A stretch of DNA of 61,124 nucleotides, taken from positions 1 to 61,124 of the forward strand of contig QHYK01000070.1 in the NCBI GenBank assembly GCA_003224085.1, given 5' to 3'. A program made the translations under genes and the position numbers. How positions within the stretch are numbered: position 1 is the stretch's first letter; each line of letters begins with the position of its first letter. Below the pieces are notes generated by a model. That model ran no database searches and had not been told where the DNA came from. It worked only from the letters and a program-made list of their open reading frames with translations. This stretch comes from Acidobacteriota bacterium. Lineage in GTDB: Bacteria > Acidobacteriota > Terriglobia > Acidiferrales > UBA7541. Shown piece by piece: positions 1-61,124 of this stretch.

Positions 1-756
1 CAGAAAGATGCTCTCTGTGTCCGGATCGTCAATCGTGCGATGGCCCGACTCTACTGGCCGGTAGAAGACCCCGTTGGCAAGCAATTGCCGGGCGCCTGCC
101 CGAATGATGCGCCCGCGACAGTCGTGGGTCTAGTTGCGGATTCCAAGCAGGACTCCGTGGATTCCGAGCCCCACCCGGAGCTGTACGAGCCTTACGCCCA
201 GCACCCATTCGCATCCTTCCTGGTTACGTTGGTCATTCGCACTGCCTCAAACCCGACGGGCGCTGCCGCCGCCGTGCGTGACGCCGTGCGGCAGGTGGAC
301 AGCGACCAGCCAGTGATCCAGATGCGCACCATGCAAGACGTAGTCTCTGAGTCGATCTGGCGGCAGCACGTCTCAGCTTCCATGCTGGGCCTGTTCGCTG
401 CAATCGCTCTGGTGCTGTCCGCCGTAGGCATCTATGGAGTGCTTTCCTATTCTGTCAGCCGCCGCAGGCATGAGATTGGCATTCGCTCAGCTCTCGGCGC
501 CACTCGACGGGACATCTTGCGGATGGTGGCCGGGGAAGGGCTCCTTCTCACTCTGATGGGCGTCGGCGTCGGGGTAGCTGTCGCCCTCGGACTCACGCGA
601 CTTCTTACCGGCTTGCTATACGGTGTCCGACCGAGAGACCCGCTGACCTTCGTTGCCTTGGCCCTGCTGCTGATAATAGTGGCTCTGCTGGCCGTGTACG
701 TGCCCGCCCGCCGGGCGACCAGCGTCGATCCCATGGTTGCCCTGAGATACGAGTGA
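1..756 (+). CDS. ADOP-family permease, array gene 1 (5' truncated by window)
   Basis: C-terminal 251 residues of a MacB/FtsX-type permease; the reading frame is open from base 1, so the start lies outside the window. What remains is the end of extracytoplasmic domain 2 (IVNRAMARLYWPVEDPVGKQ, matching IVNEALARRFFPGEDPIGK-type wording in the other copies) and the whole second FtsX domain: a segment beginning MLGLFAAIALVLSAVGIYGV, the cytoplasmic coupling stretch [20 protein letters not shown], two more hydrophobic segments, and the tail [16 protein letters not shown] shared by the array. The TGA stop overlaps a possible GTG start of the next gene (GTGA at 753-756), but the conserved start of gene 2 is 14 nt further on. 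It shows that the array continues upstream of the window. ADOP proteins are inner-membrane proteins of unproven function; an ATPase partner is usually not encoded beside them. Confidence 0.93.
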   Translation, partial: QKDALCVRIVNRAMARLYWPVEDPVGKQLPGACPNDAPATVVGLVADSKQDSVDSEPHPELYEPYAQHPFASFLVTLVIRTASNPTGAAAAVRDAVRQVDSDQPVIQMRTMQDVVSESIWRQHVSASMLGLFAAIALVLSAVGIYGVLSYSVSRRRHEIGIRSALGATRRDILRMVAGEGLLLTLMGVGVGVAVALGLTRLLTGLLYGVRPRDPLTFVALALLLIIVALLAVYVPARRATSVDPMVALRYE

Positions 757-770
757 GGGAGGGCCGGAGA

Positions 771-3404
771 ATGCGACCGGAGCATTGGATATACACAATT
801 CCCCTGCGGCTGCGGTCCTTGTTTCGCTGGGCGCAGGCGGACCAGGAATTGGACGACGAGCTGCGCGAGCACTTCGAACGAAAAACCGAAGAACACGTCG
901 CAAAAGGGATGGCAGCGCGGCGGCGGGCGCGGCTCGAACTGGGCGGTATCGAGCAGACTAAAGAGAAATGCCGCGACGCGCGCAGAGTGAACTGGATTCA
1001 GGACTTCGCACAGGATTTGCGATACGGTCTGCGGATGTTGCGCAAATCCCCGGAATTCATAGCCGTCGCCGTTCTTACGCTGGCCCTCGGCATTGCCTGC
1101 ACAACAGCGGTGTTCAGCATCGTGAACGCGACGATGATCGAACCACTGAACTATCCGCACGCCAACCGTATGGTGCTGGTCTGGCTGGCGCGGCAGAAGG
1201 GCGGGTACGGCAATCCAGGAGCGCCGGAGTATGTAGCTTTTCGCGACGGGTCTACTGCGTTCGACCAGCTTGCGGCGCAAGAGCAAGACGATTTCGATCT
1301 GCGCGGCGATCCTCCGGCACGGCTGCATGCGGCACGGGTCACGCCGAACTACTTTGCCGTCGCGGGGGGCCAGCCGCAGCTCGGGCGAGTATTCAGCGAA
1401 AATGAAGCGGCATCGGCGGCGCACGTGGTTGTTTTGAGTTACGCAGTGTGGGCGAACAACTTTGGGAGCGATCAGCAGATTGTAGGCCGCTCTATCGCAC
1501 TGAGCGGTGAGCCGTGGACAGTGATTGGCGTAATGCCGCGCGAATTTGAGTTCATTCGCGCCGATAAAGTTTATGTGCCGCTCGATGTCGAGCGTGACAG
1601 ACAAACAGGTTCGATCCTGGTTATCGGACTGCTGAAGAACGGCGTCTCCGCTGCGCACGCGCAAGCACAGCTCAATCCGATTGCCGCTCGGCTCGCACGC
1701 CAGTTTCCCGAAACGAACCAGGGCTTTCCGGGGGCTTACGTCATGCCGTTACAAGATTTCTACTTTGGCCACAACTTGGTGCAGCGAATGCTGTGGGTAC
1801 TGCTCGGTGCGGTCGGATTCGTGCTTCTGATCGCCTGCGCCAATGTCTCAAACCTTCTACTGGCTCGCGGAATAACAAGGCAAAAAGAAATTGCAACGCG
1901 CATGGCGTTGGGTGCCAGCCGCGGACGCCTGTTGCAACAGTTGCTGACGGAAAGCCTAGTCCTTGCCGCAGCCGGTGCCGGATTTGGGCTGATGTTCGCT
2001 CACTGGGCCGTTGGGTATCTCGCGAAGTTGCCGATCTTCGGCACTCCCGGCGCTCGGCCGGTTGCGATCGACACGGCGGTCGTGGGCTTCACCGCAGGTC
2101 TCGCAGTGCTGGTAACGATCATCTTTGGGCTCTTGCCTGCTTGGCAGACAAGCAAAATCGATTTGGTTTCGAACATGAAGGCGGCCTATGCGGCTTCGAT
2201 TGGCAGCGCACGGCACCAGCGGCTGCGAGCCGCATTCGTCGTCGCTGAGATCATGCTCTCAGTAGTGCTGCTGGCCGGCGCCGGCCTGATGATTCGAACG
2301 TTTATGAATGTCGCGCATACGTCGGGCGGTTTTCAACCGCAAGGAGTGCTGACTGCACAGCTCTCGTTGTCACGCCAACGGTATCCGAGCGATGACAATA
2401 TCCGTAGCTTTTACGAGCAGGCACTGGAGCGCGTGCGCGCATTGCCCGGTGTCACCAGTGCCGATGTATCCACCACGCTGCCACTGGAGGGCTGGGAGGT
2501 TGGCATGCCGATTCGCGCGGAAGCTGAGCAGAATGATGTCGCGCACCGATTCAATGCCAACGTTCAGTCCATCAGCGACACGTATTTCCAAACCATGGGG
2601 ATCGCCATGGTGCGCGGGCGGGCGTTCAACGTGCAAGACACGGCTAACTCCGTCCCGGTCGCCATCGTCAATGAACACGCAGCTAGGCGGCTGTTCAAGG
2701 GACAGGACCCGATTGGCCAGCGAATCTGGCACGGCCCCATCGGTCTGGACCCGAAAACCGCAGGCACGGTAGAAGTTGTCGGAATGGCTGCCGATGTAAA
2801 AGACGAGGGCCTGGATCAACCAACAAGTGATGACATCTATGTGCCATTCGAGCAGGCGCCGCTCAGGTGGGCATACTTAGATGTGCGCACCACCGGCGTT
2901 GCATCTGCGCTGCTCCTATCCACGCGCGCAGCCGTTGCTGCCATTGATCCTGACCAGCCGATAGAAGATATAGCGACGATGGAGCAGCGACTGGGCAACT
3001 CACTAAGTTCTCGCCGTTTTTCGATGACATTATTGGGGGTGTTCGCTTCTATAGCTCTGGCATTGGCTGCGATTGGGATTTATGGCGTGATCGCCTACTC
3101 AGTGGCGCAGTGCACGGGCGAATTTGGGTTGCGTTTGGCGCTGGGGGCGAAACCTGGAGACCTGCTGGCGCTGGTCTTGCGTAATGGGCTAAAGCTGGCA
3201 ATCGCTGGGAGCCTCATGGGGATTGCTGGCGCTCTGGCGCTTACGCGGCTGATGCGCGGAATTGTGTATGGCGTAACCGCAACTGATCCGTTGACGTTTG
3301 CGCTCGCAGTTTTCGTTATTCTCGCCGTCGCAGCCGCTGCTGTCTGGATTCCGGCCCGCCGCGCTATGCGTGTCGATCCCATGGTCGCGCTGAGGTACGA
3401 GTAG
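771..3404 (+). CDS. ADOP-family permease, array gene 2
   Basis: 877-residue duplicated FtsX permease. Order: cytoplasmic prefix domain (1-~70), TM1 (about 95-118), extracytoplasmic domain 1, FtsX domain 1 with three TMs (starts near [20 protein letters not shown]), TM5 ([20 protein letters not shown]), extracytoplasmic domain 2, FtsX domain 2 and tail [17 protein letters not shown] chose ATG 771, not GTG 753, because all sisters start MRPEHW or a near variant and a GGAGGG site lies 5-10 nt upstream. Odd points: the prefix has lost three codons ([14 protein letters not shown] against [17 protein letters not shown]), and the C-terminal coupling stretch reads [18 protein letters not shown], more diverged than in most sisters. 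Extracytoplasmic domain 1 is the common type (class A here), ending in a GVMPREFEF...VYVPL pattern. Membership of the family is sure; the substrate is unknown. Confidence 0.95.
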
Positions 3405-3417
3405 AGGAGGCCGGAGA

Positions 3418-6075
3418 ATGCGACCGGAGCATTGGCTGTTCACGATTCCCCTGCGTCTGCGGTCGTTGTTTCGCCGGGCGCAGGCGGACCAGGAATTGGA
3501 CGAAGAGCTGCGCGACCACCTTGAACAGAAAACCGAGGAATACGTCGCAAAAGGGATGGCGCAAGAAGAGGCACACCGCCGTGCGCGGCTAGAACTGGGC
3601 GGTATCGAGCAAACCAAAGAGAAATGCCGCGACGCCCGCCGCGTAAATTGGATTCAGGATTTCGTTCAGGATTTGCGCCTCAGCCTGCGCATGCTGCGCA
3701 AATCCCCAGGATTCACTGGCGTTGCGATTTTCACCCTCGCGCTTGGCATTGGCGCAACGACCGCAATATTCAGTGTTGTCGATTCTCTCTTGCTGCGACC
3801 ACTTCCTTATCGAAATTCCCATCGGGTCGTCAGGATTTGGAACACGTTCTCACCCAGGGGAATGACCGAACTCACGGCCTCGGAGCCGGAATTCCTTGAA
3901 TATCGTCAGAGCCAAACTTTGGCCCACGTCGCTGGATTTGCTCTCGGTTCAACTACCTTAACCGGACGTGGAGACCCGACGCGACTTTCCGTCAGTTGGG
4001 GGACATCGGATTTCCTTGCTGTTCTCGGAACACAGCCCGTACTTGGCAGGTCATTCTCACCCGAAGAACAGGAGCCAGGGCACGATCAAGTTGTAATTCT
4101 CAGTCACCATTTATGGCGAGACCGCTTTGGATCGAATCCCGCGATCATCGGTCAATCTGTAATCCTGAATGGCAAGAGCTCAATCGTTATAGGAGTTATG
4201 CTCCCGAGTTTTACGTTTCCGAGCGGCGACGTAGATTTGTGGCAGCAGTTGCCCATTGCAGCGAATAGTTCGAACCTCGGCAATCATTATTTGAATCTTG
4301 TCGGAGACCTCAAACCGGAAGTCAGTCTTCAACAATCCAACGCCGAGATGAAAACAATACTCGCCCGTGTTGAGCAAAAATATCCCGTCTATTACAACGG
4401 AGCTGTCGGTCTTGGCGTGAACCTTGTCCCTCTTCGCGAGCAGATGGTTGGCAATGTACGGCCAACAGTATTGGTCTTGATGGTCGGCGTGGGCTTTATG
4501 CTTTTAATTGCCTGTACGAATATCGCCGGTCTGCTTTTGGCACGCGGAGAAGTCCGAAAGAAAGAAATTGCCACAAGAATAGCCATCGGTGCTGGTCGAA
4601 CGCGTATCATTCGGCAGCTATTAGCGGAAAATCTGGTCCTATTTCTCGCGGGTGGAGCTGCAGGGTTGGCGGTAACATACTTGGGCTTGAAACTTGTGAC
4701 AGTGGAGCAGTCTCTCCCGCTCCAGCACGCAGGAACGCCCTCACTCGATTTTCGTGTTTTATCATTCGCAGTGATCACCTGCGTGTCGACTGGTTTGCTT
4801 TTCGGTCTGATGCCAGCTCTTAAAACGTCCCACCCTCACCTGAACGAAATGCTGAAAGAGAGTGGACGGGATGCGATGGGAAGCCGCCACCATGCGCGCA
4901 CTCGCAGTTTATTGGTCATGTCTGAAATTGCGTTCTCTGTAGTCCTACTTGCAGGAGCAGGACTCATGATCGCGAGCTTGATGCGACTGCTCGGAGTTCA
5001 ACTCGGATTCGATTCGGCAAACGTCGTCACGATGCGATTGTCTCTGCCAGAATTGCAGTATCCCAACAGCAGATTCGCAACCTTCTATAAGGACTTCCAA
5101 GAGAAGGTCCGTAGCATACCGAACGTACAAGCAGTTGCAATCGTCAATCAGCTGCCCATGAGCGAAGTCTTGGCGAATTCCTCCTTTGAAGTCGAAGGAC
5201 GACAACTGGAAACAGGCACGAACATCGCTAACACACAAGTGATCAGCCCCGGCTACTTCAGTGTGATGCGAATTCCGTTGATCCGTGGCCGAGCTTTGGA
5301 TGAGCGCGACCTTAATCCGATGCCTTCAACTGTCGTTGTGAACGAAACCCTTGCCCGCAAAATTTGGCCGGACGAAGACGCGATCGGCAAGCGGCTGAGG
5401 CTCAAATCAGACGCTCCTTGGCTTACAGTTGTTGGAATTGTGGGCGACATTAAGAACGAAGCTTCGAGTAAACCGACAAAGCCTGAACTGTACTTCCTCT
5501 ACACGGAGCAGTCGTTCGGGTTGTGGGCCGACCTCCGTTCGATGACTTTGGTCGTTCGCACGAGTTCTGAACCTCAGCAACTCGTGAATGCAATCCGTGG
5601 GGAGCTCAACAGTCTCGACGCTGACCTTCCGATTTACAAAGTTCAGACGTTAGGAGAAATCGTTTCTGCGTCTACCTCCCAGACTCGACTGCCCGCCGTG
5701 CTCCTGTCTGTGTTTGCCGGAATCGCGCTTCTCCTAGCTGCGGTAGGAGTTTATGGCGTATTGGCGTACACAGTCGCGCAGAGCAGGCACGAAATTGGTG
5801 TACGGATGGCTCTTGGGGCACCGCGTCAACGCATCCTGAAGTCATTCCTGGGCTACGGAATTAAATGGGCAGCGGTTGGCGGCGGCACGGGACTTGTGGC
5901 CGCATTCATACTCGTGCGATTCATGCGCAGCATGTTATTTGAGGTTGGACCATACGATCCGACAATATTTCTCAGTGTCGCAGGAGTGCTGGGAATTGTT
6001 GTGCTTATGGCCTGCTATCTGCCTGCGCGTAGAGCCACGCACGTCGATCCGATGGTCGCGTTGAGATACGAGTAG
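3418..6075 (+). CDS. ADOP-family permease, array gene 3
   Basis: 885 residues with the full duplicated layout: prefix domain 1-~75, TM1 about 100-122 ([20 protein letters not shown]), extracytoplasmic domain 1 of class A ([17 protein letters not shown]), FtsX 1 with [18 protein letters not shown] as coupling stretch, TM5 ([20 protein letters not shown]), extracytoplasmic domain 2, FtsX 2 ([18 protein letters not shown]), tail [19 protein letters not shown] 3418 follows AGGAGG, 13 nt after the previous stop. By eye the centre of the gene (about 3770-5950) is clearly less G+C rich than its own first 300 bp and than its neighbours, as if a centre of another origin sat inside the standard ends. 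No ATPase is nearby; a role as mechanical transducer or exporter is only known for MacB relatives. Confidence 0.95.
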
Positions 6076-6089
6076 AGGGGGATCGGAAT

Positions 6090-8777
6090 ATGCGCCCGGA
6101 GCATTGGCTGTTCATGATTCCGCTGCGGCTGCGGTCGTTGTTTCGCCGGGCGCAGGCGGACCAGGAATTGGACGACGAGCTGCGCGACCACCTCGACTTA
6201 AAAACGGAGGAATACGTCGCAAAAGGGATGACGCAAGAAGAGGCGCACCGCCGCGCTCGACTCGACCTGGGCGGTATCGAGCAGACCAAAGAGAAATGCC
6301 GGGACGCGCGACGTGTAAATTGGATTCAAGACTTCGTTCAGGATTTGCGCTTTGGTCTGCGCATATTGCGTAAGTCTCCCGGCTTCACCGCAATTGCCAC
6401 CCTCACGCTGGCTCTGGGCATCGGTGCGAACACGGCGGTCTTTTCCGTGGTGAATGGCGTTTTGCTTCGCCCGCTGGCCTACCAGGAGCCGAACCAGCTC
6501 TACCTCATACAAGTTGTTTGGTCCCAGATGTCCAAGTTCTATCCTCTGATCCCAGCCAATCTCCCTGGATATCAGATTTGGCGAAAGCAATGTCATTCCT
6601 TTGAGGACATTGCCATTGCGGAAGGCACAAGCGCGGACCTCACAGGCCCCGGAGAGCCCAAGGAAATCCACGGTGTGCGGGGATCAGCAAATTTATTCGC
6701 TTTGTTGGGCGTTAGCCCAGCGTTCGGCCGCGATTTCCTTCCCATGGAGGACGAAACTGGCCGGGGTCGCGTTGTAATCCTAACGAATCGGTTTTGGCGT
6801 GGCTATTTCCACTCAGACCCGGCCGTCATCGGAAGGACTATTACTCTAGACGGCCTCCCGTTTACGGTTGTGGGCGTTCTTCCTGCATCTTTTCATTTTC
6901 CGGCTCAGTTGGGCCAGCTCACCAGCTTTAGGCGGGAGATTGACTTTTTCGAGCCGCTCAATGGGCCGAAAGACCACGAACGGGGCCTTGTTGGCGAATT
7001 CGACTTTGCCGCTATCGGGCGGCTGAGAACCGGTATTAGCCCCCAGCAGGCTTTGGCCGAATTGAACGTCATTCAATCGCAGATTAGCCGCGAAGTCGCG
7101 AAAACGGACACCGGTGTGGACCTGAGCGCCGCGATCATTCCGCTCGAGTTTGAAGTCGTCGGCGCAGCACGTCGCGGATTGACTCTTTTGCTCACCGCGG
7201 TCGGCGCGGTGCTGCTGATCGTTTGCGTCAATTTGGCGAATATGATGCTCTCGCGGATTCCGGGGCGAATGCGAGAAGCGGCCATTCGGACCGCACTCGG
7301 AGCGACGCGTTGGCAGCTCTTCCGCCGAATGCTAACGGAAAGTCTACTGCTTGGAATCTCGGGAGGCGCGCTCGGCGTGTGGCTTGGGAGCCTAGGGGTG
7401 ACGTGGCTCGTCCGGGCCGCACCGCCGGGACTGCCGCGACTGGATGAAGTTCATACGGATTCCCGAGTGCTGTGGTTCGCCGTTCTGCTTTCCCTATTTG
7501 CCAGCGTACTCTCTGGAGTCCTCCCCGCATGGCGAGCGTCGAAAGGCGATGTGCAAGAAGCGCTGAAATCGGGCGGCGCAGCTGCCGGTGAAAGTCAGGG
7601 CTCACGACGATTGCGTGAGGCGCTCGTTGGCATTGAGGTCGGTATGAGCACAGCGCTTCTCATTGTCGCGGGCCTCCTGACATCGAGCCTGTTTCACCTC
7701 CTCCGAGTGGACCTGGGCTTCGCCACCGAAAAGGTGTTGACTGTGGACGTTGACTTGCCTCCGCAGCGCTATTCCGAGCCCGCCGCGCGGCTGCACTTTT
7801 ACAACGCGTTGCTCGACCGGCTTCGCGGGCTGCCCGGCGTCCATGCGTCCGGCTGGGTCAGCCGGCTGCCCCTGGAAGGCGAAACAAGTGTCTCGGGACT
7901 TGATGTTCCGCCGGGAGGCCCATTTCACTTTCCTGCGAATTTTCGAGCTGCGAGCCCAGACTATTTCGCGGCCGTGGGCATTCGACTCCTGCACGGCCGC
8001 ATATTCAGCGAAAGCGATCGAGGCCGGAAGGTCATTGTGGTTTCCGAAAGCGTTGCGCAACGCTTCTGGCCGGGCCAGAACCCGATTGGCCGCACCTGCC
8101 TGACTTTCTGGGGAGGTAAGGAAGAGGACGAGGTCATCGGGGTCGTCGGCGATGTTCGCACGGTGAAACTGGACGCCGCACCGGTCATGATGGTTTATGT
8201 ACCGGACTGGTCTGGGGGAAAGAATTTGCGGGTGCCTCAATCGGCTGGGATCGTTGTACGCACCTCCGGCGATGAGCACGGCGTGGAGCCATCAATTCGT
8301 GAGGCCATCCATGCGTCGGATTCTGAGGTGCCGATTATTGCCATGCGGTCCATGTCCGAAATGGTGTCTGAGTCGGTGGCGCCGCGCCGATTCCAAATGC
8401 TTCTGTCGCTCTTGTTCGCTGGCTTGGCGCTGTTTCTGGCATCGCTTGGAATTTACGGCGTCATTGCGTATTCCGTTGAGCAGCGGCGTCGCGAACTAGG
8501 CATACGTTCGGCCTTAGGCGCGCAGGTCTCCGATTTGCACCGAATGATTTTGCGCCAGGGCATGACACCTGCCGCGGCGGGGCTTCTAACGGGTCTCAGC
8601 GGTTCTTTGGTTATCGGCCGGCTGATGGAAAGTTTACTCTTCAGCGTTAAGGCGGCAGATCCTATGACGATGGGCACGGTCGCTTTCCTCGTGACAATCG
8701 TTGCGCTGCTCGCCTGCTTCATCCCGTCGCGCCGAGCTTCGCGCGTCGATCCGATGGTCGCCTTGAGATACGAGTGA
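6090..8777 (+). CDS. ADOP-family permease, array gene 4
   Basis: 895 residues, intact. Prefix domain with the local variant [15 protein letters not shown]1 near 100-122, class A extracytoplasmic domain 1 with an enlarged loop ([16 protein letters not shown] then [11 protein letters not shown]), FtsX 1 with an unusual coupling stretch ([20 protein letters not shown]), TM5 near [19 protein letters not shown], extracytoplasmic domain 2 shorter than in sisters and rich in Trp and Gly near [17 protein letters not shown], FtsX 2 with [20 protein letters not shown], tail [19 protein letters not shown] 6090 comes 14 nt after the stop of gene 3; the Shine-Dalgarno site is GAGGGG. Sequence identity of the first 300 bp with genes 3 and 8 is plainly higher than that of the rest of the gene. 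Confidence 0.95.
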
Positions 8778-8791
8778 AGGAGGGCCGGAGA

Positions 8792-11539
8792 ATGCGACCG
8801 GAGCATTGGCTGTACACGATTCCGCTACGGTTACGGTCGTTATTTCGCTGGGCGCAGGCGGACCAAGAATTGGACGACGAGCTGCGCGACCACCTCGAGC
8901 GAAAAACCGAGGAATACGTCGCTCAAGGGATGACGCAAGAAGAGGCGCACCGCCGCGCGCGAATCGATCTGGACGGTATCGAGCAGACCAAAGAGAAATG
9001 CCGCGACGCCCGTGGCCTCCGCTTCCTCGAAACCTTGGCCCAAGACACCCGCTACGCCCTTCGCACGCTCCGCAAGTCGCCTGGATTCACCACGGTTGCT
9101 GTCCTAACGCTCGCCCTCGGCATCGGTGCCAACACCGCTATCTTTAGCGTGCTCGACGCCCTCGTCCTTCGCGACTTGCCTGTGCCTCACCCGGAACAGC
9201 TTGTCCGCTTTGGCGCACACACGCCCGGCGACAGCTACGCGTCTGTATCGTTTCCGATGTTCGAGGAAATCATGCGCGACCAGAAAGTGCTCTCCGGGGC
9301 ATTTGCTCGGGGAGGCGGCTCGCTCATGAATGTTGAGGTGAACGGCGAACTCTCTCGCGCCACTGTTGACCCGGTCACGGGGGGCTTTTACTCAGAACTG
9401 GGTGCGGTCCCGGCAATCGGACGCCTGATCGAGCCCTCCGATGTCAACTTGAATTCTAGCCGGCCGGCGCAAGTCGCAGTCCTTGGATACACCTTCTGGC
9501 AGCGCCAGTACGGTGGCGTAAGAGATGTGATCGGCAAGACTCTTCGAATTGAGAACCTTCCGTTCACGATCATTGGCGTCACGCGCAAGGGATTTGCCGG
9601 GATCAGCGTCGATTGGGAGGACGACATCGTGGTTCCAGTCACAACGGAGCCGCTGATTCGGGGCGCCGACGTGCAAGAAAGTCTCCAGCGCCGCAACATA
9701 CTTTGGCTCGACGCCGTCGGTCGGCTCAAGCCGGATATCACAGTTGAGCAAGCTCGCGCCGAACTCGACTCCCTCTGGCCTGCGATTCGCGAAGCCGTGA
9801 CGCCTGCAGAACAAACGCCTGCGGCGGGCAGCCCACGGGACCTAGAGCGCACTATTTTCCATTCGCTCCAATTCACAGTCGAGCCTTACGGGACAGGCTC
9901 CTCCTTTCTGCGCGGTCGGTTCGTTACGCCTGTTTATGTCCTTCTGGCCATCTCTGCAATCGTACTGCTTCTGGCGTGCGCCAATCTGGCCAGCCTCATG
10001 CTGTCGCGCTCGGCGGCGCGAAGCCACGAATTCGGAGTGCGCGCTACGCTCGGTGCAACCCGTTCGCGCCTTGCCCAACAACTGCTTGTGGAAAGCGTAA
10101 CGCTTTCGCTTGCTGGAACCGTCGCGGGCCTCTTGCTTGCGAACTGGAGTAGCCGCGCTCTGATCGCTTTTCTCTTTCGGCAGACAGGTTTGTTTGGTTA
10201 TGTGGGAGCGAAAGCACTTGATGTTTCCCCGGACCTGCGAGTCCTCGCCTTCACTGCCGGCATTGCTATCCTAACCGGGATACTCTTCGGCCTGGCACCC
10301 GCATGGCATGCTAGTCGAGAAGATCCGAACTCAACTCTTCAGAATAATCCGCGAACCCTCGGACTCGGAACAAGGACCCTTGGCAAGGGCCTGATTGTTA
10401 CGCAGGTCGCTCTTTCTCTGGTCCTGCTTGCAGGCGGGGGCCTTTTCATTCGCACGCTGGAGAGATTGCGCGCGGTTCAACCCGGCTTTCGATTTGCCGG
10501 GGTACTTGAAGTTGGGCTATTCCCCAAGCCGGGTTCATTCAAGAATGCCGATCCAGCGACGTACTTTCACGAACTGACGGATCGGATCTCGCGCATCCCC
10601 GGTGTGGTTTCTGCTGGCTTCAGCCATGTAGAGGTTGGAGGGGGCTTCGACTGGATACAGAAGGTCCGTATTCACGGCGCGAACGGAAATCTGTTTTCTT
10701 CCAACTGCGACCGGGTTATGCCGGGATTCTTCCGTACGGTGGGTATTTCACTGCTTCGGGGACGCACATTTGATTGGCACGATGACCTGCACTCTTCACA
10801 CACAGTCGTCATCAGCGAAAATCTCGCCCAAATGCTGTTTCCTCGTGGGAACGCAATTGGACAGCACATCGACGTAGTCACGGATCCAAGGTGGCAGGAT
10901 CTCGAAATCATCGGAGTTGTTAGCAATGCGAGTCTTTACGACATTCGCCGACCGCCGGAACCGACCGTTTACTTGGACACCTTGCAGTACGGCATGCCGG
11001 CAGGATTCGACACTTTGCTTGTCCATACCGAGCTTTCACCCGCCGCCATACTCGCTCCCCTCCGGCAAGCTTTCGATTCCCTCGGCCACCAATACGTGGT
11101 CTCAGTTGGTACTCTCAGGAAGACGATCAATGACTCCATTTTGCCCGAGGGCATTATTGCGACGCTTTCCGGGTTCTTCGCTCTACTGGCGCTCCTCATC
11201 GCCGGGATTGGGCTGTTCGGTTTGATGGCCTATACCATCACACGACGCACTCGCGAACTCGGCATCCGTTTTGCCTGTGGCGCACAACGCATTGCTGTGC
11301 TGAGAATGATTCTGGCCGAGACGTTTATGGTGGTTCTGATTGGCATCGCTGCTGGACTGCCCTGCGCGCTCGCGGCGACCCATCTCGTAGCGCACACGCT
11401 TTTTGCTGTGACGCCTTATGACCCAGCGACGCTCGCCGCTGCTGCGGTCGCGCTCCTCGGTGTCGGCGCACTCGCTGGTTACATTCCTGCGCGTCGGGCA
11501 ATGCGCGTCGATCCGATGGTCGCTCTGAGGTACGAGTAA
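8792..11539 (+). CDS. ADOP-family permease, array gene 5 (switch out of constant module at codon ~74)
   Basis: 915 residues from ATG 8792, chosen over GTG 8774 for the conserved MRPEHW start and the GGAGGG site. The constant prefix is kept only as far as KEKCRDAR (codon 74); it then reads [20 protein letters not shown] where nearly all sisters have [20 protein letters not shown]. This is a sharp switch to another ADOP lineage at about 9011-9016. Domain 1 is class B ([20 protein letters not shown], larger and with the pattern F-x-G near the end), followed by FtsX 1 ([20 protein letters not shown]), TM5, domain 2, FtsX 2 ([20 protein letters not shown]) and tail [16 protein letters not shown]. 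It also carries a Gly to Asp change in the prefix (IDLDGIEQ). Intact and probably expressed with its neighbours. Confidence 0.95.
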
Positions 11540-11552
11540 AGGAGAGTCGAAG

Positions 11553-14273
11553 ATGCGACCGAAGCATCATTGGCTGTACACGATTCCGCTGCGGCTGCGA
11601 TCGTTGTTTCGCTGGTCGCAGGCGGACCAGGAGCTCGACGACGAGCTGCGCGATCACCTCGAACGAAAAACCGAGGAATACGTCGCGCAAGGGATGACGC
11701 AAGTCGAGGCGCACCGCCGTGCGCGCCTCGACTTGGGCGGTGTCGAGCAGACCAAAGAGAAATGCCGCGACGCGCGCCGCGTGAACTGGATTCAAGACTT
11801 CGTACAGGATTTGCGCTTTGGTCTCCGCATGCTGCGCAAGTCTCCCGCCTACACCGGCGTGGCCGTCATCACTCTGGCGCTGGGCATCGGAGCGAACACG
11901 GCGATCTTCAGTCTGATTGATGCCGTGATGCTGAGAATGCTGCCTGTCGAAAGGCCCGAGGAGCTGATGCAGGTGCAATACGCAGAGTCGGACTGGAGTG
12001 GCGAGGGAGGAAGCTTCACCAATCCTTTGTGGGAACAAGTTCGCAACAGACAAGACGTCTTCTCGGGTGTGTTTGCCTGGGGCACCGACAAGTTCAATCT
12101 ATCACGGGGCGGCGCCGTCCACCTGGCCAACGGAATTTGGGTGAGTGGAGGCTACTTCAACACTCTTAGGCTTCGTCCTGCCGCAGGGCGGCTGATCTCA
12201 GCCGCCGACGATCAACGTGGCTGTTCGGGTGTAGCCGTCTTGAGCTATGGGTTTTGGCAGGACCACTATGCGGGGACAGCGAGCGCTATTGGTAGCACCA
12301 TTTCGCTAAACAACCACCTCTTCGAAATCGTCGGTGTTGCTCCGTCCGGTTTCTTTGGATTGGATGTCGGCGAGAAATTTAACGTGGCAGTCCCGATCTG
12401 CGCTGCGGCGATGTTTGACGGGAAAAACAGCCGACTGGACGGCCGGTCCTGGTGGTGGCTGAAGTTGGCAGGACGCCTTAGGCCGGGAATCAGTCAGGCC
12501 CAAGCGAGCGCGCGACTAAGGGTACTCTCGCCTACGATCTTCGCCGCGGCCTTGCCGCAAGATTGGTCTGCGGATGGGAAGCGGGACTTCATGAAGCATA
12601 CGGTGGTAGCAGCTCCCGCAGCGAGTGGCCTTTCTGATTTGCACCGGCAATTCGAGCGGCCCCTGGAGGTTCTCATGGGCGTCGTCGGACTCGTCTTGCT
12701 CATCGCGTGCGCGAACATTGCGGGGTTGATGCTCGCGCGCGCCACGGCGCGCCAAAGGGAGATCTCAGTGCGGCAGGCGCTGGGCGCAAGCCGCCTACGC
12801 CTAGTTCGGCAACTGCTGACGGAGTGCGTCCTCCTTGCTTTTGCCGGCGCACTCTCGGGAATCCTGTTCGCACGGTGGGGTGCCGCGCTTCTTGTCCGCT
12901 TTATCTCGACCACGAAGAACCAAGTTTTTCTGGATCTTTCTCTCGATTCCCGTGTCCTCGGTTTCACGGCCGCCGTTGCCGCTCTCACATGTATCTTGTT
13001 TGGCCTTCTACCAGCGCTCCGATCGAGCCGCGCATCACTGACTTTTGCCATGAAGGGCGGCCAGGCCTTCGAAGGGGATCGGCCCAGGCGTACTCGCGCT
13101 CACAAGTGGATCGTGGCCTCCCAAATGGCGCTATCTCTTGTCTTGTTGGTGGGTGCCGGGCTGTTCCTTCGAAGCTTCGCCAAGCTCGCATCTCTTGATA
13201 TCGGGTTCGATAGGGACAACGTTCTGCTCGTGGGGACCGACTTCAGACCAGCCAAATTACCCTCCGAGCAGCAGTTCGCTACGATTGAAGAGGTTGAGAG
13301 GAGACTTGGCGCACTTCCTGGGGTACTTTCCATCAGCTTCTCAGGGATTACGCCCATCAGCGGGGGTGGCTGGAATCAGTGGATTCGCACAGACTGGTCG
13401 AAGAGCCTGACCGGTCATGACGCGCTCAGTTGGTTCAATTGCATCTCGCCGGGATATTTTCAGACGCTGCACATGACGTTGCTCGCTGGCCGCGACTTCA
13501 ACAGTGGCGATACCAAAACTTCACATTTGGTGGCAATAGTCAACCAAGCGCTCGCTCGCCGGTTCTTTCCGAACGTGAATCCTATCGGCAAGACCTTTCG
13601 GATTGATGATATAGGAGGCAAGCCCGGTGCTCCCATCGAAGTTGTTGGAATCGTCCAGGATTCAAAATATAGGTCAGTACGCGAGAACGCCGATCCCACC
13701 GCTTTCTTTCCTGCGACTCAGGTTCCGATGTTTTTCGAGACAGAAACCCTTGAATTGCGAACTTCGACTCCCTCTTCGACCCTAGTCGGGCCGATTCAGA
13801 CGGCGGTGGCGGCCGTCAATAAAGAAATTACGCTCGATTTTCACACCCTGGCAGATCAAGTTAGCGATTCGTTGGTCCAGGAACGACTTCTCGCCGTGCT
13901 CTCCGGATTCTTTGGCAGTTTGGCGCTGCTCCTGGCGATGGTCGGACTTTACGGTGCGCTCAGCTATCTGGTGACACGTCGACAGGCGGAATTCGGAGTC
14001 CGCATGGCGTTGGGCGCGCGGCGGGCCTCCATATTTACGCTTGTCATAGGGGACGTGGCTTTCATTGTTGCTGCCGGTGTTACTGCGGGCGTCCTCATTT
14101 CGCTTAGTGTCACTCGAGTGCTCGCGACCTTGCTTTTTGGGCTTGGAGCACATGACCCTTTGACGCTAGCCGCTGCGATCGCCTTGCTGTCGGGCGTGGC
14201 CTGCGTTGCGGGCTTCATCCCTGCTCGGCGGGCGACAAGAGTCGACCCGATGGTCGCTTTGAGGCACGAGTAA
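11553..14273 (+). CDS. ADOP-family permease, array gene 6
   Basis: 906 residues, duplicated FtsX layout. The start reads MRPKHHWLYTIP: one extra His codon and Glu to Lys relative to [11 protein letters not shown]. Prefix otherwise standard through [20 protein letters not shown]. Domain 1 is class B (GVAPSGFFGLDVGEKFNVAV, with the Trp-rich stretch RSWWWLKLAGRL). FtsX 1 coupling stretch is ARQREISVRQALGASRLRLV; TM5 is WIVASQMALSLVLLVGAGLF; FtsX 2 carries [20 protein letters not shown]. The tail ends VALRHE in place of VALRYE. ATG is 13 nt after the previous stop, with AAGGAGAG as ribosome site. The sequence gives no sign of a substrate. Confidence 0.95.
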   Translation: MRPKHHWLYTIPLRLRSLFRWSQADQELDDELRDHLERKTEEYVAQGMTQVEAHRRARLDLGGVEQTKEKCRDARRVNWIQDFVQDLRFGLRMLRKSPAYTGVAVITLALGIGANTAIFSLIDAVMLRMLPVERPEELMQVQYAESDWSGEGGSFTNPLWEQVRNRQDVFSGVFAWGTDKFNLSRGGAVHLANGIWVSGGYFNTLRLRPAAGRLISAADDQRGCSGVAVLSYGFWQDHYAGTASAIGSTISLNNHLFEIVGVAPSGFFGLDVGEKFNVAVPICAAAMFDGKNSRLDGRSWWWLKLAGRLRPGISQAQASARLRVLSPTIFAAALPQDWSADGKRDFMKHTVVAAPAASGLSDLHRQFERPLEVLMGVVGLVLLIACANIAGLMLARATARQREISVRQALGASRLRLVRQLLTECVLLAFAGALSGILFARWGAALLVRFISTTKNQVFLDLSLDSRVLGFTAAVAALTCILFGLLPALRSSRASLTFAMKGGQAFEGDRPRRTRAHKWIVASQMALSLVLLVGAGLFLRSFAKLASLDIGFDRDNVLLVGTDFRPAKLPSEQQFATIEEVERRLGALPGVLSISFSGITPISGGGWNQWIRTDWSKSLTGHDALSWFNCISPGYFQTLHMTLLAGRDFNSGDTKTSHLVAIVNQALARRFFPNVNPIGKTFRIDDIGGKPGAPIEVVGIVQDSKYRSVRENADPTAFFPATQVPMFFETETLELRTSTPSSTLVGPIQTAVAAVNKEITLDFHTLADQVSDSLVQERLLAVLSGFFGSLALLLAMVGLYGALSYLVTRRQAEFGVRMALGARRASIFTLVIGDVAFIVAAGVTAGVLISLSVTRVLATLLFGLGAHDPLTLAAAIALLSGVACVAGFIPARRATRVDPMVALRHE

Positions 14274-14286
14274 GGAGGATCGGGGA

Positions 14287-16938
14287 ATGCGACCGGAGCA
14301 TTGGCTGTTCACGATTCCCCTGCGGCTGCGGTCGTTGTTTCGCTGGGCACAGGCGGACCAGGAATTGGACGAAGAGCTGCTCGACCACCTCGACCGAAAA
14401 ACCGAGGAATACGTCGCGCAAGGGATGACGCACCAGGAAGCGCGCCGCCGCGCGCGACTGGACCTGGGCGGTATCGAGCAGACCAAAGAGAAATGCCGCG
14501 ACGCACGCCGCGTAAACTGGATTGAGGATTTCGTTCAGGATTTGCGCTTTGGTTTCCGCATGCTGCGGAAATCGCCAGGCTTTACGGTTCTTGCCGCGCT
14601 ATGCTTGGCGCTTGGGACCGGGGTGAACACTTCTGTTTTTGCGCTTCTCGACTTCACGATGCTGCGCCCGCTTCCGGTGCCAGAGCCCAATCGCATGACG
14701 TTGTTGAGCAGGGCCAGCGATGACCGCTTTTCCTATCCTGATTATTTGGCCTATCGCGACCGCGGCCAGACTTTCGCCGCGCTCGCCGCCAGTTTTCCGA
14801 CGGAATCCAGCCTCGACGCCAACGAGCAGAGTCATTTGATCAGTGCCGAAGCCGTTTCCGCCAATTATTTCGAGACGATGGGCATCGCTCCGTTCATCGG
14901 CCGGTGGTTCACGGACGAGAGCGAACCGGTGGCGGTGCTGAGTTACTCGGCGTGGCGAAACTTTTTCAATGGCGACCTGAGCATTCTTGGCAAAAGCGTG
15001 CGGTCAGAAACGCAGTGGTACACGGTGATTGGAGTTGCCTCGCCCGCCTTCACCGGCATCAACGCTCCGATCCAGACGGCGATCTGGGTGCCCTTGCACA
15101 TGTGGGCCAAACAGTATCCCCAGCGGGCCGAGCATCTCCGCGACCGCGCGGACCCGTCGCTACGCGTGATGGTGCTCGGACGTCTCGAAGAACACGTCAC
15201 CCCTTCGGAAGCCGCGGCAAACGTCAATGCCGTTGATGCGGAACTTCGGCGAGAGATGCCGGCGACCTCGGAAGCGGCGGCAGCGCCTCTGACGGTGGAA
15301 ATCATCCATGGGGCGCCCAGCCCGTTTTCGCGCGGCGGCGCGGCTCCGCTGGACATTCTTTTCGTTGTGGTTGGCAGCGTCGTTCTTCTGATTGCTTGCG
15401 TGAATGTTGGAAATTTGCTGCTCGCTCGTGGCACGGCACGACAGCGGGAACTCTCCGTACGCGCCGTATTAGGCGCCGGTCGGGGGCGGCTGCTGCGTCA
15501 GCTACTGGTGGAGACATTCCTGCTCTCGCTGCTTGGTGTAGCCGGTGGGCTTGTTCTGAACCAGTGGTCGAATCACATATTGAACGCCGCGGTTGACGCA
15601 CTCCCGGTCGAGGCCCGCGTCGCCATTCACGCTTCTCTGTCTCTCAATTCTCGCGTGTTTCTGTTCGCGCTGGGTTTGTGCTTTCTCTCCACTTTGTTGT
15701 GCGGCGTGCTCCCGGCGCGGCGTGCGGTGCGTCGCGATGTCTATTCAATTCTCAAGGGCGGCGGAACGTCGGGTGACCGCGTGCGGCTGCGGCAGGTTTC
15801 TTTGGTCGCGCAGGTAGGACTTTCGCTGATTCTGTTGCTGTGCGCAGGGCTGTTCCTTCGCTCGATCTACCGCATGCGTGCCGCGGAGTCTGGATTCGCA
15901 GTGCAGCACCGTCTTTATGCACTCACATATATCTCCGCGCCCGAATTTACACGCGCCAGCGGCCTCAACTTCTATGAGCAGACGGTTGAACGCCTTCGCG
16001 CGCTGCCGGGGATTCGTAACGCCGCGGTGACGCGTTTCCTGCCATTGATGATCACGGGAGCGGAGACGGACTGCATCTCGACGGGTACAACCTCGCCTTT
16101 TAACGCGACGTTCGGCGTGATCTCCCCGAGTTTCCTGACAACGATGCAGATTCCCCTGCTCGAAGGGCGTGACTTCACTGTGGACGATGGACCTTCGTCC
16201 CCTCCAGTCGTTCTCGTTAGCCAAGCTTTGGCGCAGCACTTATGGGGGAAGGCCGATGCCGTCGGCCAGCACGTGCAATTGGGGTGCAGTGACCCGACGA
16301 CAGCCGAAGTCGTCGGCGTGGTTCGCGACACGAAGGTGGATTCGCTCGGTGAGCCACCGCAAGCGCACTTCTATCGGCCTTTTGCCCAGAGGTATACGGG
16401 CCTCGCGACCGTGGTGGTGGAAACTTCGGTTGATCCTGCCTCGGTCGCGCGCACCGTGAGTTCCTTGATTCGCGGCGAGAGTTCGGGAGTGCGCATCTAC
16501 GATCTTCAGCCGGTCGCAACCCAGATCGAGCGCTCCTATTGGATTATTCGCCTGGAAACGACGGTATTGCTCATCTTGGGCTTGCTTGCTTTAGTGCTCG
16601 CGGCGGTCGGTCTATACGGCGTGGTGGCGTTTCATGCCGCGCAGCGTATACAGGAAATCGGATTGCGAATGGCTCTCGGCGCAACGCCCGGGGAAATCCA
16701 CCGGCTTATCCTGTTCAGAGGCATGACGATCACCTTGGCCGGGGTCCTCATCGGGATCGCAGTTTCAGCGGGCCTTGCGCCTTTATTGGCGCGCTTCCTC
16801 TCTGGCCTCAGTCCCATCGATCCGTTGACCTTCGCGGTGTCGGCTGGCCTGTGGATCGGAGTGGCGCTGCTCGCGTGTTCCCTTTCCGCGCGCCGCGCTA
16901 TGCGTGTAGATCCCATGGTGGCCTTGAGATGCGAGTAA
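14287..16938 (+). CDS. ADOP-family permease, array gene 7
   Basis: 883 residues. Prefix variants: [28 protein letters not shown], and [17 protein letters not shown]. The Glu in IEDF and the surrounding bases are shared exactly with the non-adjacent gene 10. Domain 1 is class B (GVASPAFTGINAPIQTAIWV). FtsX 1 coupling stretch ARQRELSVRAVLGAGRGRLL; TM5 SLVAQVGLSLILLLCAGLFL; FtsX 2 AQRIQEIGLRMALGATPGEI. The end is atypical: the usual Y-I-P-A-R-R is [19 protein letters not shown], with loss of the Pro and a Cys for Tyr near the end. Domain 2 holds two Cys residues (ETDCIST and LGCSDPT) that could pair in the periplasm. Start ATG 14287 after AAGGAGG. Confidence 0.95.
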   Translation: MRPEHWLFTIPLRLRSLFRWAQADQELDEELLDHLDRKTEEYVAQGMTHQEARRRARLDLGGIEQTKEKCRDARRVNWIEDFVQDLRFGFRMLRKSPGFTVLAALCLALGTGVNTSVFALLDFTMLRPLPVPEPNRMTLLSRASDDRFSYPDYLAYRDRGQTFAALAASFPTESSLDANEQSHLISAEAVSANYFETMGIAPFIGRWFTDESEPVAVLSYSAWRNFFNGDLSILGKSVRSETQWYTVIGVASPAFTGINAPIQTAIWVPLHMWAKQYPQRAEHLRDRADPSLRVMVLGRLEEHVTPSEAAANVNAVDAELRREMPATSEAAAAPLTVEIIHGAPSPFSRGGAAPLDILFVVVGSVVLLIACVNVGNLLLARGTARQRELSVRAVLGAGRGRLLRQLLVETFLLSLLGVAGGLVLNQWSNHILNAAVDALPVEARVAIHASLSLNSRVFLFALGLCFLSTLLCGVLPARRAVRRDVYSILKGGGTSGDRVRLRQVSLVAQVGLSLILLLCAGLFLRSIYRMRAAESGFAVQHRLYALTYISAPEFTRASGLNFYEQTVERLRALPGIRNAAVTRFLPLMITGAETDCISTGTTSPFNATFGVISPSFLTTMQIPLLEGRDFTVDDGPSSPPVVLVSQALAQHLWGKADAVGQHVQLGCSDPTTAEVVGVVRDTKVDSLGEPPQAHFYRPFAQRYTGLATVVVETSVDPASVARTVSSLIRGESSGVRIYDLQPVATQIERSYWIIRLETTVLLILGLLALVLAAVGLYGVVAFHAAQRIQEIGLRMALGATPGEIHRLILFRGMTITLAGVLIGIAVSAGLAPLLARFLSGLSPIDPLTFAVSAGLWIGVALLACSLSARRAMRVDPMVALRCE

Positions 16939-16954
16939 AGGGGGGAGTCGGAGT

Positions 16955-19699
16955 ATGCGACCTAAGCATTGGCTGTTCACGATTCCACTGCGGCTGCGGT
17001 CGTTGTTTCGCTGGACGCGGGCGGATCAGGAACTGGACGACGAACTGCGCGACCACCTCGAACGAAAAACCGAGGAATACGTCGCAAAGGGGATGACGCA
17101 AGAAGAGGCGCACCGCCGCGCGCGACTCGACCTGGGTGGTATCGAGCAGACCAAGGAGAAATGCCGGGACGCGCGCCGCGTGAACTGGATTCAGGACTTC
17201 GTTCAGGATTTGCGCTTTGGATTGCGAATGCTGCGCAAGAATCTCGGCTTTACCGCGATTGCTGTGCTCACTCTAGGCCTTGGCATCGGTGCGAATACCG
17301 CGATCTTCAGTTTGGTGGATCAGCTGGTGTTGCGGCTGCTGCCAGTTCAAGATCCGCAGAGAGTGGTCGTGTTGTCTGGAGTAGGCAATTTTTATGGGGA
17401 TAGCCAGTACCAGGGAGCGACCAGCCCGATGTCTTATCCGATGTACCAGGACATTCGCGATCGCAACCAGGTCTTCGTCCAAGTGATGTGCCAGAGACAG
17501 CAAGATTTCACAGTCAGCATCTCTTCGGAAGGCGAGGCCGTCAGGGGCGAGCTGGTTTCCGGAAATTACTTTCCGCTTCTGGGCATTCAACCGGCACTGG
17601 GACGGTTGCTTGAGGGAAAGGATACGCTTTACGCGGGCACTGATCCTGTTGTGGTCCTTAGTTATTCGTACTGGATGAATCGCTTCGGCGGCGATCGCCA
17701 GGTAATCGGACGCAGGATTCGGGTCAACAAATACCCGCTGACGATCGTGGGCGTAGTTCGGCCGGGCTTCGGTGGTTTGGAGCCTAGTTTGCCGACAAGC
17801 ATCTTCGTCCCGATTACGATGGCGCCTGTCATCCTTCCAGACTATGATTTCGGCCGCCGCTTTTTTGACCGGCGCCTGCGTTGGGCGAATGTATACGGGC
17901 GGCTGAAACCCGGCGTAACGATCGCGCAGGTAAAAACAGGATTGCAGGCACTATTTCAACAGATCCTGGAGATGGAGGTTCGCCAACCTGACTTCCGGCA
18001 TGCCACCCCATACGACAAAGAACAGTTTCTGAAAATGCGTTTGGATGTGATTCCGGGCGGCCAAGGGAATGCCATGCTTCGGCGGCTGTATCAGAAGCCG
18101 CTTTGGGTCTTGATGTGTGTGGCGGGGCTGGTTTTGGTGATTGCGTGCGCCAATATTGCAGCCCTCCTGCTCGCGCGGGCGGCGGCGCGGCAGAAAGAGA
18201 TCGCGGTACGGTTAGCGATCGGTTCCAGCCGTTTGCGAATCGCTCAGCAATTGATCACCGAAAGCATCCTGCTAGCGACTGTAGGGGCGGCAGCGGGAAC
18301 TGCAGTAGCAGTTGCGATCATAAGAGGCCTGCTCGCATTTCTTCCTTCTGAATTAAGCGGGTACGACATCTCAAGCTCGCCAGATCTAGGCATGCTGGGG
18401 TTTAGCATGCTTTTGGCGCTGGCGACCGGCCTCGCGTTTGGCTCTGTGCCGGCGGTACAGGGGACGCGGCCTGATGTTGCGAAATCGCTGAAAGAGCAAT
18501 CGGCAAGCGTTACCGGAGGTCAATATCGTTTTCGGAAGGCTTTGGTTGCGCTGCAGGTGGCACTTTCACTTCTTCTTTTGACGGGCGCTACTTTATTCAT
18601 TCGGACTTTGGAGAATCTGCGGTCGCTAAATCCAGGTTTCCAAACACACAATGTATTGCAGTTCGAATTGGATTTGGAATCGTCCGGCTACGACCTGAAT
18701 CATGCTCATACATTCCTTCGCAACTTGGAGGAACGGCTGGAAGAAATTCCCGGTGCCGAGTCCGCTGGCAGTGCTCAGGTGCCCGTCCTGTCGGGCAGCC
18801 GTTGGGTTGCTCCGATGATTGTCATTGCGGGCTATCGTCCCAAGCCGGGGGAAGACATGACTGCACACGTGAACGCCGTAAGCCCCGGTTACTTTAAAAC
18901 ACTAGGAATTCATTTACTCGCCGGACGTGTCTTTCGTGAGAGCGATACGCGTCAATCACTGCCTGTGGCAGTAGTGAACGAAAGTTTTGTGAAACGCTTT
19001 TTCGGCAATGAGCCTGCTATCGGCCATTTCGTCGGAAAAGGAAATGACCCGAGTGCACCGGCGGACACCGAGATCATAGGCATAGTGAATGACACCGATT
19101 ACGAGAACTTACGCGAAGCAGCACCGCGCCAGATCTACTTGTGCGCGGCACAGCATTTTCCGGGCTCTCTTGTGTACGTGCGAACCACACAGGACTCCAA
19201 CAGCGCGTTTGCCAGCATACGAAAGTTACTGCATGAGATGGAGCCGCAGGTGCCAATTCAAGCCATGAAGACAGTGGAGCAACAAGTGGACGACTCGCTG
19301 GCAACCGAGCGCATGGTCGCTTCGCTCACTTCCGGGTTCAGCTTGATTGCAACTGCTCTTGCAGCCATTGGGCTTTATGGGGTGATGGCGTACGTGGTTA
19401 CGCAGCGGGCGCGCGAGATGGCGATTCGAGTCGCACTGGGGGCAATGGCCGGGCGCGTCATTTGGCTTGTGATGCGAGAAGTCGTTTTGTTGGTGGCAAC
19501 CGGCATTGCCCTTGCGTTGCCCCTTATTTTGGTTCTGAAACGTTTCGTGCGTAGCGAGCTATATGGCGTCCCACCGGGCGACCCGCTGTCGATTACTTTC
19601 TCGATACTCGTTTTGGGTTGCGCCGCGCTATTTGCGGGCTACATTCCCGCGCGGCGCGCAGTGGCTTGCGATCCGATGGTCGCTCTGAGGGACGAGTAG
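16955..19699 (+). CDS. ADOP-family permease, array gene 8
   Basis: 914 residues. Start MRPKHWLFTIP after GGGGGAG; the gap to gene 7 is 16 nt. Prefix standard except [16 protein letters not shown]. Domain 1 is class B (GVVRPGFGGLEPSLPTSIFV), with a long insertion holding DYDFGRRFFDRRLRWANVYG. FtsX 1: ARQKEIAVRLAIGSSRLRIA; TM5: LVALQVALSLLLLTGATLFI; FtsX 2: TQRAREMAIRVALGAMAGRV. The tail is the most diverged of the array (ARRAVACDPMVALRDE): Arg-Val before the Asp has become Ala-Cys and the last Tyr is Asp. The DNA of the last 60 bp nevertheless remains close to its sisters. Intact. Confidence 0.95.
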   Translation: MRPKHWLFTIPLRLRSLFRWTRADQELDDELRDHLERKTEEYVAKGMTQEEAHRRARLDLGGIEQTKEKCRDARRVNWIQDFVQDLRFGLRMLRKNLGFTAIAVLTLGLGIGANTAIFSLVDQLVLRLLPVQDPQRVVVLSGVGNFYGDSQYQGATSPMSYPMYQDIRDRNQVFVQVMCQRQQDFTVSISSEGEAVRGELVSGNYFPLLGIQPALGRLLEGKDTLYAGTDPVVVLSYSYWMNRFGGDRQVIGRRIRVNKYPLTIVGVVRPGFGGLEPSLPTSIFVPITMAPVILPDYDFGRRFFDRRLRWANVYGRLKPGVTIAQVKTGLQALFQQILEMEVRQPDFRHATPYDKEQFLKMRLDVIPGGQGNAMLRRLYQKPLWVLMCVAGLVLVIACANIAALLLARAAARQKEIAVRLAIGSSRLRIAQQLITESILLATVGAAAGTAVAVAIIRGLLAFLPSELSGYDISSSPDLGMLGFSMLLALATGLAFGSVPAVQGTRPDVAKSLKEQSASVTGGQYRFRKALVALQVALSLLLLTGATLFIRTLENLRSLNPGFQTHNVLQFELDLESSGYDLNHAHTFLRNLEERLEEIPGAESAGSAQVPVLSGSRWVAPMIVIAGYRPKPGEDMTAHVNAVSPGYFKTLGIHLLAGRVFRESDTRQSLPVAVVNESFVKRFFGNEPAIGHFVGKGNDPSAPADTEIIGIVNDTDYENLREAAPRQIYLCAAQHFPGSLVYVRTTQDSNSAFASIRKLLHEMEPQVPIQAMKTVEQQVDDSLATERMVASLTSGFSLIATALAAIGLYGVMAYVVTQRAREMAIRVALGAMAGRVIWLVMREVVLLVATGIALALPLILVLKRFVRSELYGVPPGDPLSITFSILVLGCAALFAGYIPARRAVACDPMVALRDE

Positions 19700-19713
19700 A
19701 GGAGGGTTGGAGT

Positions 19714-22423
19714 ATGCGACCGGAGCATTGGTTACACACGATTCCACTGCGGCTGCGGTCGCTGTTTCGCTGGGCGCAGGCCGACCAGGAATTGGATGAC
19801 GAGCTGCGCGACCACCTCGAACGAAAAACCGGGGAATTTGTGGCGCAAGGGATGACGCAAAAGGAGGCGCACCGCCGCGCGCGGCTGGACCTGGGTGGTA
19901 TCGAACAGACCAAAGAGAAATGTCGCGACGCCCGCCAGGTGAATTTGATTCAGGACTTCGTTCAGGATTTGCGATACGGATTTCGGCTGCTGCTGAAGAA
20001 CCGCAGCTTTACGGTAGTTGCGGTTTTCACGTTGGCGCTTGGTATCGCGGCTACTGCAGCGCTATTCAGTATTTTCGACGGCGCCTATATCCGCTTCGGA
20101 GAAACCGCGCAGGTCAATCGCGTGGTCCTTCTGAGCCAGCACTCGAAAGATAGATCGCCTAGTTTCGATTTTTCGGCTCCCGAATACTTCGATATTGCTG
20201 GTCCGCATCATTATAAATCGTTTGATGGCTTCTTTGCAGTGCACGGCTTAAGCGCGACTCTCTCCGAAAATTTGGCACGAGAGGAAAACCCTGAGCGCGT
20301 TCGAGCAGTTCATGTGACGGCCAATATGTTTCCCTTGTACGGAATATCGGCAATCCTTGGGCGCACGTTTACAACGGACGAGGACCGGTCGGGGGGACCG
20401 AACGTTGCAGTCCTGACGTATTGGTTGTGGAATGCCCGCTTTGGCCGGAACCCGAATGTGATTGGCAAGACCATCTACTTGGATGATGTCCCGTATACGG
20501 CGATAGGAGTCATGCCTCGGCGATCCAGACACTGGGGAGCAGATGTTTATGTCCCGCTGAAATTGGATGCGTCCTCAAACAACCGCTCGGAGCGCGACCT
20601 TTCAATAGCTGGTGTGGCCAAGGAGGGCTTTTCCGCAGAGCAGACTCGCGTACCTGGCGCATCGCGAAGAAGCGGAATACGGCGCGGCGCACCCGGAATA
20701 CAAAGGACTCATCTATGAGCCCGTTGACGTTCGCAAGGGAGTTGTGGGAGACCTGAGAATTGCGCTCTACATCCTGATGGGCGCAGTTGGTCTGCTTGCG
20801 TTGATCACGGCGGCCAATATTGCCAGCTTGTCGGTGGCTCGGACCCTAGCTCGCGCTGGCGAAATCGGTACGCGGTTGGCCTTGGGAGCGATGCCAGCCC
20901 GCTTAGCGCGTCAGTTTTTGACCGAGAGTGCTTTGCTTGCCGTGCTAGCGGGTGCAGTTGGGCTTGCAGCAGGTGCGTCCGTACTGAAGCCAATCCTCGC
21001 GGTGGTTCCGGCACGCTACATTGGAGACGAAGCAGAAGTTCACACGAGCCCAGCAGCTCTTATCATCAGTATTTCCATTGCTTTGCTTTTGAGCGCACTG
21101 GTCGGCTTAGCGCCGGCGATTTTCATTTCCGGTCGGGGCGTGACGATGAATCTGCAACTAAGCCGAACGAGGTCTGCCACTGACCGAGGCAGTAGACGGA
21201 CGCGGACAGCTCTGGTTCTTGTGGAAATAGCTCTCGCTTTCATCGTGGTCATGGGAGCGGGGCTAATGGCGCGCACCTACCAGCGGGTGACTTCGACGGA
21301 CCTCGGTTTCCGACCGGATCGTGTGCTGACGATGATGATGACATTGCCGGCGTCCAAATATCCGGGAGGCTTAGACTTAGCAAACTTTTCCCACGAATTG
21401 TTGAGGCGAGTGCACTCACTGCCCGGAGTCATAGAAGTCTGTGCATCATCAAATCGGCCGGCAGGATCAGGTTTAGCTTTCCACGATTTCTCGATCCCGG
21501 GTCGTTCTTTGAACACTGCCGATGGCATCGCCACAGCAGCGTATCGGACGGTCACTCCTGCGTATTTCGCGGTCGTTGGGACCTCCCTGAGGGAGGGGCG
21601 TTTCTTTGTCGAGCAGGATGGACCAGGGAAAGCCGACATCGCCGTGGTAAACGAGAGTTTCGCGCGAACGTACTTTCCAGGCGATGACGCGGTTGGCAAG
21701 CAGATCCGTCTTGAAAATCGGACCGGAACCACCACATCACAATCGGCTTCAAATAGCTTGCTGCAAATCGTTGGCGTTGTGAAAGACGCGCGGCAAATCG
21801 CGCATTGGCAAGAGGTGAGCGATCTTTATAAGCCGATTACGCCAGAGATTTACGTTCCCCTCTGGCAGCACCCCGAAGCTGCTCGAGAGTTGGGACTTCT
21901 GATTAGGGCTGCCGTCGATCCAGGCACGCTGACGGACGCGGTGCGAAGGGAAGTCCTTGGCATCGACTCTGAAAGACCCGTATACAGCGTCGAGACTCTG
22001 GAGGGATTGGCCGAAAACGTTTTGGGACCGACACGACTTTGCCTGGTGATTCTGGGCGCGTTTGGCGGTGTTGCTTTGTTGACGGCGTGTGTCGGCCTGT
22101 ACGCGATCGTGTCTTATTCGGTGACGCAGCGCACACACGAAATTGGGATTCGCATGGCGCTGGGAGCAGGGCGGCGTGACGTGCTACGACTTGTCGCCAG
22201 CGAGGGCATTCCGGTTGTGGGGATTGGCTTGATGGTGGGCTTACTATCATCCTTGGGGGCGACTCGCCTCATGAGCAGCCTCGTGTACGGAGTTTCGGCG
22301 AACGATGGGGCGACGCTCTTGGCCGTTGCTGCAATTCTCACAGCTACCGCGATGCTTGCCGTGTACATCCCGGCGCGGCGGGCCATGCGCGTCGATCCGA
22401 TGGAGGCGCTGAGGTACGAGTAA
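19714..22423 (+). pseudogene. ADOP-family permease, array gene 9, frameshifted
   Basis: One ADOP gene in two frames. Frame 1 runs from ATG 19714 (MRPEHWLHTIP, GGAGG site) through the prefix, TM1 (VVAVFTLALGIAATAALFSI) and class A domain 1 to LSIAGVAKEGFSAEQTR, then goes off into a short nonsense tail ending at 20718. Frame 2 picks up at RLAYLAHREEAEYGAAHPEY (about 20645) and continues to the normal end [16 protein letters not shown] at 22423. The join lies within 20641-20650. Sisters have Q-A-R-A-E-L-x-x-I-A here, so the missing residues are about Ala-Glu. Loss of 11 nt between two ACTCGCG copies would give exactly this sequence and frame; that is my reconstruction. Without it the product would stop before FtsX domain 1. 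Its tail has the Glu (DPMEALRYE) typical of canonical MacB, unlike its sisters (DPMV). Confidence 0.9.
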
Positions 22424-22437
22424 AGGAGAGTCGGAGA

Positions 22438-25083
22438 ATGCGACCGGAGCATTGGCTGTACACGATTCCCCTACGGTTGCGGTCGTTGTTTCGCCGGGCG
22501 CAGGCGGACCAGCAATTGGACGACGAGCTGCGCGGCCACCTTGAACGAAAAACCGAGGAATACATGGCGCAAGGGATGACGCCAGAAGAGGCGCACCGTC
22601 GCGCGCGACTCGACCTGGGCGGTATCGAGCAGACCAAAGAGAAATGCCGCGACGCACGCCGCGTAAACTGGATTGAGGATTTCGTTCAGGATTTGCGCTT
22701 TGGTTTACGAATATTGCATAAATCCCCCGGCTTCACCGCTGTGGCCGTCCTCACCCTAGCCCTCGGCATCGGCGCCAACACCGCCGTCTTCAGTGTCGTT
22801 GACGCTATTCTTCTCCGCCCCCTGCCTTACCCGGAGCCTCATCGGCTTGTACGCATCTGGGAGTCGTCCACGAAGCGCGACGTTCCGCGCAACTCCGTGA
22901 ATCCTCTCAACTTTCTGGACTGGCAGGACCACGCAGAATCCTTTGAGTCCATGGCTGCTATTTCGACTTTGCCCACCAATCTCAGCCACCACGGTCAGCC
23001 TTTCGCCGTTCCGGGGATGCAGGTCACACCGGAGTTCTTCTCGGTTTTGCGCGTTGGACCGTTTCTGGGCCGCACGTTCAACACCGCGGATGGAATTCCC
23101 GGACAAGACCACAGCGTCATTCTCAGCTACGAACTTTGGCAGCGCCAGTTCGCTGCGGACCCCACGATCGTCGGCCAAAAGATAGACGTTAACGGTGGGC
23201 CTGGCGAAATCATAGGCGTGATGCCCAAAGGCTTTTCCTTTCCTGGAATCAAGTCGGAAGTATGGACCCCGCTGGCCCTAACCTCGCCGGAATGGAGAGA
23301 AGGAGGGCGCTTCCTGACCGTGGCTGCGCGTCTCAAAGCCGACGTCAGGCTCGAACAAGCCCGCCAGGACATGCTGCGTGTCGCTCACTTCACGGCGCAG
23401 GCGCGACCTGGCAACAGAGATTGGAGCGCCAGCGTTTTCCCCATGCTCGAAGACGCGACAGAAGGAGTTCGGCGCCCTCTCTGGGTATTACTTGCCGCCG
23501 TTGGCTTTCTTCTCCTGATCGCCTGCGCCAACGTCGCCAACCTTCTCTTGATGCGTGGCACCGGTCGCGTGCGCGAAATCGCCGTGCGTTCCGCGCTTGG
23601 CGCTGCGCGTTCGCGCGTCGTTCAGCAATTGTTTGTGGAAAGCCTGCTCCTTTCGCTCGCGGCCATGATCGTAGCCTTGCTTTTGGCTCACGCAGGCCTG
23701 CGTAGCCTGGTTGCTTTGATTCCCGAGGGCGCTCCGCTGCCTCGCAGTGAGCCCATCTCCATCGACCAACCTGTGTTGCTCTTCACTTTCCTGGGTTCTC
23801 TCGTTACGGGGGTCCTTTTCGGTCTTGTTCCCGCATTGCGTCTTTCTCGTGTGGACCTCCAGAACGCGCTGAAGCAAGGTAGCCTCCGCGGCGGTGTTGG
23901 CGGACATCAGACTCTGCGGCGCTGTTTTGTCGTCGCCGAAGTCTCCCTCGCTCTGTTGCTGTCCGTCAGTGCCGGCCTGATGCTTCGCAGCTTCTCCCGC
24001 CTCGTGTCCGTTGACGCTGGTTTCCGCCCCGAACATCTCCTCACCATGCACATTTGGACCTCACCTGCGCGTTATCACGACGATCTCCAACGCTCGCAGT
24101 ATTTCAACCGGATTCTCGCGGAGATCCGCAACACTCCCGGAGTTCAGGCCGCGGGCTCGACTCACTTCCTCCCCCTGACGAACAGTACCTCCGGCTCTTG
24201 CTTCTCTCCCGCCGACCAGCCTGCCCCGCCGCCCGCGGAAGCTCTGTCCGCACAATTCCTCATCGTCAGCCCAGGCTACTTCCTCACGATGGGTACGCCA
24301 ATTCTGACCGGACGTGACTTCGAAGGTCGCGACGGTTTCAATGCCCCACCCGTTGCTATCGTCAACCACGCCTTTGTTGAACGTTTTTCCTCTAGGCAGA
24401 ACATTCTCGGAAAAAAGCTCCGCGTGTGCTGGACGATTGAAAAGCCCGTCGAAATCGTTGGCATCGTCGCCGACGCGCGGCAGGCGCAATTGCAGGACGC
24501 TCCTGATCCCACCATCTTCCTGTCCAACTCTCAGGCGCCCATGTATTTCGCGACACTCGTCGTCCGCTCGGCGGGCGACCCGCGCCAGGTCGCGCGTTCC
24601 GTCGAAGCCGCTGTTCACCGCGTAGACCCTGACCAGGCGGTCTCCGACATCAGAACGATGGACACAGTATTTTCTGATTCTGTTGCTAGTCGGCGTTTTC
24701 AGGCGACTTTGCTGCTGGTGTTCGCGGGTCTTGCTCTCGCGCTCGCAGTGATTGGCGTCTACGGAGTCGTTTCCTATTCTGTGAGCCAGCGCACCAACGA
24801 AATTGGCATCCGCTTCGCGCTGGGGGCGGCTTCCGCGGACGTGGTTCGCCTGGTTCTTCGCGAAGCGCTCGCGCTTGCGGCCATCGCTCTGGCTGTTGGC
24901 CTCGCCGGTTCTCTGGCCTTGACTCGCGTCCTGCAAACGTTGCTCTTCGAGATTACGCCGACAGACCCAGCCACTCTCGCCTCGGTCTGTATCGTCATTC
25001 TGGCGGTGTCCGCTCTGGCGGCCATCTTGCCGGCCCGCCGTGCCACGCGAGTCGATCCGATGATTGCGCTGCGTTATGAATGA
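22438..25083 (+). CDS. ADOP-family permease, array gene 10
   Basis: 881 residues, intact. Prefix variants RRAQADQQLDDELRGHLERK and [18 protein letters not shown]; the [13 protein letters not shown] stretch matches gene 7 base for base over more than 50 nt. Class A domain 1 (GVMPKGFSFPGIKSEVWTPL). FtsX 1: GRVREIAVRSALGAARSRVV; TM5: FVVAEVSLALLLSVSAGLML; domain 2 with a Ser/Pro/Ala-rich loop (SPADQPAPPPAEALSAQFL) and two Cys; FtsX 2: SQRTNEIGIRFALGAASADV; tail ARRATRVDPMIALRYE. Codon choice shifts to C-ending codons from about 22,740 onward, a composition unlike the adjacent genes 9 and 11. This gene is followed by the only sizeable gap in the array (117 nt). Confidence 0.95.
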   Translation: MRPEHWLYTIPLRLRSLFRRAQADQQLDDELRGHLERKTEEYMAQGMTPEEAHRRARLDLGGIEQTKEKCRDARRVNWIEDFVQDLRFGLRILHKSPGFTAVAVLTLALGIGANTAVFSVVDAILLRPLPYPEPHRLVRIWESSTKRDVPRNSVNPLNFLDWQDHAESFESMAAISTLPTNLSHHGQPFAVPGMQVTPEFFSVLRVGPFLGRTFNTADGIPGQDHSVILSYELWQRQFAADPTIVGQKIDVNGGPGEIIGVMPKGFSFPGIKSEVWTPLALTSPEWREGGRFLTVAARLKADVRLEQARQDMLRVAHFTAQARPGNRDWSASVFPMLEDATEGVRRPLWVLLAAVGFLLLIACANVANLLLMRGTGRVREIAVRSALGAARSRVVQQLFVESLLLSLAAMIVALLLAHAGLRSLVALIPEGAPLPRSEPISIDQPVLLFTFLGSLVTGVLFGLVPALRLSRVDLQNALKQGSLRGGVGGHQTLRRCFVVAEVSLALLLSVSAGLMLRSFSRLVSVDAGFRPEHLLTMHIWTSPARYHDDLQRSQYFNRILAEIRNTPGVQAAGSTHFLPLTNSTSGSCFSPADQPAPPPAEALSAQFLIVSPGYFLTMGTPILTGRDFEGRDGFNAPPVAIVNHAFVERFSSRQNILGKKLRVCWTIEKPVEIVGIVADARQAQLQDAPDPTIFLSNSQAPMYFATLVVRSAGDPRQVARSVEAAVHRVDPDQAVSDIRTMDTVFSDSVASRRFQATLLLVFAGLALALAVIGVYGVVSYSVSQRTNEIGIRFALGAASADVVRLVLREALALAAIALAVGLAGSLALTRVLQTLLFEITPTDPATLASVCIVILAVSALAAILPARRATRVDPMIALRYE

Positions 25084-25200
25084 AGGACGAGTGAACGACA
25101 TGAAGGTGGGCCGCGAAGACGTTGCTTGTGACGCGGCGGGAGAGGCTCGGTGAGTTGAGAGGCAAGTTTCGAGGTGCATGTGAGGATCGAGGGGGGACTT

Positions 25201-27846
25201 ATGAGATTGGGAAAATGGCTCTACACCATTCCGCTAAGGCTCCGCTCACTTTTTGGTCGCGAGCAAGTTGAGAAGGACCTGAGTGACGAGCTGCGCGACC
25301 ACCTCGATCGAAAAACCCAGGAATACGTCGCGCAAGGGATGACGCAAGAAGACGCGCACCGCCGTGCGCGGCTGGACCTGGGCGGTATCGAGCAGACCAA
25401 AGACAAGTACCGCGACGCGCGCAGAGTGAACTGGATTCAGGACTTCGTACAGGATTTGCGCTATGGGACGCGTACGCTCCGCAAATCCCCTGGGTTCACA
25501 ATCGTTGCAGTCCTGACCCTCGCGCTCGGCATCGGCGCTAACACGGCCATCTTCACGGTCTTTAACGCGGTAATTCTCCGTCCGCTGCCACTGCTGGAAC
25601 CGGATCGCATCGTCAGGATGTGGCACACCAGCCAGGGAGGAGGAATAGGTTCCGTCTCCTATCTGAATTTTGAAGACTGGCAAGCGCAAGGCACGCTATT
25701 CTCCGGCATGGCCGCTTACCTCGGCGGCAGCTTCAACCTCACAAGAAAGGGTGGCCCCGAGCGCATACCTGGCGCGTTTGTTTCCGTGAATTATCTCGAC
25801 GTAATGGGCATGAAGCCACTTCTTGGCCGCGCGTTCCTGGCAGGCGAGGACAAGCCCGGCAACAATCGCGTCGCGTTGATCGGAGAAGGCCTGTGGAACA
25901 GCCTGTTCGACAGGGATCCGGAGCTCATCCATAAGACCATCAGTCTGAATGAAGAAGCCTACGCGGTCGTCGGTATCGTTCCCGCAAATTTTCACTTTCC
26001 CGACATCAACACGCAGATTTGGGTACCGCTCGTTCCCGACGATTCGTGGGGCGCATGGAACCGAGGCAACAATACCCTTCAGGTCGTCGGACGTTTGAAG
26101 CCCAGCGTCACTGTTGACCAAGCCCGCGCTCAGATGGACAGCATCGCAATCCGCCTGGCAAAGCTTTATCCCGACCCGGACGGAGACCAAGGGGTCAGGC
26201 TGACACCGTTGCAGGAATCCATGGTTGGGGACGTCCGCGCAGAGCTGGTGGTTCTTTTGTCGGCCGTCGGCTTCCTGTTCCTGGTAGCTGCTGTGAACAT
26301 TGCGAACCTGTTTCTGACGCGCGCGGCAGTTCGTCAGCGCGAATTCGCTCTGCGCAGAGCGCTGGGCGCGAGGCGCTGGGGACTGGTCCGCCAATTCCTG
26401 GCGGAGGGCTTCCTCATCTCCGGCCTTGGAGGAGCCGTCGGCTGGATGCTTGCGATCTGGATCGTGCAAGGGTTGCTCGCTTTGAATCCCGAGCCACTGC
26501 CGCGCCGGCCGGAAATTCGCCCGGACGTTCACGTTCTGTTCTTTGTGCTGTTGGCTGTACTTGTGTCGGCCCTGATCATTGCCGCGGCAGGAGCTTTGAA
26601 AGCATTTCGGTCCGATGTGCAGGAGTCCTTGAAAGAAGGCGTCGGCACCTCGGCGGGAAGCTTGCGCGTCAGCCGGACACACGGAGCGCTGGTTGTAGCC
26701 GAAGTGGCCATCGCGCTGACGCTTGTAGCCGGAGCGGGCTTGCTGATGAAAAGTTTCTGGCTCCTTAGGCAAGTGGACCCCGGCTTCAAACCGGATCATG
26801 CCCTGACCTTGCGGCTTTCGCTTCCCCAAAGCAAATACGCTCCCGCACACCCAGTGTCCAGTTTCTACGAGCCTATGCTGGAAAAAGTGGAAGCGCTCCC
26901 CGGCGTCGAAGCAGCCGGCTTGGCGACACTTCTACCCATCCAGCAGGCTTGGACAAACGGAAGCTTCCAGATTGAAGACCGGCCTACCGAAAACGGTTTC
27001 GCGGAACTCCGAGGGGTAAGCGCCAATTTCTACCGTGCTCTGGGCATCTCTCTGGTAAGTGGCCGCTATTTCACTGCAGAGGACAGCAAGGCCTCGCCGC
27101 GCGTGACCATCATCAATGAAGCTGTTGTTAGGAGTTATTTCTCACATGAAGATCCCATTGGCCGGCACATTCGGATCGCCGGGTCGCCGTGGTACACGAT
27201 CGTTGGTGTGGTGAAAGATGTGCATCAAGCAGGGCTCGCCATGGCGGCGCTGAGGGAAATTGATGTTCCCTACTCGCAATGGCCGCCGACGTGGCCCGAT
27301 CTGACGCGGGAGATGAGCCTCGTGGTGCGTACTCGAGTTGAGCCCTCGGCCATAACGAGCGCAGTTCGCGAGGCTATCTTGCAGGTGGACCAAGATCAGC
27401 CAGTGTATAGCGTCATGACCATGGACAATGTGATTTCTGAATCGCTGTCCGGCCAGCGCTTCGACCTTATCTTGATTAGCACGTTCGCTTCCGTAGCACT
27501 TCTGCTCGCTGCGCTGGGCACCTATGCGGTCCTCGCATACAACACCAAGCAGCGCACGCGCGAGATCGGCGTGCGCATCGCGCTGGGCGCCACAAAGGGC
27601 AACATACTGAGACTGGTAGTGGGCCAAGGTCTGCGGTTCGCCGTGTTCGGTGTCGCTTTGGGGCTGGGCGGCGCTTTCGGTTTGACTCGTTTCTTAGCCA
27701 GCCTGCTCTATCAGGTGAAACCCTACGATCTAGCGACCTTCGCGGCCGTTTCTTTCGTACTGCTGTTTGTGTCGTTTGTCGCGAGTTATCTGCCTGCGCG
27801 GCGGGCGATGCGTGTCGATCCCATGGTCGCTCTGAGGTACGAGTAG
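25201..27846 (+). CDS. ADOP-family permease, array gene 11 (different 5' end)
   Basis: 881 residues from ATG 25201, preceded by GAGGGGGGA. It is the only copy whose first 30 codons are not the array standard: [20 protein letters not shown] followed by [15 protein letters not shown]. From [20 protein letters not shown] on it rejoins the constant module through [20 protein letters not shown]. Class A domain 1 ([20 protein letters not shown]), FtsX 1 ([20 protein letters not shown]), TM5 ([20 protein letters not shown]), domain 2, FtsX 2 ([20 protein letters not shown]), tail [20 protein letters not shown] at 25174 is in frame but has no site in front of it. The altered start and the 117-nt spacer suggest a former array border or a recombinant. 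Confidence 0.95.
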
Positions 27847-27858
27847 AGGAGGTTCGAG

Positions 27859-30540
27859 ATGCGACCGGAGCATTGGCTGTTCACGATTCCGTTGCGCTTG
27901 AGATCGCTATTCCGCTGGGTGCAGGCGGACCAGGAATTGGACGACGAGCTGCGCGACCACCTCGAGCGAAAGACCGAAGAATACGTCGCGCAAGGGATGA
28001 CGCAAGAAGAGGCGCACCGCCGCGCGCGACTCGACCTGGGCGGTATCGAGCAGACCAAAGAGAAATGCCGCGACGCACGCAGAGTGAACCGGATTCAAGA
28101 CTTCTTTCAGGATTTGCACTTTGGTCTGCGCATGTTGCGCAAATCTCCCGGCTTCGCGGCGATCGCCATCCTAACGCTCGCGCTCGGCATCGGCATAAAC
28201 ACAGCGCTTTTCACGATCGTGAATAGTGTCGTGCTCAATCCACTGCCTTATCCGCAGCCGAGCCGACTTGTCTCGATTTATCAAAGGACCGCCCAGTTCC
28301 AAACAGCTGGGGATACCTACCCGAATTTCCTGGACTGGGAAAAAGAGAATCGGTCCTTCGATGCCCTTGCAGCGTACAGCGAGCATGATTTCAATTTGAC
28401 AGGTGTGGGAGAACCCGAGAAGCTGCGTGGCCAAATGGTTTCCGCAGGCTTTTTCTCCATGTTAGGCGTGAAGCCTTTGCTTGGTCGCACGTTTCGACCA
28501 GAGGAAGATCAACTTGGCGCAAGTCCCGTTGTGTTGCTAGCCGACGGACTATGGAAGCGCGGGTTTGCCGCGTCGCCTCATATTTTGGGGCAGAGCCTAA
28601 CCATGTACGGCAAAGCGTACACGATCGTCGGTGTAGTGCCGGGACGAGCCCCGTTTTACAAACCTTCGGACGTCTTTGTTCCTATCGGAACGTGGGATGA
28701 CCCCGGGTTTCATGACCGCCGCATGAGTATGGGCATGAGTGTAATCGGCCGGCTTAAGCCGAGTGTGGAGTTGCGGCAGGCGCAAGCCGATATGGACGCA
28801 ATTGCACGGAATCTGGAAGCGGCATATCCCGAAGCCGATAAAGGCGTAGGCATCGCGCTTATTCCGTTGAAAGAAACCATCGTTGGCGATATCCGCCCGA
28901 TCCTGCTGTTGCTGCTTGGTGCTGTGGGTTTCGTGTTGCTGATCGCGTCCGCAAATATAGGAGGTTTGTTGCTCGCCCGGTCTACGGCCAGAACGCGGGA
29001 ATTCGCTGTTCGCGCCGCGTTGGGCGCGAATCGGACGCGCGTCATCCGTCAGCTTCTTACCGAAAGTTTCCTGGTCGCCACGTTGGGCGGGGGATTGGGT
29101 CTTTTGCTTGCAGCTGGGTCCACGAAGGCGATTTTGAACACACTCCCTCAGGCTTTGCCACGAGGGGACGAGATCCAATTGGATACGCACGTGCTAGTTT
29201 TCACGTTAGTCGCTTCCGCTCTTACAGCGTTTCTCTTCGGTTTGATTCCGGCGCTCAAAACTTCTCGGACCGATTTGCACGAAACCTTCAAAGAGGGCGG
29301 TCGTGGGCTAAGCGCGTCGCGGCACCGAGCCCACGGCACTTTCGTGGCGATTGAGATGGCTATCGCCCTGGTTCTTCTTGCCGGCGCCGGACTGATGCTT
29401 CGCAGCCTCGCTGGACTCTGGAACGTCAATCCAGGCTTTGATCCACACCACGTTCTGTTCTTCAACGTAGCGCCTTCGCCAGCTCGACTCGCTTCGAGGC
29501 CTTCACAAATCCGTGACGCCTTCCGCGAACTGCCGAAACGCTTCGAGGCCGTGCCAGGCATCGAAACCGCCTCGCCGCTTTTCGGATCACTTCCGATGCA
29601 GGGTGACTCTGAGGTGCCGGTCTGGTTAGACGGCCAAGCTCCACCGATGAGCACTGCCGATGCCCAGATGAACTTCGCCATGATCTACGGCGTAACAGCG
29701 GCCTACTGGAAGATCCTGCGCATTCCCCTTCTTCGCGGCCGCTATCTCGAAGAGAACGATGACGAGAACTCTCGTCCGGTGGTCGTGATTGATGAAAACC
29801 TCGCGCGCAAGTTTTTCCCAGGGGAAGATCCTATCGGCAAGAGGCTTCACATAGGACTTATCGGCACAGCGCCCGAGATCGTGGGAATTGTGGGGCACGT
29901 AAAGCACGAGGGGCTCGGCTCAGGTGGTCGCGAGAGAATTCCAGCTCAGTTTTATATCCCGTTCACCCAAATCCCTGAGAAGTGGATGCCTGAGGTTTCT
30001 TTGGGTGTGGACTTTGTCGTGCGCACCGCTGGTCCTCCAGAGTCCTTTATTGGCGCTATCCGCGAAGCGTCCCGACAATTTGATAGTCAACAAGTCGTCT
30101 ACGCTTTCGATACTATGGAAGCAATCGTCTCCAGTTCCATATGGACGCAGCACTTTTCGATGATGCTGCTCTCGGCATTTGCCGCCCTGGCGTTGCTGCT
30201 CTCCTGTATGGGTATCTATGGATTGATTTCCTACCTGGTAGCGCAGCGTACGCATGAAATTGGTGTTCGTGTTGCTCTCGGCGCGTTCCGCGGAGACGTG
30301 CTTTGGCTAATCTTGAGCCACGGGATAAAGATGACGATCATTGGAATCGCTATTGGCTTGGCAGGAGCCTTTGGCCTGACCCGCTTGTTGTCGAGTTTGC
30401 TTTTCGGAGTCAGCGCAACGGATCCTCTAACGTTCGGTGGCGCGGCGATCCTTCTGATTCTCATTGGACTGCTTGCGTGCTATATGCCTGCGCGGCGAGC
30501 GATGCGTGTCGACCCAATGGTCGCGCTGAGATATGAATAG
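27859..30540 (+). CDS. ADOP-family permease, array gene 12
   Basis: 893 residues. Start [11 protein letters not shown] at 27859 after GAGGAGG, 12 nt from the previous stop. Prefix close to consensus, with RVNRIQDFFQDLHFGLRMLR (three private changes). Class A domain 1 (GVVPGRAPFYKPSDVFVPIG), FtsX 1 (ARTREFAVRAALGANRTRVI), TM5 ([20 protein letters not shown]), domain 2, FtsX 2 (AQRTHEIGVRVALGAFRGDV), tail [16 protein letters not shown]. Intact; family membership is certain and the substrate is unknown. Domain 2 contains an extended loop GSGGRERIPAQFYIPF not seen in the direct neighbours. Confidence 0.95.
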   Translation: MRPEHWLFTIPLRLRSLFRWVQADQELDDELRDHLERKTEEYVAQGMTQEEAHRRARLDLGGIEQTKEKCRDARRVNRIQDFFQDLHFGLRMLRKSPGFAAIAILTLALGIGINTALFTIVNSVVLNPLPYPQPSRLVSIYQRTAQFQTAGDTYPNFLDWEKENRSFDALAAYSEHDFNLTGVGEPEKLRGQMVSAGFFSMLGVKPLLGRTFRPEEDQLGASPVVLLADGLWKRGFAASPHILGQSLTMYGKAYTIVGVVPGRAPFYKPSDVFVPIGTWDDPGFHDRRMSMGMSVIGRLKPSVELRQAQADMDAIARNLEAAYPEADKGVGIALIPLKETIVGDIRPILLLLLGAVGFVLLIASANIGGLLLARSTARTREFAVRAALGANRTRVIRQLLTESFLVATLGGGLGLLLAAGSTKAILNTLPQALPRGDEIQLDTHVLVFTLVASALTAFLFGLIPALKTSRTDLHETFKEGGRGLSASRHRAHGTFVAIEMAIALVLLAGAGLMLRSLAGLWNVNPGFDPHHVLFFNVAPSPARLASRPSQIRDAFRELPKRFEAVPGIETASPLFGSLPMQGDSEVPVWLDGQAPPMSTADAQMNFAMIYGVTAAYWKILRIPLLRGRYLEENDDENSRPVVVIDENLARKFFPGEDPIGKRLHIGLIGTAPEIVGIVGHVKHEGLGSGGRERIPAQFYIPFTQIPEKWMPEVSLGVDFVVRTAGPPESFIGAIREASRQFDSQQVVYAFDTMEAIVSSSIWTQHFSMMLLSAFAALALLLSCMGIYGLISYLVAQRTHEIGVRVALGAFRGDVLWLILSHGIKMTIIGIAIGLAGAFGLTRLLSSLLFGVSATDPLTFGGAAILLILIGLLACYMPARRAMRVDPMVALRYE

Positions 30541-30551
30541 GAGACGATGAG

Positions 30552-33257
30552 ATGCGACCGGAGCATTGGCTGTACACCATTCCACTGCAGCTGCGGTCGT
30601 TGTTTCGCTGGGCGCAGGCGGACCAGGACCTGGACGACGAGCTGCGCGACCACCTCGAACGAAAAACCGAGGAATACGTGGCACAAGGGATGACGCAAGA
30701 GGAAGCGTATCGCCGCGCGCGAATCGACCTGGGCGGTATCGAGCAGACCAAAGAGCAATGCCGCGACGCACGACGCGTAAATTGGCTTCAGGACTTCGTT
30801 CAGGATTTGCGCTACGGCTTGCGGATGCTCTTGAAGAACCCTGGCTTCAGTGGGGTCGCTGTCGTCGTTCTCGGTTTGGGCATTGCGGTGAACACCACCA
30901 TCTTCACCGCTCTCGATGCGACGGCGTTCCGACCTTTACCCGTCAGGGATCCGAATCATATCGTGCGCGTCGTCCGCTGGATTCGACAGGGCTATGGCGG
31001 CACCCTGTTTTCCTTTCGAGAGTATGTCTATTACAGAGACCACAATGACGTGTTCTCAGGCTTGGCGGCCGACAGTTGTTGTTACAACGTCGTCTATGGT
31101 GGGCAGCCCGCCACAAGTGCAGCGACAATGCCCAAATCAGTCTTACTGAGCGCGCGCATTGTTTCGGAAAACTACTTCGAAGTGCTCGGAATCAATGCGG
31201 TACTCGGTCGTACCTTTCTGCCGGACGAGGGCCAGTCGGAGAAATCAAATCCCGTGGCCGTACTCGGTTATCAATTCTGGCGACAGCGACTCGACTCCGA
31301 CCCGCACATCCTGGGGAAGTCGTTGACCTTGAATGCCATGCCATTCACTGTGGTGGGCATCGCGCCGCGCGATTTCATCGGCACTGGAGACCCACCGGCG
31401 GCCCCCGATGTATGGGTTCTGTTGGCGATGCAGCGGTACGTCGTGCCAGGAAGTAACTGGATGAACGCGAATGCATACAACGTTCGTATCGTAGGCCACT
31501 TAAAGCCAGGCGTGGCGCTCACGAAAACGCAGGTGGAACTGACGGTCCTTGCTCAGCAGCTTGCCCACACATCTACTGCCAAGGATCTGACCGCCAGCAC
31601 GACACACCTTACAGCCAAGCGAGCATCCTTCCTTGACTTTGGCGGAACGGGCGCCGACTTCGCGGTCTCGGTGACGCTCGCGCTCGCTGCTGCCGGCATG
31701 GTACTGCTCATCGCCTGCGCTAATGTCGCCAATTTATTGCTTGCACGCGCGATAATTCGACGGAAGGAAGTTGCCGCCCGTCTAGTGCTGGGCGCAGGCC
31801 GCAGCCGGATAGTTCGTCAGTTGCTGACCGAGAGCGCGGTCATTGCGCTTTTAGGTGGGATGGCGGGCCTCCTTTTGTCAGCATGGGCCTGCCATGTTTT
31901 GTGGGCCACTGTTCAGCAGTCTCTTCAGAAGTTCTACCCGCCTGACTTGTTGCTGCGTCTGAGCCCTGACGTTCGGATCCTTGGTTACACGTTCTTGTTG
32001 TCATTGACGACCACATTTGTCTTCGGACTAACACCCGCACTTCAGGCTTCGAAAACCGACCTAATGTTCGCTTTGAAGCAGGGTGTTGGTATTAGTGCTC
32101 CTAGGTCGAGCCGAGGTTTGCTGAAACTCAATCTGCGGGACGCACTGGTACTGGCGCAGGTAAGCCTATCCCTAGTGCTTCTCATCGCCGTGGGATTGCT
32201 CGCCAGGAGTCTGCAGCGATCTCAGACGATTGACCCCGGGTTCGAGACCAAGAACTTGCTGGCCGTGGATATGGACTTCCCAGCACTTGGGTACGACAGC
32301 TCAATGGCGTTTTCCCTTCGCCGCTCAATAGTTGAACGGCTAGATGCCCTACCTCAAGTCAAGTCAGCCTGTTTCGCCTCGGAAGAATGGACTGCCGTCT
32401 CTCTAGAATCTGCGCGCAACCTTCCGTTTGTCCCTTACACGGTCATCTCGCCGGATTACTTTCGGACGCTAGGCATCCAGATTGTTCGGGGTAGAGACTT
32501 CGGTGAAACTACCCAAACCGGCGCACCAGTGGTTATCGTCAGCGAGGCTACTGCGCGGCTGTTATGGCCCGGCGAAGATCCGATAGGCAAACGGCTGATG
32601 GCAAAGGATCGCGCGTCGTCTTATGCAGAAGTCATTGGTGTGGTCAGGGACGTTCGAAGTGTCAGGCCCTCTCAGGTCGATTTCGCCCATCTTTACTTTC
32701 CCATCGCTCCAACTGACCAATATCTTGGCCTTTGGCTGCGCACTCGCAGTAATCCAGAAAACGCCCTCGACTCTATTCGGGAAACACTGGGGGCCCTGGA
32801 CAAGGGATTGCTTCTGGCCACGACGCATACTATCAGTGACCTGCTGTGGCTCCAGAGACTGCCCGCGTTAATTGGCGCTGCTATGGCTGGCATACTTGGC
32901 GTGTTGGCTCTTGTATTGGCAGCAGTCGGCATCTACGGCGTCATGGCCTACGTTGTAAGCCAAAGAACACACGAGATTGGTGTGCGCATGGCCTTGGGCT
33001 CCGACAGAGCGGATGCCCTGGCGCTCGTGCTCAAGCAAGGAATGTGGCCGGTGCTGCTGGGCATCATTCTAGGGCTCGTCGGCAGCGTGGTGCTATCCCA
33101 CCTCTTATCGTTTCTTCTGCTCGGCATTGGCCCGCTGGATCCGTTGGCATTTTCAAGCGCGTCTGCGTTTCTCATTGTGGTGGCGGCGCTTGCAGCGTAC
33201 CTTCCTTCGCGGCGGGCCACTAAGGTCGATCCCATGGTTGCCCTGAGATACGAGTGA
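30552..33257 (+). CDS. ADOP-family permease, array gene 13
   Basis: 901 residues. Start at ATG 30552, 11 nt from the previous stop, the tightest join in the array; the ribosome site is AGGAGA. Prefix variants: [51 protein letters not shown]. Class B domain 1 (GIAPRDFIGTGDPPAAPDVW) with a CC pair (ADSCCYNVVYGG). FtsX 1: IRRKEVAARLVLGAGRSRIV; TM5: LVLAQVSLSLVLLIAVGLLA; domain 2 is notably short; FtsX 2: [20 protein letters not shown]; tail [18 protein letters not shown]1 region reads GVAVVVLGLGIAVNTTIFTA, less typical than its sisters. Intact. Confidence 0.95.
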   Translation: MRPEHWLYTIPLQLRSLFRWAQADQDLDDELRDHLERKTEEYVAQGMTQEEAYRRARIDLGGIEQTKEQCRDARRVNWLQDFVQDLRYGLRMLLKNPGFSGVAVVVLGLGIAVNTTIFTALDATAFRPLPVRDPNHIVRVVRWIRQGYGGTLFSFREYVYYRDHNDVFSGLAADSCCYNVVYGGQPATSAATMPKSVLLSARIVSENYFEVLGINAVLGRTFLPDEGQSEKSNPVAVLGYQFWRQRLDSDPHILGKSLTLNAMPFTVVGIAPRDFIGTGDPPAAPDVWVLLAMQRYVVPGSNWMNANAYNVRIVGHLKPGVALTKTQVELTVLAQQLAHTSTAKDLTASTTHLTAKRASFLDFGGTGADFAVSVTLALAAAGMVLLIACANVANLLLARAIIRRKEVAARLVLGAGRSRIVRQLLTESAVIALLGGMAGLLLSAWACHVLWATVQQSLQKFYPPDLLLRLSPDVRILGYTFLLSLTTTFVFGLTPALQASKTDLMFALKQGVGISAPRSSRGLLKLNLRDALVLAQVSLSLVLLIAVGLLARSLQRSQTIDPGFETKNLLAVDMDFPALGYDSSMAFSLRRSIVERLDALPQVKSACFASEEWTAVSLESARNLPFVPYTVISPDYFRTLGIQIVRGRDFGETTQTGAPVVIVSEATARLLWPGEDPIGKRLMAKDRASSYAEVIGVVRDVRSVRPSQVDFAHLYFPIAPTDQYLGLWLRTRSNPENALDSIRETLGALDKGLLLATTHTISDLLWLQRLPALIGAAMAGILGVLALVLAAVGIYGVMAYVVSQRTHEIGVRMALGSDRADALALVLKQGMWPVLLGIILGLVGSVVLSHLLSFLLLGIGPLDPLAFSSASAFLIVVAALAAYLPSRRATKVDPMVALRYE

Positions 33258-33271
33258 GGGAGGGCCGGAAA

Positions 33272-35956
33272 ATGCGACCGGAGCATTGGCTATACACGAT
33301 TCCGCTACGGCTACGGACGTTGTTTCGCTGGGCGCAGGCGGACCAGGAATTGCACGACGAGCTGCGTGATCACCTCGAACGAAAAACCGAGGAATACGTC
33401 GCACAAGGGATGACGCAAGAACAGGCGCGCCGCCGCGCGCGAATCGACCTGGGTGGTATCGAGCAAACGAAAGAGAAATGTCGGGACACACGCCGCGTAA
33501 ATTGGATTCAAGACTTAATTCAGGATTTGCGATACGGTCTGCGCATGCTGCGGAAGAGGCCGGGCTTTACAGCGGTTGCAGTAGTCACGCTGGCGCTTGG
33601 AATCTCGGCCAACACGACCATCTTCAGCACGGTGAACGCCTTCTTTTTGCGGAAGCCGCCCATTCGCGATCCTGATCGCGTTGTGATCGTTAGCAGCGTC
33701 AGTCCCGAAAAGAATACCTATGCGCCGGATCGAATTCCCGTGTCAGCGCCCGATTATCTTGACTGGCGAGCTCAGGACAAGTCCTTCGACGGCGTGGCCG
33801 CGGCGGATTTCGAAGATTTCACAATAAGCGGCGGCACGGCGCCAGAGCGCGTGGCAGGCGCCAGGGTCTCGAGTAACTTTTTCGAGGTTTTGGGCGTTGG
33901 TCCTGCGATGGGGCGAACCTTCTTGCCCGAAGAGAACCAGTGGGGACGCGATCACTCGGTCATCTTGAGCGACGAGCTGTGGAAGGGACGGTTTGGCGGC
34001 GACCCGCGCGTGCTCGGCCACCTCGTTAAGATCAACGGTCAGAACCACACTGTTGCCGGGGTCATGCCCCGCCCCTTTCGCCTCTGGGACTTTGAGGCTC
34101 GACTTTGGATTCCGCTTACGTTTTCGCCAGACGATCTGCGTCCTCCGTCGCGGTCTACGAGGCTCCTTCGAGTTTTCGCGCGATTGAAACCCGGCACGGA
34201 CGAACGCAAGGCCACAGCGGAAATGCAGACCATCACGCAACGAATCGCCGAGGCGCATAAAGATACGAACAAAGGATGGGGCGCAAGCGTGATGTCTCTC
34301 CAGCGGTACAGCATTGCGGACTCGAACTCGGAAACGGCCACGGCATTTCTCATGGCCGCAGTGGGGTTCGTGCTGCTGATTGCTTGCACGAATTTGGCGA
34401 ACCTGATGCTCGCGCGCAATTCCATAAGGCAGCGCGAATTTATCATCCGGTCCGCGCTCGGGGCGGGGCGTTTTCGGCTCGCTCGCCAGCTTTTCACGGA
34501 ATGTTTGCTCCTTTCCATAGCCGGGGGAGTCCTGGGAATCCTTGGCGCATTTTGGGGAGTCCGCTTACTTCGCTCGCAACTCAATTGGAATGAAGGCGCG
34601 CTGGAGATGGCAAAAGAGATTTCTGTCGATAGTCGAGTGCTGATTTTCACGCTCGCCATCTCGCTTGGCGCTGGTATTTTGTTTGGGCTAGCGCCGGCGA
34701 TTCAGATTGCGCGGCAGGACGCCAGCTATGGCTTGCAGGAGGGCGGCCACGGGGGTACGGCAGCTCCCCGGCGGCTCCGTGTCCAACGCCTGCTCGTCAT
34801 CGGCCAGTTGGCTTTGTCGCTGTTTCTCTTAGTTGGCGCGGGGTTGTTTGTCGAAGGTTTCCTCGAAGAGATCCAAGCGAGCGTGGGTTTTAATTCGCAT
34901 AACTTGCTCACAGGAACCGTCTGGCTCCGCGACCTCCAATACCTCCAACCGCAGCGCCAGAGGCAATTCTTTGAAAATGTTCTGCAACGTCTCGCAAATC
35001 TCCCCGGAGTGCAGTCGGCGGCCGGAGCCACTGATCTTCCCTACAATTTCCCGGGCTATGTGCCCTTCACTGTCGAAGGGCATCCGGTGACGAAACCCGA
35101 CGACCAGCCAAAAAGTGGCTGGTTCACCGTCAGCCCCGGTCATTTTGCAACGTTGCAAGTCCCGCTGTTGCAAGGGCGCGAGTTTTTATCTTCGGATACA
35201 GCTGATGCGTCTCCCGTGGTGATCGTCAACGAGGCATTCGCGAGGCGCTTCTTTGGCGGGGAAAACCCAGTTGGACGCCACATCCGATTGGATCTTGGAG
35301 ACAGGAACCAGAACCGATGGAGCGAAGTCGTCGGTGTGGTGGGGAATGTGATGGAGTTCCTTGGGCAAGTTCAACCGCGGCCGCAAATCTTTGTTCCGTT
35401 CGCCGCGCATCCCAGCCAGTTGATGAGGTTCATAGTGCGAACGAGAACCGATCCCCTAAGCCTATCGGATTCCCTACGGCACGCCGTCTGGGCGGTTGAC
35501 CCCGACCAGGCCGTGACCGAGATACGAACAATGGACCGCGTAATCAGGGATTCCGGCGCAGGAGATGACGCGATGGCGCAGACCATGGGGGTCTTTGCCC
35601 TTCTCGGGCTGCTGATGGCGGCAGTCGGAATCTTCGGCGTGGTGTCTTATTTGGTTGAACAACGCACGCAGGAAATGGGGATTCGCTTGGCCTTGGGTGC
35701 GGAGCCGGCCGGAGTGCTGCGCCTGATGATTCGCAAAGGCATGGCGCTCGTTGGTGTTGGCACGGGGATCGGAATTCTCGTTTCTCTCGGGTTGCCAAAG
35801 CTCGCTGCGGCGGAATTTGAGAATTTCCATTTCCACAGCATATGGGTGCTGATCTTCGCACCGGTAGTAGTTGTCCTTACGGGGTTTGCCGCGTGCTATT
35901 TGCCCGCGCGCCGCGCCATGCGCGTCGATCCGATGGTCGCTCTCAGGTACGAGTGA
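33272..35956 (+). CDS. ADOP-family permease, array gene 14
   Basis: 894 residues from ATG 33272 (GTG 33254 also in frame but would overlap the previous stop and lacks homology). Prefix with MTQEQARRRARIDLGG and [17 protein letters not shown]. Class A domain 1 (GVMPRPFRLWDFEARLWIPL), FtsX 1 (IRQREFIIRSALGAGRFRLA), TM5 (LVIGQLALSLFLLVGAGLFV), domain 2, FtsX 2 (EQRTQEMGIRLALGAEPAGV). The last loop before the final TM is unusual: PKLAAAEFENFHFHSIWVLI in place of the LLFGV...DPLTF wording common to the array. Tail [16 protein letters not shown]. Intact. Confidence 0.95.
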   Translation: MRPEHWLYTIPLRLRTLFRWAQADQELHDELRDHLERKTEEYVAQGMTQEQARRRARIDLGGIEQTKEKCRDTRRVNWIQDLIQDLRYGLRMLRKRPGFTAVAVVTLALGISANTTIFSTVNAFFLRKPPIRDPDRVVIVSSVSPEKNTYAPDRIPVSAPDYLDWRAQDKSFDGVAAADFEDFTISGGTAPERVAGARVSSNFFEVLGVGPAMGRTFLPEENQWGRDHSVILSDELWKGRFGGDPRVLGHLVKINGQNHTVAGVMPRPFRLWDFEARLWIPLTFSPDDLRPPSRSTRLLRVFARLKPGTDERKATAEMQTITQRIAEAHKDTNKGWGASVMSLQRYSIADSNSETATAFLMAAVGFVLLIACTNLANLMLARNSIRQREFIIRSALGAGRFRLARQLFTECLLLSIAGGVLGILGAFWGVRLLRSQLNWNEGALEMAKEISVDSRVLIFTLAISLGAGILFGLAPAIQIARQDASYGLQEGGHGGTAAPRRLRVQRLLVIGQLALSLFLLVGAGLFVEGFLEEIQASVGFNSHNLLTGTVWLRDLQYLQPQRQRQFFENVLQRLANLPGVQSAAGATDLPYNFPGYVPFTVEGHPVTKPDDQPKSGWFTVSPGHFATLQVPLLQGREFLSSDTADASPVVIVNEAFARRFFGGENPVGRHIRLDLGDRNQNRWSEVVGVVGNVMEFLGQVQPRPQIFVPFAAHPSQLMRFIVRTRTDPLSLSDSLRHAVWAVDPDQAVTEIRTMDRVIRDSGAGDDAMAQTMGVFALLGLLMAAVGIFGVVSYLVEQRTQEMGIRLALGAEPAGVLRLMIRKGMALVGVGTGIGILVSLGLPKLAAAEFENFHFHSIWVLIFAPVVVVLTGFAACYLPARRAMRVDPMVALRYE

Positions 35957-35969
35957 AGGAGGGCCGGAA

Positions 35970-38747
35970 ATGCAACCGGAGCATTGGCTGTACACGATTC
36001 CGTTGCGGTTACGGTCGTTGTTTCGCTGGGGGCAGGCGGACCAGGAATTGGACGACGAGCTGCGCGACCACCTTGAAAGAAAAATCGAAGAATACGTGGC
36101 GCAAGGGATGAAGCAAGAGGAGGCGCGGCGGCGGGCGCGAATCGACCTGGGCGGTATCGAGCAGACCAAAGAGAAATGCCGCGACGCGCGCCACGTAAAT
36201 TGGATTCAGGACCTCGCACAGGATTTGCGCTTTGGTCTGCGCATGTTGCGCAAGTCCCCGGGGTTCACATGCGTCGCCGTCCTCATACTGGCTCTCGGTA
36301 TCGGCGCCAACACGGCTATCTTCAGCCTGATTAACGCCATCATGCTCCGCTCCCTGCCTGTTCACGCTCCTGAGCAGCTCGTTTTTCTGAAATGGAGTGC
36401 GCGTCGAAGCCCTCACACGCACCTCTATTACTCGTGGGCTGGTTGTCCAGGAGATACGGTATTTTCGAGCACGGGTGCAGGTAGTTGTTCGTTTTCGTAT
36501 CCGGTGTATGAACAAATCCGCGAAAATAAGAATGTGTTTTCCGATGCTTTTGCCTTTGTACCTGCCTCGGGCTTGTCTGACATAACAGTGAATGGTCAGA
36601 CGGCCCAGGCGCGGGGAGATTTGGTCTCCGGAAATATCTTTTCCACGCTCGGCGTGGGGGCCGCAGCCGGGCGAACGCTGGTTCCGCTTGATGATGTCAC
36701 GGGCGCCGCGCCTGTCGTCGTCTTCAGCTATGCGTATTGGCAAAGCCGATTTGGCAGTGACAGCGCGATTGTGGGGAAAACAATTCTCCTGAATGGCCTC
36801 CCGTTTACGGTCGCAGGCGTGGCGGCACCGGGCTTCGCGGGGCTGGACATAGGCGTGCCCCGCCAATTCTGGGTCCCACTTTCCTCGCGGTACCAGTTCG
36901 ACCAGCGCTTTCCCAAAGAAAAGGAAACGGACGGCGGTTCGCTGTGGGTCCAAATGGGGGCCCGCCTGAAGCCCGGTGCCAGCATCAGCGAGGCGGAAGC
37001 AGCGCTTAACACAATATTCCTCCGAAGCGTGACCAGCGGTCCCGCGGCGCTCTTTAAGCTAGAGGACGAACCACACATCGAATTGCCCAGCGCAACGCGC
37101 GGCCTCCCCACGTTGCGTCAGAACTTCTCAAAGCCGCTTTTCGTGCTGATGAGCGCTGTGTGCATGATTCTGTTGATTGCTTGCACAAACGTGGCAGGAC
37201 TTATGCTGGCCCGATCCGTGGCGCGCCAAAAAGAGATCTCGGTGCGCGTCGCTCTAGGTGCGGAGCGCTGGCGAATTGTTCGCCAGTTCTTGACGGAAAG
37301 CCTGATGCTGGCCGCAGCCGGCGGTGCACTGGGAATCTTATTCGCCTATTGGGGAGCGAGTTCTTTGTCGGGGTTTTTTTCCGCTAACGGCTACGGAGCC
37401 TTCGCGATTAACATCAGCCCCGACCTGCGCATCCTTGCCTTCGCGCTGGCAATTTCTTGCCTGGTCGGACTTTTGTCGGGCCTTGCGCCCGCGCTTCGAG
37501 GGACGCGATTCGACCTGATACCGGCACTCAAGGAAAGTGATACTGGCGTTTCTTGCTCAGCCGCAACAAGTGGGCGGCGGCTCAGTGTTGGCAGTGGACT
37601 TGTTGTCGCGCAGGTTGCGCTTTCCATTCTTTTGCTCTCTGCCGCGGGATTACTGGTACGAACTCTCGTAAATCTCGAAACCATGAAAGGCGGGTTCGAT
37701 GCACGTAATGTTCTGCTCTTTGACATGGACGCTACCCTAAGCGATTACAAGGGGCCGAAGCTACAACGCCTCTATCGGGATCTCCAAAGGCAGTTTGCCG
37801 CTCTTCCGGGCGTTACTTCCGCTAGTTATTCCATGACGCCGCTGCTTAGTGGTGCTCGGAGCAGCACGGGTTTGCAGATTCCGGATGCAGCTGACAAATC
37901 CGCAGTTAACGTAGACGAGCTTCCAGTGGGACCTGATTTCTTCGAGACTATGCGTATTCCGTTTCTCACTGGCCGGGCGTTTACTCCCGCGGAGTTCGAA
38001 TCATCCGCCCAGCCTCAACCCATCGTCGTCAATCAAACCTTTACTCGCCGGTTCTTTGGAAATGGAAACCCACTTGGCCGGGCAGTCTCGGAGCCTGACC
38101 ATCATGGGGAAACCCCGCAATACAAGATTGTAGGCGTCGTCGGCGACGCGAAATACGACAGCCTGCGCAGGGATGTTGCTCCCACGGCATACCTTCCGAT
38201 CGGATATGCAGGAGGATCGTTCGAAATCCGTACGGCGATGAACCCTAAGGTGCTGATTCCAGCGGCCCGCGAAGTCTTGAACAAAACCGACAAGAATCTC
38301 TTTCTACTCAACGCGAAGACGCAAGTCGAGCAGATCGATGAAAGCCTTTTTCAGGAACGGCTGCTTGCCAGTCTTTCGAGTCTGTTTGCGGTTCTCACTC
38401 TCACGCTCGCGTGCATTGGACTCTATGGATTGCTGTCTTACGAAGTTACGCGCCGCACGCATGAAATCGGTGTCCGCGTGGCTCTGGGGGCCCATCATCG
38501 CGACGTTCTGCGCCTCGTCGTCGCCAAAGGGGCGGGTCTCGTCGCCGCTGGCTCGGTTGCCGGGATGGCCACAGCCCTCGGTGTGACTCGTTATGTGGAG
38601 AGTTTCCTCTACGGGGTCAAGCCAATCGATCCATGGACTTTTGCCGGTGTAGTGATCTTGCTCTTCGCTGTGGCTCTTGCGGCTTGTTACATCCCGGCCC
38701 GGCGGGCGATGCGTGTCGATCCGATGGTCGCTTTGAGATACGAATAA
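35970..38747 (+). CDS. ADOP-family permease, array gene 15 (last)
   Basis: 925 residues, the longest copy. ATG 35970 follows GGAGGG by 5-8 nt; upstream in-frame starts exist but overlap gene 14. Start is MQPEHW, the only Gln at position 2. Prefix variants EYVAQGMKQEEARRRARIDL and [17 protein letters not shown]; the ARRRAR and AQDL variants recall gene 2 at the other end of the array. Class B domain 1 (GVAAPGFAGLDIGVPRQFWV) with Cys-containing loops (WAGCPGDTV, GAGSCSFSYP) that could form a periplasmic disulphide. FtsX 1: ARQKEISVRVALGAERWRIV; TM5: LVVAQVALSILLLSAAGLLV; FtsX 2: TRRTHEIGVRVALGAHHRDV; tail [16 protein letters not shown], stop TAA. After it the array ends and composition and gene size change at once. 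Confidence 0.95.
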   Translation: MQPEHWLYTIPLRLRSLFRWGQADQELDDELRDHLERKIEEYVAQGMKQEEARRRARIDLGGIEQTKEKCRDARHVNWIQDLAQDLRFGLRMLRKSPGFTCVAVLILALGIGANTAIFSLINAIMLRSLPVHAPEQLVFLKWSARRSPHTHLYYSWAGCPGDTVFSSTGAGSCSFSYPVYEQIRENKNVFSDAFAFVPASGLSDITVNGQTAQARGDLVSGNIFSTLGVGAAAGRTLVPLDDVTGAAPVVVFSYAYWQSRFGSDSAIVGKTILLNGLPFTVAGVAAPGFAGLDIGVPRQFWVPLSSRYQFDQRFPKEKETDGGSLWVQMGARLKPGASISEAEAALNTIFLRSVTSGPAALFKLEDEPHIELPSATRGLPTLRQNFSKPLFVLMSAVCMILLIACTNVAGLMLARSVARQKEISVRVALGAERWRIVRQFLTESLMLAAAGGALGILFAYWGASSLSGFFSANGYGAFAINISPDLRILAFALAISCLVGLLSGLAPALRGTRFDLIPALKESDTGVSCSAATSGRRLSVGSGLVVAQVALSILLLSAAGLLVRTLVNLETMKGGFDARNVLLFDMDATLSDYKGPKLQRLYRDLQRQFAALPGVTSASYSMTPLLSGARSSTGLQIPDAADKSAVNVDELPVGPDFFETMRIPFLTGRAFTPAEFESSAQPQPIVVNQTFTRRFFGNGNPLGRAVSEPDHHGETPQYKIVGVVGDAKYDSLRRDVAPTAYLPIGYAGGSFEIRTAMNPKVLIPAAREVLNKTDKNLFLLNAKTQVEQIDESLFQERLLASLSSLFAVLTLTLACIGLYGLLSYEVTRRTHEIGVRVALGAHHRDVLRLVVAKGAGLVAAGSVAGMATALGVTRYVESFLYGVKPIDPWTFAGVVILLFAVALAACYIPARRAMRVDPMVALRYE

Positions 38748-38895
38748 TTCACCCAACGTTTTAATCCCACAATCCCTTTCGACTCACAACCGCTGACAAC
38801 TGGAACTGTCATTAGCCGGTTCCGGTAGCAGACACGCTCCCACTCTCTCTCCTCTCACGATCTCAGCCTTAACCCACAACTCCGGAGCAACACCC

Positions 38896-39234
38896 ATGCG
38901 AACGAACACGCAGGAGGCAGTTTTGTCTGCCTACATCGCGTCAATCGGAAAATGCACGCCGCGCGAAGCTGCTCAGAACGCCGCCGAACTTTGCAGACTT
39001 GCGAACTCGCTCAATCGCTTGAACGAGATCGCCTGCAATAGCGGCCTGACGGAGCGGCAAGAGCGACGGAAGCAAAACCTACAAACCCGGATCAAGGCCG
39101 TGCTGGAACGCGCGGGCTTGGTCCTCAACCACTTCAACAGCGATCCGCGAGGCTACGCCGTGTACTTCGATCTGCCGGATGGCTCCTACAACAGCTTCGG
39201 CGGACGGGAATGCGGCTACGGCATCGGGAGGTGA
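38896..39234 (+). CDS. Hypothetical protein, 112 residues, in integrase-linked region
   Basis: Unrecognised small soluble protein. The first two thirds are Ala/Glu/Arg-rich and helical by appearance (AAQNAAELCRLANSLNRLNE, then LTERQERRKQNLQTRIKAVL); the C-terminal part is Gly/Tyr-rich (YFDLPDGSYNSFGGRECGYG). No signal peptide or membrane segment. The start ATG 38896 is preceded by CCGGAGCA, a modest ribosome site. It is the first gene after the permease array and lies 4 nt upstream of the next small gene, so the two are probably co-translated. The 148 nt between the array and this gene hold no promoter I can defend. Size and place suit a cargo or accessory gene of an integrated element; no function can be named. 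Confidence 0.7.
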   Translation: MRTNTQEAVLSAYIASIGKCTPREAAQNAAELCRLANSLNRLNEIACNSGLTERQERRKQNLQTRIKAVLERAGLVLNHFNSDPRGYAVYFDLPDGSYNSFGGRECGYGIGR

Positions 39235-39238
39235 AACC

Positions 39239-39475
39239 ATGTACGACCACGTAGTAACCATCAACAACACGCACTGGCCTGCGTACTGGAAACCAGGCGC
39301 AACTTTGGTTGATCTGCGGATGTTCGATCCGAACGCCCGTAGCGCCAAGCCGCGACTGATCTTCCGGCCCGAGAAACTGCGCGAGTTGGGAATACCAGCC
39401 GCGCTTATCGAGGCCGCGGCAAAATCCGATCCGCAGGGATTCCTGCTATTCGACGACCTGCCGAATCAGACGTAG
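39239..39475 (+). CDS. Hypothetical protein, 78 residues
   Basis: Begins at ATG 39239 with GGGAGGTG just upstream, overlapping the stop region of the preceding gene; the longer in-frame start at 39179 lies inside that gene and is rejected. The protein begins MYDHVVTINNTHWPAYWKPG and ends LLFDDLPNQT; it is compact, with no membrane segment or recognised motif. The stretch PRLIFRPEKLRELGIPAALI looks like a short amphipathic helix. Tight coupling to the 112-residue gene suggests that they act together. Unknown function. Confidence 0.65.
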   Translation: MYDHVVTINNTHWPAYWKPGATLVDLRMFDPNARSAKPRLIFRPEKLRELGIPAALIEAAAKSDPQGFLLFDDLPNQT

Positions 39476-39571
39476 CAAGCGAGCGGCCACGCTGACCAGG
39501 CCACAACCATAACTTAATTCCTGCCAGCTCAATCACACAAACCCACAAAACCCAAAAACTGGAGGTGCCCC

Positions 39572-39766
39572 ATGGCAAGTGAAGGAAACGGCTTCACGCA
39601 TTACCTCGTATCGAAGGAAGTCGTTCTCAGCAAGGCCTGCGTTATCGAGAAAGGCAACGATTGGATCTCCCTTGCATTCATCAAGCTCGGAATTGACAGG
39701 CCGGAAGCCGTAATCGACCGTGCCTTCGTTGAGAACCACGCTCTCATCCCCAAAACCGCGAACTAA
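39572..39766 (+). CDS. Hypothetical protein, 64 residues
   Basis: ATG 39572 has a good ribosome site (CTGGAGGTG, 5-6 nt away). The product starts MASEGNGFTHYLVSKEVVLS and ends VENHALIPKTAN; it is acidic to neutral, soluble and without a recognised motif. It is separated by 96 nt from the previous small gene. The strong ribosome site and clean codon use make it likely real despite its size. No function can be given. Confidence 0.55.
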   Translation: MASEGNGFTHYLVSKEVVLSKACVIEKGNDWISLAFIKLGIDRPEAVIDRAFVENHALIPKTAN

Positions 39767-39786
39767 CTTCGCTCCATTTCGGCGGA

Positions 39787-40008
39787 TTGGGACAGACAAG
39801 TGTTTCGCGGAATGCCTGCTCGACACGCTCACCCGCGCACTGGAGACCCGAAGTGACAGAAGTGACAGATGGGAATCCCGTTTGCAGCAATCGATACGAA
39901 CGAAAATACTTCAGCCGCCTGACCGAAAAAGCTCTGCTTCTTCGCGTCGGTCGCGGTCGCTACAAACTTTATCACCCACTCTTCCGGCTCTTTCTACAGG
40001 AAGGATGA
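39787..40008 (+). CDS. Short ORF, possible C-terminal remnant of a winged-helix protein
   Basis: The last half (KYFSRLTEKALLLRVGRGRY followed by KLYHPLFRLFLQEG) resembles the end of winged-helix domains in which a basic wing is followed by an 'YHPLFR-x-F' helix. The first half has a low-complexity stretch (EVTEVTDG from repeated GAAGTGACAGA) and no clear ribosome site, so the piece may be the end of a larger gene that has decayed. No partner frame with a convincing N-terminus is visible upstream. Low certainty. Confidence 0.3.
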   Translation: MGQTSVSRNACSTRSPAHWRPEVTEVTDGNPVCSNRYERKYFSRLTEKALLLRVGRGRYKLYHPLFRLFLQEG

Positions 40009-40095
40009 TCCGGCACGCACCAACTAGAGCAAGGGAACGCAATCGCTGCCGCAGGCCGTTATGAGCAAGCAGGAAACGATTAGGAGGTTTTCAAC

Positions 40096-40429
40096 ATGAA
40101 AGACGCTATCCAGCACGTCGAGCCAGACTCCGCAGCCACAGTTGACACACGCGAAGAGATATTAACCGCGAAGGAGGTTGCACAAAACATTGAAGCCAGC
40201 AGGAGGGGTGTACGCCCACGCGGATGAATTAGGCGGCTACCGCGTCAGCAGGCGCCTTTGGTTCCGATGGCAGCGCACCCAGAAGGCACGGGGCGCGAAG
40301 AACCCAAGCGAACACAAAAATAGGCGCAGCGCAAACGAAAACGAGAGCCATCAGCGCCATTCCCTTTCGTTAACCACAGGGCGGAATCCATTCCCTTATC
40401 CCTTCCGCCCCTTACCCATTTCCCGTTAG
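40096..40429 (+). pseudogene. Excisionase-type HTH protein gene with +1 frameshift
   Basis: ATG 40096 follows AGGAGG by 7 nt and encodes MKDAIQHVEPDSAAT... then EEILTAKEVAQNIEASRR, the opening of a MerR/excisionase-like helix-turn-helix, but the zero frame stops at 40227. In the +1 frame the domain continues: VYAHADELGGYRVSRRLWFR, i.e. the wing and the W-R-F-R-like ending of excisionase HTH domains, and stays open to 40429. Removing one G from GGGG (40205-40208) restores an uninterrupted protein of about 110 residues. The slip site is AGG AGG GGT, two tandem AGG codons. Excisionases of this kind steer tyrosine recombinases; the recombinase gene follows at once. Either a decayed gene, an assembly error, or, less likely, programmed frameshifting. 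Confidence 0.6.
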
Positions 40430-40492
40430 CCATTCGTGATTTCCATTCCCATTTTCCTTTCCACTCCCATTTCACGTCAGGAGAACAGCACC

Positions 40493-41879
40493 TTGGCGCT
40501 GAATGAAAACAAGCGGATTCAGGATTTTCCAGCCTCCGTGAGCGGACCAATGCAACACCCATTGCATTTATCTGCGAGCGATATTATGGTCGACTCAGCG
40601 ACACCAGCGAAGCGGAAACGAGGAAAATCGTTGTCACGCCGAACTGGTCAAGATGGTCATATCGAGAAGTCAGGAAGGTGGTACGTAGTGCGCTACTGGA
40701 AGGACATCGCTGGTCAGGAAAAGCGACAGCATGTGCGCGAGCGCATCTGTCCGATTTCCGGGCCGGGTAGTCTCTCCAGAAGCGAACGAAAGAGAAAAGC
40801 TAAGGAAATTATTCAATCGAGCGGAGTGGACACAGCCGAGCATTTCACCACCGTGGTAAAACCCAACCCGACAGGCGTCTTATTTCGCGACCAAGCCGAA
40901 GTCTGGCTGCAAAACAGCCAGAATCGCAAGCGCAACCCGATTGGGAACAGTTATGCGGTAACGATTCAGGGAGCACTCGACAAGTGGATTCTCCCTGTTA
41001 TCGGTGACGTCCCTCTCGGGAGCGTGGACAATCTCACCGTCAAGCCCCTCATCGACAAGATGTCAGCAGCAGGTCTGTCGGCTCGAACCATCAGCAAATA
41101 TGTTGAGTTCGTCCAGCAGACCGTGGCGTCGTTGAAGGGCGTCAACGGCGAGCCTGTTCACAAGAGAGTCTGGGATGCCGAAACGATGGACCTTCCCGTT
41201 GTGGAGCATTCGAAGCAGAAGCGTCCATCGCTTAAGGCAGACCCGATTTCGGAACTCATTCGAGGGAGCAGCTGCCAAGAACAAGCACTTTACGTTCTGC
41301 TCGCAGCCACCGGAATGAGAATATCGGAAGCTCTCGCGCTTGAGACAAAACACTTCATAAACAACGGACGCACTATCATGGTCGAACAACAGGTCGAAAA
41401 GGACACCCCGCGCATTGTTCTTCACCTCAAGACGAATGCCGCGAAGCGAGAAATCGACCTACATCCCGACATCGCAGAGTACTTGCGAAAATACATAACC
41501 GGAAGGACGGGGTTGCTGTTTTCACACAGCAAATGGGACGCCCTATCTTCACAACAAACTGGAAGGCCGCTGGCTCACTCCCAGACTCATAAAAATGGGG
41601 CTGGAGCAGAAAGGCATGGGCTGGCATGCATTCAAGCGATTCCGCAAAACATGGTTGCGTGGACAACGCTGTCTGGAGGACATCAATAACTTCTGGATGG
41701 CTCACCGTCCGCAAACCATGTCAGAACTGTACTCGCATCTTCACGAAGAATTGCAGTTACGGCTCGATGAAGCTGAGCGGGTCGGTTACGGATTCGTTCT
41801 TCCGGCGTCCAAAGATGTCTCTGTTGTACCGATTGTCCCGAAATCACAGCAAAAAAATGGAGCAGAAGTTGCAGCGTAA
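40493..41879 (+). pseudogene. Tyrosine recombinase/integrase, frameshifted
   Basis: Phage-type integrase. The most likely start is TTG 40493, with CAGGAGA 8 nt upstream; GTG 40436 has no ribosome site. An N-terminal core-binding region (VWLQNSQNRKRNP to NGEPVHKRVWD) precedes the catalytic domain with box I Arg in ATGMRISEALAL. Frame 1 leaves the family at LRKYITGRTGLLF; the next frame continues FHTANGTPYLHNKLEGRWLT, then GWHAFKRFRKTW, MAHRPQT and the nucleophile Tyr in SELYSHLHEE. Removing one T from TTTT (41519-41522) joins the two. The box II motif is H-A-F-K where the family has H-x-x-R, so a catalytic Arg may also be lost. The gene ends 32 bp before tRNA-Ala. Site-specific integration at that tRNA is likely; present activity is doubtful. 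Confidence 0.85.
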
Positions 41880-41911
41880 GTGCCGTAGAATGTTAGTAGT
41901 GCCATAGAAGT

Positions 41912-41987
41912 GGGCGTGTAGCTCAGCTGGGAGAGCACCTGCTTTGCAAGCAGGGGGTCAGGGGTTCAAATCCCCTCACGTCCACCA
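41912..41987 (+). tRNA. tRNA-Ala(TGC)
   Basis: 76-nt tRNA with all arms: acceptor GGGCGTG pairing with CACGTCC, D arm GTAGCTCAGCTGGGAGAGCA, anticodon arm CCTGC-TTTGCAA-GCAGG (anticodon TGC), T arm AGGGG-TTCAAAT-CCCCT, discriminator A and an encoded CCA at 41985-41987. The acceptor holds the G3-U70 wobble pair, the known identity element of alanine tRNAs. It stands alone, without rRNA genes next to it, immediately after an integrase gene, so it is probably an attachment site as well as a working tRNA. Confidence 0.97.
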
Positions 41988-42054
41988 ACTTTTTCTCTGA
42001 TTGCAAAGCACTTACGGGATTCATCTCTACTCCAATCTCTCACTTTTGGTCCCG

Positions 42055-42104
42055 ACTGTGCACGAACTGTGCACGAATGGGACTATTGCACCGCGACTGT
42101 GCAC
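42055..42104 (+). repeat. Three direct repeats ACTGTGCAC after tRNA-Ala
   Basis: The 9-mer ACTGTGCAC occurs at 42055-42063, 42066-42074 and 42096-42104. The first two are 11 bp apart, one helical turn (ACTGTGCACGA twice), and each contains the palindrome GTGCAC. Repeated sites of this size beside an integrase gene and tRNA may be recombinase arm sites or a repressor operator. This is inference from position and spacing only. Confidence 0.5.
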
Positions 42105-42977
42105 ATTGGACCCACCATCAAAGCGTCAGCGGCTGCCGGCGGTGCCATCTCGTTGGCTCGACGGTTGAGCTTTTCCAGAGCTTCGCGCTTCATCTGCAGC
42201 TTCATCTGGGAAATCAAGACTCGCGTCGCCCAGATCCCAAAAATCCTGCAGGACCTTCAACACAAGGATTCCCACACGGACATTGTCGGCGACATCCTTT
42301 CTCACGCAAGCGACGCTCAGCAGGTTGTCGATTTCGCGGACCGCGCGTTCTACGAAGATAACCCGGCAAAGGTTAAGGCGCTCAACGAGATTGTCGCGAC
42401 TCTTGAGCAAGTTCAAAACCTCTACGCCTCGGTGAAAAACATCCTCGCCGGGGCCGCGGCCGTTAGTGTGCCGGTTGCGTCGTTGCGTCCCAACCCCTTG
42501 CAGACAGAGTTAGAACTCCTGCGCGTCGAACAAGAGCACTTAAAGACTTTGGGTCTGCTCCGTGCTCGGCAGGCGCTCGAAGTGGGCCAGATCAAGAAAA
42601 TAGTCGACGATGCCAGGACCTATGTAAGTCATTTTTCGGCCGATGAGCCCATTGAGACTACGTTGACGCGTCTTAAGACGGCCGGTGGACGCGACCACCT
42701 TGAATTTGCGCTCTATGCCTTGCATTACGCGGCCGCCGTCGCCGCGCAGCAGGAGACGAGTGCGGATTTGGCGTCCCTGCGGAAGAGTCTCGAAGAGCGC
42801 CGATACTCGATCCAACGAAGCGCGGTGAATGCCACCACGTATGAGCAGACGGCGCGTGCGGCGGCGAATCGTCTCACTCTCTACTGGCAATCTGGGCTAA
42901 AGCCCAAAGACTTGGCGGAACTGCTCTATCATGTCTCCACTGCGGCGTCTTTGCCGATTCTTGCGGCCAAACAATGA
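42069..42977 (+). CDS. Helical hypothetical protein, 302 residues (start uncertain)
   Basis: Unrecognised protein. From about residue 45 it is strongly helical and heptad-like: VAQIPKILQDLQHKDSHTD, AKVKALNEIVATLEQVQNLY, LQTELELLRVEQEHLKTLGL, ADLASLRKSLEERRYSIQR. A small hydrophobic patch (NILAGAAAVSVPVASL) is too short for a sure membrane span. The first ~45 residues from GTG 42069 look unlike coding sequence and the GTG lies inside the ACTGTGCAC repeats, so the native 5' end may have been replaced when the neighbouring element inserted, or the start is further in. The end is 10 nt before the lipoprotein gene; the two and the next coiled-coil gene form an apparent operon. Confidence 0.6.
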   Translation: MHEWDYCTATVHIGPTIKASAAAGGAISLARRLSFSRASRFICSFIWEIKTRVAQIPKILQDLQHKDSHTDIVGDILSHASDAQQVVDFADRAFYEDNPAKVKALNEIVATLEQVQNLYASVKNILAGAAAVSVPVASLRPNPLQTELELLRVEQEHLKTLGLLRARQALEVGQIKKIVDDARTYVSHFSADEPIETTLTRLKTAGGRDHLEFALYALHYAAAVAAQQETSADLASLRKSLEERRYSIQRSAVNATTYEQTARAAANRLTLYWQSGLKPKDLAELLYHVSTAASLPILAAKQ

Positions 42978-42987
42978 GGGCCAATCC

Positions 42988-43659
42988 ATGAAATCCAGAC
43001 TTGCAATCGGTTCAGTCATCGCACTCGGGCTCGCCGGATGCGACGAGAATGCTCTGCGCATGGCAAAAGAGGCCCACAATGTCCTAAGTGCGTACGAACA
43101 GGAATTGGAGCACAAGCTCGCTTCAGAGGAAAAAGCCTACACGCAGCAGTCGCAAATCGAGGCGGAGGCCGGGCGCGAGCAAATGTACTCGAATCTCGAA
43201 CAGGAACGCATTGAGCGCTCCCGCTCCTTGGCTCTGGACCTCATCGAGGGCAAACAGGACGTCAGCAGGTGGCGCGAACAAATTCGAGAATATGCAAAAG
43301 CCGACTATGCCATTCAGCGGGATATCTTGCTGGCGGACATGAACAGCCAGTTTCAGTTCCTCGAGAAAATCCAGGCTCTCGCCGTCGACAAACAGAAGAT
43401 TGTCGCGCTGAGTAAAGCGTTCGACTTGCTGTCTGAAAAGCCGGCCCTGGCCGACCAGCTGAAGGACCTCGCCGATTTTGCGAAGGAATCCAAAGACGGC
43501 TTCGACAAAGCCGTTTGCGACGGTTTGGCTGCACAGATCAAGGACAAGGAAACGCAGGTTGCGACCGCTGGCACCGATGCCGACAAGAAGAAGGCGCAAA
43601 CGGCGCTGGGCGCACTCACAGACAACCAGAAGTCAAAAGGCTGCCCCACATCCAACTAG
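42988..43659 (+). CDS. Coiled-coil lipoprotein, 223 residues
   Basis: Starts at ATG 42988 with a typical lipoprotein signal: MKSRLAIGSVIALGLAGC, lipobox L-A-G-C with Cys18. The longer in-frame start at 42931 is inside the previous gene. The mature part is almost wholly helical and charged (EAHNVLSAYEQELEHKLASE, QEQIERS-like repeats, KDLADFAKESKDGFDKAVCD) with an additional Cys pair near the end that could form a disulphide (VCDGL and KGCPTSN). It should be anchored in the inner or outer membrane facing the periplasm. Its partner genes are the helical protein before it and the short coiled-coil protein after it. No family recognised. Confidence 0.8.
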   Translation: MKSRLAIGSVIALGLAGCDENALRMAKEAHNVLSAYEQELEHKLASEEKAYTQQSQIEAEAGREQMYSNLEQERIERSRSLALDLIEGKQDVSRWREQIREYAKADYAIQRDILLADMNSQFQFLEKIQALAVDKQKIVALSKAFDLLSEKPALADQLKDLADFAKESKDGFDKAVCDGLAAQIKDKETQVATAGTDADKKKAQTALGALTDNQKSKGCPTSN

Positions 43660-43675
43660 GAAGGAGTAAAAGGGC

Positions 43676-43915
43676 ATGACAAGGGAAGAAAGAATCGCCG
43701 CTATACAGGCGGAGCTTGCCGACATAGAAAGATCCATTGCGGAAACAGAGGCCAGAAAAAGGACAGCGACGTCGGTGGATGAGATTGCGAGGCTCAATGA
43801 CGAATTGGTGGCACTGAAAGCACGGAGGACGACGCTGCAGCTGGAACTTACGAACCTTCAGGCTGCCGGTGACGAAGTCGCACCGGTCCGTCCTAACGGC
43901 AAGGTCACGCAATAG
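43676..43915 (+). CDS. Short coiled-coil protein, 79 residues
   Basis: ATG 43676 has AAGGAG 11 nt upstream, 16 nt after the lipoprotein gene. The product is one continuous coiled coil (EERIAAIQAELADIERSIAE, then EIARLNDELVALKARRTTLQ), with a short disordered end. No membrane or signal segment, so cytoplasmic. Its place suggests that it assembles with the products of the two genes before it. No function known. Confidence 0.7.
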   Translation: MTREERIAAIQAELADIERSIAETEARKRTATSVDEIARLNDELVALKARRTTLQLELTNLQAAGDEVAPVRPNGKVTQ

Positions 43916-43960
43916 TGCCCTGCAATTGAAGCGTAATTTGTCGCTGCTCTGGGCGATTCC

Positions 43961-43985
43961 CACAGGGCCAGGCCCTGTGCACAGG
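43961..43985. terminator. Two overlapping palindromes between convergent genes
   Basis: CACAGGGCC-A-GGCCCTGTG (43961-43979) is a perfect palindrome and CCTGTGCACAGG (43974-43985) is a second that shares its right arm. They could form two mutually exclusive hairpins. The site lies between the + strand operon ending at 43915 and the - strand gene ending at 44088, the right place for a two-way terminator, but no T tract follows on either side, so a protein-binding site is equally possible. Confidence 0.4.
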
Positions 43986-44087
43986 CGAATCTGGTGACGG
44001 TGTTTAGTCGATCACACCGGTGAAGAATTCTTGCGATTCGACAGCGCGTCGCTCCTCGCCTTTTTTGAACGTTCCCAGACATTTGCA

Positions 44088-44654
44088 TCAAGTAATCCGC
44101 GGTTGAGCGCCTGGATTGTCCGGCGGGTGGTCCGGTTTCTTGGGAGCGACTGCGACGATGTAGTCTTTGATCTCGTTCCGAATCAATTGTTCTACGTTGG
44201 CTGCAAACCGCTTCAGCGCGTCTTTGTGGGCTGTGTAGTCCTTGTAGTCACCGGTCATCTGGAGAAAGTTGAAACCTTCACTCTTGATGAGTTCCGCCGC
44301 GGCACGTTTTTCACGCCAGATGTCGCCGAAACTGAAGAGGCTTTCGACTCCCGCACATATGGCCACAACCAGGCTTGCCAGAATCGATGCGACCGCAAAA
44401 ATCCAGGCGTGTTCGCCCCACACTTGCAACTCGCGAAGGCCGACCAGGGCCGGGATCAATGCTCCGGCGATCACCACTGCGCTGCGCAACGCATGATATT
44501 TCCGTTTAGCGTCGCTAGCACGCGAGTCCCACCATTCGACGTAGTTCAGCCAGCGAGCCTCGATGTACTCATTCCACCGTGTGTCGCCCAGATCGAGTCC
44601 GGCGATGAGCGACCGCAATTTCTCCAAATCGACGAGGACAGGCTTCTTTTTCAT
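44088..44654 (-). CDS. DUF4231/SLATT-type membrane protein
   Basis: 188 residues. Layout fits the DUF4231 family of the SLATT group: an N-terminal helix with YIEARWLNYVEWWDSRASDA, TM1 about 56-74 (SAVVIAGALIPALVGL), TM2 about 83-104 (WIFAVASILASLVVAICAGV), then the family's typical soluble helix EKRAAAELIKSEGFNFLQMT and a C-terminal helical region ending in a Pro-rich tail. SLATT proteins are predicted membrane-perturbing effectors of bacterial conflict systems, often beside nucleotide-signal genes; no such gene is seen here. ATG 44654 is preceded by GAGGGAGGG. It faces the coiled-coil operon and has no co-directional partner nearby within 188 nt. Family call fairly sure; the role in defence is inference. 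Confidence 0.8.
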   Translation of the reverse strand: MKKKPVLVDLEKLRSLIAGLDLGDTRWNEYIEARWLNYVEWWDSRASDAKRKYHALRSAVVIAGALIPALVGLRELQVWGEHAWIFAVASILASLVVAICAGVESLFSFGDIWREKRAAAELIKSEGFNFLQMTGDYKDYTAHKDALKRFAANVEQLIRNEIKDYIVAVAPKKPDHPPDNPGAQPRIT

Positions 44655-44842
44655 TTAGACCCTCCCTCATACTGTCGGCATCTACGATCGCGTGGCAGCT
44701 TGCTTTGAGATGTTGCGAGGGGTTGACCCTGAACCAATTCCCTGCCCGTATAGGCCGCAAGAGGGGTAAGAACGCGGAAGCCATATACACTCCAGATCAG
44801 GTCGTTCGAAGGAAACACATCGCGGGTGACAACTGTCCGCAA

Positions 44843-46144
44843 CTAAAGCAACGGCCCGGCTTTCCAATTCATTCGCGATCCTTCGCCCGTGCCGAACCCT
44901 ATGTAAGCGCGCATGAGGATGCGATTTTGCACCGAGAGCGTAACGCCCACTCCGACGTCGTGGTGCAATCCGCTGAACCCAAGATCGGAAGCACGATTTC
45001 CAACCCGGCCAGTCTCATAGAACACCAAGATACCGAGCGGCCCCCAAATATTGTGTCCGTATTCGCCTTGCAACACCATGCGATCGGGAGCGCGGAAGCG
45101 CAAATCCAGAAAGCCCCGAAGCGTGTCGCGGTCCGCGAGGTCGGCGCCGCCAATGGTTGGCTGGAAATAGAACGGGATCTGCTGTTGCGCGGCGGTCTCC
45201 AGGGTCAGTAAGCCATTGATCGCGATGTACCCTAACGTGCAAACCTTGCCGGCGCCTTGAGGGGTGCAAAACCAGTCACGGGCCGCATTGGGGCTGGCCG
45301 GAACAGCTTTCCGTCGCCAGCGCAGCGGACGCATGTTGATGAGATCGGCTTCGAATTTGTGAAACGAAAATCGGTGGACGTCCAGATCCTGGTAATACTC
45401 ATAGCCGATTTGGTAGTCGAGCTTGAAGGGGAGGATCGCAGGATAGTGCGGCAAAGCCAGGATCTTGTAGTGCATGAAGCCGGGCTGCTCGGTGAGCCCC
45501 GGTGCCTGGGTATCGTTGAATAGACTCTCGATTGATGGAATCGAGGAATTCGGGATCGGTCCGATATGCGGCACAACATAGCCCACCTCTCCCCCGATGT
45601 CTAGCCAGGACAAGACCGGGTCGAGAACCTTCACGCCTCCCTCGAACCAGCGCTCGCCAAATTGCACGTGCGTCTGTTGCGTGGTTGCATTTCCGTGCCC
45701 GTAGTAAGCAAGCCCGGGAAGCTCCACGCGGCGCGTATAAAGCTCAATCTGAAAATTATCCTTGACCGGACATTCCGATTTTCCCGTACACGCAAACGCC
45801 GGCCGTTCGAACAGGATGTCGCCTTCGAGAAACAAAAACCGGTTTGTCGAGACCGCCGCCGTGCCCGAAATCTCCTTATTCCACCGCGCTTTCGGGGTGA
45901 AGTCGTGAATGGCACGCAGACCGCCGCCAAAACCTCCGCCTGGGGCGATCGTCTTGATAACCGGACGGACCGGCATTGCCAAATAGACCCGGCCGCAGTC
46001 TTCAATCCGGAACCGGTTGGGGTGTTCCACGGCATCGCCGCAGGTCTGCTTCAAATCACTCCAGGTTTGTGCGTGAACAAGAGCAGCACAGAGCATGATG
46101 ACCAGGGGGAAGACAAGCCGCAGCAGCTGGAGAACTTTTTTCAT
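44843..46144 (-). CDS. Outer-membrane beta-barrel protein, Omp85/surface-antigen-like
   Basis: 433 residues with a Sec signal peptide (hydrophobic stretch to CAALVHA, cleavage after Ala25). The mature part has alternating aromatic/polar strands typical of a barrel, e.g. FQIELYTRRVELPGLAYYGH and DYQIGYEYYQDLDVHRFSFH. Near 338-345 it has DRDTLRGF followed by LDLRFR, the L-R-G-F loop that marks the C-terminal barrel of BamA/TamA-like surface antigens (PF01103 type). No POTRA domains fit in the short N-terminal part, so it would be a barrel-only member. It begins 2 nt after the stop of the phosphoesterase gene, so both come from one transcript. Role in export or in lipid/phosphate handling is inferred from this pairing. 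Confidence 0.8.
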   Translation of the reverse strand: MKKVLQLLRLVFPLVIMLCAALVHAQTWSDLKQTCGDAVEHPNRFRIEDCGRVYLAMPVRPVIKTIAPGGGFGGGLRAIHDFTPKARWNKEISGTAAVSTNRFLFLEGDILFERPAFACTGKSECPVKDNFQIELYTRRVELPGLAYYGHGNATTQQTHVQFGERWFEGGVKVLDPVLSWLDIGGEVGYVVPHIGPIPNSSIPSIESLFNDTQAPGLTEQPGFMHYKILALPHYPAILPFKLDYQIGYEYYQDLDVHRFSFHKFEADLINMRPLRWRRKAVPASPNAARDWFCTPQGAGKVCTLGYIAINGLLTLETAAQQQIPFYFQPTIGGADLADRDTLRGFLDLRFRAPDRMVLQGEYGHNIWGPLGILVFYETGRVGNRASDLGFSGLHHDVGVGVTLSVQNRILMRAYIGFGTGEGSRMNWKAGPLL

Positions 46145-46146
46145 GC

Positions 46147-47562
46147 TCAGTCCTTGGCCGGTTGCCTGGCAAGCGCTGCGGCTTTGATCTGCGTGGCAAA
46201 GGCGGAAGCGTCGTGCTCACTCGCCTGCTCGGGGTCCGGCGCGACCGCGGGGTGGTTCAGCTTTTGGCCGACGAAGCTCGCATGGCTCAAAAGTTCCCTT
46301 TGCAAGGACGAAAGCGAACTCGCGCTATTCGCGGCGACGGCCGGGGGGACAGCCGCAGGAGGAGGATTCGGGAAATTGGCGATTACGGCCGTTGGTGCGT
46401 CGCGTGTCGGAACCCTTTCGAGCTTTCCCCAGGCCGGATCGGTCGAAGCTTGCCGGTCGCGGTCACTGAGGAAACTGGTCTGTGCGTCTTTTGTGAAGAG
46501 CCGGCGCGCCGCCCCAAGAAAAGACGTGTGATCGAAGATCTGGCTGACGATGGTGCCAGGTTCAATATAGGGAGAGACTAGGACGGCCGGAACACGCACA
46601 CCCAGCCGGTCGAAACCAAAATTCTCGGGATTGTCGATTTTGTTGTCGGGAGGAGCGGCCGCCGGAGGACGAACGTGATCGAACAATCCGCCATGCTCAT
46701 CGTAGACAATCACCAAAAGGCTCTTTTGCCAGACGTCCCGGTTCTTGGTCAGCGCCCTGTAGACATCCGCGATTAACGCTTCGCCGTCGTAGACGTCGTG
46801 GTCCGGATGCTGATCATTCGGGGAAAACGACTGGCCGTGGGGAGCGGTTTCCCGATTGTAACGTGGCTCGATGAAGCAGTAGGCAGGAACATTATCGTCT
46901 TTGCAGTCGCCTGCAAAATCGGAATAGTCCTCAAAGAAGCGGGCCTGATTGCTGAAAAGGAGACGTTCAAAGGTCAGCGCGGAAGAGAAGTCGTGGAAGT
47001 AGATCTTGGCGCTGACGTTGCGTGCCTGAAGAAATTGATAGATGGTGACGAAACCGTCAAAACTGAAATCGGGCGACATGTCCAGGCGGCCCCGCGACGT
47101 ACCGGCATGCGCAAACGTTCGATTGGGAAGCGTTGGTCCTGGAACCGAGGAATACCAGTGATCGCAGACGGCGTACTGCTTGGCAAGTGTCGTCAGCACG
47201 GGAAGGCGGGCGGGCGTCCAGCACTTCATAATGTTGGCTGCACGGTCCCGGTCCCCGCCACAAACGGTTTGGTAGTTCTGCAGGAAGCCCGACATCTGAG
47301 GCGGTCCCGCCGCCGCACCCGCTTCACTTCCAAAGATCTGCACATTGACTGAACGGAAGTCGTGGCTCGGATCCGGCGTCAAATCCCCCGTCGGAGCGGC
47401 ATCTCGAGAAACGAGGACTGGCTCATTCGTGAGATCGTCGTTCGACTCGCTGCCGTCCAAACCCTCGATGTCGTAACCGGGTGCCTTCAAAAAGCCCAGC
47501 ATGTGGTCGAACGAACGGTTCTCCATCATAAGCACGATTAGATGTTCGATAGTTGGAAGCAT
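46147..47562 (-). CDS. Phosphoesterase family (phospholipase C / acid phosphatase type), copy 1
   Basis: 471 residues of the PF04185 family in the alkaline-phosphatase superfamily, which cleaves phosphate esters such as those of phospholipid head groups. Signature motifs: MMENRSFDHMLG near the start (metal-binding Glu-Asn and the region of the catalytic residue), VPGPTLPNRTFAHAGTSRG in the middle, VIVYDEHGGLFDHVRPP with the second metal-binding Asp-Glu-His, and FDHTSFLG. There is no signal peptide: the conserved core starts at residue 5, unlike secreted bacterial phospholipases C, which carry Tat signals. The C-terminal 90 residues are Pro/Ala-rich and low in complexity. ATG 47562 has no good ribosome site. 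Transcribed with the barrel protein gene. Confidence 0.9.
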   Translation of the reverse strand: MLPTIEHLIVLMMENRSFDHMLGFLKAPGYDIEGLDGSESNDDLTNEPVLVSRDAAPTGDLTPDPSHDFRSVNVQIFGSEAGAAAGPPQMSGFLQNYQTVCGGDRDRAANIMKCWTPARLPVLTTLAKQYAVCDHWYSSVPGPTLPNRTFAHAGTSRGRLDMSPDFSFDGFVTIYQFLQARNVSAKIYFHDFSSALTFERLLFSNQARFFEDYSDFAGDCKDDNVPAYCFIEPRYNRETAPHGQSFSPNDQHPDHDVYDGEALIADVYRALTKNRDVWQKSLLVIVYDEHGGLFDHVRPPAAAPPDNKIDNPENFGFDRLGVRVPAVLVSPYIEPGTIVSQIFDHTSFLGAARRLFTKDAQTSFLSDRDRQASTDPAWGKLERVPTRDAPTAVIANFPNPPPAAVPPAVAANSASSLSSLQRELLSHASFVGQKLNHPAVAPDPEQASEHDASAFATQIKAAALARQPAKD

Positions 47563-47867
47563 CGTTTGTATCGAACTATGGATTAGAAAGTTATGGAAAG
47601 CAAGAATGTTTCATGCTGCGCATGCTGCGGTGGCCCGCCCGCATAGGACCGCTTGATTCCTCGTCAAGTAAACTCCTTCGGGCCATCCTGTCGCGAAGTG
47701 GAACGGCGAAATGACGTGGTGATCTGGACAGAACGTGAGGCCATAGACGACTTGGGATTGGCAGGCGGGATCAGAAAGATGACTTAGGAGCGCACGCGCC
47801 TCTCTTCCACGTGCTATATTGACCGGCACGTTGCCAGAAATTCCACCTATTTGCTGAGATAGCAGGT
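47563..47867. other. Divergent intergenic region, no gene
   Basis: 305 nt between the leftward phosphoesterase gene and the rightward broken membrane-protein gene. I see no convincing ORF or RNA here. A TATATT at 47815-47820 could be a -10 box for the rightward gene, but no -35 partner stands at the right distance. On the other strand only weak promoter-like matches lie near 47580-47610. Confidence 0.4.
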
Positions 47868-48362
47868 ATGCAAAACAACCTTCTCATTGCCGGGATTGCC
47901 TGCATTATTGCCGCATTGGTCTGTGGTGGTCTCAGAGCATTCACGATTGAAATCCCGCTTCTGAGTTCCATGCGTCGTCAAATTATGCTGGGCATATCGG
48001 CACAGTCTTGCTGGTCCTGAGCTTCGCTCTGTGGAGGAAAAGCGAATCTTCGGCCTCGCCAGTGCCCGCACCGCATCGCAATGATTCATCCCGAACCTCT
48101 CCCAGCCCATCGCCCCCCCGCGGAGCCACCACGAACTCAGGGGATCTCGTTGGCGAAAACCAGTTTCTCACTCCCAGATGACGGTGTTGAAATGAAGAAC
48201 GCGAAGGTGGGTCCTTTCTGCTGCACGGGAAATTTCGTCATCGTGCGATCCTCCGACGGTGACGCTGTCGGTTACATCTACTTCTATTCGTGGAAGGGTC
48301 AAGCCTATAACGTCGAAGGCGATTCCATCGTACCGGACATATCCATAGGATTCCTGGTTTGA
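47868..48362 (+). pseudogene. Small membrane protein gene, apparently broken
   Basis: ATG 47868 starts MQNNLLIAGIACIIAALVCG (TM helix), continues to MRRQIMLGI and stops at 48018. One base shifted, from about 47996, the frame gives IGTVLLVLSFALWRKSESSA, a second TM helix with a polar Ser/Pro-rich linker reaching 48181. The original frame is open again from 48081 and ends with a plausible domain (VEMKNAKVGPFCCTGNFVIV ... SDGDAVGYIYFYSWKGQAYN) at 48362. This reads as one two-TM protein with a soluble end that has taken two compensating frameshifts, or two overlapping remnants. No family recognised; moderate to low certainty. Confidence 0.4.
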
Positions 48363-48401
48363 GAGGCTCTACTTCCGCGCCGCGTTCGCACTAGGGGTCT
48401 G

Positions 48402-49700
48402 CTATCCAGGCCCAAAGATGGATTGAAATTCCGCCTGTGAGAGTTCCCGCGATCCGTCCCCGTAATCGTAAAGACGCGAGAGTTCGCCACCAAGGTCCGA
48501 GTCTTTTGTCGAACGCATCGCTGGCTTTTCTGCCACGGGCATCCATTCGGCCGGCAGGTAAAAGTTCTCACTCACCTGTTCTCCACGGACAACGATATAG
48601 AAGGGTTTTTGTTGGTCGGTGACGTTGTTGAGTGTGAAAGGAGCATGATAGTGGGCCGCAAGTCGCGCACGGGAAAAGCGCAACAAATCAGCGAAGGATG
48701 CCGACATGGCATTGCGCTTCCCCGCTTTCGCCTGGTCAAGATCGAAGATCTGGTCCAGGCGCAACGCCTTTGTCAGCAGGCGTTTGCTGTCACCTTTCGA
48801 GTCACGCGGATCACTAAAGAAATGAAGCACAACCTCATAGCGCGACTTGTCCCAGGGAATGTAGTCGGCTTTAGCAGTCCGTGCTCGCTGCATCTCCTGC
48901 CACCCCGCAAGCTTTGTCACGTCGACTCCGCCATCCGTCCGCACTATCGCCAGTTGTCCCCCTTCGACGCCATACTTGCCCGTGAAATTGCTGTAGCGTA
49001 TCGAAATGGGTGTCGCATTCTGAAAGATCCAATATCCGTGCGACTTGGAAGTTGCATCGCTGAGCGCGCTGCAGAAATCATCCATCGCCTTCTTCAGGCG
49101 GAGCTGCGCTTCCAAGGCGTCGTTCTTTTGCTGGAAATCCACAAGACTTTGCATTGCGATCACGATTGCTTGCGAGCCGGCGGACGAGGGAGTTTTCGTC
49201 GCCGCAGTTGCCTGATCCGCGGGACCTTTCTTGAGTGCATCCGGCGACAGTGCATCGGGCGACAGTGCATTCGCGGGCGCCGCGTGCAAAACGCTCCGAG
49301 CGCCAGCGAGCGCGACGGGTTTGCCGAATGTCGGGGAACCCTTGACGGGATCGATTGGGAAACGATGATAGGCGTTCAAATCCGTCAGCAGGCTCGGCGA
49401 CCGGCGCAGTTGAGCGTTGCTGATTCCCATCTTGCCGATCATTACGCCTTGCGTCTTGGCCCCCTCGATATCCGCTGCGTCAACGAACACCCGGCGCTCA
49501 GGAGGAAGGTAGTTGTACCAAATCTGTATGTCCACCGTGTAGCTCGGACGAAGCCGCGCGATATCCACGTTGATCCGGTCCGGCGACCACTCTAGGCTTC
49601 GTGCTTTTTCACGTTCTTCGTTCACAGCCACGTCATATACCGAGTCTGCCGCTTTGAATTCCGCCGTGAAGTTTTCTACGACGGCCACCTCGTACACCAC
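48402..49700 (-). CDS. Hypothetical protein, 432 residues
   Basis: Unrecognised. GTG start at 49700; no strong ribosome site. N-terminal part mixed alpha/beta (VDIQIWYNYLPPERRVFVDA), a low-complexity Ala/Pro/Ser linker at about residues 140-170 with the repeat LSPDA-LSPDA, a helical stretch (LVDFQQKNDALEAQLRLKKA), and a C-terminal region rich in beta strands (YWIFQNATPISIRYSNFTGK, RYEVVLHFFSDPRDS, PFYIVVRGEQVSENFYLPAE). No signal peptide or membrane segment. A long opposite-strand frame (48609-49595) is a shadow. It stands alone, facing away from the phosphoesterase copy 2 gene, with which it shares an upstream region. Confidence 0.75.
   Translation of the reverse strand: MVYEVAVVENFTAEFKAADSVYDVAVNEEREKARSLEWSPDRINVDIARLRPSYTVDIQIWYNYLPPERRVFVDAADIEGAKTQGVMIGKMGISNAQLRRSPSLLTDLNAYHRFPIDPVKGSPTFGKPVALAGARSVLHAAPANALSPDALSPDALKKGPADQATAATKTPSSAGSQAIVIAMQSLVDFQQKNDALEAQLRLKKAMDDFCSALSDATSKSHGYWIFQNATPISIRYSNFTGKYGVEGGQLAIVRTDGGVDVTKLAGWQEMQRARTAKADYIPWDKSRYEVVLHFFSDPRDSKGDSKRLLTKALRLDQIFDLDQAKAGKRNAMSASFADLLRFSRARLAAHYHAPFTLNNVTDQQKPFYIVVRGEQVSENFYLPAEWMPVAEKPAMRSTKDSDLGGELSRLYDYGDGSRELSQAEFQSIFGPG
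49235..49270. repeat. 15-bp tandem repeat inside the 432-residue gene
   Basis: GTGCATCCGGCGACA (49235-49249) is followed by GTGCATCGGGCGACA (49250-49264) and a third partial GTGCAT. In the encoded protein it gives the repeated LSPDA in the linker. The in-frame unit points to slippage in a flexible linker and could vary between strains. Confidence 0.8.
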
Positions 49701-50057
49701 ACCCGGATATGCAAAAACTAGTTGTCATGCAGACGGTTACTAAATGCTGTACGTAACTAGCTTTCGCGAATTTTTGTAGTACACTCCTGCGCATTCACTC
49801 CGGTGTGGGCTTTCCTCTAGGCACGAAGGAGGTCCGGATGGGGTCGCCTTTCTCTCTCTCCTTTTTCACCTATCCCGTTTGTCTTTCAAATCGCGTCTCG
49901 GCTTCCTGCTCGACCCGGTACACCGAACGCAACTAACAAGGTATGCCTTGGGAAATTCCACCCACAACAAGAATCGGGGTGTTCAGCAACGGGGAGTGGA
50001 TGGATTTCGACAATTTGCCGTAACCCGAACAAGACACTCAAATCGAAGGAGTCACCC
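49701..50057. other. Divergent intergenic region
   Basis: 357 nt between the leftward 432-residue gene and the rightward phosphoesterase copy 2. It is more A+T rich at its left end (49735-49785, e.g. GAATTTTTGTAGTACACT), where promoters are likely, though no clear -35/-10 pair can be set. It contains one short ORF with a strong ribosome site (listed separately). No tRNA or other RNA is recognised. Confidence 0.4.
49838..49936 (+). CDS. Possible 32-residue leader/small ORF
   Basis: AAGGAGGT (49826-49833), a full match to the 16S anti-Shine-Dalgarno, stands 4 nt before ATG 49838. The frame codes for MGSPFSLSFFTYPVCLSNRV and ends with TAA at 49934-49936, about 120 nt upstream of the phosphoesterase gene. 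Such a ribosome site is better than that of most real genes here. It may be a translated leader or a chance site; the peptide resembles nothing I know. Confidence 0.3.
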   Translation: MGSPFSLSFFTYPVCLSNRVSASCSTRYTERN

Positions 50058-51431
50058 ATGGGAGCCTCTGACCCGATTAAGCACGTAGTCGTCCTTATGA
50101 TGGAGAATCACTCGTTTGACCAACTGCTGGGATGCATGCAGCAGGTTTACGCTGAACTCGAGGGCATCGACGAGAAGAAGTTGCGTTCCAATCCTGATTA
50201 TCCGAATGCAAACAACGTTGTACAGCAGGCAGCGACGAAGCTGACCTCCATTTCCCTCGATCCGGTTCACGAACACGTAAATGTGCTGCGTCAAATTGCG
50301 GATAACTGCAGCGGATTCGTTTCTGATTTTGTCCAGTGCTACAGCCAATGCGGAGAGACCCGCCAGCAGGTGATGTCTTACTATCAACTCGGCTCGTTGC
50401 CTGTACTTCATCAATTGGCCCAAAATTTTACGGTTTGCGACCATTGGTTTTCATCGCTCCCGGGACCCACCTGGCCCAACCGCTTCTTCGTACATACCGG
50501 CACCTCCAAAGGCCACGTCAAAATGCCTTCGGGCATGTACATAAAGAACGAGTATTTTTACGATCAGAATACGATTTATGACGAGCTCGACAACAAGCAC
50601 ATCACCTGGGGCATTTACCACCACGGAATGCCACACACCTTGCTGCTCGCACGTCTATGGGACAGACCCGGTCAGTTCCACCGTATGGACAACTTTTTCA
50701 AAGACGCGACTCGTCCAGAAGAAGAATTTCCGCAGTATGTCTTTATTGAGCCTTCCTACGGCGGAACCGACGAGAATGACCAGCACCCACCGACGGACAT
50801 GCGGAAGGGCGAATATCTAATCGCCCAGATATACAACGCTTTAAGACGGAACGAGGCACTCTGGAACTCCACGCTCTTTGTGCTTCTTTATGACGAACAC
50901 GGGGGATTCTATGACCACGTCTGTCCCCCGAAGGCCATCCCACCGGACCGCGACACGATGGAGTTTGCATTTGACCAATACGGCGTCCGAGTTCCGGCCA
51001 TTTTGATTTCACCCTGGGTCGACAAGGGCTTCGATTCGGGTATTTACGACCATACATCGCTGCTGAAATATCTGATTATGAAATGGAATTTACGGCCAGA
51101 CACGCTTGGCGCGCGGGTCGCCGCCGCTGATACCTTTGTTTCCCTACTTCAACGGAGGCAGGTCCCCCGGCCCGGCACGCCTGGTCCCTTCGATATTGAT
51201 GTCTTCGCAAGTCTCGAACCGGCACTTCCCAAGGCCACCAACGAACATCAAAACGCGCTCATCACGTTCGCTCACTTTCTCGAACAGAAGATGTCCCATG
51301 TCGAGGAACTGGCGGCTGTCGGCTACCGATCACTGAAGAGCCTGGGTAGTCCTTTAGACCAGCTTACGGTCGCGAAAGACCGTTTCCTGCTTTTTCTGCA
51401 CCACGGACAAGCCGGTCGCCTTGATGATTAA
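50058..51431 (+). CDS. Phosphoesterase family (phospholipase C / acid phosphatase type), copy 2
   Basis: 457 residues, same PF04185 family as copy 1: VVVLMMENHSFDQLLGCMQQ at the start, SLPGPTWPNRFFVHTGTSKG, VFIEPSYGGTDENDQHPP, LLYDEHGGFYDHVCPPKAIP and YDHTSLLKY. These carry the metal ligands and substrate loop of the family. ATG 50058 follows AAGGAG by 6 nt. Again the catalytic core begins at once, with no export signal. Its sequence is clearly diverged from copy 1 (not a recent duplicate). The GMC oxidoreductase gene follows 74 nt later in the same direction. Substrate unknown; phospholipid or other phosphoester hydrolysis is the family expectation. Confidence 0.92.
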   Translation: MGASDPIKHVVVLMMENHSFDQLLGCMQQVYAELEGIDEKKLRSNPDYPNANNVVQQAATKLTSISLDPVHEHVNVLRQIADNCSGFVSDFVQCYSQCGETRQQVMSYYQLGSLPVLHQLAQNFTVCDHWFSSLPGPTWPNRFFVHTGTSKGHVKMPSGMYIKNEYFYDQNTIYDELDNKHITWGIYHHGMPHTLLLARLWDRPGQFHRMDNFFKDATRPEEEFPQYVFIEPSYGGTDENDQHPPTDMRKGEYLIAQIYNALRRNEALWNSTLFVLLYDEHGGFYDHVCPPKAIPPDRDTMEFAFDQYGVRVPAILISPWVDKGFDSGIYDHTSLLKYLIMKWNLRPDTLGARVAAADTFVSLLQRRQVPRPGTPGPFDIDVFASLEPALPKATNEHQNALITFAHFLEQKMSHVEELAAVGYRSLKSLGSPLDQLTVAKDRFLLFLHHGQAGRLDD

Positions 51432-51505
51432 TGGTGTGGTCAATGCGAGCCACTTACTTCTCCTGATCCGGTCTCGGCTGCAGTAGAAACAGCGAGAGGT
51501 GAACG

Positions 51506-53071
51506 ATGGATTTTGACGTGATCGTTATCGGAAGTGGTTTTGGCGGCGCCATCACCGGCTGTCGGCTAGCCCAAAAAAATAAGAAGGTTTTGATCCTCGA
51601 ACGCGGGAAAGAGTGGACCAAAGACACCTACCCTCGAAACATAGAGGACGAATGGATTTGGAGCAACACCTCGCCGGAGAAATATCACGGGTGGACCGAT
51701 CTCAGAACCTTCAAAGGAATGGCTGTCATCACCGGCGCTGGTGTTGGCAGCGGTTCTTTGATTTACGCGAATGTATCCGCCATTCCACCCAAATCCGTTT
51801 TTCAGGCAGGCTGGCCACCCGAAATTACCTACGACGAGATGCAACCTTACTACAGCACCGTCGGGGATGTTCTCGATCTGCAAGAGGTTCCGGCAAAGCA
51901 GCGCAGCCCACGCGTGCAATTGATGCAGGAGGGTGCAGCCAAATTGGGGCAGGTTTCGCCCCGCCCCGGTCGCCGTGTCCTTTGACCAGCAACTCGCTTA
52001 CGACTTCAATGACGAGCCGGACATAAAAAAAGCCGGACCTTCACCAACAAGCACGGCGCCGAACAGGGCTATTGCGCACAGTTGGGAGAATGCGACGTCG
52101 GGTGTCGGGCCGGCGCAAAAAATACTCTGGACAAGAATTATCTGTTTCTCGCACAGAAGAAGGGCGCCTAGGTCCGGCCGCTCCATCTGGTGGCGAATAT
52201 CGAGCCTATTCCCGGGGGATATCGCGTCCACCATGATGAACTGCGCGACGGCGGCCGCATCTCCGCGACAACGACCGCTGCGATCGTGGTTGTCGCGGCA
52301 GGCTCCTTGGGATCCACGGAACTCCTACTGCGATGTCGCGACGTAACCGGAACACTTCCGCAGATCAGCCGCTTTCTGGGAAGGAACTGGAGCAGCAATG
52401 GCGACTTCCTGACACCCGCCTTTTACTTACACCGAGAAGTTTGGCCCGACCGCGGCGTCGCTATCGGATCGGTCATCGATTACCTGGATGACAGCATCAA
52501 CGGTAAAACCTTTTGGATTCAGGATGGCGTCATTCCCGGTGTTATGACCAAGTACTTCGAAGCGGTCATGGACCGCCTGCGTAAAGCTCCAGAAGACGAG
52601 CACCTTCTGCATCAATTTAGCATGCAGTCTCTGCACCTCACCCTGCTTTCCGCCAACATTGACCTGTTCAAGCACATCATGCCCTGGTTCGCGCAAGGGG
52701 TGGACGCCGGTGACGGCGAGTTGCGCTTGAGCAATGGCACCCTCGATTTGAAGTGGGACATCGCTCAATCGCGTGAACTGTTCACGACGATACTGGACAA
52801 GCAGAACGAACTGGCCAAAGTCACCGGTGGACATCCATTTCCCCTGCCTACTTGGTCGCTCTCTCAAGAGCTAATTACGCCGCACCCGTTGGGTGGCTGC
52901 AACATCGGCCCGTCTCCAGCCATGGGGGTCGTTGACCATGCCGGGAAAGTGTTCGGCTACGACAACCTGTACGTTGCCGACGGCGCGATCGTGCCGCGGC
53001 CGCTCGGCGTGAATCCTTCGCGCACCATCGGCGCGTTAGCCGAACGAATTGCCAGTCTCATCCCTGCGTAG
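51506..53071 (+). pseudogene. GMC oxidoreductase (cholesterol-oxidase-like), decayed
   Basis: FAD-dependent glucose-methanol-choline oxidoreductase in three pieces. Piece 1 (frame of 51506) has the FAD fold VIVIGSGFGGAITGCRLAQK and GAGVGSGSLIYANV. One extra G in GGGG (51946-51949) pushes it out of frame; the next frame carries RFRPAPVAVSFDQQLAYDFN. One A too few in the A7 run (52025-52031) returns it to the first frame with TFTNKHGAEQGYCAQLGECD and the family's GCRAGAKNTLDKNYL, which then meets an in-frame TAG at 52169-52171 (where GAG would give Glu). The rest is open from 52190: FAD/substrate region and the C-terminal PHPLGGCNIGPSPAMGVVD with the active-site His and GVNPSRTI. Total length (about 520 residues) is normal. 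Three lesions in 230 bp favour a true pseudogene. Confidence 0.88.
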
Positions 53072-53234
53072 GGCGGAAATTTCTGAAATTCGGGAGATGG
53101 ATGCTCGCAAGCAATTTGTCATCGCTTGTGGAAGGTTGGTCGAACAGCTCACGAACTGGATGCTTGATTGGCTGCACAAAGCTACATGCAATAGCCAGTG
53201 CAGGGCCAATCGACCCAGGCAACCACGAATTCAT

Positions 53235-53262
53235 TTGACACCGACAATTCGAGGACTATAAT
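53235..53262 (+). promoter_or_regulatory. Near-perfect sigma70 promoter upstream of peroxidase operon
   Basis: TTGACA at 53235-53240 and TATAAT at 53257-53262, 16 nt apart, both perfect consensus boxes. Transcription would start near 53269 and give a leader of about 165 nt before the peroxidase start. The leader holds short inverted repeats (e.g. GATAG...CTATC near 53312-53332) but no riboswitch class I recognise. The rest of the 361-nt gap (53072-53432) contains no gene I can support. It would drive the peroxidase, glycosidase, propeller-lectin and amine oxidase genes. Confidence 0.85.
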
Positions 53263-53432
53263 CGCGCCATAACGCGTGAGGTACGTCCTCAGAGCAGTAT
53301 TCAACAAACGATAGATAACGTCCGGCTATCTCCTGATTTGGTCTCCAGGTTCTGAGATGGCTTCACACTCAGGCCAAAACACCTATCGATGAACGTCGGC
53401 CGTCGCCGTGTCGGCTCGTTGAGGAGAAATTG

Positions 53433-55136
53433 ATGATCAACCCTGCTATCAGTGCAAAAAAACGTCAGCCCGCTGCTCACGGAGGTGGCGTCCGCGGCGA
53501 CAACTCCGTTCCGCGATCGTCGCAGTTCGAAGGACGCTTCGGACGGATGTTTCGGTCTTTGCCATCCGCCGAGTGGCCCAAGAAAGCGCTTCTCGATCTG
53601 GGGCTGGCCATGACTGCGGACCCGGAGCACTTGGACACAGACAAGAATGCGCCCACCGCCGCATTCGAGGCAGACGACAAGCGCATTCAGGATGACGAAG
53701 AGAACGTGGCTATCGCCGCCGGCTATACGTACCTCGGTCAGTTCATTGATCACGACATCACGTTCGACCCCGCGTCGAGCCTGCAGCAGCAGAACGATCC
53801 TGATGCGCTGATCGATTTCCGCACTCCGCGGCTGGACCTGGATTCGTTGTACGGCCGCGGGCCCGGAGACCAGCCATGGATGTATCTTGGGAAGAAGTTT
53901 CGACTTGGGCGCCCTTTGTTCGAAAACAAAAAAGCCAGCAAGGCACGGGACCTGCCCCGATTCGATGATCCCATCAACAAAGGAGCCAAACGGGCGCTTA
54001 TCGGCGACAAGCGTAATGACGAGAACGTGATCGTGGCACAACTCCATTCGGCCATGCTGCAGTTTCATAACAAACTGGTCGATAAGCATCCCGACGACGC
54101 CTTCGAGCGCGTGCAACAGCGAGTGCGATGGCACTATCAATGGATCGTCGTGAACGATTTCCTCAAGACCATTTGCGGGGAAGAGGTTGTCGAGAACATC
54201 CTCCCTGATTTTGGAAAAAACAAGCCGATTTGGAAACTGAAGCCCAATTTGTCGATCTTCAAATGGCGCAACGATCCGTTCATGCCCATCGAATTTTCGG
54301 CAGCTGCATATCGCTTCGGTCATTCGATGGTGCGACCCATCTACCGCCTGAACACTGAACTCAACGGGGGCGATAACCCCGACATGGCCACACCCGAAGA
54401 ACAAAAGCGAGGCTTGGCCGGGCGCTTTTTTATTTTTGCGGGCGTGCAAAAGCGCGGCCTGAACGGATTCGACGAATTTCCCCAGCAGTGGGCGATCGAT
54501 TGGAGCTTGTTCTTCGATATCGGTGGCTCGATCAATAACGTAGGCAAGAAACGAGTACAGCCAGCCTATAAGATCGATACTTCACTCGTGAACCCCATGG
54601 GATTTCTGCCGGAATTTTCGAAGCCGCCGCAGCCGCTGGTTCCCCCATTTAGTGTCCGTCAGCTGCAATCGATAGCTGTGGATCCTGATGGCGATCCGTC
54701 GAACCTTGCACAACGGAACTTGCTTCGCGGCTTGGCGATGGGGCTGCCGAGCGGTCAGAGTGTCGCCCTAGCTCTGGGCGTCGACCCGATCGAGGACAGC
54801 GAATTGCGCGTGGGAAAGGCTGTCACGGGCGACCTCCCGAACAATCCGTTGCTGACTTCTTTTGATAAAGAAAACAACAGCTTCAAAGGGAACGCACCGC
54901 TCTGGTACTACGTCCTGGCGGAAGCGCAAGTCGAATGGGCCAAACGAGCCACGGCAAAGGGCAGCAAAGGCAATGAGGAACCAATTCGTCTGGGAACGGT
55001 GGGCGGACGTATTGTCGCAGAGACCATCATCGGACTGATCTGGGGAGATGGCCACTCGTACTTGCGCCAGGCACCAAACTGGAAACCGGATACCATTCGC
55101 AGCATGGGAGATCTCATTCATTTCGTTCTGAGTTGA
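53433..55136 (+). CDS. Animal-type haem peroxidase
   Basis: 567 residues from ATG 53433 (GAGGAG 6 nt upstream; a TTG directly before it is also possible). Member of the peroxidase-cyclooxygenase superfamily (PF03098), which uses H2O2 to oxidise halides, phenols or lipids. Seen: distal-site motif GQFIDHDITFD with His near residue 107 and the Ca-binding Asp next to it; FRTPRLDLDSLYG, usual in this family; GDKRNDENVIVAQLHSAMLQ with the catalytic Arg and Glu near 194 and 197; proximal His in AAAYRFGHSMVRP near 297. All key residues are present, so an active enzyme is expected. There is no signal peptide. Neighbours include two flavin oxidase genes that would make H2O2. First gene behind the consensus promoter. 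Confidence 0.93.
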   Translation: MINPAISAKKRQPAAHGGGVRGDNSVPRSSQFEGRFGRMFRSLPSAEWPKKALLDLGLAMTADPEHLDTDKNAPTAAFEADDKRIQDDEENVAIAAGYTYLGQFIDHDITFDPASSLQQQNDPDALIDFRTPRLDLDSLYGRGPGDQPWMYLGKKFRLGRPLFENKKASKARDLPRFDDPINKGAKRALIGDKRNDENVIVAQLHSAMLQFHNKLVDKHPDDAFERVQQRVRWHYQWIVVNDFLKTICGEEVVENILPDFGKNKPIWKLKPNLSIFKWRNDPFMPIEFSAAAYRFGHSMVRPIYRLNTELNGGDNPDMATPEEQKRGLAGRFFIFAGVQKRGLNGFDEFPQQWAIDWSLFFDIGGSINNVGKKRVQPAYKIDTSLVNPMGFLPEFSKPPQPLVPPFSVRQLQSIAVDPDGDPSNLAQRNLLRGLAMGLPSGQSVALALGVDPIEDSELRVGKAVTGDLPNNPLLTSFDKENNSFKGNAPLWYYVLAEAQVEWAKRATAKGSKGNEEPIRLGTVGGRIVAETIIGLIWGDGHSYLRQAPNWKPDTIRSMGDLIHFVLS

Positions 55137-55188
55137 ATCGCTCCTTCTAATCCGAGCGAATCTGACAATTTTTTGGAATCCGTAGCGG

Positions 55189-58146
55189 GTGACGAAAAGG
55201 GTCGTCGTGAATTCCATCGGCAACTCGTGGCACATCCCGACCTCCTCCGAGCCTCGCAGCACGATGCGCGATCCGGTGACAGGCATTTCCGCGGCGACCA
55301 GCGTGTCTATTTTCTGCGGCAACCAGTATCAGGGGCCGGGAGAACCCGGGAACCAACTGGAAGCCGGCAGCGCAGTGTTCTTCAGACGGCGCGGCGAAAC
55401 CTCATGGTCGTCCGTGCCCATGAAGTTCGACAGCGCGCAAGCCAACAACAAATACTACGTGGCCAGACTGCCCACGAATACCTTCGCGACCGGCGACGTC
55501 ATTGAATACTACTTGCGAATCCCTTACAGCGATCACCCAACCACTTTCGTTCACGGAAGCGACAACCAGTCCTCAGCGACGGCAACGGAAACGGCTGCCC
55601 AGGGAAACCCATTCTCGTTCACGGTGGAGGCTTCGGAAAACTTCGTATCTTTCGATTCCGGAGCACTTCAGGCGCGTGTGACCCTGGACTCCGGGCAATT
55701 TACGTTGACGGGCCCGGACCTTCACGGAGCGGCGCACGCGAACGTCATCACCTTCTTTGCGCCGACGGTGCGCGTGGCCGGCAAATCCTTCCCCCTGCAA
55801 CCGATACGAGATACGAAGAAACTGGCCAACGGCTTGGAGCTTACCTGCGATCTTGGAGGGACAACACTCACCGCCCAACTGACATTTCCAAGCGACAACG
55901 TCATGCAGTACGAGATCGTGCGATGGAACGGCATCGTCGCCGAGCAAACCATGGTGACAGCGACTTCTGATGGAGGCGAGCACTTCTTCGGTTTTGGCGA
56001 GAAGTTCGACAGCCTGGATCAGGCCGGCAAGAGGGTCCGCACCTTGACGATCGATGACCCCGGCACAAAGGGCGGTCACTCGTACAAAACCGCGCCGTGG
56101 TTTCTCAGTACGCGGGGTTACGGTTTCCATCTCGATTCGTCCGCGGAAAGCCACTTCGACATGCGTGCCAGCCAGCCGGACCGCTACGTGATTACGAATT
56201 TGTTTTCCACGCTGAAATTCAAAGTGGTTTACGGACCTGATCTATCCGACGCGCTGACCCGGTTCACGGCATACTCTGGCCGACCCTTTTTGCCCCCGCC
56301 CTGGGTTTTCGGGCCATGGATCTCGTCGGATATTTGGCGAAGTGGTGGCGAGATCCGCTATGCGGTACAGAATTTCGCCGGCAATCTGAAGGGAAGGGGG
56401 ATCCCTGCGTCTGCAATCGTTTTTGATTCGCCTTGGGAGACGGCCTACAACGATTTGCAGTTCAACATGACGCAATTCGGTAAGGGAGAAGACTTTGAGG
56501 GCGACCACTACGACGGATTCGCTACCCTGCCGGAAATGACGGCGTTTCTGCAAAAAAACGGTTTGAAGGTCATCTGCTGGATGGCGCCGTTTGTCAACCT
56601 GCAGTCGGAGGCAGAAACGCTGCCCAACCGTTTTCAACCCAACGGTGCGTTGCAAAGGGTGCCGGGTCAGAATATCGGCAAGGCGTCGAACTATGACGAA
56701 GGCGAGAGCAAAGGTTTTTTCGTTCGCAAGGCTGCTGGCGGACCTCCGCTGGTCGTGCCTTGGTGGAAGGGACGCGGCAGCCCGATCGATTTCACGAATC
56801 CGGCAGCCCGCAAGTGGTTTAACGATCAGCTTCTGAGACTGTTGAAGCAAAGCGAGGTCGTTACAGCGAGCGGCAAGGAGCCCGCAATAGGCGGATTCAA
56901 AACGGACGACGGTGAGACGCAAAACACCGCGCAACCGCCCAACGTGTATATACCGCTTACGGCAACCTACGCCGACGGCCGCACGGGGACGGAGATGCGC
57001 AATGCGTATTGCTTCGAATATCAGCGCTGTGTTTCCGGCGTTTTGGGAGGCAACGGGGTGCTCTTCGCGCGGAGCGGTTTCGTGGGTTGCCAGGCCTTTC
57101 CTGGACACTGGCCCGGCGACAACGAACCGAACTTTGGGCCGAATGGTTTGCCCGGTGTAATCACCGCCGGTCTATCGTCCGCAATGTCAGGTTACGCGAT
57201 TTGGGGCCCGGACGTCGGCGGATACCAGGACTCGAACTTCGCGGCAACCGCCTCGGAACGCGCCGATCTGTTCATGCGTTGGAGCCAGTTTGCCTGCTTC
57301 TCTCCGATCATGCAGATGCACAGGCAGGTCCATAGGCAGAAAAACCAGGACTTCACATTGGGCAAGACGGAGGAGCTTCGGCAGTATCCGTGGGGCTACG
57401 GAGCGGAGGCTCTCGCGAACTATCAATTCTTCGCGAGATTGCACACGCGCTTATTTCCGTACATCTATACCTATGCCAAGGAATCGGCCGCAACGGGCTT
57501 GGCGATTTTGCGGCCGCTGATTTTGATCAATCAAAGCGACCCCCAAGCCCTCGGTGTGGAGCATGCCTATCATTTCGGCAATGAGTTCCTGGTGGCCCCC
57601 ATCGTCGCCTTAAACGCGAATTCGCGGCAAGTGTATTTGCCAGCGGGAAACTGGGTAGATTTTTGGACTGGCGCTGTTCACGCGGGCGGCCAGACCATCC
57701 CGTGGAGCAGCCCAGACCGCATGCAATTTCCGCTGTTCGTGCGGGAAGGCGCGATCGTGCCGTTGCTTCCGAAAAACGTGCAAACCCTGTGTGACGCCGC
57801 CTATGTCAACAACAGTGCAATTGCCGCGGCAAGTCAGGACCTGACGTTTCTGATCTATCCGGGCAGTGGGACATCTCAATTTTCGGTCTACGACCAGACC
57901 CAGATTGAGTGCCAGCGCTCCGGTAGCGCTCGAATGGTTATCCTCAATTCGATTCCCCGCGCGGTGACGTTGCAAGTCTTCGGAGACGAGCCGCCCAACG
58001 TCACTCGCAACGGATCGAGTTTGCCAAAACGAGCGAAACTTGCGGAGTTCGAGGCATCGGATGATGGATGGCGATTCGATGCGCCGACCCGGTTCGCGTT
58101 CATCAAGTTCCGCCACGCGGGAGGTTCGGTTCAAATACGGTGCTAG
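55189..58146 (+). CDS. Glycoside hydrolase family 31 (alpha-glucosidase/alpha-xylosidase type)
   Basis: 985 residues from GTG 55189; the ribosome site is weak and GTG 55207 is an alternative. An N-terminal ~150-residue beta domain (carbohydrate-binding or galactose-mutarotase-like; YYVARLPTNTFATGDVIEYY) leads into the GH31 core. Catalytic nucleophile: Asp573 in GGFKTDDGE; acid/base: Asp644 in HWPGDNEPN; both agree with the family, although the usual KTDFGE has Asp for Phe. Other core motifs: PPPWVFGPWISSDIW, GVITAGLSSAMSGYAIWGPD, PYIYTYAKESAATGLAILRP. It hydrolyses alpha-linked sugars, or transfers them. Size is larger than simple alpha-glucosidases. No signal peptide. It follows the peroxidase gene by 52 nt and precedes the propeller-lectin gene by 54 nt, so it belongs to the same operon. 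Confidence 0.92.
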   Translation: MTKRVVVNSIGNSWHIPTSSEPRSTMRDPVTGISAATSVSIFCGNQYQGPGEPGNQLEAGSAVFFRRRGETSWSSVPMKFDSAQANNKYYVARLPTNTFATGDVIEYYLRIPYSDHPTTFVHGSDNQSSATATETAAQGNPFSFTVEASENFVSFDSGALQARVTLDSGQFTLTGPDLHGAAHANVITFFAPTVRVAGKSFPLQPIRDTKKLANGLELTCDLGGTTLTAQLTFPSDNVMQYEIVRWNGIVAEQTMVTATSDGGEHFFGFGEKFDSLDQAGKRVRTLTIDDPGTKGGHSYKTAPWFLSTRGYGFHLDSSAESHFDMRASQPDRYVITNLFSTLKFKVVYGPDLSDALTRFTAYSGRPFLPPPWVFGPWISSDIWRSGGEIRYAVQNFAGNLKGRGIPASAIVFDSPWETAYNDLQFNMTQFGKGEDFEGDHYDGFATLPEMTAFLQKNGLKVICWMAPFVNLQSEAETLPNRFQPNGALQRVPGQNIGKASNYDEGESKGFFVRKAAGGPPLVVPWWKGRGSPIDFTNPAARKWFNDQLLRLLKQSEVVTASGKEPAIGGFKTDDGETQNTAQPPNVYIPLTATYADGRTGTEMRNAYCFEYQRCVSGVLGGNGVLFARSGFVGCQAFPGHWPGDNEPNFGPNGLPGVITAGLSSAMSGYAIWGPDVGGYQDSNFAATASERADLFMRWSQFACFSPIMQMHRQVHRQKNQDFTLGKTEELRQYPWGYGAEALANYQFFARLHTRLFPYIYTYAKESAATGLAILRPLILINQSDPQALGVEHAYHFGNEFLVAPIVALNANSRQVYLPAGNWVDFWTGAVHAGGQTIPWSSPDRMQFPLFVREGAIVPLLPKNVQTLCDAAYVNNSAIAAASQDLTFLIYPGSGTSQFSVYDQTQIECQRSGSARMVILNSIPRAVTLQVFGDEPPNVTRNGSSLPKRAKLAEFEASDDGWRFDAPTRFAFIKFRHAGGSVQIRC

Positions 58147-58200
58147 GCGTCCCCACCAGGAATTTTTCGCAGCTCGAGTCCAATTTCAGGAGAGGTCCCC

Positions 58201-60654
58201 ATGCCGGTCAGCGTTCTGACGCAACACAACGACAACATTCGTTCGGGTGCCAATCTGCAGGAGACCAAGCTCAATACTACGAATGTGAACGTGAATGATT
58301 TTGGCTTGCTGGCGTCCCGCGACGTCGAGGGTCAAATCTACGCGCAGCCGCTGTATGTGCCAGGAATCGAGATAGCCGGCAAGGCGCGAAACGTGGTCTA
58401 CGTCGTGACGATGCACAACTGGGTGTATGCGTTTGACGCAGACGATTTGAGTCTCGGCGCCGGGCCTCTTTGGAAACGGCAAGTCGATCCTCATCCTGTC
58501 CCGTCCGGCTTCTACCGCCTGAGCTACCACGACATCAGTAACAACACCAATGACCCTATCGGCATTCTCAGTACGCCGGTTGTCGATCTGACGGCGAATG
58601 TGATCTATTTGGTTGCTGCCACATTCGACCCCGCGATTCTGGCAGGACCCGTTGCAGCGGCGCCAAATGCTTTCAAGCAACTTTTGTTTGCGCTTGACCT
58701 TTCCACGGGTAACCTTCGACCAGCCGTCGCCGGGTCGTCGAATCCGGTGCCGATCGGTGGATCGATTGCTGGGGTCGGGTACCGCGACGGTAAGGAAGTA
58801 GGCGCCGGCGTTACCGTGCACAAGACGGCGCAGGGCGCGAGCGTGGACGTCACCATCGACGGCAAGGCGATGACCGTTGTCGATGCCAATGGCGGCAAAG
58901 TCTTCTTCAGTCCCATGCAGCACATGCAACGGCCGGGACTGTTGCTACAAGATGGATTGCTGTACATCGCGTTCGGCTCTCACGGCGACTTTGATCCTTA
59001 CCACGGCTGGGTTTTTGCCTACGAAGCCTCTTCTCTGAAACAGAAAGGTGTCTTCTGCACTACACCGGGAGGTGCGGAGGGAGGAATTTGGCAGGCCGGT
59101 GAGGGGCCGGTGGGTGACGGCAAGGGCAACGTATATTTTGGGAGCGGGAACGGCGACTCCGACCCCACGGCTGTGGGAGGCCCGAACCTTGGTCAGAGTT
59201 TCGTTCGCTTGCGCGCCAGTGCAACATCGCTCGACTTGGACGCATACAGGAAAATCGTTCAAGATCCTGGAGTTCCTGACGAGGATCTGGGGGCCGCGTC
59301 TCCCACCATTCTTCCAGACGGTTTTTTGGTCGGTGGCGGCAAGGATGGCAACTTTTACCTGCTCGATCCGGCCCAGATGACGAAAACGAATGCTGCCGCC
59401 TCACTTGTGCAGGCCTTCCTTGCGACCCGGGGACGCGGAAGCCGTACCGAGAAACCTTTGAGCACTCATCACATTCATGGGTCGCCGGTTGTCTACGACT
59501 CGCCCAATCAGGGCGTGCTGGTTTACGTGTGGGGCGAAAACGAAGTGCTCCGAACCTTTCAATATGACCCGATCTCTCACGGCTTTTCCGGCCAACCTAA
59601 CGCGAGAAACGTGCCCGGACAGAGCAGGGCGATCGGGACTATGTATGCATCGAACGATGAGCGCGATCGAGACGGAATGCCGGGAGCCATGCTGTCGCTC
59701 AGTGCGAACGGCAAGAACCCCGGCACGGCGATTCTCTGGGCTTCGCTTCCACCTTTCCTCAATGCCAACCATGGCAGCGTGGATGGCATCCTGACCGCCT
59801 ATGATGCGACGCACTTCGACACGCAGGGCCGTCTTGTGCAGCTGTGGCACAGCCATCAAAACCCCGCCGATGATCCCGGCAACTTTGCCAAGTTTTGCTG
59901 TCCGACTGTCGCGGACGGCAAGGTGTTCTTGGCGACCTTCAGCAACAAGTTACGAATTTATGGCCCGCGCTCTGCGTCCGACGGCGGGTATAACGTAGGA
60001 TTTGGAGGGCACAACGGGCTGACCCTCAACGGAAGCGCTCGAAGCGCCGGTGGGCCGCTGCGGCTTACGGGAAAGCACGACTTGCAGGCGGGAAGCGTGT
60101 TTTGCGCGAAGCCAGTGAACGTCAAAACCTTCAATGCTTCTTTCCGGTTTCGGACCACAGCCGGGAATGCAACCGCCGACGGGATGACCTTCTGCATTCA
60201 GAGCGAAGGTCCACATGCACTGGGCGGCCCGGGAGGCGGCTTGGGATACGGGCCTGATTCGAACAACCCCAATGATCCGGGCTTCAAAATCATTCAGAGT
60301 GTCGCTCTCAAGTTCGACCTCTTCGATAATGAAACCATTCAAGCGGGCAGCTTCCTCGGTTTATACAAGAACGGCGACTCTCCGACTGCCGCGAATGCCA
60401 TCGGAGGTGAAATCCAGCTTGTCCCCCTCGGCATGGATTTGCATTCGGGGCATCAGTTTCTTGTAACACTGACCTACGATGGCGCGACCCTGCAGATGGT
60501 CTTGAAGGACCGCACCTTGAAAACGCAGATCACGCACTCGTTTCCGATCGATATTCCGTCCATCACGGGGAATACGGCGCATGTCGGCTTCACTGCCGGA
60601 ACCGGTCTTTCCAGCGCAGACCAGGACATTCTCAGTTGGCTATTTAGTTCATGA
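58201..60654 (+). CDS. PQQ-type beta-propeller fused to L-type lectin domain
   Basis: 817 residues from ATG 58201, ribosome site AGGAGAGG. Residues 1-~590 form a quinoprotein-like eight-blade propeller of the form common in Acidobacteriota: TQHNDNIRSGANLQET, EGQIYAQPLYVPG (43-55), NVVYVVTMHNWVYAFDADDL, then repeated blade motifs such as VYFGSGNG and KVFLATFSNKLRIYG. Residues ~597-817 form a legume-type (L-type) lectin fold: FRFRTTAGNATADGMTFCIQ, GGPGGGLGYGPD, ALKFDLFDN and a final VGFTAGTG that closes the sandwich. The fusion suggests carbohydrate binding. PQQ binding cannot be judged from sequence alone; the propeller may be structural only. No signal peptide, which is unusual for both domain types. 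Fourth position in the cluster, upstream of the amine oxidase gene. Confidence 0.9.
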   Translation: MPVSVLTQHNDNIRSGANLQETKLNTTNVNVNDFGLLASRDVEGQIYAQPLYVPGIEIAGKARNVVYVVTMHNWVYAFDADDLSLGAGPLWKRQVDPHPVPSGFYRLSYHDISNNTNDPIGILSTPVVDLTANVIYLVAATFDPAILAGPVAAAPNAFKQLLFALDLSTGNLRPAVAGSSNPVPIGGSIAGVGYRDGKEVGAGVTVHKTAQGASVDVTIDGKAMTVVDANGGKVFFSPMQHMQRPGLLLQDGLLYIAFGSHGDFDPYHGWVFAYEASSLKQKGVFCTTPGGAEGGIWQAGEGPVGDGKGNVYFGSGNGDSDPTAVGGPNLGQSFVRLRASATSLDLDAYRKIVQDPGVPDEDLGAASPTILPDGFLVGGGKDGNFYLLDPAQMTKTNAAASLVQAFLATRGRGSRTEKPLSTHHIHGSPVVYDSPNQGVLVYVWGENEVLRTFQYDPISHGFSGQPNARNVPGQSRAIGTMYASNDERDRDGMPGAMLSLSANGKNPGTAILWASLPPFLNANHGSVDGILTAYDATHFDTQGRLVQLWHSHQNPADDPGNFAKFCCPTVADGKVFLATFSNKLRIYGPRSASDGGYNVGFGGHNGLTLNGSARSAGGPLRLTGKHDLQAGSVFCAKPVNVKTFNASFRFRTTAGNATADGMTFCIQSEGPHALGGPGGGLGYGPDSNNPNDPGFKIIQSVALKFDLFDNETIQAGSFLGLYKNGDSPTAANAIGGEIQLVPLGMDLHSGHQFLVTLTYDGATLQMVLKDRTLKTQITHSFPIDIPSITGNTAHVGFTAGTGLSSADQDILSWLFSS

Positions 60655-60726
60655 CAACCAAGCTTGCTGAGACCGAGAGTGAAGCAAGTCGCCGATGCTG
60701 TATCTGCCGTTGGAGGAGAATCAAGG

Positions 60727-61124
60727 ATGCCTTCTAAGCCGCGGTCGTGCATTGTTATCGGTGCCGGTTTGGCTGGACTGTCGGCTGCCTATCGGCTGAG
60801 AACGCGTGGATGGAACGTGACCGTGCTGGAAGCCCTGCAGAAGGTGGGAGGCAGGGTCTTTTCATACCGATTCAAACAAGCTCCGAAATTGGTCTGTGAA
60901 CTGGGAGGGGAGTGGATTGGCGTACGTCACAAGGCCATCCGGAGGCTTTGTGCCGAATTAGGCTTGAAGCTTCAGCGCCACCGGTACGCCTTTTCCTTCT
61001 GGAATGGGGGCGAGGCCCTTTCACGGATTTTCAGGCCGGGCACCTGGTGTTTTTCCACGAAAGCCCACAAGAACTTTGAAGCTTTCAAAACACGGTTTGC
61101 CAAATACGATCCTGCGCAGATTCG
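60727..61124 (+). CDS. Flavin-containing amine oxidase (3' end outside window)
   Basis: First 132 codons of an FAD amine oxidase/monoamine oxidase-type protein (PF01593). ATG 60727 follows GGAGGAGAA at about 9 nt. The dinucleotide fold CIVIGAGLAGLSAAYRL, the acidic end of strand 2 (VTVLEALQKVGGRV) with the GGRV motif, and CELGGEWIG for flavin contact are complete. These enzymes oxidise amines or amino acids and release H2O2, which would suit the peroxidase gene upstream. Located 72 nt after the propeller-lectin gene in the same direction. Substrate cannot be judged from this part. Confidence 0.9.
   Translation, partial: MPSKPRSCIVIGAGLAGLSAAYRLRTRGWNVTVLEALQKVGGRVFSYRFKQAPKLVCELGGEWIGVRHKAIRRLCAELGLKLQRHRYAFSFWNGGEALSRIFRPGTWCFSTKAHKNFEAFKTRFAKYDPAQI

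Follow-up and report, generated by a model that had tools for sequence, protein, structure and literature searches.

Genes of families that a preliminary description took to act mostly outside the cell lie side by side in a soil Acidobacterium, and none of their products begins with a recognisable signal peptide. Do these genes belong together, and where do their proteins work? The locus is found at the end of a contig of 61,124 nucleotides, the whole of which was analysed (hereafter, the window), from a draft genome estimated to be ~97% complete and split into 159 contigs. The preliminary description had proposed a cluster of six genes (50058-61124) encoding a phosphoesterase, a GMC oxidoreductase, a haem peroxidase, a GH31 enzyme, a propeller-lectin fusion and an amine oxidase. 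Pfam matches confirmed the six families and their common direction on the + strand. As regards their unity, four of the genes form a unit that is kept in a second species, while the phosphoesterase and GMC genes lie outside it.

The phosphoesterase gene (50058..51431, + strand; PF04185, E 2.9e-74) has a relative (84%) in another genome, on a 6 kb contig where neither GMC nor peroxidase was seen. The GMC gene (51506..53071, + strand) is broken by stops at 51983, 52010 and 52169 in its main frame, and a whole GMC protein aligns straight across them; the remnant corresponds to PF05199, with a weak, cholesterol-oxidase-like match. As a consequence, the locus holds one flavin oxidase and not two, and the proposal that a pair of them feeds the peroxidase with H2O2 is not supported. 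Neither gene occurs upstream of the unit in the two relatives examined, G017 (the second species) and G032. Since DNA homology with the window starts only at 53099 in G032 and at the peroxidase start in G017, we rejected the six-gene cluster. An integrase gene is located directly upstream of tRNA-Ala; an island bounded by this tRNA was likewise rejected, as its end was not found a second time in the window.

The four genes are preceded by a promoter-like site, TTGACA-16-TATAAT (53235..53262, + strand), that is perfect at 12 of 12 sigma-70 consensus positions, being a consensus match rather than a mapped start. The corresponding sites of G017, with a different spacer, and G032, with the same spacer, also reached 12/12, and shuffled controls gave 0/300 in each case. 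Upstream of 12 other peroxidases, for most of which the start was taken from the start of the match and not from a verified start codon, the best matches covered 7 to 9 of 12 positions. Downstream of the site, and all on the + strand, follow the genes of the haem peroxidase (53433..55136), the GH31 enzyme (55207..58146), the propeller-lectin (58201..60654) and the amine oxidase (60727..61124), separated by 70, 54 and 72 bases and in an order identical to that of G017. The peroxidase start was re-set to an ATG that comes after GAGGAG and coincides with the beginning of the homology with G017, the GH31 start to a GTG common to the window and G017, and the amine oxidase start to an ATG after GGAGGAG; in the case of the propeller-lectin, the ribosome site AGGAGAGG lies immediately before the ATG. 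The amine oxidase is truncated by the contig end at 61124, and thus the DNA further downstream is visible in relatives only.

Pfam (PF03098, E 1.7e-13) and the motifs GQFIDHD, GDKRNDE and RFGHS place the first product in the peroxidase-cyclooxygenase superfamily; the motifs contain the presumed distal and proximal His together with the Asp and Glu that we take to be the haem ester bond residues. A PDB sequence search with this protein gave no match up to E 0.01. The GH31 protein, an alpha-glycosidase or transglycosylase (PF01055, E 4.1e-53), combines the catalytic barrel of the family with FKTDDGE and GDN, presumably the nucleophile and acid/base motifs. Its best PDB match, Lmo2446, is a cycloalternan-forming enzyme. 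The third product joins a PQQ-type propeller to a legume-lectin domain (PF00139, E 1.8e-16). The propeller part alone had no Pfam match, and its family profile matched quinohaemoprotein alcohol dehydrogenases in PDB distantly (E 1.5e-6). Modelling reached a mean pLDDT of 32.8 for the barrel protein and 30.9 for the propeller-lectin, and neither model was taken into fold searches. The amine oxidase (PF01593, E 8.4e-18) begins with a dinucleotide fold, and the complete G017 protein resembles L-amino-acid and amine oxidases.

The four-gene unit is under purifying selection in two species, with dN/dS values of 0.054 for the peroxidase, 0.123 and 0.078 for two pieces of the GH31 gene, 0.069 for the propeller-lectin and 0.076 for the amine oxidase (over 135 codons); these values, 0.05-0.12, are rough because dS, at 1.2 to 1.9, approaches saturation. 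The full set of four is known from two copies only: the one in the window, which ends with the contig, and the one in G017, whose GH31 gene shows a frame break. The G032 sequence is 97.8% identical to the window over 785 bases, compared to 90.5% in rpoB, which points to transfer; its contig, also listed as L053, is 3.9 kb long, ends inside the peroxidase and is possibly mis-binned. In a third genome, G274, the GH31 and amine oxidase genes lie on one strand, 2.6 kb apart and in a different order. Within the class, 6 of 299 genomes have an amine oxidase of this type, and within the order, 3 of 95 have a GH31 enzyme of this type, own genome counted in both, and therefore a chance meeting of the two in G274 is unlikely. 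The relatives' genes were called with a simple ORF caller, and the genome searches score few candidates per genome. As to whether the genes are scattered in relatives, this is true of the peroxidase, which lacks the other unit genes in the DNA examined at 73 of the 80 loci compared (there were 102 relatives, of which the best 80 were kept; six loci measured less than 8 kb), and does not hold for the GH31 and amine oxidase pair. Among plasmids, GH31 gave matches in 33 records, with at most 33% identity among the 20 matches listed, the peroxidase gave matches in 27 records, and the amine oxidase had no match at E 1e-40. Simple ORF calling was also applied to one unannotated Gemmatirosa stretch. 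Remains of group II introns were observed close to the G017 and G018 loci. A literature search, in which papers were mostly represented by the start of their abstracts, yielded none that we recognised as dealing with a set of peroxidase, GH31, propeller-lectin and amine oxidase.

Signal peptides were judged not by SignalP but by a home-made scan for hydrophobic stretches, which included positive controls and used a cut of 1.8. Results showed no signal peptide in the phosphoesterase, peroxidase, GH31 or propeller-lectin, upstream in-frame extensions and alternative starts included, and none of the three genes whose starts had been moved acquired one. What the scan flagged in the amine oxidase (2.07) and GMC (2.01) belongs to the FAD fold, of which it is the first strand. 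The same scan flagged inner stretches, above the cut, in the GH31 proteins of G017 (2.12, from an inner ATG) and L035 (2.44, from an inner TTG); we tentatively read them as fold strands.

Is this absence unusual? For the peroxidase family of the window it is ordinary: 55 of 59 relatives have no leader by the scan. This set derives from the 80 loci, 19 of which had no called peroxidase gene; 71 pieces were called, and 10 that were short, lacked a closed 5′ end or were duplicates were dropped. Of the resulting 61, 14 lacked the anchor motif, and for these the scan relied on residues 1 to 60; the proteins of the window and of G017 (L023) were not counted among the 59. In contrast, the missing signal of the propeller-lectin is a true anomaly for a mostly secreted family, and is present in two species. 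With E up to 1e-20, this protein has homologues, often matched over part of the length, in 108 of the 250 class genomes searched. We collected 28 loci (L117 to L144), left out six without the N-terminal motif and found a hydrophobic leader before this motif in 20 of the remaining 22, the two under the cut being L119 (1.75) and L135; L122 and L123 share an identical N-terminus. The window protein begins where the leader of most relatives ends, with no hydrophobic leader back to the previous stop, as in G017. As for the view that these families mostly act outside the cell, it fails for this peroxidase family, and the amine oxidase opens directly with its dinucleotide fold.

The cysteines of these proteins were then compared. 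According to local alignments of the propeller-lectin, C567 is found in none of 27 aligned homologues, C566 in two and C286 in three; in the lectin, C665 is found in none of 14 and C635 in two. All five are retained in G017. The trio C111/C262/C559, present in 10 of 24 relatives, is missing from the window protein, and C286 also occurs in two Methylobacter relatives, both leader-bearing. In GH31, cysteines 457, 602, 697 and 862 are common to the window, G017 and G274, compared to L, A, A and V in three leader-bearing relatives; the L035 enzyme, without signal, has Ala at 602 and no residue aligned at 457.

One explanation for the lack of signals, already offered in the preliminary description, is that a contractile or some other dedicated system exports the proteins in a single step; the cysteine pattern would be compatible with this, as expected of proteins that never meet the periplasm. 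In G017, genes for a sheath, two tube proteins and several baseplate components do form a contractile cluster, but they are on contig C341 and the four-gene unit is on C199. Searches of six genomes with the PF04984 sheath, and again with the G017 sheath protein as query, were positive in G017 only, and VipB was found in none of the six. No phage-type sheath or VipB was thus found in the window's own draft genome, whereas one or the other would be expected beside products that a contractile injection system (eCIS, T6SS) carries as cargo. On these searches we rejected contractile export for this genome; the unit is no evidence for an injection system, and we regard one-step export in general as improbable.

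We tentatively favour, at a little under an even chance, an operon-like unit with a sigma-70 consensus promoter whose products stay in the cytosol and bypass Sec and the periplasm, linked by H2O2 and acting on a glycan substrate. The functional entity would extend from 53235 to past 61124 and would be an accessory cassette, probably a transferable one, that a few gp2 Acidobacteria carry. Its proteins would be synthesised and folded in the cytosol; the amine oxidase would generate H2O2 for the peroxidase to consume, and GH31 and the lectin would act on a glycosylated substrate, either intracellularly or once the cell has burst. The unit itself, its promoter-like site, the absence of recognisable signals, the selection on the genes and the catalytic motifs of the peroxidase and GH31 were observed directly; co-transcription, cytosolic residence, the H2O2 link and the shared glycan substrate are what we infer. 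Several observations count against this reading: the inner GH31 flags, C286 in Methylobacter, the L035 GH31 residues, the lone peroxidases, the existence of two full-set copies only (one cut short and one with a broken GH31 frame), the near-saturated dS, and the partner of the GH31 and amine oxidase genes in G274. This partner is a galactose-oxidase-like protein without recognisable leader (the similar neighbour in L035 has one), and since no copper radical oxidase is known to act in the cytosol, it argues for action outside.

The same partner, which would require copper and oxygen, fits enzymes stored in the cytosol that come into action only on cell breakage, perhaps deterring others or serving as a public good, with the lectin anchoring them on glycans. 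The absent signals, the consensus promoter and the lectin tail are likewise consistent with this possibility, which we consider rather unlikely. Alternatively, the genes could be neighbours without common function, assembled through transfer of accessory DNA, as suggested by the identity with G032, the lone peroxidases and the intron remains; this is rather unlikely, given that two species share gene order, a promoter of their own and purifying selection and that GH31 and amine oxidase are paired again in G274. Quite doubtful, finally, is a transferable oxidative cassette of secreted-type enzymes stripped of their signals, stored folded and released en masse, by lysis or by some one-step exporter, for lectin-tethered H2O2 chemistry. 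Taken together, the unit is a modest but real oddity, and its proteins most likely work in the cytosol or after lysis.

The locus provides a natural case in which a member of a mostly secreted family is cleanly signal-less, under purifying selection and altered in its cysteine set. It allows testing whether oxidative and glycan-directed sets act in the cell or as a weapon released on lysis, and it cautions that missing signal peptides alone do not imply injection systems.

Compared to known systems, the peroxidase shares GQ..DHD, GD.R..E and the proximal RFGHS with the bacterial peroxidase-cyclooxygenase peroxidases and is leaderless like most relatives; what sets it apart is the unit that it forms with the GH31, propeller-lectin and amine oxidase genes. 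Bacterial PF03098 peroxidases include peroxicins and peroxidockerins, as described in PMC4420034. The GH31 enzyme shares the catalytic barrel, with KTD.GE and GDN, with Lmo2446 and related proteins; unlike them, it has no leader and carries ~140 extra N-terminal residues, a stretch missing from the G274 copy. The amine oxidase has the domain and FAD-binding start of flavin L-amino-acid and amine oxidases, whereas close relatives of its type are confined to the few class genomes counted above. Lastly, the propeller-lectin is ~30 to 58% identical in its propeller stretches to leader-bearing proteins of other genomes of this class and has a lectin tail, which is ricin- or legume-type in some relatives, but it starts directly at the N-terminal motif and bears a different set of cysteines.

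From position 50058 to the end of the contig, the + strand carries the six genes named in the preliminary description. Their products are a phosphoesterase (PF04185; 50058), a GMC protein (51506), a haem peroxidase (PF03098), a GH31 enzyme, a legume-lectin-tailed protein and, as its first part only, a flavin amine oxidase. The window is one complete contig of a draft genome (G000; 6.8 Mb, 159 contigs), whose nearest peroxidase-bearing relatives are metagenome-assembled gp2 Acidobacteria. Because the contig ends inside the amine oxidase, the downstream DNA of this genome is not visible. The GMC gene is broken by main-frame stops at 51983, 52010 and 52169; a whole GMC protein matches across all three, and a different frame gives a further, weak match (E 0.10). 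The genome search likewise reports a stop within the gene. The break reflects either decay or an assembly error. Thus, the two flavin oxidases proposed to feed the peroxidase are reduced to one without visible damage, the amine oxidase, itself truncated by the contig end.

Further upstream, a long array of about 14 tandem + strand genes (753-38747), roughly 880 to 960 aa each and one of them split, was represented by a single tested gene (3418-6075), an ADOP-family duplicated permease (TIGR03434, 911 bits). A phage-type integrase gene (40436-41689) lies directly upstream of tRNA-Ala (41912-41987), and the DNA to the right of this tRNA is possibly an integrated island, but a duplicate of the tRNA end was not found within the window. 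The − strand carries a DUF4231/SLATT-type membrane protein (44088-44654), a kind also known from defence systems. On the same strand, 44843-47562 holds a PF04185 phosphoesterase that lacks a signal and, after it, a leader-bearing protein that matches Omp85 weakly, below the cut-off (E 3e-4). Of 27 further phosphoesterase loci, 13 have a relative of this second protein next to the phosphoesterase, and the two are possibly a dedicated pair.

Comparison with relatives retained only part of the six-gene set. The genome G017 carries peroxidase, GH31, propeller-lectin and amine oxidase in the order of the window, with 76 to 84% amino-acid identity, dN/dS of 0.05 to 0.12, dS near saturation and one frame break in its GH31 gene, while phosphoesterase and GMC genes are not upstream of the peroxidase in either G017 or a second relative, G032. 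An 84% relative of the window's phosphoesterase is found in G029 on a 6 kb contig, where neither GMC nor peroxidase was seen. In the gap that separates the GMC remnant from the peroxidase, a perfect TTGACA-16-TATAAT site occupies 53235-53262; it is the single perfect one among the promoter-like sites of the whole region (5 observed, 4.8 expected). The site is identical in G032, and a perfect site with a different spacer stands at a similar distance in G017 (172 versus 198 bases). All 12 consensus positions were reached by none of 300 shuffles in the three genomes, and 12 other peroxidase loci reached 7 to 9. Conservation of this site makes it most likely that the unit begins at the peroxidase. 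The G032 contig (3.9 kb) breaks off after the first 151 peroxidase codons; these and the promoter share 97.8% DNA identity with the window over 785 bases. No GH31 of the window's kind was found in that genome. Since rpoB identity between G000 and G032 is 90.5%, the closeness of this stretch points to recent transfer, unless the short contig is mis-binned. Group II intron remains lie directly downstream of the G017 unit (L103:16933-17322) and, in G018, ∼4 kb away from its peroxidase (L108:2-1016); the latter locus (G018:C112) also has a phosphoesterase with its barrel-type neighbour ∼1 kb from a peroxidase of the window's family, on opposite strands.

Start codons were set from ribosome-binding sites and comparison with G017: ATG 53433 for the peroxidase, GTG 55207 for GH31, ATG 58201 for the propeller-lectin (58201-60654), directly 3′ of AGGAGAGG, and ATG 60727 for the amine oxidase, 3′ of GGAGGAG, all on the + strand. 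A hydrophobicity scan with a cut of 1.8, covering in-frame starts back to the preceding stop, found no leader for four proteins of the window: the phosphoesterase, the peroxidase, GH31, whose best score was 1.55, and the propeller-lectin. What it flagged in the amine oxidase and the GMC protein is in each case the first FAD-fold strand. The scan picked up propeller relatives as well as the secreted neighbour at 44843, which scored 2.79. It also flagged GH31 interiors from inner codons in G017 (2.12) and in the planctomycete contig L035 (2.44), which counts against the signal-less reading; these stretches were taken for strands of the fold.

Whether the missing signals are anomalous differs between proteins. 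For the peroxidase they are not unusual: with the copies of the window and G017 set aside, 59 relatives were scanned, and 55 likewise lack a hydrophobic N-terminus. For the propeller-lectin the absence is unusual, a hydrophobic leader preceding the N-terminal motif in 20 of the 22 relatives in which that motif could be located. This leader often ends in AQ, followed directly by VSVLTQHND; the window and G017 proteins begin M-PVSVLTQHND, which places their start codon where the mature protein of relatives would begin. Five cysteines are common to both copies. At the aligned positions, cysteine occurs in none of 27 propeller relatives for C567, in two for C566 and in three for C286, the last not being specific because two leader-bearing Methylobacter relatives keep it; among 14 lectin domains C665 is never cysteine and C635 is in two. 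The trio C111/C262/C559 is missing; 10 of 24 relatives have it. GH31 cysteines 457, 602, 697 and 862 are common to G000, G017 and a further genome, G274, are replaced by L, A, A and V in three leader-bearing relatives, and are kept only at 697 and 862 in the signal-less L035 enzyme. This pattern fits proteins that do not encounter an oxidising periplasm; it does not distinguish cytosolic work from one-step export or lysis.

In named genomes (best 80 of 102 relatives), 73 of 80 peroxidase loci had none of the other genes in the surrounding DNA examined. The remaining seven were the G017 unit (L023), two Methylobacter loci with a propeller gene (∼25% identity), and L035 with GH31, L039 with phosphoesterase, L045 with GMC and L059 with a weak GH31 match on the opposite strand. 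The propeller family, with matches in 108 of 250 genomes, is common in the class. Members of the GH31 subfamily are rare: at E 1e-110 they occur in 3 of 95 genomes of the order, and a phylum sample of 396 has 3, two being a distant leader-bearing type. The amine oxidase is rare too (6 of 299). Beyond the four-gene unit of G017, GH31 and amine oxidase are paired in G274, on one strand and with 2.6 kb between them. This interval contains FG-GAP and galactose-oxidase-like frames; only two unread bases separate these, which are thus probably one protein. No leader was found by the scan in the G274 GH31 or in the frame starting at 1190; its amine oxidase is truncated at the start by the contig end, leaving the N-terminus out of view. 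L035 combines peroxidase, a leader-bearing galactose-oxidase-like gene and GH31. An oxidase or peroxidase accompanies window-type GH31 in all four loci seen, although the peroxidase was the route to L023 and L035, and G274 alone is independent of this selection. The G263 amine oxidase has a DyP-like gene 3.7 kb away on the opposite strand; a GST-cytochrome P450 fusion is also near, on the opposite strand (L198, G263:C6).

These observations are most likely explained by a transferable operon that would encode four cytosolic proteins, in which the amine oxidase would generate H2O2, the peroxidase would consume it, and GH31 and the lectin would handle a glycosylated substrate. Export by a contractile system, suggested previously, is not supported in this draft genome, as neither PF04984 nor the G017 sheath protein used as query had a match in G000, VipB had none in six genomes, and the G017 contractile cluster (L177, G017:C341) is on a separate contig from the unit. 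This cluster encodes a sheath, a pair of gp19-like tube proteins and, as baseplate components, a base-V OB protein and a gp25 protein, and may be either an eCIS or a phage tail. A serious rival is that the chemistry takes place after the cell has lysed. The G274 partner that resembles galactose oxidase speaks for this, since no copper radical oxidase is known to act in the cytosol. Between these sites, chemistry inside the cell is slightly favoured.

The peroxidase motifs GQFIDHD, GDKRNDE and RFGHS and the GH31 motifs FKTDDGE and GDN, which we take to be catalytic, are intact. Among PDB entries, GH31 matches Lmo2446 best. The amine oxidase, judged from the whole G017 copy, resembles L-amino-acid and amine oxidases, and the propeller family has distant relatives in the quinohaemoprotein dehydrogenases.
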